Assembly: GCA_003024785.1 (NCBI GenBank)
Contig: PUQB01000443.1
Span: forward strand, 1 to 64,000
Reading direction: 5' to 3'
Source of the DNA: Selaginella tamariscina
Lineage: Eukaryota; Streptophyta; Lycopodiopsida; Selaginellales; Selaginellaceae
Length of the DNA: 64,000 bases
Shown: positions 1-64,000 of the stretch, piece after piece
How positions within the stretch are numbered: the first letter of the stretch is position 1
Layout of the letters: the number at the start of each line of letters is the position of its first letter
The notes under the pieces: model-generated
The model's database searches: none
What the model saw: the letters and a program-made list of their open reading frames with translations, nothing else
What the model was told of the DNA's origin: nothing
Made by a program: the position numbers and the translations under genes

Positions 1-2211
1 GATCCCAAAGACCACGTTCTACCGTCGGAGGGATGAGTGGCTAGATGGAGCGCGAACCTCAGTTCATGGGAACACTCGCTTGGTCAAAACCCGCTCTCAC
101 ATCATGGCAGCCATAGAGATACTCAAGGCTTTTGTGGAAGCAAATGCAGACAGGATGCCTCACAAATGCCGAACCACAAATGCAGGGGTCAGGGAAAATC
201 TCAAGGTTTTTTTCAATCTACACTCAATTGAAACTGTGTGAACATGTGAACAAGTGCCTCAGTTTGATGGGGCTCCAAGCAATCTGCACTGGTACCTTCA
301 ACAACATATGGAATACTCATTTTAAGGATGTGGAGATTGCAAAACACTCTAGCTTTTCTAAGTGTGACACTTGTACATCATTGAAGGCTGCAGAGGCTTG
401 TGCAAAAACCTTGGTGGAGATCACTACCATTCAAAGGAAGATGGAGGCCCACATGATTGCACAACAAACTTGCGGTCTCAGTACTATGCACACCGCATGC
501 TTTCTGTGTCACGCCCATCAGAGTACCTGTGCTTGATCCATGACAAGATGGATCATTCAAAGACCAGCATTCCAAAGCTCTTTGCAACACCAAAGTGCCT
601 TGGAAATGTCATGAAACTTCCGATTTCTTGACAGGTGTGCTAACACATGGACACGGTTGTGAGTCATATGGACACTTTTCACTTCCACATTGGTCTAGCG
701 ACTCCAATTTCACTATTGGGTCGTTAGCCATGTGTTTCAGAAACCTTGAAGCCCACTCACAGACAAGTCCTATCAGTGATCTCAAAGTGAAGAAACAACA
801 CCTTCAACCTTTACATAATGCTCTCATGAACACGTCTGCACTTGAGGCTACTTGGGAATATGAGAGGCATTGTCAGCAACCTGCACAAAAAACAGATGGC
901 CCTGTTGAGAGTTCAGGTTCAGTGGAGGGATCTAGCTCAAATAGTGTACATGTGTCCTCAACATCAAATAAGCTTCCTCGTCATTTGCTTTTACAGATGG
1001 ATAATTGTGCAGGCGAGAACAAAAATAGGTAAATCATTTTACTTAAGGGTTTCTCAAGCTCATACTTACTTTTATTTTCTAGATATGTGCTAGCATACTT
1101 GTCAATGCTTGTTGCCAAAGGTGTGTTTGAAACAATCACGCTCAGTTTCCTTATGGTTGGTCACACTCATGAAGATATTGATGCGTTCTTCAGCAAGGTC
1201 TCCAACTCTACAAAAAGGACAAGTGCACTTACCTTACCGCATATGATGAATCTTTTTGAAAATTGCATCTCCAAAAAAAGTTGTGCTTTGCTTGTGACTG
1301 AGGTGCCAGACTTCAAAAAATTTCTCAAGGAGTATATAAAAGAAGGGAGTGATTCTTTAGTTGGTCACCTTGTGCCGCTACAATTCTTTTTCTCCATACG
1401 AGATGGTATACCTATTATGCAGTACAAGTTACGGCCATCAGAGCAGGAGTGGTTACCGAAAGAGGGCTTAATGCTCTTCAAAAGTGGAGAGGATGGAAAG
1501 CCACTTCTCCCAGAAGGACAACCAGACCCTATTCCATTGAGTGCCCAGCTCAAGGAACAAGAGGTTATTATTGATGGCATCAAAAAATATGTGGCATGGG
1601 TTCAAAAATCGATGCCAAAGAATTCTGATAAGGCAACTGGTTACTCAGAACTATATAAGCATGTGGTCAACTATTGGGAGACTGTTGTTCGAGAGTTGGA
1701 AGGGCCTACTGTCACAAGTACAGAATTGCAACACCCTTTCTGGCCTAAAACAAGGTGGCGAGAGGAGATTGAAATGACATCACTGAGCACAGACGACATA
1801 GAAGCCAGTAGTGATGTGGAAGTGCAAACCCCACACTTTGTTGGACAAAGGAACCAAAAACCTAAAGCATACTTTGATTGCTGCAAGGATCTTCAAAAAC
1901 TAATGATGGTTCTCATTACTCCAGATGCGTCATATAATCAGCCTATTTGGATGGGTCAAATTATCGACACACCTGAAGTAATCACAAAAAATAGTATTGT
2001 TAAGGTTGCATGGTTCAAACCACAAAAAAGGCGACACGAGAAGGAGAGCGAAAGATATAATGGATGCCTAGAGAAAACATGGTCTCCCAATCAAAAAGAC
2101 CCAGCATGTTTTATAAATGTTAAATCCATTCGATATGGGTGGATGTCAAGAAGCGTTGATAAAGTCACGATTAACAAAACTGCAAGGGAATGTATGTTTT
2201 CTGAAGCTTAA
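1..2211 (+). pseudogene. DUF7869-type transposase-like gene, copy A (5' end outside the window)
   Basis: This is the 3' two-thirds of the same gene as at 57413-60512. The last exon (1084-2211) is one open frame of about 374 residues with LVGHTHEDIDAFFS near residue 25. Upstream blocks read IHDKMDHSKTSIPKL (about 532-580) and LLQMDNCAGENKNR (about 987-1027). A short GT-AG intron at 1028-1083 splits the Arg codon between ENKN and YVLAYLSML. The motif set matches the DUF7869 family known from eukaryotic genomes. A role as DDE/D-type transposase is inferred from the spaced acidic motifs and from the gene lying beside a TIR. The C-terminal part (WMGQIIDTPEV, VKVAWFKPQKR) resembles a small chromatin-reader-like beta domain, which is a weak guess. 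Compared with the other copy, exon 1 has indels near 215 and 590, so this copy is probably dead although its last exon is intact. Confidence 0.7.
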
Positions 2212-2691
2212 AGCAATTACAAAATTATAAAATATCATATATTTAATATTCATAATTATTATAAACTCTTTAATAATAGTACCAAATTGTATACTTAACT
2301 ATATAAATTTAAAAAATGATATGGAAGATTGACTATATTATTATAGGATTTTATATATATATTATTACTACTACAAATTTTTAATTAATAATGTTATATT
2401 TAAATATTAATATTTTAATAACAACATCAATATTTATATAATGTACCTCTTATGCTCTTCCTTAATTGTTATATTAGGCAATATATTATATAATTTAATA
2501 CATTCTACTTTTATAATGTTATTAATTTTTGTTCAATGAATGCTATAATTTATTAAAGGGTAGAATACAAAATAGAATATTCTAAAGAATATTCTCTTTT
2601 CAAACATATATTCTAAAGAATATTCCTTTAATATTAGAAAATGCTAATTAAATAGCTAAAATTGCTAATTATTAGGAAATGGGACTATAGC
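2212..2691. repeat. AT-rich right subterminal region of the TIR element, copy A
   Basis: This non-coding, strongly AT-rich stretch follows the transposase stop codon. It contains palindromic GAATATTC / AGAATATTCT motifs at about 2571-2632 and is nearly identical to 60513-60976 in the other copy. No gene is seen. The clustered palindromes next to the terminus could be transposase-binding subterminal repeats, which is inference. Confidence 0.6.
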
Positions 2692-2713
2692 CATGCCCAT
2701 TTTAGTTACAACT
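2692..2713 (+). repeat. Right-end TIR of the element, internal in copy A
   Basis: The sequence reads CATGCCCATTTTAGTTACAACT, identical to the right terminus at 60977-60998 and again followed by TGCATA. Here the next bases are not foreign flank. They are the start region of gene 2 in inverted order, so this terminus is buried inside a rearranged or doubled element. Confidence 0.75.
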
Positions 2714-2726
2714 TGCATAAAGGACG

Positions 2727-4657
2727 ATGGCAACAAAACTTTCCGAGCATACCCGTGAGAAGCTGACGAAAATCGGCGTTTTTAGCAAAGCCGAATCTCA
2801 CAATCGAGTAGTACCATAAGTTAGGGGAATGGGACGCTGCAGACACCAACCACTACAACAGCAAAATATGGGAGAAGTTCAAACACACGCGAGCCGTGTG
2901 GGAATCTCTTCAGCGACCACAAAGAGCTACCGCAGGGAATACACAATCTGCGGAGTACCGGGTAAGCAAATTGTTTGGGCGGGATTTATCTCGCCGGTAT
3001 ATTAATCTGTCTTTTTTCAGAGAGTTGAAGAAATTGTAGCAGTTGATTTTGCCCAGGTGGGCGGGAAGGAAACATCCTTTCTGATGATGTTGATTTCTTG
3101 TCCCGAGGATAGGATCTTTGCGAAATGGTTGGGGATTATGGAATCCTTTGCAAAAGGAACACTGAAGAAGAAGCAGACAAGTGAAGTGGAGCCCTCAGAG
3201 AAGTCTGCAAAGAAACCCAGTAAGACGCCGAAGTAAGTCTGTTCAATCTATAAAGGATGTAGACAACGATTTCAAGCTCACATGGTTGAAGCCTTTAAAT
3301 GGAACAACGATGGAGGAGATGGAAGTCTTGGCTGATTTGGTGATTGATGGCAAATTACAGATTAAAACAGCAGCCCCACCTCTCCTTTTCATCTCAAGGC
3401 AATGGAGTTGAAGACGGTCAGGCACTTCAAGGAGTGGTTGGGAATACACTGCCACAAACTGGGTTGGATTTCGGCTTCAACATACGAAGAGGTCAGCAAA
3501 TATTTGCATGTGACAAACGATGATATGCTTGTCGAATGGGTGAATCAATCGGAAGATCTGGGCAAGAATCTATTGCACGCCAACGCCAAAGGAGAACATT
3601 GCGATGACGCCTTCTCTTATGGCAGTCCTTCAGCAGCGGAGAACCGAGTTGAACCTTATAAAGGAGGATGCTACGAATCACGACAAGCCCTACAGATGTT
3701 TGTTGTTGGATTCGGAGACTTTATGGGGTACCATCACTGCTTGTAGGAAACCGTTTCAATTGTTCGTGATGGATCGGCGGGTGTCAAAAAATCTTCGACA
3801 GACAGGACACTAGAGGATTTGGTGGAGAAACTTAGCCGTGCAAGTATGTACAAAGAAGGTATTTATTATTGAATTCATACTTGCACTCTTGACTGATATC
3901 TACGTTTTCAGGTATTTATTTCTTGATTCTTGCTCATGTCACCGATACTTTGCCTTCTCCTTTGCCAAGAGGAATAAACATCGTTGGACAGGATTTTATA
4001 TGAATGATGCTGATCCGAAGTGCATTGATTCGTTGTTCACTTGGTTGTTAGGAATGCGCCAAACAATTTCAAACTTCCAAATGACTGGCCAGGCATCTGT
4101 TTGCACTCCAACGGCCCTGAACCTCCATCCGATACACCGATAGGTAGAGTGACGTATTCGGCAATGTACGTTATCCAAACATCACAAGTCAAGCGGCACG
4201 GAGCATCGTCAACTTGATCAGGGGTCCTCACAGTGATGCGTGGGTTTTTGACTACTGCACTAGGGGGTCCGTCTTGAAGGAGTGTTACCTTCGGCATACA
4301 TGTGTATTTGCCGTTGAAAAGGATAAGACCATGGTTGAGGACCTGAACAAGTGGATAGATAGGTTCTCAACTGAGTACCCCAACGAATCCATAAAGGAGT
4401 ATTTGAGAAAGTTCCCTCCAGATAAGTGCGATAGCTCTGAAGACGAATCTGGTTCAATGTCGGAGTCTGAGGACGAACTTCAATCAGATATTAGACCGGA
4501 AGTTATCTCGAGGAGTACAGAACATTCGCACACTCCATTACCCATGGAAACATCAATAGAAGATGCAGAAGATCTTGAACCATCTCACAAGCGGCTTAGA
4601 CCTTCTTCGCCTCACTCAGAAGGTAATAGCGAAGAAGAATTGTTAATGAATTGTTAG
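2727..4657 (+). pseudogene. Unrecognised cargo gene 2 with acidic Ser-rich tail, copy A
   Basis: I do not recognise the family. The start ATGGCAACAAAACTTTCC is conserved in the other copy (51458, minus). The N-terminus reads MATKLSEHTREKLTK. Intron 1 (about 2961-3020) has GTAAGC and TTTTTTCAG borders and contains one GGCGGGATTTATCTCGCC palindrome. Middle blocks include EEIVAVDFAQVGGKETSFLM, LTWLKPLNG, EEMEVLADLVIDGKLQI and LGKNLLHANAKGEHCDDAFSYG. The last 60 or so residues are rich in Ser, Asp and Glu (DSSEDESGSMSESEDE) with a basic patch HKRLRP, as in nuclear proteins. The tail frame ends at 4657 and AATAAA follows at about 4727. Several frame changes in the middle show decay or unrecognised introns. 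The 5' side is cut exactly at the junction with the buried TIR, so this copy has lost its promoter. Confidence 0.5.
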
Positions 4658-4858
4658 AGTGACGAATAGTTGTAAATGAGTGTAACATAAGGCATTTTTG
4701 TATATTTCGTTTATATTTGTACAGAAAATAAATTCTCAAGGATTAATGAAGCTTTTAGTTCAAACATGGGTCACACATTAACAAGGTAAATAATATACCT
4801 TGATAATTTTAAGGTCAGCTAATTATCATTTTGCAGATGTAATGAAACAATTGAGAAC

Positions 4859-6101
4859 ATGGATTTTCAGCATTGGCATGAGGTAAGAGAGGGGTTTGGC
4901 GACAATTTCTTGTGCCACATGTCAGAATGACAGAGTTCATGCAGGAAATGGATAATAATGCAGCTCAAAACATCGTTACCATGGGGGCCACTTCAGTTTT
5001 TTCATCATCATTTTTATTGGCTTCAGTTCCGAAATCAATTTCTTCAGCGCATGCAATATCTGAATCTTGTAAGGATGATGTACAATTAAATGATGAAGGG
5101 ATAGGCAACGAGATAGTGGCAACGGATAAATGTGAAAGGGAGCAAACAAGTGATTTGCAAAGTATTCAAGAGGCAACGCTATCTCATGTTACTCATGGCC
5201 ATATTGTGTTGTTGGATGTCAATGGTGTTCTGCTTCATCGACAAAGGCCCGAGGATAGGAAAAAAGAAATCAAACAAGGAGATTTCATTCCTTGTCATGG
5301 TAAATTTCGATATGATATTATTTTTCGTCCAGGGTTGGATCGTCTCTTTCAAAAGCTTAAGGAGATGGGTGCGCTTGTGGGGATTTGGTCATGCATGCAG
5401 ATTCATAACTTAACACCGCTGTTGAATTTGCTTAAGAAACATTGTAGTGTTGCAGAAGAGGTGATTCGTAAAGATTGGATTTTTGACCAGCGAATATGTT
5501 ATAAACCTCTCGAATTTCACAATATAAGAAAGGAAAGCAAGCCGTACTTCTTCAAGAATGAAAGAATAATTGGGACTCATGGGGAGATCAGTCGCTTAAG
5601 GATAATGAAGAATGCACAGATGTTAGTAGTAGACGACTCTCCTCAGAAGGCTATGCTCAACCAAAACATTGCTTGTATTCATCCAATCACTTTCGATCCA
5701 TATTCTGATACCGATATCATGGATGAGCTAGTGAACTACTTGGATACGTGCCTCAGAAAGAAGAATCTCGAAAATTTTTGTGAGCAGTATCCACCGTATC
5801 ATACATTTCCTGAAGCTTTTCTTTCTCGTGATTTGAATTTTATAAAATGAAGGATAGCAACCGGGCGCTTTATAATATTATTCTTAAGGAACGTCAGTTT
5901 TTAGATGAGCCTTTATGCAGACCTTCTCTTATTACATCTTATGTATTAACAAGGATGGCAACTCCCAATTGCATTCGTGAGAGTGTTAAGTGGTGGCAAC
6001 AACATCAAGATATTGACCAAAATGATTTGATTAATCCGGAGAGTGATGATTTAGACAAAATGAGGAGATTTCTTTGTATGATAGGAAGAAAGTATTTATA
6101 A
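4859..6101 (+). pseudogene. FCP1/NLI-interacting-factor-like HAD phosphatase, copy A
   Basis: Residues from about 5190 read GHIVLLDVNGVLLHRQRP, then FRPGLDRLFQKLKEMGALVGIWSCMQIHNLTPLL, and near 5625-5665 LVVDDSPQKAMLNQN. This is the order of FCP1-homology (HAD) phosphatases: nucleophile loop, Ser/Thr motif, then the DD motif. The nucleophile loop is D-V-N-G where catalytically standard members have DxDG/E, so the second (acid/base) Asp is replaced by Asn. FCP1-like proteins with that change are known in plants. The likely start is the MDF codon at 4859, because the other copy is open from there through HWHEVREGFG. A small indel near 4900 breaks that frame here, leaving a 312-codon frame from 4912 to 5850. 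A one-base loss near 5834 then splits off an 84-residue C-terminus (5847-6101). Activity cannot be judged from sequence. Confidence 0.75.
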
Positions 6102-6357
6102 AAAATTAACATGTTGATAAGAAAATGATTTCATTTGTAATTATGTTTGATAGTATTTCTTCATTATTGTAAACTATTTTTAGAATAATATGAATATTCT
6201 AAGATAGGAATATTCCTTACTAAGTAAGGTTATTGAAGGATTAATTAATTAATTAATTAATATTTAAGGCTTAATTACATATTAATTAAATGATTAATTA
6301 ATAATTAAAACTTAAGTATTAATTAGTAATTTATTTTATATTCCCATTTTCACGTAT
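6102..6357. repeat. AT-rich left subterminal region, copy A (inverted)
   Basis: The stretch is AT-rich and contains GAATATTC-like motifs at about 6185-6215 and a TTAA tetranucleotide run at about 6240-6262. It corresponds in reverse complement to 47988-48190. No gene is seen. Confidence 0.55.
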
Positions 6358-6379
6358 CATGCCCACTTTAGTTACAACG
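6358..6379 (+). repeat. Left-type TIR closing copy A
   Basis: CATGCCCACTTTAGTTACAACG is the exact reverse complement of the left terminus at 47966-47987. It marks the end of copy A; the following TACATATACTACT is unrelated flank. Confidence 0.75.
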
Positions 6380-6383
6380 TACA

Positions 6384-7800
6384 TATACTACTACTTCTTT
6401 GGCACATCGGTGCTCATTACCCTTGAGACGAGCAGATAAGGTCTTGCACATTTTATATGGTAATGGGCAGTCTCGTGCAGTATCACAGTACACACTTTGA
6501 CTACGCTGGTTATGGTCCCAACTGTAAGTTTCCCTCTGGGTCTCTTAGGGTTGTCCCTTCCAGGTCTTTGACATTATTCTAGGATGTGATTGGTTAAAGC
6601 AGTCGAAAGGTATGTGTGATTTTTCACTCTCTCCTCTTGTATTACGCTTGGAGTCTGTGTCTCTGCAGTCTGTTCTTTACGTCTAGAGAAGTTTGTTACT
6701 GTTTGTATCACGCATACATCTCTTTGATTCCAGTCTTGGGGTGGTGTTCATCTCAACAGGTTCAAATGCCGGATCTGTCACCTGAGTGTCAAGCATACTG
6801 CATCGAACAACTTAAGCAACAGTATGCAAGTTTGTTCAAATTTGATCTGTCCCAAGGTGCACGTGTGAAGACTCGACACTGTATACCCACCGGCAATGCA
6901 AAGCCTTTCAAAGTCCTGGTTCGACGTAGGTCACCAAGGAGTTGTCAGCCATGCGAACAGCTGTTACTGATATGATTGGTAAACGAGTGTGTCGTCCGTC
7001 ACGGAGTCTATGGGCATGTGAACCTCATTTGGTTCCCAAGCCTGATGGATCTCTCCAATTTGTGTGGATTATCGACCTCTTAACGATGTTACCATCAAAG
7101 ATGTCTATCCACTTCCGAACTCTGCCGATCTATTAGATCGTTTGGGTCAGAGTCGATGGTTTACTAAGTTAGATTTGGCATCAGGATATTGGCAGGTTTC
7201 TATGGCTAAAGAAGATATTCCGAAAACGGCCTTCCAGACACCATTTGGTCTTTACGAGTTTTGGTCATGCCTTTTGGATTGACTTCAGCTCCTGCCACCT
7301 TCAACGCATGATGGATGAGCTTCTTTTCGATATGCCTGATATCACTGTCGATTTTATTGACGATGTGCTCATTCATGGGTCTGGTTCTTGGGAGGATCAC
7401 ATTCGTGATGTACGGCGCGTTCTTGATCGATTTCGAGAAGTTGGCCTGAAGTTGAAACTTGAAAAGTGTGTGTTTGGTTCGACCGACACCACTTACTTGG
7501 GTTACCGTATATTCGAGAGGTTTACAAGTGGATTCAATGAAGTTACGAGCTGTTCGAGAGTTCCCTCGTCCCGTACAGTACAGGAAGTCCAGCGTTTCTT
7601 GGGCACGGTGCAGTACTTGGGTCGATTCATCGATCATCTCACTGATCGAACTGCCCCTCTTCGGGAGTTAGTTCGTCCACAGGTATCTTTCAGGTGGACT
7701 CGCAGGTGTCAGCAGGCATTTGACCAGTTAAAAGAGTTCCTGAAAATCCACCATTGCTTCAATACCCAGATTTTACTCGTCCGTTCATTTTACGAGTAGA
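6384..7800 (+). pseudogene. Ty3/gypsy fragment 1: linker and reverse transcriptase
   Basis: The 5' part (6384-6760) has no recognisable LTR or gag and is probably a truncated start. From about 6765 it reads MPDLSPECQAYCIEQLKQQY, then EPHLVPKPDGSLQF, DYRPLNDVTIKDVYPLP, SRWFTKLDLASGYWQV, IPKTAFQTPFGLYEF, VDFIDDVLIHG (the YxDD box, here FIDD) and RTVQEVQRFLGTVQYLGRFI. This is the standard order of a Ty3/gypsy reverse transcriptase. Several frameshifts (for example near 6930, 7060 and 7270) split it, so it is dead. Confidence 0.85.
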
Positions 7801-8170
7801 TGCCTCAGATGTTGGTATTGGTGGTGTATTGATGCAAATTGATGCTGTGGATTTTCAATTCGACACCCGGTGCTTACATTAGTCGAGTACTCACGTCGGT
7901 TGAGCGGAATTATTCCACTATTGAAAAAGAATGCCTTGCTGTTGTTTGGGGTTTTGAACGACTTCATGCCTACTTCGCATCCACCATTGTTCGCCCAGGC
8001 CTGTGCATCACCTTAAAGTTATATACCTGGAGACGTAATGCCATCTGGCTACACCCACTAAATTCTTTCCGTTTTAATAAGGAAGTGACAACAACATGAT
8101 CACACTCCAAAAGTGTTTCACTCCCATGTGGATGCACTTTCTCGAGCACCCCTCTCCGATTCCACTTTGC
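7801..8170 (+). pseudogene. Ty3/gypsy fragment 1: RNase H
   Basis: Broken frames show [13 protein letters not shown] at about 7800-7835, then [23 protein letters not shown] (7909-7977). The typical end of RNase H, HVDALSRAPL, lies at about 8125-8155. It follows reverse transcriptase directly and is interrupted by frameshifts. Confidence 0.75.
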
Positions 8171-8454
8171 CTACTCATGCAGTAGCTACAGCGTTCGGTT
8201 TTGATACAAGCCCTCAGGTATTCGATGCCGACTTACCATCCTTGGAACAGTGGCAGGATGCTCAAAAACATGAACCATGGACGAGGCAATTACGCGATGC
8301 GTTTGCAATCCGTCTTTCGAACATCGGTTTCGACAATATCATGCTCAGTTTCGACTTCAGAATGGCTTATTGTATTTTATTGGGACAAATCCAAAGGACA
8401 GATGGCGTTTGGCTGTACCCTCTACATATGTTCCCACATTCTTTGAGCATATCA

Positions 8455-9480
8455 TGATTCACCTATTGTTGGAGGTCATCTTGGTCACCAACGAGTGTTG
8501 GAGAAGCTGCGCCGATCATTTTATTGGCCCAACATGCGTGGTGATGTGATCAGGCATATTCAAAGTTGTCTCACTTGTCAAACTCAAAATTCTCTACGAC
8601 TCGGGCCATGGGGTGTTGAAATCCATCAATGTCTCTCGCCCTTTTGAGTTAATTGTAGTGGATTTAATGGGACCTTTTCCACGTTCTTCTCAAGGTAACT
8701 AGTACATCATTGTTGTATCCGATTATTTAACTCGATGGGTGGAGGTTGGTGCTCTTCCAGATGCAACTGCCATGTCAATAGCTTTGTTTTTGTTCGATAA
8801 TGTGGTTTTGCAACATTCTTGTCCAGAGCGGATGTTATCAGACAATGGCCCCGCTTCATTGCAGAGGTATTCCAAGTGTTGTGTGAGAGGTTAGGGGTAA
8901 AACATTCATTTGCCTCTCCGTATCATCCACAAACTGATGGTTTGGTGGAGCGTTTGAATCGGACCTTCAAGGGTATGATCTCAAAGTACGTGAACTTCAA
9001 TCACACGGACTGGGATTGGTATTTGCGATGTTTGAGATTTGCTTATGTAACAGGCATTCAGAGTTCGATTGATCCTAAGTTGCCTAGTGAATTGGGGTTA
9101 TCATCGAATCTGCCACGTGCCGAGGATGCAAAGATGTGGGCTTGACATTTGGATGTTGTTTTTGCCTCTTCTGCGTGCAGAGTTTGCTGAACATCTTGGT
9201 TGAGCTCAATGCGGCAGCAATCTTCTTACAATGCATGACATCAAATTCCACCAGATTTTGCTGATGGTGACTTAGTCCTGGTACGTTTTTCCAAGCTGAC
9301 TGCACCTGGGCTTGCAACTGGTTTATTACATAAGTGGCTTGGTCCCTACCGAGTTCCGAAAGGTTGGTCCTCAGGTATATCAAGTACAGTTGGTGGGATC
9401 TCATGAGGTTGAGATAGTTCACGTGGTTCGAATGAAACGGTTTGTCGTTCGAGTCTCGTTGAGTACATTTGGTCATACCT
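8455..9480 (+). pseudogene. Ty3/gypsy fragment 1: integrase
   Basis: A zinc-binding HHCC region is visible at about 8465-8580 (GGHLGHQRVLEKL, SFYWPNMRGDVIRHI, CLTCQ). The core follows with ELIVVDLMGPFPRSSQ (8647-8694), IIVVSDYLTRWVEV and MLSDNGPASLQ. SPYHPQTDGLVERLNRTFKG lies at 8911-8970. The C-terminal region ends in VVRMKRFVVR near 9450. In-frame stops and shifts make it non-functional. No chromodomain is seen after it. Confidence 0.8.
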
Positions 9481-9540
9481 TAGATGGCCCAGCTCACACG
9501 GATCCAGGACCATTAGATCCATCACCATCTACACAGCGCA

Positions 9541-9800
9541 AAAGGGGAGATAATGTAAGATACTATATATAACATACTGTATATACGCATGTGTATATAC
9601 ACACATGCGTAGTGACACATGGGTGGTGATCTGCACCCATGTGTAGCGCCACGTGTCGCATGTGTGCCACGTGGCAGAGGGTCTCCTGTATATAAGCAGG
9701 GTTTTTGTAGCTCAATACATCTGACATTTCATTTTATATATCTGCTCTTTCAATATATATATACTATTTAATATAAATGTACATTAATATAAAATATGAA
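9541..9800 (+). mobile_element. Probable 3' LTR (partial) of gypsy fragment 1
   Basis: A purine tract AAAAGGGGAGA at 9540-9550 is followed by TGTAAGATACTATATATAAC, the expected tract-plus-TG start of a 3' LTR. A TATA-like TGTATATAAGCAGGG lies near 9690. The segment ends in a hairpin whose arms are CTGCTCTTTC (about 9741) and GAAAGAGCAG (about 9797). The exact 3' edge is uncertain because there is no second LTR in the window. Confidence 0.5.
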
Positions 9801-10819
9801 AGAGCAGGAATCAGGAATCACCAGGGTATGAAACGCTGGAACCATACACGCAATTCCCCTGGCTGTAGAATCCCCACTACCATCAGAATCCCCGGCAGAA
9901 GCAATCGAGCAATCCATCGGACCCAGCCAGGGAGGAGAGAAGGACAAACCCGAGGACGAGTGCAAAAGTAACTACCAACATTTCCAGGCTAACGGACAAT
10001 GGACCTTGACGGTCTATACCGAGCTCGCGGAGGCCTTCGACTAGCTAGAAGAAGCCATGGTGGTATATGACAACCTCAACCTCCCAGCGGTGGCGAAAGA
10101 ACACGATGACATAGTGATGGAACTCACAGAGCGGCGGCAGGGAGCCCGGGAGGTTGCCCAAAGGGCTAAGGAGCTACTAAGTGAAAGGGGTCGACTGTGT
10201 ATGCTGACAATGAAGAGAATGAAAGGATGCCTGGGAAAGCTAGAGCAAGAGGAGAGCGGAAATTCCGGAGGATATATAGTGAGTGCAAAACTCTCCTATA
10301 GCTACTCAATAACGACCAGCATGCCCGCAGCCAGGTCATAGCAGGAAAGGAACAACAGATACAGGAATGCAAATCTTGGTTAGAACGAAGGTGTGGGGAG
10401 CTCGCGAAAGCACAAGCAAAACTGACGGCGGTCAGAAGGGAGTTACTAACGAAGATTCAACTCTCAAAGGCCATTACCACACCTATAACCAGCCAACCGG
10501 GACCCCTACTCAAGAAGCCAGATGCAAGCAATACAAGGCCATCAAGCACGGGACAGGAGCATGGCCCAACCAAGGAACCGCACACACCGCGAATTACCGT
10601 TTCTGAATAAAGGGGGCACGGCCAGCAAGTAGGCTCGGGAGCAACAGGCAGGGTCCAAGGCAAAGCTCCGGAGGTGATCGCGCTACGGGAAGCAACCATC
10701 ACCACACTAAAGACCACGCTAGCCGCAATGGAGAACAAAATCGCCATGTACCGGAGCTCCAAGGGTGGATACCTAGAGCACATGGCCCGAGGATGTGCCA
10801 ACAAATAAGTCTGGGCATC
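9801..10819 (+). pseudogene. Family 1 retroelement ORF2, C-terminal coiled-coil part
   Basis: This segment is homologous to 39540-40619 and ends at the LTR start, so it is the 3' coding part of a family 1 element. Broken frames show a charged heptad-like protein (for example AVAKEHDDIVMELTERRQGAREV, KELLSERG). It ends in HMARGCANK just before the LTR. No enzyme motif is seen. Many frameshifts are present. Confidence 0.55.
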
Positions 10820-11512
10820 TGGTTGACGGTGGTCAGACACCGTCACACGGCCAACCGGTGTGGACACCAGCCAGAGTGGACAAGCGACGGGACAAAGTGC
10901 CGGATAAGGGAGGTACCTTAGGTATGAACTGATAGCGACCGATGTCAGGCAGCGGTGTAACCAGGTGTAGATCTGATCGTCCGGACCAACTACCCAAGAT
11001 ACATAGGATAGCACGTGTGAGGGAGTCACATAAATGTAATAGGCAGGACTTTGTCACATGGCAGCAGACCAGTAGGAAGGCGCCACTTGTACCTAGGGTC
11101 TAGCGTTAAGTAACTCACTATATAAGCAGGAAGGCGGGTAGTGGGTTGGGGTCTTTTTTAGGAGTCAAGTCTGCGTCTTATATCTTGTTCCTCTGTCGGA
11201 GATAGTTTGTACTCGGACAATCAATATATATCCATATTCCTTCTATTCACATTACAACGGGTGTTCCCCGCTTGCCCTACTCCTGGGCTCAGCAACACTC
11301 TCTGCCAAGTCACTGTAGTAGAACTCCCTCTACCTATACACGGGCCCTTGCGGCGTCTGGGTAGAGGCCATCCAATACCTTCCACTACTCCTAAGGTAAG
11401 GCCTAGCTTGCCGGTTTGGACCCCCGGAGTTGGACGCTCTCAACAGCGTCTTAGTGACCACAGTAGCTTCCTGAGAAGCACCACATCTGGCCTGCGGAGT
11501 CCCCGATGACCA
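10820..11512 (+). mobile_element. Family 1 LTR (copy 1)
   Basis: It starts TGGTTGACGGTGGTCAGACA and ends GATGACCA, about 693 bp. It has the family's conserved promoter box CACTATATAAGCAGGAAGG near 11115 and ATATATAT before the U5 part. It follows ORF2, so it is the 3' LTR of the upstream element. Ends were set by comparison with the other copies. Confidence 0.8.
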
Positions 11513-12131
11513 TCTAGACATTGCTATCTCATCCCGGTTGGTGCGAAACCACTGGCATTTGGGCTCCTCCAACTCTTCCAAGGGTGTGCCGCTCTCTGGT
11601 AGGCAGAACATGGTGGCTAGCTGATTGAGATCGATGTAGAAGCTCGTTGCACCGCCCAATCTAAATAGCAACTCCGCTCGCTTGGTTTTCCCCGTCTTCA
11701 GTTGTACTGTATGGATGAAGTGGTTGGCCCACACTGCGAATTTGGGCTTCTCCACTTCTCCCCACGGGGCCTCAAAAAGCCTGAGTAGCCACAACTGCTT
11801 TCGAACCCTTCGAATGTTGGATTGGCTGATCAACTCCTTAAATCTAGAGAACCTGGGAGCCATGAGCTCCACAATCCTATCCTGGCTCTCGTACTACACT
11901 CGGACCTACTGGATGATCACCATGGTCCACTCCATCATCCTATGTTGGGGAGTAGTCGATCTTTCTTGAGAGAAGTGAGTGTGCCCTCGTTCACTCCTGT
12001 TGTCCTTCTGAAGATGGTGGCTACATGGCAGCCTACCTTTTGGATATGACCAGCGCGTCCTCCCACAGCCATAACATGGCATTAATGGCGCCGCCTGCCA
12101 TTATTACTTCGTTTACGTGCTCATGTGTGTG
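11513..12131 (-). pseudogene. Family 1 ORF2 N-terminal fragment, inverted
   Basis: On the minus strand from 11872 it reads MELMAPRFSRFKELISQSNIRR, then GEVEKPKFAVWANHFI and LATMFCLPESG. The same domain occurs at 28590, 35441 and 43180. It faces the LTR just upstream in opposite orientation, so it is a rearranged piece. The last 70 or so bases before the next LTR have no recognised content. Confidence 0.6.
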
Positions 12132-12826
12132 TGGTTGACGGTGGTCTGACACTCTCAAATGCCAGCCGGCACGAACGAGCGACGGGACAAAGCACTAGAT
12201 AAGGAAGGTATCGTAGGTACGGACTGATGGCGACATATGTTAGGCAGTGGCGTAACCGGGCGTAGATCCGATCGTCCGGACCAACTACCCAGGGTATGCA
12301 GGACAACACTCATGAGGGAGGTGCATAAATGAGACATACAGGACTTTGTCACAGGGCGGCAAACCAGTAAGAAAGCTCCACCTATACCTAAGGTCTAGCT
12401 CTAGGTGACCCACTATATAAGCAGGAAGGCTGGTAGTGGGTCAGGGTTTTTTTTTCAGAAGTCAAGTCTGCGTTTTGTATCTTGCTCCCCTGTCGGAGGT
12501 AGTTGGTACTCAAGCAGGCAATATATATATATGAATACATGCTCCTTCTATGCACCATCTTGTCGGTGATTCCCTCTTGCTCCGCTCTTAGGCCAAGCAA
12601 CGCACTCTGCTAACCACCACAGCGATACCCTAGGAGAACTCCCCACCCCTGTACACGAACCCTTGTGGCATCCGAGTAGAGGCCATTCAACACCTTCCAG
12701 TACTCCCGAGGTAAGGCCGGCTTGTCGGTTCGGACCTGCGAAATTGGACACTATCCACAGCGTCTTGGCGACCACCGAGGCTTCCTAAGAAGCACCACAT
12801 CTGGCCTACGAAGTCCTTGACGACCA
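12132..12826 (+). mobile_element. Family 1 LTR (copy 2), 5' LTR of the following gag
   Basis: It runs from TGGTTGACGG to TTGACGACCA, about 695 bp, with TATA-like CACTATATAAGCAGG near 12411. The gag reading frame begins about 40 bp after its end, as expected for a 5' LTR. Confidence 0.8.
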
Positions 12827-12865
12827 TTTGTGGCAACCACGGAGGGATAAATAGTACACACGGAT

Positions 12866-15455
12866 GGAGTTCACTGTAGCAAGCAGAGTTGCAGCCCGAA
12901 GGAGAGCCGAGATTAACTCATTCGAACAACTAGAGATCAACGAGCATTAGCTGGCCAGGAGGATGCGATGGCCGGCCGAGGGCGGTTGATGGAAGGTAGC
13001 GAGGCACCTCGATTACCGTAATCGGCCCCTTCCTCACCTACCCGAGGGAACAACGTAAATACTGCATGGCCAAATCTCTGAGCAACGGTAAACCCGGCAC
13101 ACTAGAAGCAGAGACGGTCGCACGCTGTCGACGACGAAGAAGGATATGAAGAAACTGTAGCACGTCTGGATGTTAGTCCAGGTATAGCAACATGCGGGAA
13201 TGAGCAGCACCCGAACGGGCGACTTCGCCCGACAATGACCTATGATGCAGAGTGGGATGGATGGCAGGACCATGGAAGCACTCCACCTCTCGACGTAGTG
13301 ATGGTCATGATGAGCCCCCACACCAAAAAGCAAAACCCATGTTCGACGAGTACCCCTGAAGGAGGAAACCCTGCACAGGAGAACCCAGGAAAGAAAAGGC
13401 TGCGGCAAGAGGCAGGAATCTCGAGGTGGCGAAAGCAGCACAGATAGCGACGGGGACGTGAGTCGGAGGTCCAATGTGGCCAGCGCCACGATGGACGTAA
13501 GGTAGGAAAGTTAGGGTCGCCATCACCCACTAGGGTGATGCGGGGGCCCATGGCTGCCTGGAAAGAGGGGAGGAAGAGCCTCATTTGGAAGGCCCCCATA
13601 AGGAGGGGCATCGATTGCCAATAAGGCAACCTCTGCACTAGGAGTTCAGCTGATCGGACGATGCAGTAGGCCAGGGTGGTTTTCAGGATGAGAACCCAAG
13701 GCCTCGGAAGGTCGAGGTACACATGGGATGACCACCTACGTGAAGGCAAATGAGGGGATTCCGTCTAGGGTAGGGGAGATTCGCCCGAGCGACCAGAACC
13801 ATACTGGCCCCGCGAGGGAAATCCGCCAGGGCACACAGCAGAGCCGCAATCATCACTAGACGAGGAGATACTGTCTTAGGGTGAGGAGGATCTTCCCCAT
13901 CAATCATGACTGTCTAGACGCCGTAAGGGGATTCCGCACACTGTTGTACAAAGCCACTCACTAGATGAGGGAATACCGTCCAGCCGAGGTAAGCTGCACC
14001 ACCAGCTGTCAGGTTGGTCCCGCAGAGGGGCCCCCGAGGGACAGCCGGGAGGAGCCCGTCCTTGTCACCCACCCTCAACAGGAGGGCAGGGCCACGAGGG
14101 AGGAGAAAGGTACCCGCAGAATACCGAGACGTCAACTACACCACGTCCGAATTGGAGGGTCCGGATCAGAGCACTTCTCAGGCTCAATGGGACGCCATGG
14201 GAATCGACCCGGTTACCTTACTAGCCCGCGTGGTCAATCGGATGAAGGAGAGCATCGTAATAGTGCCCTTACCCGCATTCCGTGGAGTGAAGGGGGAAGA
14301 CGTAGACCAACACGTACACAAGTTCGAACATGTATGCGAACTCCGTAGTGTAATCGACAATCATAAGAAGATGAGTGCATTTGCATGCACTTTGGACAAG
14401 AAGGCACATGCCTGGTGGATGCGATTCTATGAGGCAAGCGAAGGAGCTCCCTGGGAAACCGCATGGAGGGCGTTTTTGGATACCTTCCGAGAGGAAAGAG
14501 TGAAGAAGAGGTGATTCACAAGCTAACAAGCTTGAAACAGAAAGCGGGAGAGTTGGTCAACGAATACATGGTCCGCATGCTGGGGTACATCGCCCAGCTA
14601 AGGGATGCCCCAGTTGACTTGACCAAGAAAATGTGGTACCAAAAGGGACTGTAGTCGGAGATCCGCAAGTGAATCAGCTTAGTTGACGACCAGACGTTCG
14701 ATAAACTACTCCGGTACGCCAAGAAGGCTGAGAAGCGGGAAGCTGAAAGACGCCAGGAGAGAAAGACACATGACAAATCGAACGCCAAGAGGGAAAACGA
14801 CACCACCTCGAATGAGAAACCTCTCCAATGTTCCAAAGCCAGCTAGAAAGGAGAGACGGTCGGAAGCCAAGGGGCACATGCAGCTGCAGCGTGGGGAGAC
14901 CCAATGAGGGGCCACACGAAAGGAAGACTTAACCACAACACTGGCTCAAATGGGATACACCGCATGAGGGACAAGTACTGTTAGGTATGTAACATCCGCG
15001 GGTCCCACAACACGAACGATTGCTATCAGTTGGCTAAACTCATGAGCAATAGGCTACCACAGGCGGCCGCACTAATGGTAGAACGAAAGACTGAAGGGGG
15101 TGCATATAGCCAAAGGAGTTACGTCTACAGGACGGAGGGGGATAATCAACCTCATAGGAGGTCCCGTTTTGGAGACCGAAATCGTAGGTCCCGTTCCCGC
15201 GAGTGGCAATCATACTGACCCAGGTATGGCGACAGAGAGAGAGACGGCTGGAACACAAGGAGATGTGTGCACTTTGCGGAGGCCCCACCCGCTTTACCGA
15301 TGCTCATGGGTATCATTAATTAAACCAATGCTAGAGGGGCAACCAACTGGTGTTGCCAGGGTGGGTAACGGGCAGATCCCCGCCAGCCCAACGCCAACTC
15401 TTGCACCGCAAGCAAACCAAGTAACGATCATATTGCCAGGATAGGACGTCGAGTC
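12866..15455 (+). pseudogene. Family 1 gag polyprotein (copy 1)
   Basis: The frame starts MEFTVASRVAARRRAE just after the LTR, a start shared by copies at 30579, 38504 (-) and 61263 (-). A long charged region follows. The gag core is at about 14120-14640: VDQHVHKFEHVCELRSV, KKAHAWWMRFYEA, AFLDTFREE and LTSLKQKAGELVNEYMVRML, which is the Retrotrans_gag pattern. Two CCHC-like knuckles follow, NIRGSHNTNDC near 14990-15025 and CALCGGP near 15270. In-frame stops and shifts are frequent. The insertion at 15461-16373 interrupts it; the host sequence resumes with TAGTGCCACAGGCTCCC. Confidence 0.75.
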
Positions 15456-16378
15456 AAACATTGTCATAGCTTTTACTATGACTCGACCCTTTACTTTGGA
15501 CGTTGACTGTTGTTACCTATTGTACTATGTTGATGGACCCTAGATGTAGTAGGAAACAGGCCTGCTTAGTGCACTTGGGTATCTGGTGATGGTTCGGCCA
15601 GGTGTCATTAGGTATTTGCAGGAAACTCTAAGCGAAGCTAGAACTTACCTTCTAGAAACCCACCCCCAATTTTGACGTCCCGAATAGGCAGATTGGTCTT
15701 TGTAGATGAGTTCGATGTGTTAAGTAGGGTTAGGAACACCCCTAGGTTGACCTAACCCTAGGGTTGCCCTAACCCACGCCATAAAACCCCTACCCCCTTG
15801 GGTAGGGTTTAGGGGTAGGAGTAAGGGTGAGTTATAGCTCATATTGCTAATTTGTCTAAGGGGCTAAAATTCAGTGCCAGCCCACTAACACATATAGGAA
15901 AAGAGGGGGGGGGGCTCTGTCACATAAATAAGGTAGAGTATATGTAGGAGAGCTCCTGGGTTCATGACTGAGTTCGTTGCTCTTCTGCCGGTGCAAGCTT
16001 CAGCTTGTGTCGTTAAGGTACACACGTCTCCTTGATGGGGGTTAGGGCATGAGCCTGTCTAGGTCTTCTAGGGAAAGACCCTAAGTCAACTAGGGTTATC
16101 CCTCAAGGGTTTTGGGGGTAGACACTCTAGGGAGACTTAGGCTAAACCCTAAGTCAACTAGGGTTATCCCTCAAGGGTTCTAGGGGCAGACATTCTAGGG
16201 AGACTTAGGCTAAACCCTAAGTCTCTTGTCCACTTGGGCATTAGAGTCTAACCCTAGGGGTCGTTGGGGTTGTTCTGGGAAACTTAGCGTTGCTCACATA
16301 GGGTGATGACGCCGAATGGCCACCTGGCAGCCACGTGTTGCCACGTGTTGGCCCTTTGGGTTAAAACTCTTACAAACA
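15456..16378 (+). mobile_element. Family 2 solo-LTR-like insertion, short form, with 5-bp TSD
   Basis: The insertion (15461-16373, 913 bp) is flanked by AAACA at 15456-15460 and 16374-16378. Uninterrupted copies of the host gag at about 33213 and 33913 carry only one AAACA/AAATA at this place, so the target duplication is real. It starts TTGTCATAGCTTTTACTATG and ends GGTTAAAACTCTTAC. It lacks roughly half of the 1.77-kb form at 22879. Two nearly identical blocks around GTCAACTAGGGTTATCCCTC lie at 16080-16230. A CATAAATAAGG motif may be its promoter. Confidence 0.8.
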
Positions 16379-18462
16379 TAGTGCCACAGGCTCCCTTAGC
16401 GGACTGGAGGTCTAGGACGCTCACGTTTTCCTCTCGGCAGCCAGGATCAATCCTGTACCTTCATGCGTGCAGGATATGACCTTAGTGTCTAAGGCAGTAC
16501 GAGCTACAGGATTGACCATGCATGTTCCTGTATTAAAGTTGAAGACTCCTCCTCGACAGGATTCATCTCATGTCAATTCCTTAGCACATCCGCAGGCTCT
16601 CTCCACTCATGTAAGTTTGCAGATTTCTGTACAGGGTTCTTCCAATCCTGTATTAGTGTCGAAGGTTCCTCCTTAACAGGATCTACCTCTTGTCAGTTCA
16701 TTAGCACATTCTCAGGCTCTCCTCACTCCTGTGCATTCACAGACTTCTGTATAGGATTTTTCCAATTATGTACACTCGTCAACATCCTCACAGGTTTTTC
16801 CTCAATCTTGCCTCTTTTCATTACTCTACTTTTATTCCATCCCCCAAGATCCTTCCTCTTTTTCATTCACAACTCCCTCCTTCTCCTCTCCGAGTTCGTG
16901 CCACTACTATGCATGAACTTTTCACTGATCCTGCTCCTTTTCATCTCTTTACTTTTCAAGTAACTCCTACGTCCTCTTCTACCTATCCTGTATCTGACTC
17001 TCCTATTTTTCAATCCCTTTCTCCTCCTTCTACTTCTTCCTTACCATCCAAGTATCATTCCTTCCAGGACATTTTTGATAAGCACAAGGCTACAGTTCTT
17101 CCTATTTACAGGTCCTATGATTGTCCTATCGATCTTGTGGAAGGGAAGACTCCACCATTTGGACCCATTTATGCACTGTCACTTACAGAATTGGAGTTCT
17201 TCATTAGTACATTGAAGACAACTTGGCATCTGGCTTCATTCGTCACTCAAATTCCCCTACAGGAGCACCTATTTTCTTTGTCAAGAAGAAAAATGGGAGT
17301 TTGCGTTTGGTTGTGGACTACAGGGGTTTGAATCAAGTCAGTATCCGGAATCGGTACCCATTGCCATTAATCCCGCAACTTCTCAATCAACTACGAGGAG
17401 CAAAGGTGTTCACAAAGATCGACTTACGAGGGGCTACAATCTTGTATGGATTCGTCCAGGTAATAAGTGGAAGACTGCCTTTTGTACAAGGTATGGACAT
17501 TTCGAGTACACGGTGATGCCTTTCGAACTTACTAATGCCCTAGCCGTATTCCAACACATGGTGAACGACATCTTTTATGACTTCTTGGACCAGTTTGTGG
17601 TGATCTACCTTGATGACATTTTGATTTTCTCCAAGGACCAAGCGGGCACATGACAAGCATGTACGACTAATTTTACAGAAGCTTTGCGAGCATGGCCTAT
17701 ATACGAAGTTGGAGAAGTGTTTTTTTGACAGGGATACTGTGGAGTTCTTGGGCTACATCGTCTCTCCTGTTGGTGTTTTATGGACATGCACAAGGTGAAG
17801 ATTATCGTGGAGTGGGAGAGGCCCAAGTCTGTACGAGACATACAATGTTTCCTTGGCTTTGCAAACTTCTATAGGCGATTCATACAGGACTTATCCAAGC
17901 GTGTACTTCCACTCACGGAACTCACCAAGTGCACAGGAGATTTCTCTTGGTCCGATAAGGCAAAACATACATTCACATCACTCAAGACGCCTTCACGATA
18001 GCTCCAATTTTAGCACATCCTAATCCTTCTCGTCCCTTTTTTATTGAAGCAGATGCTTCGAATTTTACAGTAGGTTCTATCCTATCACAAGTTGGAAAAC
18101 AAGTTACTTCATCCTATAGCCTTTCACTCTCGTAAGTTTCTTTCGGCGGAGATCAATTATGAGATTCATGACAAGGAACTCAAGGCCATTGTGAATTCGT
18201 TCGAGGAGTGGTAGCACTTCTTGGAAGATGTTGTGCATCCTGTACAAGTTCATACGGATCACAAGAACCTGGAGTTTTTTCAAATGGCTCGAGTTCTCAG
18301 TCGGCGACAGGCTAGGTGGGTGGAATTCCTATCACGTTTTGATTTGTCATCGTCTACAGGCCTGGTTTTTGGAATGGCAAAGCAGATGCAGTGTCTAGTC
18401 GCTCTTACCTTGCACCGACCCTGGACGACCCTGCATATGACTATCAAAAGCAAGTTGTTAAA
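16379..18462 (+). pseudogene. Ty3/gypsy (chromovirus-like) pol fragment: linker, RT, RNase H
   Basis: After a few bases of gag remnant, a Pro/Ser-rich linker (16440-17060) leads into SFQDIFDKHKATVLPIYRSYDCPIDL. RT blocks follow: [20 protein letters not shown] (17262-17321), [25 protein letters not shown], and [13 protein letters not shown] at about 17594-17632 with the YLDD box. Next are LEKCFFDRDTVEFLGYIVS and RDIQCFLGFANFYRRFIQDL. RNase H shows [45 protein letters not shown] and GKADAVSSR. Frameshifts and stops make it dead. No integrase follows. Confidence 0.8.
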
Positions 18463-19079
18463 TAGGAAAACCAGAAACCTCACCTTTTCTGTTTAACCGG
18501 TTTCCTTTCTCCTAACCTTTAAGAAAGGCTACACACTTTCTTTTCATCAACTCTCCACACATATATATCAAAACACCTTCTCTCAAAGCCACAATGACTG
18601 GTCTCCAAGTCAAGGGTAAGAACGGATTTTGGCTATTGCTTGTTAGATCCATTCATTGAGAGTACACATACATACACACAAGATCTTATAATATGCACCT
18701 TTCATTACTATATGAATTCAAGAGACAAAGTGTAGAGAACCTCTATCTCTGCTGGAACTTCAAATGGAGACCCTTCTCCTATTGTCCCTAACTCCCCTTA
18801 ACTACCCTTCCTCTCGCCATGTCATCCTTTTCCTTTTCGAGATTCCTTTTCCTTTTCCTTACTCACCTTTTCCTTTCGATAAGGATTTTCCTCCTTCACA
18901 GCCTTTCCTTTCATGCTTACTACAGACCTTCCTACCCTTATTCTCTCTACAGTAGGATGTCCTATGCTCCTAATATTTTACCTTTAACACTGCCCCCTCC
19001 TTATTCATTGTGTGTCCTCACACAACACATCCTGCGCATCATCCTGATACTCCACCTCTCCTGATCCTTATACTTCTAA
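18463..19079. other. Unassigned stretch, partly pyrimidine-rich
   Basis: No gene can be supported. It includes a TATATATC box, a possible leader and ATGACTGGTCTCCAAGTCAAG followed by GTAAGAACG (18594-18625), which could be the first exon of a captured gene, but nothing downstream confirms it. From 18760 to 19080 the plus strand is C/T-rich. Confidence 0.3.
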
Positions 19080-21083
19080 AACTCGCCTTCCTTGTCAAGT
19101 TCCTACTGCACCATTGCTACCTGAAGGCGAAACGCCTGCGTCTCCTTCCTAAGCTACTCGTTCTCCTCTTGAAGACGCTGGAATTCGTCCACCACCACCG
19201 ATAATATGGTAGCAGTCTGCTGGGTTTCGTCTCGTGCTCGCACTAACCTTGGAACAGTGTCATCGGCTCCTGTATGTCACCGTGGGCTTAAGCTCCACCA
19301 CCGGGCTTGGAGTCCTCTGCTTAGCTGTCGCTGAACGCCCTTACTCATCATCCCTTGAATGGCGGTCATCTTGGGTGCCATGACGCTCTCCACAGCCTGC
19401 ACAATCAACCTTGAATATCTGCCCTATCCTTAACAGTGTATCCAGCGTTGACCAAATGATTGAATAGCTTGCCGCCATCTGAGTTGTCCTGCGCCTCATT
19501 CCCTCCTCCAACGACCTGTTCCACCATCTCAGACTGAAGCTGCGCCAGAACTTGCAAACTGAATCTGCGTGTCCGTAGTCTGCACCTCCTTTCCCGCAAA
19601 TGCCCTCCTGCGCTTGAAGGAGATATCCGCTGTACATTACCCTCCTGCTGCTGCTGTCGCATATCCTCCTCATCCAAGCGGAAATCAGAACTGCCATGCC
19701 CTGTGATCCATTCCCACGATACACACCCCTGCCATACATACCTCCGTGTGACCTTGGTGATGACTGGAACGGCAGTGGGTTGAATTGGTGTCTCGGAAAC
19801 TTTGATCCTCGCACCATCTCTTCCACTTCTTTGCAATTTCCACTACCCCATCATCGGTTATATCCGCCGTTGCCGGCGTAACCGTCAAAATGGAGTATCA
19901 GCAGATGACTCGAACCCCTTCCGTTTCCCTTCTTGCTCATCCATCCGTTCATTCGTTGCTTCCTTATCCTTCTTGCATATCTTCGCTTCGTAAGGATCCA
20001 CCGTCTCTAATGGCACGATCATCATGGGCTGCTCCTCCTGTAACGACTTCGGGGTGACCTCCTGATCCATTATCACCTGCTTTTGAGATTCCGACTTAAT
20101 CTCCTGCCTCGCTTTCGTCCTCGCTCCTTATCCACTTCATGCGACTCCTCTTCCTGCTGCTCCACAGGTTCTTCTTTTCTCTCCTTGCTCAATAGTTCTT
20201 TCTTCCTGCACATACCCCCTGACTGTTCATCCTCTTCTTCCTCCAAATCTACCACCAATCTTGCTCCGGTCCTTCCTGTGCCCTCACCTTCTGCTTTCCA
20301 GTCTTGCCTCCCGACCTTGTAGTTCTTTCACTGGTGCCTACTTCTCCACCTTAGGCTTCTTCTTCTTGTGCATCTTTTCTCCCTGTTTCTCTTCTTCCCC
20401 TTGCAGGTCCCCTTCTAATTCCTTCCCTTTAGCTTCTGATCCTTTCCGCTTCCCCTGCTTCTTCTGAAACAGCTCTGTCTCCTTCCTCACCTGTTTCATC
20501 CGAGCCACATTTTGGCCTGCCGGCTCTCCATGCAGGCGCACATAATCTGCAATTACCTGTACCCACGTAAAGCCATCATTAATGAAGGCTCTCCTTTCTT
20601 TTCCAATTCCTGCATGGCGCATAGGTGCTCTCTCAACCTCTTCATCAAATACCGAGCCACTCCCACCGGCCTCTTTGCCTTCAATCCATCATATAAGGAC
20701 ATCACTGGGTTTGACGCCGTGATGTGTGATGTTCGAACTCAAAAGCATTGACAATGAAATTCACTGCCAACTGCGTCTCCTCCACGAATCGAAAGCTTTA
20801 GACCTACCTTACTCACATACTGCTTCCCTTCTTTCAGAAAGTCTGTAAGGTGAGATCTATCTGCCTTAACTTCTCCCTCTGATCTCGGCAACAGGAAAAC
20901 CTTTTCTAGAAGCTTTTCTGTAAAGGAGTTTCCTCTCCTCGAATACGCTACAAATCCTATCTCAGGCTTATCCACCTTTTCCATCAGCATAACCAGTGTG
21001 AAACACTGCTCATCATGAGGCTCTCCATCCTTCAAAATCTGCACATACTCCCACAATCCGAGCTCCCTCAACACCTTCTCCAT
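19080..21083 (-). pseudogene. Extra 3' ORF of the minus-strand gypsy element (downstream of integrase)
   Basis: I do not recognise the protein. The N-terminus starts at 21083 with MEKVLRELGLWEYVQILKDG, followed by FTLVMLMEKVDKPEIGFVAY. A Lys/Glu-rich stretch (about 20070-20500: KKQGKRKGSEAKGKELEGD, EEEEDEQS) follows. Later blocks are WITGHGSSDFRLDEEDMRQQ and a coiled-coil-like end VVDEFQRLQEENE near 19160. It lies on the same strand as integrase, 72 bp after the integrase stop, with no LTR between. A TTTCTCCTTAG directly before the ATG looks like a splice acceptor, so expression from a spliced RNA is possible. Frameshifts split it into several frames. Tat/Athila-lineage elements are known to carry additional ORFs near the 3' end; whether this belongs there is inference. 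Confidence 0.5.
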
Positions 21084-21155
21084 CTAAGGAGAAATCCCAC
21101 TTTGTATGTACCAGTTGTACCTGACCCAATCTCTCTCCATCGGAGGATTATCAAC

Positions 21156-22873
21156 TCACGACAATTTCGAGTAGGCAAACATCCTTTCTTTGCCGACATC
21201 TCTCTCTCGCTGCACACTCTGTAAAACCCTAGATCTACAGCCTCGTTTTGTGCACTGACAGACAGAGAATATGCTCCTCAAATCAATAAAAATAACATTT
21301 CCTGCAACGTTCTCCTGCGATATATACTTCCTTACCTTATTAGCATTCACCATTCCCTCGATTTCCTCTCCTTCCAACGTTTCTAGCTGCATCACTCCTT
21401 CTTCCTTTACAGACTTAACCCGAAAAGGGCCTATCCATTTTAAATCAAGCTTTTGACTCATTTCTCCCACCTTACCTCTATACCACAGGACCAAGTCCCC
21501 TTCCTTTATCTCCTTTCCTCTTCTCTTCCTATCGAGCCAGGCCTTCTTCTCCTTTGGATAGCCTGTATAGTCCATAAGGTACCTCCTTAACTCATCCAAC
21601 TTCTCCAATTCTATTAAACGAGTTGCCATAGAGTCCTTCTCTCCTATATTATATTGTACCGCTATCCGCAAGGATGGCACAATAAACTCCATTGGGGTTA
21701 TGGCCTCTAAGCCATAAGCGAGCTTAAAAGGTGTCATACCAGTAGTCACTTTATAAGCTGTCCTATAGGCCCAGAGAACTTCTGGTAGCCTTTCATCCCA
21801 ATCCTTTCCGATTATCCTGAACTACCTTCCTTAACACGTTCTTAAGGACTTTATTTGTCGACTCAGCCTGCCCATTACCCTGTGGGTAATATGGTGTCGA
21901 CTTCTTGTGTTTTATCACAAACTCCTTCATGAGCATTTCTATCGTTTCATTCACGAAATGCTTTCCTCTATCACTCACAATTTCCTTAGGAATGCCATAA
22001 CGTACTATTATAGTATTGTATATGACCTTTGCTGTATTATATGCATCGGCCCTTCTCATAGGCTCTGCCTCTACCCATTTCGTCATATAATCTGTTAAAA
22101 CCAATATGTATTGATTCCTTTTTGAGCTCACAGGATTAATTGGTCCTATAAAATCCATTCCCCATTTCTGGAAAGGTTTAGTGGGAGAACTGGATTATAA
22201 GGTTGTATTTGTTTCTTTGGAGGCAATTGTGCACGTTGGCATTTATCACACGCCTTACAATAGCTACCTACCTCCCTCCATAAAGTAGGCCACCATAATC
22301 CTGCCTGAAGGATTTTCCTTCCTGTTATTTCCTCTGCAAAATGGCCTCCTGCAAGGCCTGAATGAGCCTCTTTTAAAACCTCCGGGACCTCTAAAGGGTC
22401 TACACATCTTAACACCCCATCGGACCCCAATTTGTACAATTTCCCTCCCACGAGAGAAAAGTGTCGTGTCCTCACGACAAACAACTTCCTTTCATCTGCT
22501 GTCCTATAAATAGGTGGTACTATTCCAGTGGCTAGATACTGTTTTATATGATCTAACCACCTTAATGGAACGTCGACACGAAATAAATTCGCATCCGGAA
22601 AATCATCCATAGTCACGTATAGGAACTTCTCCTGTTTTAATATGACTTAAATGGTCAGCTGTTCATGCTGCCTTCTGGTTTATGAATTATCTCAAAATTA
22701 TATTCCTGCAAAGTAAAACCACATGGTTAACCTTCCTGTAAGTATAGGTTTTAAGTAAATATAATAAAGCTTTATGATCTACAAAAATCTTCACTTTATT
22801 AGCCAAAAGGTAGTGTCTAAATTTATGGATAGCATATACCATCCCTAAAGCTTCCTTTTCTGTAGTGGTGTAA
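21156..22873 (-). pseudogene. Ty3/gypsy fragment 3: RNase H end and integrase
   Basis: Reading from 22873 leftward, the RNase H part is NYTTTEKEALGMVYAIHKFRHY and KIFVDHKALLYLLKTY. Integrase zinc-binding residues are in EAHSGLAGGHFAEEITGRKI, GLWWPTLWREVGSYC and KACDKCQRAQLP. The core is MDFIGPINPVSSKRNQYILV, DYMTKWVEAEP, EIVSDRGKHFVNETIEMLMK and STPYYPQGNGQAESTNKVLK. The distal part (from 21749) is TTGMTPFKLAYGLEAITPMEF, ending in DLKWIGPFRVKSVKEEG. It is well preserved but split by a few shifts. It continues the polyprotein at 24658-26220, from which it is separated by the insertion at 22879-24652. Confidence 0.85.
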
Positions 22874-24657
22874 TTTACTATCATAGTTTTACTATGACTC
22901 GACCCTTTACTTTGGACGTTGACTATTGTTACCTACTGTACTATGTTGATAAGCTCTAGATGTAGTAGGAAACAGGCCCGCTTAGTGCACTGGGTATCTA
23001 GTGATGGTCCGGCCAGGTGTCATTAGGTATTTGCAGGAAACTCTAAGCGAAGCTAGAACTTACCTTCTAAAAACTCTTACCCTGGTTTTTCGTGTCCTGG
23101 TTGGGTTAATGGTTAGTTCCGCTGAGTTCGGCATGTCGAATATGCTTAGAAATACCCTAGTTTGACAAGTTAGGGTTTAGGGGTCGATGGATAACTCACC
23201 AAGTATATTTCCTCTGGGAATGAGATTTCAGTGCTAGCCCACTTATGTAACAGGAAAATAGGGGGGGGGGCCTCTGTCACATAAATAAGGTAGTATATAG
23301 GAGTGAGGGTTCCTGGGTTCATGACTGAGCTCGTTACTCTTCTCCCGGTCAAGCTCCTAGCTTGTGTCGTTAAGGCACAACCCTCTATTGTGCCGCCTAA
23401 CTTCCAGATGCCAGGGGTACGTCCCACCTTCGGGGTAGCCTACCCTTAACGTTGGCGAATCCATGCTTGGGAGGTCTTGTGAGAATGCATGTTCCAAGAA
23501 GCAGAGGTAGAGGCTTGTCTCCAACCTCCTCCTCCATGTCAAACTAGGTTAGCACACATGGCCAAGCAAGGCACATCCGTGTCCTTGTCCAACTGTGGGT
23601 GTGGGATCTTGTTTGACAGGTTCACATTGCCTAGTTCCTAAGGGTTCACTAAAGGGGTTCTAGAGTTGGCATTTAGGAGCCACGTTTGTGGCACTTGGTG
23701 CAACTCTTGAATCTAAGGGCTATGGCATGATAGCCCACATCGGGGAAGGCAGTGTCACATGGAGATGTAACATTGGGCTAAACGTCACATGGTACAACGC
23801 CTGAGGCACGCCCTTTGGGGTTATGTCATGGGCTTGTTACCAAGGGGTTGGATACTCTGACAAATAGACATGCTTGTGCTCGCGCTAGGGTGCTAAGCCT
23901 TAGGCATTTGCTCAAGGGAGGTTAGGTCTCATAACTAGGTGTGCTTTGGCACACTTGGCTAGGGGAGTGTTCTCCTTGGAATTCAAGGGTTGAACAACCT
24001 AAGCGTGTTAGCAAGAGCCCTTTCGTGAGGCACTCGCAAGGTCATGTGCTTAGGGTTATCCCAAACCTAGCCTTAGGGAGTTTGCTTAGCAGAACACTCG
24101 TGTCCGCCTACGGCGCACACTCGTGTCCTCATTAAGTACTAGCCCTAGGTCTAGGGTATAACTTGGCCACTCGAACCCTTAGGGTTAGTCGTGGTTCAGG
24201 ATACCCCTTGTCGCCCTAAAGGGGTTGTACTCCCGAATGAGGGTGATTCTCAAGGGGTAAGTGACGATGCCTTAGCTCTGTCATGGGGGTATGTGTGGAA
24301 CACACGTCTCCTTGAAGGGGTTAGGACATGAGCATGTCTAGGTCTTCTAGGGCAAGACCCTAAGTCAACTAGGGTTATTCCTCAAGGGTTTTGGGGGTAG
24401 ACACTCTAGGAGACTTAGGCTAAACCCTAAGTCAACTGGGGTTATCCCTCAAGGGTTTTGGGGGCAGACATTCTAGGGAGACTTAGGCTAAACCCTAAGT
24501 CTCCTGTCCACTTGGGCATTAGAGTCTAACCCTAGGGGTCGTTGGGGTTGTTCTGGGAAACTTAGCGTTGCTCACACAAGGTGATGAGCCAAAATGGCCA
24601 CCTGGCAGTCACGTGTTGCCACATGTTGACCCTTTGGGTTAAAACTCTGACATTTAC
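22874..24657 (+). mobile_element. Family 2 solo-LTR-like insertion, full form, with 5-bp TSD
   Basis: The insert (22879-24652, about 1774 bp) is bounded by TTTAC at 22874-22878 and 24653-24657. Removing it and one TTTAC rejoins the gypsy RNase H frame (AKVN followed by YTTTEKEA). It starts TATCATAGTTTTACTATG and ends TTAAAACTCTGACA. A TATA-like CATAAATAAGG with TAGTATATAGG lies near 23280. No ORF of its own is convincing. The 5-bp duplication and near TG..CA ends fit a solo LTR, but the internal part of this family is not in the window. Confidence 0.8.
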
Positions 24658-26220
24658 TTTCGCAGGTGTTAGCCTACGACTAGCATAATAGATAGGACGA
24701 TCCTTGCCATCTTGTTGCATCTGTGTAAGGATGGCTCCTATAGCCATACCAAAGGCGTCCACTTGTACATGGAATTCCCGATCCCATTTAGGACTAACCA
24801 ATATTGGTGCTTTTAGTAAGAGCCTTCCGAAGTTGGTCAAAGGCCTCTTGACACTGTGATGTCCAATCATATGTACATCTACCTTTAGCAATATGTTAAA
24901 AGTTTTGCAATCTCAGCATAATGCTTTATAAACCGCCTATGGTAGCCTATTTTTCCTAAAAACTACGTAACTCCTTTATATCTTGTGGTGGTTGTAAACT
25001 CAGGATAACCTTAACTTTATCCTAGTCCACCAATATACCTTCCTTACAAACAACATGTTCTAAAAGGACTCTTGATTTAACAAAGAAGTTATATTTTTTA
25101 GATTCAAAGATAACACTAAAATCGTCCATAAAGACTTTCATAAAGTCTAAAAGGTATTCCAAAAGGTATCTGTTATAATCCTTTGAAAGGTAAAGGGTGC
25201 ATTGCATAAGCCAAAAGGCATAACTCTATAAGCATATGCACCCCACGGACTTATAAAGCCGTTTTATGTTGATCCTTAAGAGCTATCATCACTTGGTTTA
25301 TACCCTGAAAAGCCATCCATGAAGGAATACATTTCATGTCCGACGACATTATCCAGCATTTCCTCTGTAAAAGGTATCGGAAAGGTATCCTTAACTGTAA
25401 CATCATTTAACTTTTTATAATTTACAACATACTCTTAACTTTCCATTTTTCTTAGGAACAATTACAAGTGGTGATAACCATTGTGCTCTTTGTATAGGGT
25501 ATATAAAACCAACCTGTAACAGCTTATCAATTTCCTCAACTAACTTTGCATAATTAGGATTCATCCTATATGCATTTTGTTTAGCTGGTTGGCATCCCGG
25601 CAAAAGTTGAATAGTGTGCATATAGAGTTCTGGGGGTATTCCTTTTAGATCCTTATAGGACCATGCAAATACGTCCTTATACTTGGCTAACAATGTCAAT
25701 CCTTTATCCTTAAAATCAGGATCTAGTCCTTGAGCTATAGTCAACATCTTATGTTCCTTCTCTGTTCCTATATTGACTTGCTCTAGAGGATCATTAGTAT
25801 ATATGTAAGTATAATCCGCAGGTTGTTCCTGTAAGTTCATTTCATAAGAAACAGACTTATAAAATTTTTCCTGCAACCCCAACTGATCCTCTTCCTGTTC
25901 CTTTTGAGAGGCTTTCTTTTTCTCTTTCATGATTGCATATAAATCAATCTTTGCAAGGGCTTTTAGATCAGGGTATGTCTTCAAAATTACCTCTTCCTCC
26001 TGATCATCCAAGCCCTGCATTCAATCATATCCTTCTAATGCAATCGGTCTATCCCTTTTTGCTAAATATCTCTTAGCATGAATATAGATATCCACCTTCG
26101 TGTCACCTTCCTATTGTCATTTTTCCTGAGCCTCAATCTTGCACAACGTGAGCAATCTTAAGCCAAGGTCGGCCCAATAACATAGTATGGGTTGCATCTT
26201 GTCCTCTTTGTTGGAACCAT
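24658..26220 (-). pseudogene. Ty3/gypsy fragment 3: protease end, reverse transcriptase, RNase H
   Basis: The highest-coordinate part (about 26090-26220) reads GRPWLKIAHVVQD, a typical end of the gypsy protease. From 26020 comes MQGLDDQEEEVILKTYPDL, the pre-RT linker, then LLAKYKDVFAWSYKDLKGIP, PAKQNAYRMNPNYAKLVEEI, QWLSPLVIVPKKNGKLRVC, AYRVMPFGLCNAPFTFQ and KVFMDDFSV, an FMDD form of the YxDD box. RNase H begins with PILVSPKWDREFHVQVDAFG and reaches IYYASRRLTPAKVN exactly at the insertion point. Gag is missing; the 5' side abuts a plus-strand chromovirus end. Confidence 0.85.
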
Positions 26221-26234
26221 ATCATCCTTCTTCT

Positions 26235-26498
26235 CTTTCGGGTCGTGCTTCTTCTCCTCCCCATGTGGTCCATTGACGATGAACCTAAGCACGAAGTTGC
26301 AGCCATCCTTGATTCTCGTCTTCATCACTGCCAACTTCAATACTTGGTGAATTGGAAAGGTTATTTACCTACCGATCGCACTTGAGAACCTGCATCCAAT
26401 TTACTTCATGTTTCTTCTAAGGTTGCTGCCTTCCATTGACGTTATCCTGTTAAACCAGGTCCCAGGATTCATGGAACTTGTTCTTAGGGAGGAGGTGC
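26235..26498 (+). pseudogene. Chromovirus integrase C-terminus with chromodomain
   Basis: The plus strand reads HEVAAILDSRLHHCQLQYLV followed by NWKGYLPTDRT and EPASNLLHV. This is the chromodomain pattern (Y-V-W-G-W-E positions) that ends chromovirus integrases and binds modified histone. A stop replaces the Trp before EPASNL. It is followed by a purine tract AGGGAGGAGG at 26486-26495 and then the LTR. Confidence 0.8.
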
Positions 26499-27035
26499 TG
26501 TCACGACTCGATACAGGATACATGATATGCCTGTAGGATATGCCTACAGGATATGTATCGGGAATACATGATACAGGATGCGGGTAACAGGATATGCCTA
26601 CAGGATATACCTACAGGATATGCCTATAAGATATGCCTATAAGATATGCATATAGGATATACCTACAAGATAAGGGTCACTTTTTTTAGCTCATGACTAG
26701 ATTAGGCTCATCATCAGATTAGCTCTTGGAGTTGTAAGCATAAAAGCTTTGACCTAATTGTTGTACAATCAGTTACTATCAACACCAATCTTTCTACAAT
26801 CAATCTTGTTTTATTCTTGTCTCTCCTCGCTTCTTGTTCTCTTCTTGTTTTGTTTTTAGTTCCTGTCCTGCTCTTGTCTTATTCCTAGTCCTTGTCTTGC
26901 TCCTGAGTCAAGCCTCCTTGCTCTTGGATCGTGACTTGGTTCCTAGTTCCTGTCCTGCTCCTAATCTTTGTCCTGCTCCTAATCCTTGTCCTGCTCCTGA
27001 GTCAAGCTTCCTTGTTCTTGGATCGTGGCTTGACA
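26499..27035 (+). mobile_element. LTR3: 3' LTR of the chromovirus, copy 1
   Basis: It starts TGTCACGACTCGATACAGG directly after the purine tract and ends GGCTTGACA (537 bp). A second copy at 62022-62528 has the same ends and the same preceding purine tract. The U3 part holds an acaggatatgcc minisatellite (about 26511-26670). A leader with GCATAAAAGCT lies near 26738. A gag fragment of family 1 follows directly. Confidence 0.8.
26511..26670. repeat. acaggatatgcc minisatellite in LTR3 U3
   Basis: About a dozen imperfect 10-14 bp units (ACAGGATATGCCT, ATAAGATATGCCT and similar) lie in tandem. The other LTR3 copy has a differently arranged set at 62035-62215, so the array is evolving quickly. 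Confidence 0.75.
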
Positions 27036-27851
27036 CCTGGTGCATGCGATTCCATGAGACAAATGAAGGAGCTCTCTGGGAAAATAAGGAGCTCTCTAGG
27101 AAAATAAAGGAGCTCACTGGAACTACTATGCCAAGGAGCCCTGCTGTGTAAGGTAGCTGTAAATTGAAGGAAGGATGCTGAGGAACTTTGGGACAAGTTA
27201 GCAACAAGAATTGATCGTTATAGGGTGAGTATGATGCCCTCCAGAAGCTCCAGAACCAACACTAGCACAGCCAGGTCATAGCAGACGAAGAACGGCAAAC
27301 TCATGAACTCAAGACTCGGATTGAGCAAAGAAGTAGGGAGTTCGAGGAAGCCCGAGCAAAATTGGTGACGGTCAGGGAGGAGTTTCACCAACACACAACT
27401 CAAAACACAATCAGAACTGTGACCAATCGAGAGGAACCCCTACTCAAAGAGCCATGAGCGAATGTCGCATTACAACCGGGCAAGGAAGGGAGCACAACCC
27501 ACCCAAGGATCATAAATCACCCCAGACCACTACCACCGAGTTAGTAGAGTACACTCGCCAACAAGCCCAACTACTCACAGCAAGGGTGCAAGAGATATAG
27601 CGCTCACACAAGCAAATTCAGGAACTAGAGGCACAAGTGAAACACACTCAGGAGCAGTAGGAGCAGTAGGAGCATGGTTCCAGACAGACTTACGAAAGGC
27701 TACCGAGCTACAAGATGTGACGATTGCCGCTCTAAAACAAAAGCTAGCCACAGTGGAGAGTGAAGCCGCCACATACCGTGACCAGCCTAACATGTCCTAG
27801 GGTAAGGAAGTGCATGGCCTGAGGATGTGCCAACGAACAAGTCCGGGCATC
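27036..27851 (+). pseudogene. Family 1 gag scrap joined to ORF2 coiled-coil end
   Basis: The first 100 bp match the gag core (WCMRFHETNEGALWE, compare 32180). The rest matches the ORF2 coiled coil (QQAQLLTARVQEI, QIQELEAQVKHTQEQ) and ends in GCANEQVRASG before the LTR. An internal deletion has joined gag to the ORF2 end. Stops are frequent. Confidence 0.6.
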
Positions 27852-28536
27852 TGGTTGATGGGGTTTGACCACCGTCAAACTGCTTGCTGGCACAGACAAG
27901 CGATGAGACAGAGCGGCTGAGTAGTGAGGGTGCAATAGGTACGAACTGACAACGACAATTGTCAAGTGGCGCTTAACCCAGGTGTAGATCTGATCGTCCG
28001 GATTAACTACCAAGGTACTCGGAACATCACGCGTGAAGGAGGCGCATAAATGCTATAGGCAAGACGCTGGCATAGGGTGGCAAACCAATGGGAGTGAGCC
28101 ACCTGTACCTAGGGTCTAGTGCTAGCTAACCCACTATATAAATAGAAGGCTTGTAGTGGGTTGGGTCCTTTTAGTCCGTCTTCTTCTTTATATCTTGCTC
28201 CACCTTCTCTGGGGCAGTTTTGTATTTGGGTAGGTAATATATATATCTATATGTATTTACTCCTTCCCTTCTCTAGTCATTCTTCTTTGCCTTGCTCCTA
28301 GTCTGACAACATATAGTCAGAGCAGGTAAAACACCCCACTTAGGAGAACTCCTCCTCACTTGTACACGAACCCTCGTGACATTTGGGTAGAGGCCATCTC
28401 ACACCTTCCAGTGCTCCCCAGGGTAAGTCCAGCTCACAGAGGCGGACCCCCAGGACTGGATGCTACCACAGCGTCTTGGCGACCACCGAGACTTTATAGA
28501 ACCACTACACTTGGCTTGTAGAGTCCCCAACGACCA
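27852..28536 (+). mobile_element. Family 1 LTR (copy 3)
   Basis: It runs from TGGTTGATGG to AACGACCA, about 685 bp, with TATA-like CACTATATAAATAGAAGG near 28132. It is more diverged than the other full copies. Confidence 0.75.
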
Positions 28537-29482
28537 AAGTGAACCAGGCCAGTGGTCATCCAAGAGATTTGCATGACCATCCAAGGCCAAGAGAGGATGG
28601 CGGAACTCCTGTCATTTAGGTATTCAAGGTTCAAGGAGTTAATCGACCAACCCAATATTCAATGGGTCAGGAGATAGATTCACCTAGACAAGTTCTTTGA
28701 CCTTGTGTGGGGAGAAGTGGAAAATCCAAGATTTACTGAGAGAGCCAGGCAATTCATCCAGTCCGCGGAAAAGGTAGCCAACCATATCGGATGAAAAGGG
28801 ATCTAGTTCCGCTTGGGAGGTAATGTAGCCTTCCACATAATGTTCAATGAGCCAGCGACAATATTTTGACTATTAGAGGACGGCCTCATAGTAAGAAATT
28901 ATCAAAGATGGAGCCACAGAGGTCTACCATCGAAGGAAACGAGATGTTACGGGGCATACATGAACGGGAGGAAGCAATCAAGTTCGTAGCATTGATGACC
29001 TTCATGTTCATGGAAGAGCGGGGAGACAAATGACTAGGCAATTGGCGAACGACCTCTGCAAGGCCTAAGAAGGAGTCATGGTGAACTGGGCAAATTGCCT
29101 CAAGTGATACTTGGTTCTGGCACTAACCCATGGGATCTATAGAGTTTAGACCGGGTCCGAGTGGAGACTTTCTACGGCCGACCATATCGATATTATGATC
29201 ACCGGCCTGATTGGCTGAACTACAACTACAATACCAGCACAGCTCCGGACATCGAAGAAAGAGTGGATCAGAACAAGTTAGGGCAGCCAAATGAAATAGC
29301 TAGAACCCCCGAAGTCGTCAGAGAAGAAGGCAAGAGACAACCCTTCTCATGATCAGGAGCCACCTAGGCGCCAAACCATAGAACCCATACGAGCGGTGCC
29401 CATGTCAGTGGGACCCCTGTTACCATGGGAATTCCATTAGAGATACCTAGGCGATCCACACGGAGCAGACTAGGAGCGCAGG
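28537..29482 (+). pseudogene. Family 1 ORF2, N-terminal and middle part
   Basis: It reads MTIQGQERMAELLSFRYSRF then KELIDQPNIQWVR, HLDKFFDLVWGEVENPRF and ERARQFIQSAEKV, with middle part METFYGRPYRYYDHRPDWLN at 29161. The domain is shared with 35441 and 43180. It resembles in general layout the plant retroelement-associated domains ending in a ..LP motif, but I cannot name the family. Several stops are present. It ends where an inverted LTR begins. Confidence 0.5.
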
Positions 29483-29850
29483 CCAGATGTGGTGCTTCTT
29501 AGGAAGCCTCGGTGGTCGCCAGGATGTTATGGATAGCATCCAACCCCGGGGTTCAAGCCGGCAAACCGGCCTTACCTCGGGAGTACTGGAAGGTGCTGAA
29601 TGGCCTCTACCTAGATGCCGCGAGGGTCCATGTACAGGGGTGGGGAGTTCTCCTAGGGTACTACTGTGGTGGTTAGTAGAGTGCGTTGCTTGGCTTAGGA
29701 GCGGAGCAAGAGGGGAATCACCGATAAGATGGTGAATAGAAGGAGCATGTATTCATATATACATAATGCCTACCTGAGTCCAAACTCTAACAGGGGAGCA
29801 AGATACAAGACGCAGACTTCACTCCAAAAAGACCCCGACCCACTACCAGT
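29483..29850 (-). mobile_element. Family 1 LTR, partial (U5-R), inverted
   Basis: It is the reverse complement of the R-U5 half of the family 1 LTR, from CCAGATGTGGTGCTTC to GACCCCGACCCACTACCAG. It abuts the next full plus-strand LTR head-to-head at 29850/29851, forming an inverted LTR pair. Confidence 0.75.
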
Positions 29851-30539
29851 TGGTTGACGGTGTTTGACACCGTCAAATGGACAGCCAGCGCGGACGAGCA
29901 ATGGGACGAGCGCCAAATAAGGAAGGTACTGCATGTATGGACTGATGGTGACAAATGTTAGGCGGCGACGTAACCGGGCGTAGATCCGATCGTCCGGACA
30001 ACTACCCAGGGTACGCAGGACAACACGTGTAAGGGAGGTGCATAAATGAGTCAGACAAGACTCTGTCACATGGCGGCAGACCAGTAAGAAAGTGCCACCT
30101 GTACCTAGGGTCTAGTGCTAGGTGACCCACTATATAAGCAGAAAGGCTGGTAGTGGGTCGGGGTCTTTGGAGTAAAGTCTGCGTCTTGTAACTTGCTCCC
30201 CTATCAGAGGTAGTTTGTACTCAGGTAGGCAATACATATATATAAATACATGCTCCTTCTATTCACCACCTTATCGGTGATTCCCCTCTTGCTCCCACTC
30301 CTAGGCTAACCAATGCACTCTACTAATCACCACAGCGATACCCTAGGAGAACTCCCCCACCCATGTACACAAACCCTCACGGCGTACGGGTAGAGGCCAT
30401 TTAGCACCTTCCAATACTCCTGAGGTAAGGCCGGCTTGCCAGTTCGGACCCCGAGGTTGGACACTATCCATAGTGTCCTAACGACCACCGAGGCTTCCTA
30501 AGAAGCACCACATCTAGCCTATGGAGTCCCCGACGACCA
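29851..30539 (+). mobile_element. Family 1 LTR (copy 4), 5' LTR of the longest family 1 element
   Basis: It runs from TGGTTGACGG to GACGACCA (689 bp), with CACTATATAAGCAGAAAGG near 30129. Gag begins 40 bp further on. Confidence 0.8.
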
Positions 30540-30578
30540 TTTGTGGCAAACCACGAAGGGATAATAGTACACACGGAT

Positions 30579-33060
30579 GGAATTCACTATGCAAGCAGAG
30601 TTGTAGCCCGAAGGAGAGCGGGGATTAACTCATTCGAACAAATAGAGATCGACGAGCATCAGCTGGCTAGGAGGATGCAATGGGCCCGGTCGAGGGAGGT
30701 TGATGGAAGGCAGCAAGGCACCTCAGCTGTCGCAATCGGCCCCTACCTCACCTACCTGAGGGAACGACGTAAATACCGCATGGCTGAATCTTCGAGCAAC
30801 GATAAACCCGGCACACCAGCGGCAAAGGCGGTTGCACGCCGCCTCCAATGAAGAAGGATATGAAGAAACCACAGCACGTCCAGGTACAACAGCATGCGGA
30901 ATGAGCAGCACCTGGACGGGCGACTTCGCCCGACAATGACCTACGATACAGAGTGGGATGGATGGCAGACGATGGAAGCCCTCAACCTCTCGATGTAGGT
31001 GAAGGTGAATGGCCACGATGAGTCCCCACACCAAAGAGAAAAACCCGTGTTCGACGAGTACCCCCAAAGGAGGAAACCCGTACAAGAGAACCCCAAGAAA
31101 GGGTAGGCCTGCAGCGGAGGCAGGAATCTTGAGGTGGTGAAAGCAACACGGAAAGTGACTGGGGATGTGAGCTGGAAGTCCATCGTGACCAGCACCACCA
31201 ACAAACGTAAGGTAGGAAACCCAGGGCCGCTGTCACCCACCAGGGTAAGGTGGGGGGCCCGTGGCTGCCCAGAAAGAGGGAAGGAAGAGCCTCATCCGGA
31301 AGGCCCCCATAGGGAGGGCATCGATTGCCAATAAGGCAACCTCTACACCAAGAGTTCAGCCAATTGGACGATGCAGCAGGCCAGGGTGGTTACTAGAATG
31401 AGAACCAAGGCCTCGGAAGGCCAGGTTACACATCGACGACCACCTGCACGAAGGCGATTGGACGTCGATGAGCTAACGGACTGGGAGGAGGTATTAGTAA
31501 GGGGGGCCGCATAGTGGCCACTCTGGACAAGGGATGAAGGGATTCCGTCCAGGGCAGGGAGATTTGCCTGAGCGACCAACACCGTATTGGCCCCGCGAGG
31601 GGAAATCCGCTAGGCACATGGTAGAGCCGCAGTCATCACCAGACGAGGGATACCATCTCAGGGCGAGGAGGATCCGCCCATCAATCACGAACATCTAGAC
31701 GCTACGAGGGGATCAGTCCTACAAGCCACTCACTGGATGAGGGAATACCGTCTAGTTGAGGTAAAGCCGCGCCACTAGCCGTTAGGTTGGTCCCGCAGAG
31801 GGGCCCCCAAGGGACAGCCGGGAGGAGCCCGTCCTCATCACCCACCCTCAACAAGAGGCCAGGGCCACAAGGGAGGAGAAAGGTACCTGCAGAATACCGA
31901 GATGTCGACTACACCACGTCCAAAGTGGAGGGTCTGAATCAAGCACTTCTCAGGCTCAATGGATGCCATGGGAATTGACCCAGTTACCTTATAGCCCGCA
32001 CGCTCAATCGGATGCAAGAGAGCACCGTAACAATGCCCTTACCCACATTCCGTGGAGCGAAGGGGGAAGACGTAGACCAACATGTACACAAGTTCGAACA
32101 GGTATGCGAACTCTGGAGCGTAATCGACAATCATAAAAGCTGAGTGCATTCGCATGCACTCTGGACAAGAAGGCACACGCCTGGTGGATGCGATTCCACG
32201 AGGCAAACGAAGGAGCTCGCTGGAAACGCATGAGGGCATTTCTAGATACCTTCCTAGAGGAAAAGAGTGAAGAAGAGGTGATCCACAAGCTAACGAGCTT
32301 GAAAAAAAGAGCGGGAGAGTCGGTCGACGAATACACAATCTGCATGCTAGGGTACATTGCCCGGCTAAGGGATGCCCCAGTTGACTTGACCAAGAAAATG
32401 TGGTACCGAAAGGGATTGCGACCGGAGATCCGCAAGTGGATTGGCTTAAATGACAACCAGATGTTCGACAAACTACCCCGGTACACCAAGAAGGCTGAGA
32501 AGTGGAAGCTGAAAGACACCAAGAGAGGAAGACGCAAGACAAATCGAACACGAGGGGGCAAACAACACCACCTCAAAGGAGGAAAACCTCTCTGATGCTC
32601 CAAAGCCGGCCAGAAAGAAGAGACAGTCAGGAGCCAAGGGGCACATGCAGTTGCAACGGGGGGAGACCCAGCCAAGGGCCACACGGAAGGAAGACTTAAC
32701 CACAACATTACTCAAATGGGATACACCACACGTGGGGACAAGTATGTCGGGTATGTAACATCTGCGGGTCCCACAACACGGACAATTGCTACCGGCTGGC
32801 CAAACTCCTGAGCAATAAGCTACCAATAGGCGGGCGCCTAACGGTAGAAAAAAAGACCGAAGGGGGTGCAGATAGCTGAAGGAGTTACGGCTGCAGGCGG
32901 AGGGGTAATCAACCTCGTAGGAGGTTCCATTCAGGAAACCGAAATCGTAGGTCCGTTCCCAGAGCGGCAATTGTACCGACCTAGGTATGGCACAAAGAGA
33001 GACGACTGGAACACAAGAATGATGTGCGCACTTTGTGGAGGCCCACACCTACTTTACCGA
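30579..33060 (+). pseudogene. Family 1 gag polyprotein (copy 2)
   Basis: The start context is MEFTM/VASRVVARRRAGINSF as in the other copies. The charged N-terminal region runs to about 31780. The gag core lies at 32040-32520: HKFEQVCELWSV, KKAHAWWMRFHEANEGA, FLEEKSEEEVIHKLTSLKKR and APVDLTKKMWYRKGLRPEIR. CCHC-like knuckles are ICGSHNTDNC near 32762-32790 and MCALCGGPHLLYRC near 33021-33062. This is the best-preserved gag core in the window, but it still has shifts. Confidence 0.75.
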
Positions 33061-34480
33061 TGTTCATGGGTAATCATTAATCAACCAATGCCGATGGCAA
33101 GCAACCAGCGTCGCCAATGCGAGTAATGGGCAGATCCTTGCCAGCCAACGCCAACCCCCACACCGCAAGTAAACCAAGTAACGGTCGTACTGCAGGATAG
33201 GACGTCGGGACAAACATAGTGCTGCAGGCTCCCTTAAGCGGCAAAACAAAAACAACCGCAAGGGTGAAACCAGGGGAACGTGAAGGCGTACAAAAAAAAA
33301 AACATGCCACAAAACCCTTAGTGTTAAAGCAGTGGGTAAGGAAGCAAACCGAAGGCCCGACCGTCTCGGGACCCGTGAAGCCCAGCCAAGGCCAAGAATC
33401 GCTGAGAAAGGTAGGAGACAGCGACGCCGCGCCTTCAGAAGGGGAGAGGCCCAATGTTGATAGGGCAAGAACGCCGCTTATTCCAGCCACACGATGGGGG
33501 AATCAGGCACAACCAGCAGCAAGGCCCCACCAAGAGGCTTTGCAACCACAATGGACTATGTAAACGACGTGCCAACCATTCTGGTTCGCATGGCAGGTCA
33601 CACAATCAGCGAGGTGATTCTAAATGGAGGGTCCAATCAACGTCAATGTCAGCAGAGCTCCATAGGGAGTTGCGTATGCCAACTCCGGAGCCTACTCCTT
33701 TTCAGGTATGCATGCCAAACCCAGGCCCCTGTACAGAAATTCAGGGTGTTGGAATACCGATGTTCATGGATATCATTAATCAAACCAATGCTAAAGGTGC
33801 AAGCAACCGACGTTGCCACGGCAAGTAATGGGCAGATCCCCGCCAGCCCAATGCAACCCTGCACCACAAGTAAACCAAGTAACGGTCATACTGCCAGGAC
33901 AGGACGTCGGGACAAATATAGTGCCGTAGGCTCCCTTAGCAGACGAAACAAGACAACTAACAAGGGCGCAAAACCAGGGGAACGCGAAGGTGCGCAAAAA
34001 AAAAAACCAGGCAACAAAACCCCAGTGTTAAGCAGTGGGTAAGGAAGCAAACTGAAGGACTGATTGTCTCGGGACTCGCAAAGCCTAGCCAAGGCCAAGA
34101 ATCGCTGAGAAAGGTAAGGAGATGGTGATGCCGCACCTTCAGAAGGGGAGAGGCCCAAACATTGACAGGGCAAAGAAGCGCCACTGATTCCAGCCACATG
34201 ATGGGGAATCGGGCATAATCAGCAGCAAGGCCCCCACCAAGAGACACTACAACCACAGTGGACTAAGTAAATGACGTGCCAACCATTCCGGTTCGCATGG
34301 CAAGTCACACAATCAACGAGGTGATTATAGATGAAGGGTCGGCAGTCAACATCATGTCAGCAGAGCTCCATAGGGAGTTGTGTATGCTAACTCCGGAGCC
34401 TAGTCCTTTTCAGGTATGCATGGTAAACCCAAGCCCCTGCATAGAAATTCAGGGCGCTAGAAATGCCAGGAGCCAAGCAG
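33061..34480 (+). pseudogene. Tandemly duplicated gag-protease segment of family 1
   Basis: Two units of about 700 bp lie in tandem (from about 33061 and 33762). Each begins with the end of the second zinc knuckle and ends with a retropepsin-like block. The downstream unit reads VPTIPVRMASHTINEVIIDE then GSAVNIMSAELHREL (34277-34380), the D-x-G-S motif of an aspartic protease with DEGS. The upstream unit has NGGS instead, losing the catalytic Asp. Stops and shifts interrupt both. Confidence 0.65.
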
Positions 34481-35440
34481 GCGTGGAGGATGGAACGAAG
34501 GCACAATGGTGACCCCCGAAAGCGTGATTGGGCCGCGCCAGGCAAGAGGCCTGTCATCAGAGGCAGCTCAGCATGAACGAACCAAGGATCACAGGGGGGG
34601 CGACCAAAGCCCGAAACTATCCAGACATAGTGGGGCGCAAAAACTAGTTCACCGACCACCAGCACGATTTCGAAGAGCCCATTTGGACACACCCCAGTTG
34701 GACGATCGCACCAATCAAGCAGAGCCACCCCAAGCCGGTATCAACATGAACCGATAGCTCTATATCAGCCCTGGCCTCAACGACAAGTACCCACTACCAC
34801 AGACGATCGGAGATCAGCCCTGGAAGTGGGGGGGGAGAAGCTCCAGCATAGACCCTCCTTGGTAAAAGTAGGAACGCAAAGTCCCAGGTGGGGGCGTGCG
34901 GGGCCAATATGGGGAAGGAGCGGTAGGAAGGGATCAATAGGTAAGGCTCTACAGTTAGAACCAGAAAAAGGCCCCACCAGGCACCATCAAGACTACAACA
35001 GGCGATGATAATGGACAAGTACAACGACGGGCAGTGACAGTAGCTGCTCTGGCCACCCAGACGGAGCACATGCCAAGGAATCCTAGGGTAGGGCAATCAA
35101 ACCACGAGTTAACACAATAGGGAAGATGGAGCAGTTGGAAGCAGGATCTCCAAACACACATGTGGCCAGCTGACAGGATCACATGGTTCACGAGGTTGGA
35201 CCGCATGCATGAGGCACGTACTACAAAGACAATGATGGTCGGGTGGCACCATCATTGTGTATCTGGGCACAGGGATAGCCACGCCAGTCACCTCGGAGGA
35301 TGTCACAAGGACTGCCATGACACCTATACTCGGGAAGGAGGTGTACAATGCCACACTTCTATTGCCATGACTACAAGGTGGACGGAGAGGAATCAGCCGG
35401 TGGTAATCAAAGAGATTCGTGTGTTCATTGAGGGCCAGGA
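34481..35440 (+). other. Family 1 internal spacer between protease and ORF2
   Basis: The stretch is GC-balanced with many short frames, including an Arg/Gly-rich one at 34826-35008. I find no reverse transcriptase, RNase H or integrase motif in any frame. If nothing has been deleted here, family 1 goes from protease straight to ORF2. Confidence 0.45.
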
Positions 35441-35845
35441 ATGAACAACGAAATTGGTGTCGCCCAGGCACTCAGGTTCAAAGAATTAATCAGGCAACCC
35501 AACATTCGGCGAGTCAGGAGACATTTACGGTTGGACGAATTCTTTGACTTTCCGCGGGGAGAGGTGGAGGACCCAAGATTCGTCAAGAAGGCCAGGCAAT
35601 TTATCCAGTCAGCGGAACTAGTAGTTAGTCAAACCAGGCGGAGGGGGATACAGTTCTGCATGGATGGGAGAGCAGTCTTTCGCATTATGTTCAACGAACT
35701 AGCGATAGTTTTTCGACTACCAGGGGACGGCTTTTGCCATAGGGGAATGTTCGGACACGGAGATCAACAACCCACCACCACAGGGACCCGTGGCTATGAG
35801 GAGGAAGCAACTGAGTTCATAGTGCTTCATGCTTACGGGAGTTCA
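35441..35845 (+). pseudogene. Family 1 ORF2 N-terminal domain (best-preserved copy)
   Basis: It is an open frame: MNNEIGVAQALRFKELIRQP, NIRRVRRHLRLDEFFDFPRG, DPRFVKKARQFIQSAELVV, QFCMDGRAVFRIMFNELAIV and FRLPGDG. It is 135 or so residues of ORF2 before the frame runs into an inverted gag/LTR piece at 35846. Function unknown; four other copies in the window keep the same blocks. Confidence 0.6.
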
Positions 35846-36463
35846 TGTTGCTCGTCCATCTCTATTTCTTCGAATGAGTTAATCCCGGCTCTTCATTGGG
35901 CTACCACTCTACTTGCTACAATGAAACTCCATCTGTGTGTAACTATCTATCCCTTCATGGTCGCCACAATGGTTGTCGGGGACTCGCATGCCAGATGTGA
36001 TGCTTCTCAGGAAGCTGCAATGGTCACTAGGACGCTGGCGAGAGCGTCCAACCCTGGGGGTTCGACCGGCAAGCCGGGCCTTACCTCAGAAGTAATGGAA
36101 GGTATTGGATGGCCTCTACCCAGACACTGCGAGGCCCATGTACAGGTGGAGGGGAGTTCTACCTAGATGACTGGGTAGAGAGTGCTGCGGGGCCCAGGAG
36201 TCAGGCAAGCGGGGAATGCACACTTGTGGGGTGACTAGAAGGAAAATGATATATGTTGTCTATCTGAGTACAAACTATCTCCGACAGTGGAGAAGAATAT
36301 GACGCAGACTCGACTCCAAAGACCCTGACCCACTACCCGCCTCCGGCTATATAGTGGGTTACCTACCGCTAGACCCTAGGTACAGGTGGCGCCTTCTCAC
36401 TGGTCTATCGCCTGGTGACAGAGTCCTGCCTGCCACATTATGTGCCTCCCCACGTGTGCTGTC
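35846..36463 (-). mobile_element. Family 1 gag start (inverted) and truncated LTR
   Basis: 35846-35969 is the reverse complement of the gag N-terminal region (compare 38420-38541). 35970-36463 is an inverted LTR starting TGGTTGTCGGGG and broken in U3 at CTTGGTACCG, where it is joined to inverted gag. Confidence 0.65.
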
Positions 36464-38541
36464 CCTTGGTACCGACCGTCTCTCCTTTCTGGTCGGTCTT
36501 GGAGCATCCGAGAGGTTTTTCCTCATCCAATGTGGTATCGTTCGCCTCCTCCGCTTATGATTTGTCCTGCACCTTCCTTTCTTGGCGTCTTTCAGCTTCC
36601 CGCTTTTTGGCCTTCTTGGCGTACCGGTAACTTGTCAAACGTTCGGTCGTCATCCAAGCCGATCCACTTGCGGATTTCTGGCCACAGCCCTTTTGGTACC
36701 ACATTTTCTTGGTTAGGTCAACTGGGGCGTCTCTTAGCCGGGTGATATACCCCAGCATGCAAACCATGTACTCGTCGACCGACTCTCTTGCTTTCTGTTT
36801 CAAGCTCGTTAGTCTTGTGGATCACCTCCTCTTCACTCTTTTCCTCCCGGAAGGTATCAGAAACGCCCTTTGTGCGGTTTCCCAGCGGGCTTCCTTTGTT
36901 CACCTCGTGGAATTGCATCCACCAGGCGTGTGCCTTCTTGTCTAGTGCATGCGAAGGCACTCAACTTCTTATGATTGTCGCTCACACTCCGGAGTTCGCA
37001 CACCTGTTCGAACTTGTGTACGTTTGGTCTGCGTCTTCCCCCTCGCTCACGGAACGCAGGTAAGGGCGATTTATGGTGCTCTCCTGCATCTGATTGAGCA
37101 CTCAGGCTAATAAGGTGACCGGGTCTTCCCATGGCGTCCCGTTGTGCCTAGAAGTGTTCGATCCGGACCCTCCGCTTCGACGTGGTGTAGTCCATGTCCT
37201 GGTATTCTGCAGGCACCTTTCTCCTTCCTTGCGGCCCGCCCTGGGGTGACAGGACGGGCTCCTCCCGGTTCCCTCGGGGGCCCCGCGCAACCAACCTGAC
37301 GGCTGGTGGTGCGGCTTACCTTGGCTGGACGGTTTTCCCTCCTCCAGCGAGTAGTTTTGTATGACCATGCGCGAATCCCCCTGCGACGTCTAGATGGTCG
37401 TGATCGATGGGGCATTCCTCCTCGCCCGAGACGGTATCCCCCCGTTGGTGATGGTTGCGGCTCTGCCGTGTGCCCTGGCGGATTTCCCTCGCGGGCCGGT
37501 GCGATACTAGTCGCTCGGGGAATCTCTCCTGCCCTTGGACGAATTCCTCTCGTCCCTTCTCCAAGGTAGCCACTGTGTGGCCCCTCTTTCTGGTGCCTCC
37601 TCCCAGTCCGTCAGCTCGTCGACGTCCAGTCGCCTCTGTGCAGGCGGTCGTCCCATGTGTACCCCGGCCTTCCGAAGCCTTGGGTTCTCATCCTGGTAAC
37701 CACCCTGACCTGCTGCATCGTCCGATCGGCTGAACTCCTGGTGCAGAGGTTGCCTTGTTGGCAATCGATGCCCCTCCTACGGGGCTTCCCGATGAGGCTC
37801 TTCCTCCCCTCTTTCCGGCAGACACGGGCCCCCCGTCACCCTGATGGGTGACGATGGCCCTGGGTTTCCTATCTTACCTCCATCGTGGCGCTTCACGTGG
37901 GCTTTGGCTCACGTCCCCCGTCGCTATCCGTGTTGCTTTCGCCCCTCGAGATTCTTGCCTCCGTCGCAGGCCTGCCCTTTCCTTGGGGTTGTCCTGGGCG
38001 AGTTTCCTCTTCAGGGGTACTCGTCAAACACTGGTTCTGTCTTGGTATGGGGGCTCTTCGTGGCCGTCACTTTTACCTAGTCGAGAGGCGGAGGGCTTTC
38101 GTCGTCTTGCCATCCATCCCACTCTGCATCGTAGGTTACTGTCGGCGAAATCGCCCATCCGTGCTGTTCACCTGCATGCTGCCGTGCCTGGATTGTCGTC
38201 CGGACGTGCTGCGGTTCCTTCATATCCTTCTTCATCGTCAGCAGCGTCTGACCGCCTCTATCGCTGGTGTGCCGAGTTTACCGCTGCTCAGAGATTCGGC
38301 CATGCGGCATTACGTCGTTCCTCGGGTAGGTGAGGTAGGGGCTGATTGCGGCAACCGAGGTGCCTCACCGCCTTCCATTAATCTCCCTCGGCCGGCCCAT
38401 TGCATTCTCCTGGCCAACTGTTGCTCGTCAATCTCTATTTGTTCGAATGAGTTAATCCCGGCTCTTCGTCGGGCTGCCACTCTACTTGCTACAATGAACT
38501 CCATCTGTGTGTACTATCGATCCCTCCGTGGTCGCCACAAA
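36464..38541 (-). pseudogene. Family 1 gag polyprotein, inverted (copy 3)
   Basis: From 38504 leftward it reads MEFIVASRVAARRRAGINSF then EQIEIDEQQLARRM. A charged region follows, with EFSRSDDAAGQGGYQDENPR and RRLDVDELTDWEEAP. The gag core near 37060-36560 is VHKFEQVCELRSVSDNHKK, HAWWMQFHEVN, VSDTFREEKSEEEVIHK and APVDLTKKMWYQKG. The 3' end is cut by the fusion to a partial LTR at 36463. Its 5' LTR is the next feature. Confidence 0.75.
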
Positions 38542-39206
38542 TGGTCATTAGGGACTCCGCAAGCCAGATGATGCTTCTCAAGAAGCTGTAGTGGTCGCTA
38601 GACGCTGGCGAGAGCCTCCAACCCCAGGGGTTCGGTCGGCAAGCCGGGCCTTACCTCAGGGTAATGGAAGGTATTGGATGGCCTCTACCCAGACACCGCG
38701 AGGGCCCGTGTACATGTGAGGGGGAGTTCTACCTAGATGACTGGGCAGAGAGTGCCCAGGAGTCAGGCAAGCGGGAATGCACGCTTGTGGGGTGACTAGA
38801 AGGAAAATGGATATATATTGCCTGTTTGAGTACAAACTATCTCCGACAGTGGAGCAAGATATAAGACGCAAACCTGACTTCAAAAAGACCCTGACCCACT
38901 ACCCGCCTTCTGGCTTTTATAGTGGGTTACCTATCGCTAGACCCTAGGTACAGGTGGCACCTTCCCACTAGTCTGCCGCCTGGTGATAGAGTCCTGCCTG
39001 CCACATTTATGCGCCTCCCCATGCATGCTGTCCTTCGTACCCTGAGTAGTTGGTCCGAACAATCGGATCTACGCCCGGTTACGTTGCCGCCTAACATCAA
39101 TTGCCATCAGTCCGTACCTGAAGTACTGGCACTTCGTCCCGCTGCTCGTCCGCGCCGGTGGACGTCCTTGGCTGGCCATGTGATGGTGTCGGGCCACCGT
39201 CAACCA
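38542..39206 (-). mobile_element. Family 1 LTR, inverted (5' LTR of the inverted gag)
   Basis: On the plus strand it runs from TGGTCATTAGGG to CACCGTCAACCA, about 665 bp, with the TATA-like box near 38918 on the minus strand. The start of plus-strand ORF2 sequence directly follows it, another inversion junction. Confidence 0.75.
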
Positions 39207-40619
39207 AGACAGATCCTCGGGGTAGTTAGCGAACGGTCTTTGCAGGGCCTGGGAGGAGTCACGGTAAATTGGGCTGACTGCCTTAAGCAATACTTGGTCC
39301 CAACTCTAACCAACGGAATTCACGGAGTTTGGACCAGGACTGAGCAAAGGCTTTCCATGGCCGGCCACATCGCGATTATGACCACAGGCTGGTTTGGCTG
39401 GATGACAGTTAGAGCAGCACCACCACTCCAAACGAGGGACAAAGAACAGAGGAGGAAAGGTCAGTACAACCGTAGGGAGCAGCCAGGACCCCAAGTCGAC
39501 AAAGGAACACGCAGAGGGTAGCCCCTTCCCTGACCAAGAATCACCAGAGCATGGCACCTCGGAACCTATACATGCGATCCCCCTGGCTGTAGGATCCCAC
39601 TACCACCGGAATCCCTGACAAAAACCTCTGAGCAATCAATTGGACCTGGCCAGGAGAGGAGGGAGGCAAGTTCAAGGATGAGTCAAAAGGTAACTACCAA
39701 CATTTCCAGGCCAACAAACTATGGGCCTACACGGCCTATACAAGCTCGGAGAGACCTTTGACCAACTAAAGAAAGCAATGGCGATATATGACAACCTTAA
39801 TCTCCTAGCTATGGCGAAGGAACACAATGACATAGTGGCGAGCTCATGAACGACGCTAGAAAGCATGGAAGGATACCCAAAAAGCTAAGGAACTGCTGTG
39901 TCAAGGGGGCCGATTATGTATGATAACATTAAAATAAAAAGGACGCTGGGAACTCTAGAGTGAGAGGCAACAAAATTCTGGAGGTTATATAGTGAGTGCG
40001 AAACCCTCCTAAGGCTACTCGAGGACGACCGGCAAGCCCATAGCCAAGCCATAGCAAGAAGGACCAGCAGGTACACGAACTTAGATCCCAAATAGAGTGG
40101 GGGAGCGGGGAGCTCGCAGAAGCACAAGCAAAACTGACGGCAGTCAGAGAAGAGTTGGGAACAAGGGCTTAACTCGCAAGGCCAGTACCACACCTTACGG
40201 CCAGCCAGCCGGGACCCCTACTCGAGGAGCCAGAGGCAAGTGGCATAGTACTGTCAAGTACAAGACAGGAGCACGGCTCAACCAGGAAATCGGACCCACC
40301 ACAAATCACCGCCTCAGGGCTGAGGGAGCACGCCCGACAACAAGCCCAATTACTCACAACAAGGAAACATGAGTTACAGCACTCACTCAAGCAAGTCTAG
40401 GGGATGGAGGCTCAGGTAAAACACGCACAGGAACAGCAAGAGGTAGGGTTCCAGAGGGAGCTACAGAAGGTACCAAGCTATAGGAGGCAATGATCGCAGC
40501 CCGGAAGCAGAAGCTAGCCATTGTAGAAAACGAAGCCGCTACCTATCGTAAACACTCGGGCATAGCCTAGGGGGAGAGCACATGGCCCGAGGATGTGCCA
40601 ACGAATAAGTCCGGGCATC
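39207..40619 (+). pseudogene. Family 1 ORF2, middle and coiled-coil C-terminal part
   Basis: It aligns with 29030-29340 at its start and with 9801-10819 further on, which shows that the N-terminal domain and the coiled coil belong to one ORF. Frames show HGRPHRDYDHR, heptad-like charged stretches, and HMARGCANE at the end beside the LTR. It is heavily interrupted. Confidence 0.55.
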
Positions 40620-41303
40620 TGGTTGACGGTGGTCTAACACTGTCAACGACCAACTAGTGCGGACGAGCGACGGGACGAAGCGCCGGATAAGGTACCGCAA
40701 GTACGGACTGATGGCGACAAATGTCAAGCGGCAGCATAACCGGGCATAGATCTGATCGTCCGGATCAACTACGCAGGGTACACAAGACAGCACACGTAAG
40801 GGAGGCGCATAAATGAGTCAGACAGGACCTATCACAGGGTGGCAGACTAGTAAAGAAGCACCACCTGTACCTAGGGTCTAGCGCTAGGTGACCCACTATA
40901 TAAGCAGGAAGGCTGGTAGTGGGTTAGGGTCTTTGGAGAGTAAAGTTTGCATCTTATATCTTGCTCCCTGTCGGAGGTAGTTTGTACTCAGGTAGGCAAT
41001 ACATATATATAAATACATGCTCCTTCTATTCACACTTATTGGTGATTCCCCTCTTGCTCCACTCCTAGGCCAACTAATGCACTCTACTAACCACCACAGC
41101 AATACCCTAGGAGAACTCCCTCACCCCTATACACGGACCCTCACGGCGTTTGGGTAGAGGCCATTCAACACCTTCCAGTACTCCCGAGGTAAGGCCGGCT
41201 TGCCGGTTCGGACCCCAAGGTTGGACACTATCCACAGTGTCCTGGCGACCATCGAGGCTTTCTAAAAAGCACCACATCTGGCCTATGAAGTCCTTGACGA
41301 CCA
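40620..41303 (+). mobile_element. Family 1 LTR (copy 5), 3' LTR
   Basis: It runs from TGGTTGACGG to TTGACGACCA (684 bp), with CACTATATAAGCAGGAAGG near 40894. It follows ORF2. Confidence 0.8.
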
Positions 41304-41600
41304 CTAGCCTTCCTGCTTATATAGTGAGTCACCTAGCGCTAGACCTAGGTACATGTGGCACTTTCTTACTGGTCTGCCGCCCTATGACAGAGTCCTATCC
41401 GTCTCATTTTTGCGCCTCCCTCACTCGTGCTGTCCTGTGTACCTGGGTAGTTGATCCGAATGATTGGATCTATGCCCGGTTATGCCGCTGCCTAACATCT
41501 GTAGCCATCAGTCCGTACATGCGGTACCTTCCTTACCCGTTGCTTCGTCCCGTCGCTCATCCACGCCAACTGGTAGTTTAACGATGTTAGACCACCATCA
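41304..41600 (-). mobile_element. Family 1 LTR, partial (U3), inverted
   Basis: It is the reverse complement of the U3-TATA half, beginning at the TATA box (CTTCCTGCTTATATAGTG) and ending ACCACCATCAACCAG. It lies tail-to-tail with the plus-strand LTR and belongs to the inverted ORF2 that follows. Confidence 0.7.
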
Positions 41601-42990
41601 ACCAGATGCCCGGACTTATTCATTGGAACGTCCTCGGGCCATGTGCTCTAGATGTCCACCCCGTGGTGCTCCTAGTACATGGTGATTTTGCTCTCCGTTG
41701 CGGCTAGCATTGTCTTCAACATGGTGGTGGTCACCCTCCCATAGCGCAATCACTCTCCGTAGCTTTGCCTTGGACCCTGCATGTTGCTCCCGAATTTGCT
41801 TGAGCTGGACCTCCAGTTCCTAAGTCCGTTCTTGCAAGTATTCCAACTCTTGTTCCCTTACTGTGAGGAGTTGAGCCTGCAGTTGAGTGTGTACTTCTAA
41901 CTCCATGGTGGTCCGTGGTGAGTCTTGCGGGGCTTCAACCAGTCGGCGTTTCTCGAGTGGTCAGAATGGTACTATAGCTCCATATAACTCGGACGTGGAT
42001 CTCTCCAAAGAGGACGCGGCGGTGACTTCGAGCTGGCTGGTGGCCCGGTGCAGTTCTTCTTTGGCTGTTACCAGCTCTTGGTGGACCTGGGTGAGCTCTG
42101 CCTCACGCTGCTCAAGTGCAGAGCCTAGCTCAAAAACTTGTTGCTCCTTCTCTGCTGTGACCTGCTCAAAGTCCCGTCCTAGTTGGTCGTGGAGCTTTTG
42201 GATGTGGTCGTACTTGATCTGGAGTTGATCTAAGCTGTCGGTCACCTGTTGGCACGTCTCCTCTGCTTGCTTTCTCCTGGCTTCCGCGATCTCCCATAGT
42301 TGGACCCCTTAAGAAGCTGTTCCGAATACCCCGGGCCTCCTTTTGAGCGGTTCGGCAGCTGTCCGTGAGCTCTTGTACTATTGCATCATGTTCCTGCGGT
42401 TACTCCCAGGAGGTCTAAGTCGTTGTACACCGCTACGGCCTTCTAGATTCGATTGAAGGCCTTGGACAGTTCGATTGCACTATAGTGGGTCCATTGCCCC
42501 TTTGTGTTTGTAATATTTGTACGCCCCTTCAGCACGTTACCTGTGTCTTCCTTGTGCCCACGTTGTTGGCCTGCGATGGGCCGGCAGGACACTCCCCCGT
42601 GTTCCACGGCCCTTGGTTGGTGGGCCTCTGCTAGGGGAATTGCCAGTGTGGACTCCGTGGTGGAGGCCTTCGCTCTTTTCCCTGTAGTCCCCTTCCCATA
42701 GCTTGCTCCGCAAGGGAGTCTTTTCTTGCCTGTTTTTGTGAGGACTCTGGCATGTTCGGCTGCTTCCCTTTATCGGTTTGGCTGGGGCTTGCCTGCTCTT
42801 CTGCCCCCGACTCTTCGATGGTGCTCAAATGGATTGCTTTGGCAGGGGAGTCGGGCTTCGACTAATGATCCAAGCGATCATCAACTGAGGTGGCCCGCTG
42901 TCGTGAGTCTTTGTCCGGTTCTCTTTCAGATCCCATTGATGCCGCGAGTCAGGGCCGGATCATATAGTGCCTGAGGCAGTCCACCCATCC
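41601..42990 (-). pseudogene. Family 1 ORF2 coiled coil, inverted (clearest copy)
   Basis: A 94-residue open frame at 42245-41961 is a clean coiled coil: MTDSLDQLQIKYDHIQKLHD, DFEQVTAEKEQQVFELGSAL, EQREAELTQVHQELVTAKEE and LHRATSQLEV. Upstream a Gln/Ser-rich low-complexity frame (42828-42631) reads STIEESGAEEQASPSQTDKG. Order and orientation match ORF2 running toward its 3' LTR. A structural or RNA-binding role is only a guess. Confidence 0.6.
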
Positions 42991-43504
42991 ACAACAACTC
43001 CTTCCCAAGCGCTACAGAGGGTGTTCGCCAGTCGCGGGCACACACGTCTCTGTTCTTCTGGTGAATATGAACACTTGAGTGCCAGGAACTCGTCCAGTCA
43101 TCCCTTCCTATATGAGAGTCTGGACATTGCTATCTCATCCCGGTTGGTGGGAACCACTAGTAGGATAGGATCGCGGAGCTCGTGGCTCCCAAGTTCTCCA
43201 GATTTGAGTTGATCCGACCCAACGTTGAAAGGGTTCAGAAGCAAATGCAGCTACTCAGGCTTTTGAGGCCTCATGAGGAGAAGTGGAGAAGCCCGAATTT
43301 GCAGTGTGGGCCAGCCACTTCATCCAGACAGTATAGCTGGAGACAGGGAAAACCAAGCGAGCAAAGCTGCGATTAGATTAGGCAGCGCAGCGGGCTTCTG
43401 CATCGATCTCAATCAGCTGGCCGCACTGTTTTACCTACTAGAGAGCAGCACACTCTTGAAAGAACTGGAGGATGACGTGGACGAGTTCCTGGCATTACAA
43501 TGTT
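42991..43504. pseudogene. Inverted duplicated ORF2 N-terminal fragments
   Basis: 43010-43160 matches ORF2 on the minus strand (as at 11513-11570). From 43182 the plus strand reads MAPKFSRFELIRPNVERVQK and FYLLESSTLL. The two pieces meet near 43163. The plus-strand piece ends at the family 2 insertion at 43505. Confidence 0.5.
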
Positions 43505-45273
43505 TATCAGAGTTTTAACCAAAGGGTCAACACGTGGCAACACGTGACTGCCAGGTGGCCATTTGGCGTCATCACCCTGTGTGAGCAACGCTAAGTTTCC
43601 AGAACAACCCCAACGACCCCTAGGGTTAGACTCTAATGCCCAAGTGGACAGGAGACTTAGGGTTTAGCCTAAGTCTCCCTAGAATGTCTGTCCCCAGAAC
43701 CCTTGAGGGATAACCCCAGTTGACTTAGGGTTTAGCCTAAGTCTCCTAGAATGTCTGTCCCCAGAACCCTTGAGGGATAACCCTAGTTGACTTAGGGTCT
43801 TGCCCTAGAAGACCTAGACAGACTCATGTCCTAACCCCCTTCAAGGAGACGTGTGTTCCACACATACCCCCATGACAAGCTAAGGCATCGTCACTTACCC
43901 TTGAGGAATCACCCTCATCCAGGAGTACAACCCCTTTAGGGAGACAAGGGTATCATGAACCATGACTAACCCCTAAGGGTTTGAGTGGCCAAGTTATACC
44001 CTAGACCTAGGGCTAGTACTTAGTGAGGACACGAGTGTGCGCCGTAGGCGGACACGAGTGTTCTGCTAAGCAAACTCCCTAAGACTAGGTTTGGGATAAC
44101 CCTAAGCACATGACCTTGCGAGTGCCTCACGAAAGGGCTCTTGCTAACACGCTTAGGTTGTTCAACCCTTGAATTCCAAGGAGAACACTCCCCTAGCCAA
44201 GTGTGCCAAAGCACACCTAGTTATGAGACCTAACCTCCCTTGAGCAAATGCCCAAGGCTTAGCACCCTAGCGCGAGCACAGCATGTCTATTTGTCAGAGT
44301 ATCCAACCCCTTGGCGACAAGCCCATGACATAACCCAAAGGGCGTGCCTCAGGCGTTGTACCATGTGACGTTTAGCCCAGTGTCACATCTCCATGTGACA
44401 CTGCCTTCCCCAATGTGGGCTATCATGCCATAGCCCTTAGATTCAAGAGTTGCACCAAGTGCCACAAACGTGGCTCCTAAATGCCAACTCTAGAACCCCT
44501 TTAGTGAACCCTTAGGGAACTAGGCAACGTGAACCTGTCAAACAAGATCCCCAACCCACAGTTGGACAAGGACACGGATGTGCCTTGCTTGGCCATGTGT
44601 ACTACACCTAGTTTGACATGGAGGAGGAGGCTGGAGACAAGCCTCTACCTCTGCTTCTTGGAACATGCATTCCCACAAGACCTCCCAGGCATGGATTCGC
44701 CAACGTTAAGGGTAGGCTACCCGAAGGTGGGACGTACCCCTGGCATCTGGAAGTTAGGGCGGCACAACAGAGGGTTGTGCCTTAACGACACAAGCTAGGA
44801 GCTTGCACCGGGAGAAGAGTAACGAGCTCAGTCATGAACCCAGGAACCCTCACTCCTATACTACCTTATTTATGTGACAGAGGCCCCCCCCTGTTTTCCT
44901 ATTTACATAAGTGGGCTAGCACTGAAATCTCATTCCCAGAGGAAATATACTTGGTGAGTTATCCATCGACCCCTAACCCTAACCTGTCAAACCTAGGGGT
45001 ATTTCTAAGCATATATGACATGCCGAACTCAGCAGAAACTAACCATTAACCCAACCAGGACACGAAAAACCAGGGTAAGAGTTTTCTAGAAGGTAAGTTC
45101 TAGCTTCGCTTAGAGTTTCCTGCAAATACCTAATGACACCCGGCCGGACCATCACTAATACCAAGTGCACTAAGCGGGCCTGTTTCCTACTACATCTAGA
45201 GTTATCAACATAGTACAGTAGGTAACAACAGTCAACGTCCAAAGTAAAGGGTCGAGTCATAGTAAAAACTCAT
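43505..45273 (-). mobile_element. Family 2 solo-LTR-like element, inverted full form
   Basis: On the plus strand it runs from TATCAGAGTTTTAACC to CATAGTAAAAACTCA, about 1.77 kb, matching 22879-24652 in reverse complement along its whole length. No coding potential of its own is convincing. Its right end is fused to the next family 2 piece in opposite orientation. Confidence 0.75.
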
Positions 45274-46228
45274 CAAGTATATTTCCTCTAGGAATGAGAT
45301 TCCGTGCCAGCCCACTTATGTAAACAGGAAAACAGGGGGGGGCTTTGTCACATAAATAAGGTAGTATGTAGGAGTGAGGGTTCTTGGGTACATGACTGAG
45401 CTCATTACTCTTCTCTCGGTGCAAGCTTTAGTTTGTGTCGTCAAGGCACAACCCTCTGTGTGCCGCCCTAACTTCCAGATGACAGGGGTATGTCCCACCT
45501 TCGGGGTAGCTTACCTTAACATTGGAGAATCCATGCATGGGAGGTTTGTCGGAATGCACATTCCAAGAGCAGAGGTTGAGGCTTGTCTCCAGCCTCCTCC
45601 TCCACGTCAAGCTAGGTGTAGCACTCATGGCTAGCAAGGCACATCCGTGTCCTTGTCCAACTGTGGGCGTGAGATCTTGTTTGATATGTTCACATTGCCT
45701 AGTTCCTAAGGGTTCACTGAGGGGTTCTAGAGTTGGCATTTAGAGCCACGTTTGTGGCACTTGGTGCAACTCTTGAATCTAAGGGCTATGGCATGATAGC
45801 CCACATCGTGAAAGGTAGTGTCACATGAAGATGTGACAATGGCTAGACGTCACGCGATACAACGCTCGAGGCATGCCCTTTGGGTTGTGTCTTGGGTTTG
45901 TCACCAAGGGGTTGGATACTCTCGCAAACAGACATGCTTGTGCTCGCACTAGGGTGCTAAGCCTTGGCATCGGTCCGAGACAGGTTAGTCTCATAACTAG
46001 GTGTGCTTTGGCACACTGGCTAGGTGAGTGTTCTCCTTGGAATCCAAGGGTTGAACAACCTAAGCTTGTTAGCAGGAGCCCTTTCGTGAGGCACTTGCAA
46101 GGTCATGTACTTAGGGTTATCCAAACCTAGCCTTAGGGAGTTTGCTTAGCAGAACACTCATGTCCTCACTAAGTACTAGCCCTAGGTCTAGGGTATGACT
46201 TGGCCACTCAAACCCTTAGGGGTTAGTC
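45270..46228 (+). mobile_element. Family 2 element, truncated, plus orientation
   Basis: It matches 23197-24200 (from CTCATCAAGTATATTTCC to CCCTTAGGGGTTAGTCGT) and lacks both termini. With the inverted copy just upstream it forms a large imperfect palindrome. Confidence 0.7.
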
Positions 46229-47279
46229 GTACAGTGTTGGTTGCTTGGGCGAATTTCTCCTGCCCCTGACGGAATCTCCTCGTCCCTTGCCCAGGAGTGG
46301 CCATTGTGCGGCCCCCCTTACTGGTACCTCCTCCTAGTCCGTCAGCTCGTCGACGTCCAATTGCCTTCGCGTAGGTGGTCATCCCATGTGTACCCCGACC
46401 TTCCGAAGCCTTGGTTTTCATATTGGTAACCACCCTGGCCTGCTGCATCATCCGATCGGCTGAACTCCTGGTGCAGAGGTTGCTTATTGGCAATCGATGC
46501 CCCTCCTACAGGGCCTTTCGAATGAGGCTCTTCCTCCCTCTTTTCGGCAGCCACGGGCCCCTGCCTTACCCTGGTGGGTGACAGCGGCTCTAGGTTTCCT
46601 ACCTTACGTCCATCGTGGCGCTGGCCATGCTGGACCTCCAGCTCACGTCCCCCATCGTTATCCATGCTGCTTTCGCCACCTCGAGATTCCTGCCTCTGCC
46701 GCAGGTCTTCCCTTTCCTGGGGTTCTCCTATGCGGGTTTCCTCCCTCAGGGGTACTCGTCGAACACTTGTTTTGCTCTTTGGTGTGGGACTCATCATGGC
46801 CGTCACTTTCGCACGTCGAGAGGTGGAGGCTTCCATCGTCCAGCCATCCATCCACAATGCATCGTAGGTCATTGTTCGGCGAAGTCGCCCGTCCGAGTAC
46901 TGCTCATTCCCGCATGCTATTGTACCTGGACTAACGTCTGGATGTGTTGCGGTTTCTTCATATCCTTCTTCGTCGTCGATGGCGTGCGACCGCCTTAGCC
47001 GCTGCTGTACCGGGTTTACCACTGTCGGAGATTCGGTCATGCGATATTTTGCGTCATTCCTCGAGTAGGTGAGGAGGGGTCGATTGCAGCAACCGGGGTG
47101 CCTCGCTACCTTCCATCAACCTCCCTCAACCGGCCCGTCGCATTCTCCTGGCCAGCGATGCTCGTTGATCTCTAGTTGTTCGAACGAGTTAATCCCGGCT
47201 CTCCTCTCAGGCCGCAACTTTGCTTGCTAAAGTGAACTCCATCCGTGTGTACTATTTATGCCTCCGTGGTCGCCACAAA
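46229..47279 (-). pseudogene. Family 1 gag N-terminal region, inverted (copy 4)
   Basis: A long open frame (47040-46342, 232 codons) reads MTESPTVVNPVQQRLRRSHA, IDDEEGYEETATHPD, and later HQEFSRSDDAAGQGGYQYEN. This shows that the region between LTR and gag core is coding, not an untranslated leader. The protein is highly charged. It is cut at 46228 by family 2 sequence. Confidence 0.65.
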
Positions 47280-47961
47280 TGGTCGTTGGGACTCTGCAAG
47301 CCAGATGTGGTGCTTCCTATGAAGCCTCGGTGGTTGCTAGGACGCTGTGGATAGCGTCCAACCCCGGGGTCTGAGCTGACAAACCAACCTACCTCGGGAG
47401 TACTAGAAGGTGCTGAATGGCCTCTACCCGGACGCCACGAGGGTCCATGTACAGGGATGGGGGAGTTCTCCTGGGGTACCACTGTGTCGGTTAGTAGAGT
47501 GCGTTTTGGACCTAGGAGCGGAGCAAGAGGAGCATCACCGGTAAGATGGTGAACAAAAGGAGCATATGTTATATATATATCTAGTGCCTGATTGAGTACA
47601 AACTACCTCCAACAGGAAGCAAACACAAGACGCAAACTTCCTACCCAAAAAGACCCCGACCCACTACAGCCTTCCTGCATATATAGTGGGTCACCTAGCG
47701 CTAGACCCTAGGTACAGGTGGCACCTTCTTACTGGTTTTGCCGCGATGTGACAAAGTCCTATTTGTCTCATTTATGTGCCTCCCTCACGCGTGCTATCCT
47801 GCGTACCCTGGGTAGTTGATCCGAACGATCGGATCTACGACGCTTATGCCACCACCTGACATCAGTCATCATCAATCCCTACCTCCGGTAACTTCCTTAC
47901 TCGGCGCTTTGTCCCGTCGCTTGTCCGCGCCGACTGGTAGTTTACGGTGTCAGACCATGAT
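47280..47961 (-). mobile_element. Family 1 LTR, inverted; host of the 13-kb transposon's left flank
   Basis: It starts TGGTCGTTGGGACTC on the plus strand, with the TATA-like box near 47682 on the minus strand. Its outer (U3) end stops about a dozen bases short, at GTGTCAGACCATGAT, where the TIR element begins. Confidence 0.75.
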
Positions 47962-47965
47962 TGCA

Positions 47966-47987
47966 CGTTGTAACTAAAGTGGGCATG
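47966..47987 (+). repeat. Left TIR of the 13-kb transposon
   Basis: CGTTGTAACTAAAGTGGGC followed by ATG, preceded by TGCA. It is the reverse complement of the copy A end at 6358-6379. Confidence 0.8.
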
Positions 47988-48207
47988 ATACGTGAAAATG
48001 GGAATATAAAAATAAATTACTAATTAATACTTAAGTTTTAATTATTATTAATCATTTAATTAATATGTAATTAAGCCTTAAATATTAATTAATTAATTAA
48101 TTAATCATTCAATAACCTCTTAATAAGGAATATTCCTAAACTATCTTAGAATATTCATATATTCTAAAAATAGTTACAATAATGAAGAAATACTATCAAA
48201 CATAATT
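47988..48207. repeat. Left subterminal AT-rich region
   Basis: It contains a TTAA run (about 48082-48105) and GGAATATTCC / GAATATTC palindromes at about 48128-48165, mirroring the palindromes at the right end. No gene. Confidence 0.55.
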
Positions 48208-49335
48208 TTAAACACTCTCACGAATGCAATTGGGAGTTGCCATCCGTGTTAATACATAAGATGTAATAAGACCAGGTCTGCATAAAGGCTCATCTAAAGA
48301 ATGACGTTCCTTAAGAATAATATTATAAAGCGCCCGGTTGCTATTCTTCATTTTATAAAATTCAAAATCACGAGAAAGAAAAGCTTCAGGAAATGTATGA
48401 TACGGTGGATACTGCTCACAAAAATTTTTGAGATTCTTCTTTCTGAGGCACGTATCCAAGTAGTTCACTAGCTCATCCATGATATCAGTATCAGAATATG
48501 GATCGAAAGTGATTGGATGAATACAAGCAATGTTTTGGTTGAGCATAGCCTTATAGGAGAGTCGTCTACTACTAAGATATGTGCATTCTTCATTATCCTT
48601 AAGCGACTGATCTCCCATGAGTCCCAATTATTCTTTCATTCTTGAAAAGTAGGCTTGCTTTCCTTTCCTATATTGTGAAATTCGAAAGGTTTATAACATA
48701 TTCGCTGGTCAAAAATCCAATCTTTACGAATCACCTCTTCTGCAACACTACAATGTTTCTTAAGCAAATTCAACAGCGGTGTTAAGTTATGAATCTGCAT
48801 GCATGACCAAATCCCCACAAGCGCACCCATCTCCTTAAGCTTTTGAAAGAGACGATCCAAGCCTGGACGAAAAATAATATCATATCGAAATTTACCATGA
48901 CAAGGAATGAAATCTCCTTGTTTGATTTCTTTTTTCCTATCCTCAGGCCTTTGTCGATGAAGTAGAACACCATTGACATCCAACAACACAATATGGCCAT
49001 GAGTAACATGAGATAGCGTTGCGCTCTGAATACTTTGCAAAATCACTTGTTTGCTCCTTTCACATTTATCCGTTGCACTATCTCGTTGCCTATCCCTTCA
49101 TCATTTAATTTACATCATCCTTATAAGATTCAGATATTGCATGCGCTGAAGAAATTGATTTCGGAATTGAAGCCAATAAAAATGATGATGAAAAAACTGA
49201 AGTGGCCCCCATGGTAACGATGTTTTGAGCTGCATTATTATCCATTTCCACATGAAACTCTGTCATTCTGACATGTGGCACAAGAAATTGTTGCCCAAAC
49301 CCCTCTCTTACCTCATGCCAATGATGAAAATCCAT
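48208..49335 (-). pseudogene. FCP1/NLI-interacting-factor-like HAD phosphatase, copy B
   Basis: From 49335 the N-terminus is open: MDFHHWHEVREGFGQQFLVP, through AAQNIVTMGATSVFSSSF. A one-base loss near 49105 shifts the frame. From 49046 to 48636 the catalytic domain is open, with GHIVLLDVNGVLLHRQRP (the same D-V-N-G loop as copy A), FRPGLDRLFQKLKEMG and SCMQIHNLTPLL. Another shift near 48635 leads to the frame 48627-48208 with KAMLNQNIACIHPITFDPYS. In this copy the C-terminal extension is in frame with the domain, showing the protein originally continued past SRDFEFYK. About 155 bp encoding the final residues are deleted relative to copy A. Confidence 0.75.
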
Positions 49336-49547
49336 GTTTTCAATTGTTTCATTACATCTGCAAAATGATAATTAGCTGACCTTAAAATTATCAAGTATAT
49401 TATTTACCTTGTTAATGTGTGACCCATGTTTTGAACTAAAAGCTTCATTAATCCTTGAGAATTTATTTTCTGTACAAATATAAACGAAATATACAAAAAT
49501 GCCTTATGTTACACTCATTTACAACTATTCGTCACTCTACACATTCA

Positions 49548-51458
49548 TTAACAATTCTTCTTCGCTATTACCTTCTGAGTGAGCGAAGAAGGTCTAAGCC
49601 GCTTGTGAGATGGTTCAAGATCTTCTTCATCTTCTATTGATGTTTCCATGGGTAATGAAGTGTGCAAATGTTCTGTACTCCTCGAGATAACTTCCGGTCT
49701 AATATCTGATTGAAGTTCGTCCTCAGACTCCGACATTGAACCAGATTCGTCTTCAGAACTATCGCACTTATCTGGAGGGAACTTTTCAATACTCCTTTAT
49801 GGATTCGTTGGGTAGTCAGTTGAGAACCTATTATCCACTTGTTCAGTACTCAACCATGGTCTTATTCTTTTCAACGCAAATACACATGTATGCCGAAGGT
49901 AACACTCCTTCAAGACAGACCCCCTAGTGCAGTAGTCAAAAACCCATGCATCACTGTGAGGACCCCCTGATCAAGTTGACGATGCTCCATGCCGCTTGAC
50001 TTGTGATGTTTGGATAACGTTACATTGTCGAATACGTCACTCTCACCTATCGGTGTATCGGATGGAGGTTCGGGGCTGTTGGAGTGCAAACAGATGCCTG
50101 GCCAGTCATTTGGAAGTTCGAAACTGTTTGGCACATTCCTAACAACCAAGTGAACAACCGAATCAATGCACTTCAGATCAGCATCATTCATATAAAATCA
50201 TGTCCAACGATGTTTATTCTTCTTAGCAAAGGAGAAGGCAAAGGTATCGTGACATGAGCAAGAATCAAGAAATAAATACCTGAAAACGTAGATATCAGTC
50301 AAGAGTGCAAGTATGAATTCAATAATAAATAACTTCTTTGTACATGCTTGCACGGCTAAGTTTTTCCACCAAATCCTCTAGTGTCCTGTCTGTCAAAGGA
50401 TTTTTGACACCCGCCGATCCATCACGACAATTGAAACGGTTTCCTACAAGCAGTGATGGTACCCCATAAAGTCTCCGAATCCAACAACACATCTGTAGGC
50501 TTGTCGTGATTCGTAGCATCCTCCTTTATAAGGTTCAACTCGTTCTCCGCTACTGAAGGACTGCCGTAAGAGAAGGCGTCATCGCAATGTTCTCTTTTTG
50601 GCGTTGGTGTGCAATAGATTCTTGCCCAGATCTTCCGATTGATTCACCCATTCGACAAGCATATCATCATTGTCAATGCAAATATTTGTTGACCTCTTCG
50701 TATATTGAAGCTGAAATCCAACCCAGTTTGTGGCAGTGTATTCCAACCACTCCTTGAAGTGCCTGACCGTCTTCAACTCCATTGCCTTGAGATGAAAAGG
50801 AGAGTGGGCTGCTGTTGTTAATCTGTAATTTGCCATCAATCACCAAATCAGCTAAGACTTCCATCTCCTCCATCGTTGTCCATTTAAAGGCTTCAACCAT
50901 GTGAGCTTTGAAATCGTTGCTACATCCTTTATAGATTGAACAGACTTAGACTTCGGCGTCTTACTGGGTTTCTTTGCAGACTTCTCTGAGGGCTCCACTT
51001 CACTTGTCTGCTTCTTCTTCAGTATTCCTTTTACAAAGGATTCCATAATCCCCAACCATTTCGCAAAGATCCTATCCTCGGACAAGAAATCAACATCATC
51101 AAAAAGGATGTTTCCTTCCCGCCCACCTGGGCAAAATCAACTACTACAATTTCTTCAACTCTCTGAGAAAAAAGACAGATTAATATACCGGCGAGATAAA
51201 TCCCGCCCAAACAATTTGCTTACCCGGTAGTCTGCAGATTGTGTATTCCCTGCGGTAGCTCTTTGTGGTCGGTGAAGAGATTCCACCGGCTCGCGTGTGT
51301 TTGAACTTCTCCCATATTTTGCTGTTGTAGTGGTTGGTCTGCAGCGTCCATTCCGCCGATAACTTATGGTACTGCTCGATTGTGAGATTCGGCTTTGCTA
51401 AAAACGCCGATCTTTTTGTCAGCTTCTCACGGGTATGCTCGGAAAGTTTTGTTGCCAT
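49548..51458 (-). pseudogene. Unrecognised cargo gene 2, copy B
   Basis: It starts MATKLSEHTREKLTKRSAFL at 51458. The first intron again contains a GGCGAGATAAATCCCGCC palindrome (about 51190-51208) between splice-like borders. Blocks shared with copy A include EDRIFAKWLGIMESFVKG, KSVQSIKDV, EEMEVLADLVIDGKLQI and ADLKCIDSVVHLVVRNVPN. The acidic tail is MSESEDELQSDIRPEVISRS. A GTATTT..TTTTCAG segment near 50280-50325 may be a second intron. Frame changes are frequent. No known domain is recognised; conservation of the same blocks in two copies argues that it was a real protein. Confidence 0.5.
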
Positions 51459-51555
51459 CGTTCCTTTGTGTGTTCATCGAGAAGTCGTTGGGCTGCCGTT
51501 ATTGTTGCTGGCCACTAATGATGTAGTACTTGATAGATCTTTTATGCGCACAAAA

Positions 51556-52540
51556 TAGCATTATGTGGAACGGTGTAAGAATTGTCATCCTTCATCTTCT
51601 CCATGAGCTCAGCTACACGTTCCTAATTCAGTGGCCTGTAATTGAAGTTTGGGTTGACGCTGCAATACTTAACCCACACTGGTAAATCCTATCATCCAAC
51701 ATCATTTCTTTGTGGCTTATTGCAGCATGGGACGCCACAGGTGCAGCTGACAAAACGACTAATGATTTTCTTCTACGATCCGAATCAACATGTGTGATCT
51801 CCGATTGATGCTGTTCTAATGTTCCCGGCACACTCTTCCAGCTCCCGAAATTTGCTAAGCAAATTGAACGTGATCTGTAAAGAACCTGAGACCAAGCCAC
51901 CCTCTCAATCTTCTTTATGATGTCGCAGTGTTCTTTTTCAATGTGAAGAGGACGATTGCTCCACTTGCTAATTTTCTGTATTGTGAAGCAATATCTCCTG
52001 ACAATACACCTACTCGATGAGTCTGAAGATCTTCGAAGTAAACATCCAGATGGATCCCCTCCATAGATGGGCTTTGTTGAGTTGAAGAAGAACTCCAAGG
52101 TCAACATCATTAGTGAACACTGAACATCATTATCCACAAGTCGACAAAACCACCCGAAATTAATGTTGTAACTGGCGACCTTTGGATCCGAGAACGTGAC
52201 ATTGGATGGAACGAGGCATATGTGTCGAGCATCGTTCAATCTGGGTTCACAACATGCTTTCGGATGTTTGACTAGCAACCCACTTTCCATTGTTTTGCTT
52301 GTCCATGCGATGTGACAGAGGTTAGTTTGACAGCAACCATGGTTGTTCCAATGCGCTTCCCGTTTAGTTTGAAATATGGCCAAGTTGATTCCAGAATCCC
52401 CCTGCCCATCTCTTCTCCTGCTCTCGTCTTTAATGTCACCTCAATTCCACATCTGAATACAAAAATGATTAGTTCAAGCACATATCCGAGTATAACAGAT
52501 TTTATTTTAATTCTTACCCAGAATTTGACGACGACTCCAT
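51556..52540 (-). pseudogene. Unrecognised cargo gene 3
   Basis: Exon 1 is 23 nt (52540-52518, MESSSNS) with donor GTAAGAATT. The acceptor TTTTTGTATTCAG lies at 52453-52465 and the frame is kept into GCGIEVTLKTRAGEEMGRG, then STWPYFKLNGKRIGTTMVAV. After a frame change a 251-codon open stretch (52383-51628) contains LLVKHPKACCEPRLNDARHI, KVASYNINFGWFCRLVDNDV and LMMLTLEFFFNSTKPI. A protein-like block in another frame (GIHLDVYFEDLQTHRVGVLS) suggests at least two further indels. The end probably lies near 51556 (ERVAELMEKMKDDNSYTVP). It is just upstream of gene 2 on the same strand. I recognise no family. Copy A lacks it because of its truncation. Confidence 0.45.
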
Positions 52541-52854
52541 ACTAATGACTCGATCTTTGTTTAATAAATCGTCCTTCTGCAAAATAATACACTATGAACA
52601 CACACACTTGTATAAACCCCAAATATACAAAAATAATACACAGAGAGAAGTAGACGGAATTAATTGTCCAAAGCTCACCTTTGTGCTAGTCAAAGGAAAG
52701 ATAACATTTTTTTTAGAACCACCACAAATGTGAGCTCTGGACAGTTTTACATAGTTCTAGCTTTTACTCGAAATATTATGATAAGATGATAAAAGTAAAT
52801 AAAATGAGATATGCAATTTATATATACTAATACACATATATATTCACATGGAAG

Positions 52855-53541
52855 GTGCGGCGGGATTAATCTCGGCCACTCCTTCAATGCCTCCTGAAAG
52901 AGTGGGCGGGATTAATCTCGCCACCTTTCTGGAGGCCTTGAACGGGAGTGCGGAATTAATCTTGCCACCTTCTCGGTCTAAGAGAGAACTGGGCAGGATT
53001 TATTTGGCACACCCCTTCAGTGACTCCAGAAAGGAGACGGGATTAATCTCGCCCACCATGTAAGGGATGGTTAAATGAATTTCGCCACCCTTCCCCGTTC
53101 TCTCCATTGGTATGTTGTAAACCTTCTATGTCTCAGACAGAAACGTTTGGGATTGGTCCGACTCACCAATGGAGAAAAAAGAAGGGTGGCGGGATTCATT
53201 CTCAACAGGAGGCTTGAAGGCTCGGCGGGATTAATCCCGCCGCCCAGGGCCTTCACTCGGTCCCTATGCGGCGGGATTAATCCCGTCAGACGCCAATTCC
53301 CTACTCGAAATCGGGCGGATTAATCCCGCCGCCTAGGCCCTTTAGGCAGGCCTTTGGCGGCGGGATTAATCCCGCCTGATTCCGCACAGGCAGCGGGATT
53401 AATTCCGCCGCCCCGGCCCTTCAGGCAGCCAATGGTGGCGGGATAAATCCCGCCCGATCGCACAGGGCATGCGTACGCGGCGGGATTAATCCCGCCGCTA
53501 CACACGCTCACCATATAGCGGCGGGATTAATCCCGCCGCTA
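52855..53541. repeat. Palindrome array 1: about 15 units around GGCGGGATTAATCCCGCC
   Basis: Units recur every 35-45 bp in most of the array, separated by unrelated GC-rich spacers. The left units (52857-53090) are degenerate, for example GGAATTAATCTTGCC. The right units (53222-53538) are mostly perfect 18-bp palindromes. The array lies just upstream of gene 3, which is transcribed away from it. Confidence 0.9.
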
Positions 53542-53554
53542 CACACAACACACA

Positions 53555-53797
53555 GATATATACAGATTATACAGATACTAGTACACATAATATATGTATG
53601 TATACATAGGTATATATATATATATATGTGTATATGTATATCGTGTGTATGCGTGTGTGAAACAAAAATCATACAGATAAACAAACACACACACACACAT
53701 ATATATACAGGAGTGTGCGTGTGTGTGCGAGAGATACAATTAACAAATCAATAAAATTATACAGATACACACACACACACATATATATAGATAAATA

Positions 53798-53851
<54 letters not shown>

Positions 53852-53954
53852 GTGTGTGTGTGTATATGTATATATATATATCTGTGTGTGTATATGTATA
53901 CGAGTGTGCGTGTGTGCGAGAGATAGAGATCTATAGAGAAGAGAGAGAGAGAAG

Positions 53955-53995
<41 letters not shown>

Positions 53996-54073
53996 ATGTT
54001 ATGTGTGTGTGTGTATGTATACGAGTGTGCGTGTGTGTGCGAGAGATAGAGATCTATAGAAGAGAGAGAGAGG

Positions 54074-54107
<34 letters not shown>

Positions 54108-54290
54108 GTGTGTATATGTATACGAGTGTGCGTGTGTGTGCGAGAGATAGAGATCTAAATTATATTATTAAGATACACACACATATAAATATATATGTGA
54201 ATAAAAATAAATAAATATCACAAATAAACGCAGAGGAGTGTGCGTGTGAGAGAGAGAGAGAGATCTCACCTGTGTGAGAGAGAGAAGGAG
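53555..54290. repeat. Microsatellite block (TA)n, (TG)n, (GA)n
   Basis: It includes a (TA)n tract of about 50 bp at 53800-53849. Three longer units of about 100-120 bp carry TATACGAGTGTGCGTGTGTG and AGAGATAGAGATCT (near 53898, 54018 and 54119). No gene; the open frames here are read-throughs of the repeats. Confidence 0.85.
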
Positions 54291-54299
54291 ATTTCGCTG

Positions 54300-54540
54300 C
54301 CGCCGCCTTACAAACCCTAGGAATATACCAAAACCCTAAAAGGAATAGAATATATATTAACCCTAATCGAATATTCCTTTTAAGAATATACTTAAACCCT
54401 AAAAAGAATAAACTATAGATTCGCCCTAAACGAATATTCTTTCATTATATTATCAGCGTGTGCGTGTGCGTGGGTGTATCACATACACCCCAAGAATAAA
54501 TATCATGCAAGGGTTTAACACGTGTGTGTCCATGAGAGTG
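54300..54540. promoter_or_regulatory. Telo-box-like AAACCCTA cluster with AATATTC motifs
   Basis: ACAAACCCTAGG, AAAACCCTAAAAGG, TTAACCCTAATC and TTAAACCCTAAAAAG occur within about 120 bp at 54308-54405, next to GAATATTCC motifs. AAACCCTA telo-boxes are known plant promoter elements. Use as a promoter here is inference from position between divergent genes. Confidence 0.35.
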
Positions 54541-54629
54541 TTAAAGTTTCACATGCAGCGATACATATATACACACATAGTATTATACACATAGACATAC
54601 ATACATATTAGTATATATTAATATTAGAG

Positions 54630-55140
54630 AGACAGAGTACAGGATCATGTATGGTGTGTATGTATGAGAGAAGAGTGACAATACATATTATGGATCATGC
54701 ATGGTGTGTATGTTTGAGAAAAGAGAGACAGTACATATTTACATGGATCATGCATGGTGTGTATGTATGAGAGAAGAGTGAGAGTGTTAACAAATTAAAT
54801 TCATACACATTGGATATATTAGTACACACATATACATACACACGTGTATACACACAGACATACATACATATTACATGTGTAAATTCAATGTAGGGTTTAG
54901 GGTTTAGGGTTAGGATGGATCATGCATGGTGTTTATGTATGAGAGGAGTGAGTGTTATACACAGATATACATTATACATATTACATAATATTGTAACATC
55001 AGTACATATTATGGATCATGCATGGTGTGTATGTATGAGAGAAGAGACAGGCTACATATTATGGATCATGATCATGCATGGTGTGTATGTATGAGAGAAG
55101 GGATTATGCATGGTGACACTGTGTATGTATGAGAGAAGAG
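54630..55140. repeat. Interspersed repeat GATCATGCATGGTGTGTATG (seven units)
   Basis: About seven copies of GATCATGCATGGTGTGTATG followed by TATGAGAGAAGAG (near 54643, 54691, 54747, 54917, 55014, 55067 and a variant near 55103), with variable CACATA-rich spacers. No gene. Confidence 0.8.
54891..54914. repeat. Interstitial plant-telomere-like motif
   Basis: TAGGGTTTAGGGTTTAGGG continues to TTAGG, three units of TTTAGGG. It is too short to be a chromosome end but supports a plant origin. Confidence 0.7.
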
Positions 55141-55329
55141 ATAGAGTGTTAACAAATGAAAATCGTACACATTGCATATATTATATTAGTACACATATAT
55201 ACATACACACGTGTATACACACAGACATACATATATATTACATGTGTAAATTCAATGTGTTACATACACACACACTGAGTACATATAGATCATACATGCG
55301 TTGAACATGATGTTTTTCAATAAAGAAGC

Positions 55330-56242
55330 AACATATAATTTCTCAAGTTTGGTTTAGGGCAATGTGCATGTGTGTGCATATGTGTCTCTGTAAGTGCTTC
55401 TAATGCGTGTGCACATGTATATATAAATTTATGATTGTGTTTATATATAATATGTGCAAAACAAACATCGAATAATTAAGAAAATAATATTAATATACAC
55501 ACTATGAACATATTTTAAATTATACATAATAATATATGATTTTATCTAATATATAGCCATATATAGTTTTAATAATATATATTAATTTAATATTGATAAT
55601 AAGGTTTAACACTAGAATATTCTTGAAATAATAACAAATTAATTGAGAAAATCCCATTAATATATAGAATAATTACTGAGATAATTAAGAATAAGACTAA
55701 TTTAATTATGATAATCAGGTTTAATATTGGAATATTCTTTGAATATTAAGAAAAAAATAAAGAATATCCCATTAATAGTAGGAAATGTAAATTAATTACT
55801 CGAGTAATTAAGAAAATAATAATAATAAACAGACTATGAATATATTTTAAATGATACATAATAATATATCAATTTATTTATTGTATTATGTATATATATA
55901 TATAATATAAACTTAATAATATATACTTGAATATTAAGAATGTAGAATAATTACAAAAATTTCGTAATATTAAACAGCTTGAAGCACTTGAATGACATTA
56001 AATGCAATTTTAAAACACTCATTGGAATTGGAGAGTATATATGTCAGACTGTCGGTTATTTGTTTCAACTCATCTTAAATTTTCTTTTCTGTTATTTCAA
56101 AAATTTGAATTTCTGACATAAGTATTATCAGTCTGACATGTAAATTTGAAAATACATTTAATTTCCCACTCAAATTCAGATCTGGTTCTTTCTCCGGCAA
56201 GGGTTTCTTCATTTTCACTCTTCAGATTTTCTTTTTTCTTCT
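55330..56242. other. AT-rich central region of the transposon
   Basis: No gene. It is strongly AT-rich with scattered GAATATTC motifs (about 55615 and 55730) like those near the ends. The right part (56160-56240) becomes pyrimidine-rich, TTTCTTCATTTTCACTC and TTTTCTTCTTAG, as expected before an exon. Confidence 0.5.
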
Positions 56243-56324
56243 TAGTGATCAGCTCAGGAGCGACATTAAATTGGGTGCGCTATTGTTTATAGGAAAGCAC
56301 GGCGCCTTCAGTGCTGTTTACAAG
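56243..56324 (+). CDS. Candidate upstream exon (LGALLFIGKHGAFSAVYK)
   Basis: The segment lies between a strong acceptor (TTTTTTCTTCTTAG) and a strong donor (GTAAGTATT). One frame is open and reads DQLRSDIKLGALLFIGKHG then AFSAVYK. The GKxGxFxxVYK pattern recalls a protein-kinase glycine loop, but 27 residues are too few to assign it. The next good acceptor, TTTATGTGCAG at about 57412, would make array 2 intronic; the two frames do not join perfectly, so an indel or a different splice must be assumed. It could instead be a 5' UTR exon. Confidence 0.35.
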
Positions 56325-56487
56325 TAAGTATTATAAACAAATTTAGATATATTTATAAAGATTCACTCTCTTACATTCTCTCTTAAATTTTAGAATTTAG
56401 GGATTTAGGAATGCATTAGGATTACAATATATTCTGTTAGGGATTTATCCCGTTTAAATATACTTTTAACTTAATATTCTCGGTTAG

Positions 56488-57272
56488 CCGGGGCGGCGGG
56501 ATTAATCCGGCCATTTTTTTTCGCCTCTTTGAAGAGGTGGCGGGATTAATCCCGCCACCATCTCTTTCATAGCTATGGCAGAATTAGTTCGGGCAATGCT
56601 TCTCCGCCTCTTAAAAAGAGCGGCGAGATTAATCCCGCCGATAACTCTCTCAACTGATAATGATTTACTTGAATTTATTAGAAAGAGTTGTCGGCGGGAT
56701 TAATCTCGCCAACCATTTTAGGAGGCAGAGAAGGGGTGGCGGGATTAATCTCGCCACTACTTCCCTGTTTTAAATATTTGTGGGCAGAATTCATCCCGAA
56801 TCTCTTTGAAATCATAGTTTCGGAGAGAGTTGTGGGCGGGATTAATCCCGCCGCTTATTCCCCGTCGTCAGAGTTGTGGGCGGGATTAATCCGCCTATTC
56901 TCCGTCGTCAGTGTTGTGGGCGGGATTAATCCCGCCCCCTCTTCCTCGTCGGAGGAATTTGCGGCGGGATTAATCCCGCCGACTCTCACAGACGAGGAAG
57001 ATCCGGCGGCGGGATTAATCCCGCCGGTACTTCCTAGTCGGAGGGAGCCCGCGGGATTAATCCCGCCGCTACTTCCTCGTCGGAGGGACCGCGGCGGGAT
57101 TAATCCCGCCGTACTTCCTCTCTGAGGGAGCCCGCGGCGGGATTAATCCCGCCGACTCTCTCCGAGGGGTAAGTGCGCGGGATTAATCCCGCCGACTCTC
57201 TCCGAAGGGGTAGAGTCGGCGGGATTAATCCCGCCGACTCCTCTGAGGGATCTGGGCGGGATTAATCCCGCC
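56488..57272. repeat. Palindrome array 2: about 18 units of GGCGGGATTAATCCCGCC
   Basis: The right part (56834-57272) has about 11 nearly perfect palindromes spaced 38-45 bp, separated by short spacers related to each other (CTACTTCCTCGTCGGAGGGA, ACTCTCTCCGAGGGG). The left part is degenerate. It sits just upstream of, or in an intron of, the transposase-like gene. Confidence 0.9.
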
Positions 57273-57412
57273 CATCAGTTGTATTAATAAACATGAGATA
57301 TTATCTTATAATAATTATGTATTATTGCACATGCATATTATTAAGCAACCAGTTAGATTTCTTAAAATATTGCATAAACAGATATCATAAATAACAATTA
57401 TTTATGTGCAGG

Positions 57413-60400
57413 ACAATATGTTAATACTGGAGATAAAGTATGTCTTCTTCGGAACAACGAGATAGTTGGCACTGGAACTGTGGAAGTTCGAGATATAATG
57501 CATCATGTCACAATATTGCCCAAGGATCTTGTGTGTACGTATGGGTGAACACCATTTTCAAGCATGTTGAGGTTCTGGGAATGGAATTTGAGGAGGGTTC
57601 TCCTGTATTGTGGAATTTGGATGAAGTCAAGGCTGACACAGAATATAGAGTCACAAACAAATAGTAGCACGAGTTTACCAGATGATGGCTTGCCTGCTGT
57701 GATGGATGAGGTGATTCTCTTTCTTCATGAGATTGAAGTCGGAGAGGCATCATCACAGCTATAAATCCAATGGAAGCAGTGTCAGAAGAGAAACTAGGGT
57801 CCGACTTCGTGGGTGTAGTTGTGACAGAGGTTTCACCTAATGGCACATTTATCCTGGATCCCTCGTGAGGTGGCGAACATCTGAATTAAGACGGCAAGAT
57901 GGTTCAACATATTCTGGGTTGGATTTCAATAATAACAACCCGGAAGAACAACTCATATTTGAAGAGGTTCCTTGCATTGGTCCTATTGTAAGAAAAAGGC
58001 GATTCATGGGTTGTAGATCTTCCCCTGCAAGTTTCAGCAAGAGGGTAAGATGGATCCTACATCTTCCGAAAGTGTTACGAGCATTTCCACGATTGACTGT
58101 TGCAAGAAGAAGTGTTGTCAGATGGCAGACCGGAATGAAATTACCCAATGTAGACATGTCTTTCGTATGCTCACCCAAAAGCAAAGGCATGAGTTTGTAT
58201 ATGCTGCACTAACTGGGTGTATTGATGGAATGGCCTCGGACACAGGTTATCAGAGTACATCCATGGTATTTAATAAGGTGGCCATCTGCTTCAAAGCTTG
58301 GTACAGTATATACGGGATCCCAAAGACCACGTTCTACCGTCGGAGGGATGAGTGGCTAGATGGAGCGCGAACCTCAGTACATGGGAACACTGGCTTGGTC
58401 AAAACCCGCTCTCACATTATGGCAGCCATAGAGATACTCAAGGCTTTTGTGGAAGCAAATGCAGACAGGATGCCTCACAAATGCCGAACCACAAATGCAG
58501 GGGTCAGGGAAAATCTCAAGGTTTTGCCTTCATCTACACTCAATTGAAGCTGTGTGAACATGTGAACAAGTGCCTCAGTTTGATGGGGCTCCAAGCAATC
58601 TGCACTGGTACCTTCAACAACATATGGAATACTCATTTTAAGGATGTGGAGATTGCAAAACACTCTAGCTTTTCCAAGTGTGACACTTGTACATCATTGA
58701 AGGCTGCAGAGGCTTGTGCAAAAACCTTGGTGGAGATCACTGCCATTCAAAAGAAGATGGAGGCCCACATGATTGCACAACAAACTTGCCGGTCTCAGTA
58801 CTATGCACACCGCATGCTTTCTGTGTCACGCCCATCAGAGTACCTGTGCTTGATCCATGACAAGATGGATCATTCAAAGACCAGCATTCCAAAGCTCTTG
58901 CAACACCAAAGTGCCTTGGAAATGTCATGAAACTTCCGATTTCATTGACAGGTGTGCTAACACATGGACACGGTTGTGAGTCATATGGACACTTTTCACT
59001 TCCACATTGGTCTAGCGACTCCAATTTCACTATTGGGTCGTTGCCATGTGTTTCAGAAACCTTGAAGCCCACTCACAGACAAGTCCTATCAGTGATCTCA
59101 AAGTGAAGAAACAACACCTTCAACCTTTACATAATGCTCTCATGAACACGTCTGCACTTGAGGCTACTTGGGAATATGAGAGGCATTGTCAGCAACCTGC
59201 ACAAAAAACAGATGGCCCTGTTGAGAGTTCAGGTTCAGTGGAGGGATCTAGCTCAAATAGTGTACATGTGTCCTCAACATCAAATAAGCTTCCTCGTCAT
59301 TTGCTTTTACAGATGGATAATTGTGCAGGCGAGAACAAAAATAGGTAAATCATTTTACTTAAGGGTTTCTCAAGCTCATACTTACTTTTATTTTCTAGAT
59401 ATGTGCTAGCATACTTGTCAATGCTTGTTGCCAAAGGTGTGTTTGAAACAATCACGCTCAGTTTCTTATGGTTGGTCACACTCATGAAGATATTGATGCG
59501 TTCTTCAGCAAGGTCTCCAACTCTACAAAAAGGACAAGTGCACTTACCTTACCGCATATGATGAATCTTTTTGAAAATTGCATCTCCAAAAAAAGTTGTG
59601 CTTTGCTTGTGACTGAGGTGCCAGACTTCAAAAAATTTCTCAAGGAGTATATAAAAGAGGGAGTGATTCTTTAGTTGGTCACCTTGTGCCGCTACAATTC
59701 TTTTTCTCCATACAAGATGGTATACCTATTATGCAGTACAAGTTACGGCCATCAGAGCAGGAGTGGTTACCGAAAGAGGGGTTAATGCTCTTCAAAAGTG
59801 GAGAGAATGGAAAGCCACTTCTCCTAGAAGGACAACCAGACCCTATTCCATTGAGTGCCCAGCTCAAGGAACAAGAGGTTATTATTGATGGCATCAAAAA
59901 TATGTGGCATGGTTCAAAAAAATGCTAAAGAATTCTGATAAGGCAACTGGTTACTCAGAACTATATAAGCATGTGGTTGACTATTGGGAGACTGTTTTCG
60001 AGAGTTGGAAGGGCCTACTCTCACAAGTACAGAATTGCAACACCCTTTTTGGCCTAAAACAAGGTGGCGAGAGGAGATTGAAATGACATCACTAAGCACA
60101 GACCACATAGAAGCCAGTAGTGATGTGGAAGTGCAAACCCCACACTTTGTTGGACAAAGGAACCAAAACCTAAAGCATACTTTGATTGCTGCCAGGATCT
60201 TCAAAAACTAATGATGGTTCTCATTACTCCAGATGCGTCATATAATCAACCTATTTGGATGGGTCAAATTATCGACACACCTGAAGTAATCACAAAAAAT
60301 ACTATTGTTAAGGTTGCATGGTTCAAACCACAAAAAAGGCGACACGAGAAGAGAAGAAAGATATAATGGATACCTAGAAAAACATGGTCTCCCAATCAAA

Positions 60401-60512
60401 AAGACCCAGCATGTTTTATAAATGTTAATCCATTCGATATGGTGGATGTCAAGAAGCGTTGATAAAGTCACGATTAACAAAACTGCAAGGAATGTATGTT
60501 TTCTGAAGCTTA
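57413..60512 (+). pseudogene. DUF7869-type transposase-like gene, copy B
   Basis: An acceptor GTGCAG opens the exon at 57413. The N-terminal block GDKVCLLRNNEIVGTGTVEV, then HHVTILPKDLVCV and EEGSPVLWNLDEV, resembles the small Tnp1/En/Spm-associated domain; this is a tentative match. A Cys-rich block CCKKKCCQMADRNEITQCRH and VFRMLTQKQRHEFVYAAL follows near 58097-58197, the usual N-terminal mark of DUF7869 proteins. Then come GIPKTTFYRRRDEWLDG, CDTCTSLKAAEACA, LIHDKMDHSKTSIPKLL, LLQMDNCAGENKNR, an intron at about 59345-59399, and VGHTHEDIDAFFSKV. Shifts near 58525, 59465, 59660 and 59900 break the frame, so this copy is dead although most blocks are intact. Total length would exceed 900 codons. 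Confidence 0.7.
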
Positions 60513-60976
60513 AAGCAATTACAAAATTATAAATATCATATATTTAATATTCATAATTATTATAAACTCTTTAATAATAGTACCAAATTGTTTACTTAAC
60601 TATATAAATTTAAAAAATGATATGGAAGATTGACTATATTATTATAAGATTTTATATAATATTATACTACTACAAATTTTTAATTAAAATGTTATATTTA
60701 AATATTAATATTTAATAACAACATCAATATTTATATAATGTACCTCTTATGCTCTTCCTTAATTGTTATATTAGGCAATATATTATATAATTTAATACCT
60801 TCTACTTTTATAATGTTATTAATTTTTGTTTAATGAATGCTATAATTTATATAAGGGTAGAATACAAAATAGAATATTCTAAAGAATATTCTATTTTCAA
60901 ACATATATTCTAAGAATATTCCTTTAATATTAGAAAATGCTAATTAAATAGCTAAAATTGCTAATGGGACTATAGC
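60513..60976. repeat. Right subterminal AT-rich region
   Basis: It is a near copy of 2212-2691, including GAATATTCTAAAGAATATTC-type palindromes at about 60872-60922. No gene. Confidence 0.6.
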
Positions 60977-60998
60977 CATGCCCATTTTAGTTACAACT
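60977..60998 (-). repeat. Right TIR of the 13-kb transposon
   Basis: CATGCCCATTTTAGTTACAACT, identical to 2692-2713 and inverted relative to 47966-47987 with two mismatches. Followed by TGCA. Confidence 0.8.
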
Positions 60999-61002
60999 TG
61001 CA

Positions 61003-61300
61003 TATTGTCAACTAGTTGTGCCGAGTTTACCACTTCTCGAAGGTTCAGCCATGTGGTTTTGTGTTGTTTCCTTGGATAGGCAAGGCAAAGGCTAACTGTG
61101 GTAACCAAGGTGCCTCTTTGCCCTCCATTAACCTCTCTTGGCCCACCTGACGCATCTTCCTGGCTAGTTGGTACTCGCTGATCTGCAATTGTTCAAACGA
61201 GTAAATCCTGACTCTTCGGTCTCTCTTTTTGGTCGCAAACCTACTTGCTACGGTGAACTCCATCTGTGTGTAATTAATATTCCTCCATAGTTGCCACAAA
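61003..61300 (-). pseudogene. Family 1 gag N-terminus, diverged copy
   Basis: On the minus strand it reads MEFTVASRFATKKRDRRVRI, YSFEQLQISEYQLARKMRQV and GQERLMEGKEAPWLPQ. The same N-terminus follows the LTR in at least three other copies. It is more diverged than those, perhaps a separate subfamily. Confidence 0.6.
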
Positions 61301-61667
61301 TGGTCGTTGGGGACTCTGCAAGCCAGATGTGGGGTGACTTACAAAGCCTTGGTGGTCGCCAGGACACTATTACTAGTGTTTAATTTTGGGGGTTACACTG
61401 ATGAGTCGGCCTTTACCTCGGGAGCACTGGAAGGTGCTATGATGGCCTCTACTTGAATGCCAGGTAGGATTCCACTATGCGCAGTGTTGTTGCCCCTTGT
61501 TGTATCACGTTGGGCTTGGAGTGGAGCAGAGGAGAGTAATCAAGAGAGATGGGGGACAGAAGCAATCTAGAGATATATATATATTGCATGGCTGGATATA
61601 GTGTGGCCTTAGAGAAGGTGGAGCAAGATACAAAGAAGAAGACTAACTAGAAGGATCCCGACCCACT
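61301..61667 (-). mobile_element. Family 1 LTR, inverted, cut by the assembly gap
   Basis: It begins TGGTCGTTGGGGACTC on the plus strand, matching the R-U5 half of the family, and runs into the gap at CGACCCACT. Confidence 0.65.
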
Positions 61668-61980
61668 NNNNNNNNNNNNNNNNNNNNNNNNNNNNNNNNN
61701 NNNNNNNNNNNNNNNNNNNNNNNNNNNNNNNNNNNNNNNNNNNNNNNNNNNNNNNNNNNNNNNNNNNNNNNNNNNNNNNNNNNNNNNNNNNNNNNNNNNN
61801 NNNNNNNNNNNNNNNNNNNNNNNNNNNNNNNNNNNNNNNNNNNNNNNNNNNNNNNNNNNNNNNNNNNNNNNNNNNNNNNNNNNNNNNNNNNNNNNNNNNN
61901 NNNNNNNNNNNNNNNNNNNNNNNNNNNNNNNNNNNNNNNNNNNNNNNNNNNNNNNNNNNNNNNNNNNNNNNNNNNNNNNN
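61668..61980. other. Assembly gap (N run)
   Basis: 313 unknown bases. The two sides belong to different elements (inverted family 1 LTR and plus-strand chromovirus end), so the gap hides a junction. Confidence 0.99.
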
Positions 61981-62528
61981 GGTCCCAAGACTCGTGGAAC
62001 TCGTCCTTAGGGAGGAGGTGCTGTCACGACCCGATACAGGATACAGGATACAGGATACGACATACAGGATTCAGCCTACAGGATATGCGATACAGGATTT
62101 GCAGGATTCCACAGGATATCCACAGGATATTCGGACACAGGATATTGCAGGATATTCTACAGGATATTCCACAGGATATTGCAGGATATCCTACAGGATA
62201 TTCCTATAGGATAAGGATGACCAATTTTGGCTAGTGACTAGATTAGGCTCATGACCAGATTAGCTTGGAGTTGTGAGCATAAAAGCTCCGACCTAATTGT
62301 TGTACAATCAGTTACAATCAACACCAGTCATTCTACGATTATTCTTGTTCCTTGTTCTTGTCTTACTCTTTGCCTCCTGCTCCTGTCTTGCTCCCGGATC
62401 CTGTCTTGTTCTTGGATCCGTCCTGTTCCTGTTCCTAGTTCCTGTCCTGCTCTCGGTCCTGTTCCTGAGTCAAGCCTTCCTGTTCTCGGAATCCTACTTG
62501 CTTCCTGGTTCCTGGATCGTGGCTGACA
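61981..62528 (+). mobile_element. Chromovirus 3' end and LTR3, copy 2
   Basis: 61981-62021 matches the coding end plus purine tract seen at 26458-26498. The LTR runs from TGTCACGACCCG (62022) to GGCTGACA (62528), 507 bp. An acaggat minisatellite with a different unit arrangement lies at 62035-62215, and the leader GCATAAAAGCT near 62277. Confidence 0.75.
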
Positions 62529-62552
62529 ACTCCTCCCATGCTTGAGGAGCTT

Positions 62553-62803
62553 TTAAATCTCTCCTAACTCATCTGTTAGAACATATAAACCGTCTTCAAT
62601 CCTCTCAAACTCCTCTTGGTACTCAACATCGTAATCCACTTGCTTACGGAAGAGTGTTCGTAGTTCATTCGTGAGAGCTCCCTGATCCCACACAAGCACA
62701 TCCTCATCACCTCCATGAATCTCCCAGCAATACTTTGGATTAGCCGACATGATATCTGCTTAACATAGCAAAGCAAGGTTATTTCAACCTGACTTTGATA
62801 CCA
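62553..62803 (-). pseudogene. gag start with tRNA-iMet-type primer binding site of another LTR element
   Basis: On the minus strand TGGTATCAAAGTCAGG (62803-62788) is a near match to the initiator-Met tRNA complement used as primer site by many plant LTR elements. About 40 bp later an open frame begins: MSANPKYCWEIHGGDEDVLV, then WDQGALTNELRTLFRKQVDY. It is a short acidic gag-like start, cut by LTR3 at 62528. Confidence 0.5.
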
Positions 62804-62806
62804 AGT

Positions 62807-62875
62807 TGTTACACTCCTATGGCACCATACCTAGATGCTACTTAAACCTTAGAGCACACTAGCCTTGTCAGAGTT
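62807..62875 (-). mobile_element. U5 remnant of an LTR
   Basis: On the minus strand it ends GGAGTGTAACA three bases before the primer site, as an LTR end should. Only about 70 bp remain before the family 2 insertion. Confidence 0.4.
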
Positions 62876-64000
62876 TTAACCCAAAGGGCCAACATGTGGC
62901 AACACGTGGCTGCCAGGTGGCCATTCGGCGTCACCCTGTGTGAGCAACGCTAAGTTTTCCAGAACAACCCCAACGACCCCTAGGGTTAGACTCTAATGCC
63001 CAAGTGGACAGGAGACTTAGGGTTTAGCCTAAGTCTCCCTAGAATGTCTGCCCCCAGAATCCTTGAGGGATACCCTAGTTGACTTAGGGTTTAGCCTAAG
63101 TCTCCCTAGAGTGTCTACCCCCAAAACCCTTGAGGGATAACCCTAGTTGACTTAGGGTCTTGCCCTAGAAGACCTAGACAGGCTCATGCCCTAACCCCCA
63201 TCAAGGAGACGTGTGTTCCACACATACCCCTGGACAGAGCTAAGGCATTGTCACTTACCCCTTGAGGAATCACCCTCATCCGGGAGTACAATCCTTTAGG
63301 GTGACAAGGGTACCCTGAACCACGACTAACCCCTAAGGGTTTGAGTGGCCAAGTTATACCTTAGACCTAGGGCCAGTACTTAGTGAGGACACGAGTGTGC
63401 TCCGTAGGCGGACACGAGTGTTCTGCTAAGCAAACTCCCTAAGGCTAAGTTTGGGATAACCCTAAGCACATGACCTTGCGAGTGCCTTACGAAAGGGCTT
63501 TTGCTAATGAGCTTAGGTTGTTCAACCCCTGGATTCCAACGAGACACTCCCCTAGCCAAGTGTACCAAAGCACACCTAATTACGAAACCTAACCTCCCTT
63601 GAGCGGATGCCCAAGGCTTAGCACCCTAGTGCAAGCACAAGCATGCCTGTTTGCTAGAGTATCCAACCCCTTAGCGACAAGCCCATGACATAATCCCAAA
63701 GGGCGTGCCTCGGGCGTGCCTCGGGCGTTATATCATGTGACGTTTAGCCCAATGTCACATCTCCATGTGACACTGCCTTCCATGATGTGGGCTATCATGC
63801 CATAGCCCTTAGATTCAAGAGTTGCACCAAGTACCACACAACGTGGTTCCTAAATGCCAACTCTAGAACCCCTCAATGAACCCTCAGGAACCAGGTAACG
63901 TGAACCTGTCAAACAAGATCCCACGCCCACAGTTGGATAAGGACACGGATGTGCCTTGCTTGGCCGTGAGTGCTACACCTAGCTTGACGTGGAGGAGGAG
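62876..64000 (-). mobile_element. Family 2 element, inverted, running off the window
   Basis: It begins TGTCAGAGTTTTAACCC and matches 43505-44640 in the same orientation. The right end lies outside the window. Confidence 0.75.

Follow-up and report, generated by a model that had tools for sequence, protein, structure and literature searches.

Large size, accessory DNA-binding proteins and a plant host are features of the CACTA/En-Spm transposons, which have CACTA ends and a 3-bp target duplication. Academ elements have a 3-4-bp duplication and an extra XPG or helicase domain. The Sola superfamily of DNA transposons was reportedly described by Bao et al. in 2009. According to PMC10741241, Sola elements encode a DDD transposase, make 4-bp duplications and have terminal repeats of 11-1124 bp. 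They are mostly 2-9 kb long, some exceeding 15 kb, and their hosts include the moss Physcomitrella and bacteria; the same paper gives a 7-12-bp duplication for Mutator-like elements and a TA duplication for Tc1/mariner. In the sections of PMC9587614 on Kolobok, KolobokP has long terminal direct repeats and encodes its DDD/E transposase and an additional captured gene on opposite strands, and the duplication of Kolobok and piggyBac is TTAA-specific.

We analysed a window of 64,000 nucleotides, meaning the whole stretch of DNA under study (contig 775, bases 1-64000, of a 300.7-Mb host assembly with 1,391 contigs). It contained a large element with terminal inverted repeats, typically 14-15 kb in the genome, which is a DNA transposon and very likely uses a DUF7869 protein as its DDE/D-type transposase. 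The features are as follows, copy 1 being listed first.

47961..47987, plus strand: left terminal inverted repeat, outer hexamer TTGCAC followed by GTTGTAACTAAAGTGGGCATG
48211..49262, minus strand: divergent NLI-interacting-factor (HAD) type phosphatase gene (PF03031), frameshifted in copy 1
49551..52545, minus strand: middle gene, an orphan, of about 930 aa and about four exons, placed by eye
52859..53537, no strand: palindrome array 1, made up of GGCGGGATTAATCCCGCC and its variants, upstream of the middle gene
56495..57272, no strand: palindrome array 2, upstream of the DUF7869 gene
57416..60513, plus strand: DUF7869 gene (PF25273), probable transposase by conservation and fold, frameshifted in copy 1
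60977..61003, minus strand: right terminal inverted repeat, ATGCAAGTTGTAACTAAAATGGGCATG read inward
1..2718, plus strand: right half of another copy, truncated where the contig begins, right end at 2695-2718
2719..6384, minus strand: left half of a further, inverted copy, left end at 6361-6384

Ends, target duplications and genomic copies

The 18-bp terminus was found four times without mismatch in the window (47967 on the plus strand; 60980, 2695 and 6361 on the minus strand), against an expectation of 0.12 at up to 3 mismatches. Genome-wide, GTTGTAACTAAARTGGGC gave 3,050 exact matches (1,549 + 1,501) and its reversed control 0, and the ends coincided between copies; the preliminary description was thus right that inverted termini bound a transposon here. 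The viral collection searched held no match to the terminus. Pairing adjacent termini up to 25 kb apart among the first 100 places listed, we obtained 22 convergent pairs of 10.2-22.2 kb, of which 17 measured 13.7-15.4 kb, 20 joined a G-type with an A-type end, and none was a short MITE-like copy below 10 kb. The host genome probably contains more than 1,000 copies, and this one family, whose members are of autonomous size, may account for about 7% of it, as estimated from 3,050/2 x 14 kb over 300.7 Mb.

Both ends were fetched for 20 of the 22 pairs, all but the one on C77 and the 22-kb one on C2. The hexamer just outside the 18-mer, read inward, was ATGCAC at 16 of 40 ends, ATGCAA at 14 and different at the other 10, and TGCA followed by A or C stood at 2,372 of the 3,050 termini genome-wide. 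The element end is a 27-bp imperfect inverted repeat beginning ATGCAM, with ATGCAC as the usual left hexamer, replaced by TTGCAC in copy 1. A scan for duplications covered offsets 0-9 and lengths 3-8 and led to the choice of a 4-mer at offset 6, the only offset at which matched pairs clearly exceeded the control. A perfect 4-bp repeat lay directly outside ATGCAM...KTGCAT in 9 of 20 pairs, compared with 6 of 380 mismatched left/right pairings, and the nine duplications were of varied sequence (ATGT, ATTA, ATTA, AAGA, ACTT, TAGA, TATC, CGTT and CTAT). Copy 1 had no perfect duplication (ATGA and ATTG at its flanks).

The flanks of the nine duplicated elements were joined with one 4-mer and compared with the window and the fetched loci, and one of the nine was also searched genome-wide. 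Two joined flanks ran through uninterrupted, one in other element copies and one in a dispersed repeat at window positions 27663-27415. The third, searched genome-wide, was uninterrupted across the junction at eight further loci (L081-L085 and L087-L089); L086 was interrupted before the junction, and L080 was the insertion's own flank. No ATGCAM hexamer stood at the join of the second and third empty sites; the first, where an ATGCAT happens by chance to stand directly ahead of the ATTA, is less clear by itself. Because the 4-bp duplications outside the hexamers and the three empty sites agree, the outer hexamers belong to the element. TGCA is thereby ruled out as the target duplication. The preliminary description had raised that possibility while allowing that TGCATA, which follows both right ends, might be part of the element. 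Its coordinates for the unit, 47966-60998, fell on the element and stopped about 5 bases short on each side of copy 1, which spans 47961-61003 with its six outer bases per end.

A second copy had also been reported, at 1-6379, sharing ends and cargo but rearranged. The shared ends and cargo were borne out: positions 1-2719 were 97.4% identical to 58316-61004, and, inverted, 2716-5987 were 96.0% identical to 51470-48211 and 6139-6383 were 94.4% identical to 48207-47962. Instead of a rearrangement, we found one copy nested in another, the middle gene of the inverted copy at 2719-6384 being interrupted by the copy at 1-2718. The right end of the latter, ...GTTACAACTTGCAT, adjoins AAAGGA..., which is continuous middle-gene sequence of the inverted copy, and at the join TTGCAT is directly followed by AAAGGACGATGGCAAC. 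The same stretch reads ...CAAAGGAACGATGGCAAC in nine uninterrupted copies (eight fetched copies and copy 1), one of them with an extra A; the fetched copies E056 and E068, the latter partly masked, gave no match to the search string. Since the right end abuts sequence that is continuous in nine copies, one element was inserted into the middle gene of another, and only one side of this insertion lies on the contig.

Gene content was compared among eleven copies, namely ten complete genome elements and copy 1. Gene set and order were common to all eleven. Both DUF7869 exons, the NIF-type gene and parts B and C of the middle gene were present in every copy (a partly masked one having just 40% of part B), and part A in ten. 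Identity between copies was 81-99% with a median of 94%, in aligned pieces longer than 1.5 kb. Both minus-strand genes and both palindrome arrays belong to the element as constant components and not as chance passengers.

The DUF7869 gene and the choice of superfamily

The assignment of the plus-strand gene to DUF7869, made at first from the letters, was upheld by Pfam (PF25273, E 1e-26). In copy 1 it has two main exons and a 54-nt intron at 59345-59398, with start, stop and intron placed by eye. Copy 1 is among the more broken copies, being interrupted by frameshifts, and the DUF7869 part of the copy at the window start is frameshifted too. Two better-preserved copies, on C21 (E072) and C1 (E074), have DUF7869 frames of 585 + 392 and 659 + 247 codons, in which the only interruption is a stop inside the short intron. 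The genome search gave open frames as long as 1,092 codons, which we do not read as evidence for an intact gene, since in the two copies checked such a count runs across the intron stop. That search, with the PF25273 profile, scored 150 of 4,249 candidates and yielded at least 300 matches.

We found 190 DUF7869 homologues, including proteins from liverwort, moss, mollusc and metagenome; the named land-plant proteins listed (Riccia, Physcomitrium) were 29-36% identical. No relatives were found in the viral collection searched, and pattern-based scanning of 84,980 prokaryote genomes turned up only three DUF7869 contigs, which measure 4-6 kb and are apparently mis-binned. DUF7869 has five near-invariant Asp residues. 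In a confident model, Asp stood at RNase-H positions, where strand 1 ends, behind strand 4 and where the last core helix begins, and the fold resembled DDE transposases and integrases with a moderate score. The conserved Asp residues may be the catalytic ones, and the DUF7869 protein is very probably the transposase of the element, as the preliminary description had proposed. In each selection test, here and for the other genes, a single reference copy was set against 9 to 11 others. Synonymous changes exceeded expectation in DUF7869 exon 1 (p 0.0004, a test weakened by a first stretch that is partly out of frame), with no significant excess in exon 2 (p 0.16). As a DDE/D-type transposase, the protein would bind the terminal inverted repeats, cut the target with a 4-nt stagger and join the element to it.

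The varied 4-bp duplication rules out several known groups: Mutator-like elements by its length, Tc1/mariner by length and sequence, and Kolobok and piggyBac by not being TTAA, as far as PMC10741241 and PMC9587614 characterise these groups. The element resembles KolobokP, as the latter source presents it, in having the transposase on one strand and extra genes on the other, but the copies compared had no long terminal direct repeats and their 4-bp duplications vary. It is also large and from a plant, like CACTA/En-Spm elements, with putative accessory DNA-binding proteins and repeated binding motifs. In contrast to them, its motif arrays are internal and not subterminal, and it encodes DUF7869 instead of a TNP2-type transposase; the ATGCAM... 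ends and the 4-bp instead of 3-bp duplication rule CACTA out. The duplication is compatible in length with Academ, and Pfam scans of the DUF7869 pieces and of 8 homologues detected no XPG or helicase domain.

Of the described superfamilies, Sola fits best by description, the element being a candidate member. The element has a 4-bp duplication, found at both paired ends and empty sites, and a DDD-type transposase, given the near-invariant Asp, the moderately supported fold and an inferred catalytic role. Its 27-bp inverted repeats are short, its 22 pairs include occasional lengths over 15 kb, and its DUF7869 relatives occur in moss. To our knowledge, no described Sola element is typically this large, and none carries palindrome arrays or the two accessory genes seen here. 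The chances seem even that the element is a large member of Sola and that DUF7869 is the Sola1, Sola2 or Sola3 transposase under a Pfam placeholder name. The account of duplication, DDD residues, repeat length, size and moss occurrence in PMC10741241 agrees with this, and a Physcomitrium DUF7869 protein (P0063) is among the homologues while that account places Sola in Physcomitrella; yet the hosts it names include bacteria, whereas the prokaryote scan gave only the three doubtful contigs.

The other reading, that DUF7869 defines a eukaryotic DNA transposon superfamily not yet named, has a substantial chance that stays below even. Pfam lists DUF7869 as a domain of unknown function, and a search of 5.39 million papers found no mention of DUF7869 or PF25273; one for a Physcomitrium accession likewise gave no paper. 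Repbase names do not use Pfam numbers, so the absence of the number from papers says little, and the Sola description fits the element. Whatever its superfamily, a domain of unknown function is tied here to transposition by copy-level evidence from ends, duplications and empty sites, and proteins with this domain from liverwort, moss, mollusc and metagenome data can therefore be read as transposase candidates.

Accessory genes and palindrome arrays

Three passenger genes had been counted in the preliminary description. On inspection by eye, the inner two of the minus-strand ORF groups form a single gene that has GT-AG introns and about four exons, which leaves two passengers. The joined middle gene encodes, in this exon model, a protein starting with MESSSNSG. 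It had no noteworthy match in Pfam, PHROGs or the PDB, the two PDB rows being designed repeat proteins. A homologue search, whose words came only from residues 1 to 500, gave 0 among 7,460 candidates, and the single-sequence model (pLDDT 33) was of no use. By eye and without statistical support, a segment YIISGQHTITAAQRL (GQHT) looks ParB-like and a later one contains a methyltransferase-like motif. Synonymous changes exceeded expectation in part A (p 0.002) and part B (p 3e-5), with no significant excess in part C (p 0.36). Because parts A and B show this purifying selection, the middle gene seems to be needed by the element. The same selection, and the presence of the gene in the copies examined, would also suit the middle protein as transposase with DUF7869 as cargo, but this is very improbable: the RNase-H-like core and the conserved Asp belong to DUF7869, which has 190 homologues against none for the middle protein.

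The NIF-type gene matched PF03031 both in the copy at 4882-5847 (E 4e-12) and in genome copy E060 (E 1.5e-12). None of 510 candidates was a homologue of its protein at E<=1e-3, and the 4 NIF loci compared with it, of 154 matches, showed no real similarity. In a genome search with PF03031 (150 of 951 candidates scored), 49 listed matches shared 45.8 bits; 19 of these had 340-codon frames, and at least two fell inside elements examined. The stronger PF03031 matches are presumably host genes. No significant synonymous excess was found in the NIF-type gene (p 0.26).

The 18-bp palindrome, at up to 3 mismatches, occurred 16 to 46 times per copy in all eleven copies and was absent from the 44.4 kb of the window outside elements. 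Among 335 steps under 400 bp, 240 were 38-47 bp, with a median of 45 bp. Ten copies have two arrays; the eleventh, shorter and partly masked, has the second only. Genome-wide, the exact palindrome was found 27,128 times (control 0), about the number expected from 1,500 elements. The arrays are probably binding sites for a regulator encoded by the element, with the middle protein as first candidate, which would bind upstream of two divergent gene sets; their function can be tested directly. A broader proposal, which we hold to be doubtful as a whole, is that DUF7869 is the catalytic protein of an unnamed superfamily, joined by a captured phosphatase and a self-encoded control or segregation module, and that this combination lets a 14-kb element exceed 1,000 copies; the module would be the orphan protein, as a DNA-binding protein, acting on the two iteron-like palindrome arrays. 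One further locus, L054, looks like an internally deleted derivative of the element.

Palindrome in the middle gene and in a contig from outside the host

The orphan middle gene of the element contains one isolated variant of the 18-bp palindrome:

51190-51207, solitary palindrome variant, within an apparent intron of the middle gene

Of the 11 copies (ten genome elements and window copy 1), 10 have this variant close to the same position. A 4.3-kb contig (L001) is assigned to a cyanobacterial MAG. It carries a DUF7869 ORF of 947 aa in a single exon, flanked on either side by variants of the palindrome TTTAGCTCGAGTCGAGCTAAA. The contig is probably eukaryotic and mis-binned, and probably represents a further DUF7869 element.

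Rearranged copies in the host assembly

At one host locus (C633, around 258896), the last 2.3 kb of the element is joined to the stretch 0.3-1.16 kb from its left end; this looks like a non-autonomous derivative with an internal deletion. Two left-type termini lie about 250 bp apart at C1:2394832/2395084 and again at C80:563732/563981, divergent in one pair and tandem in the other; possibly a terminal module of about 250 bp is repeated.

Other repeats in the window

The region of 10-47 kb consists largely of repeats, 69-96% alike to one another inside the window. It contains this domain:

22146-22616, minus strand, integrase zinc-binding domain (PF17921, E 6e-12)

LTR retroelements also carry this domain.
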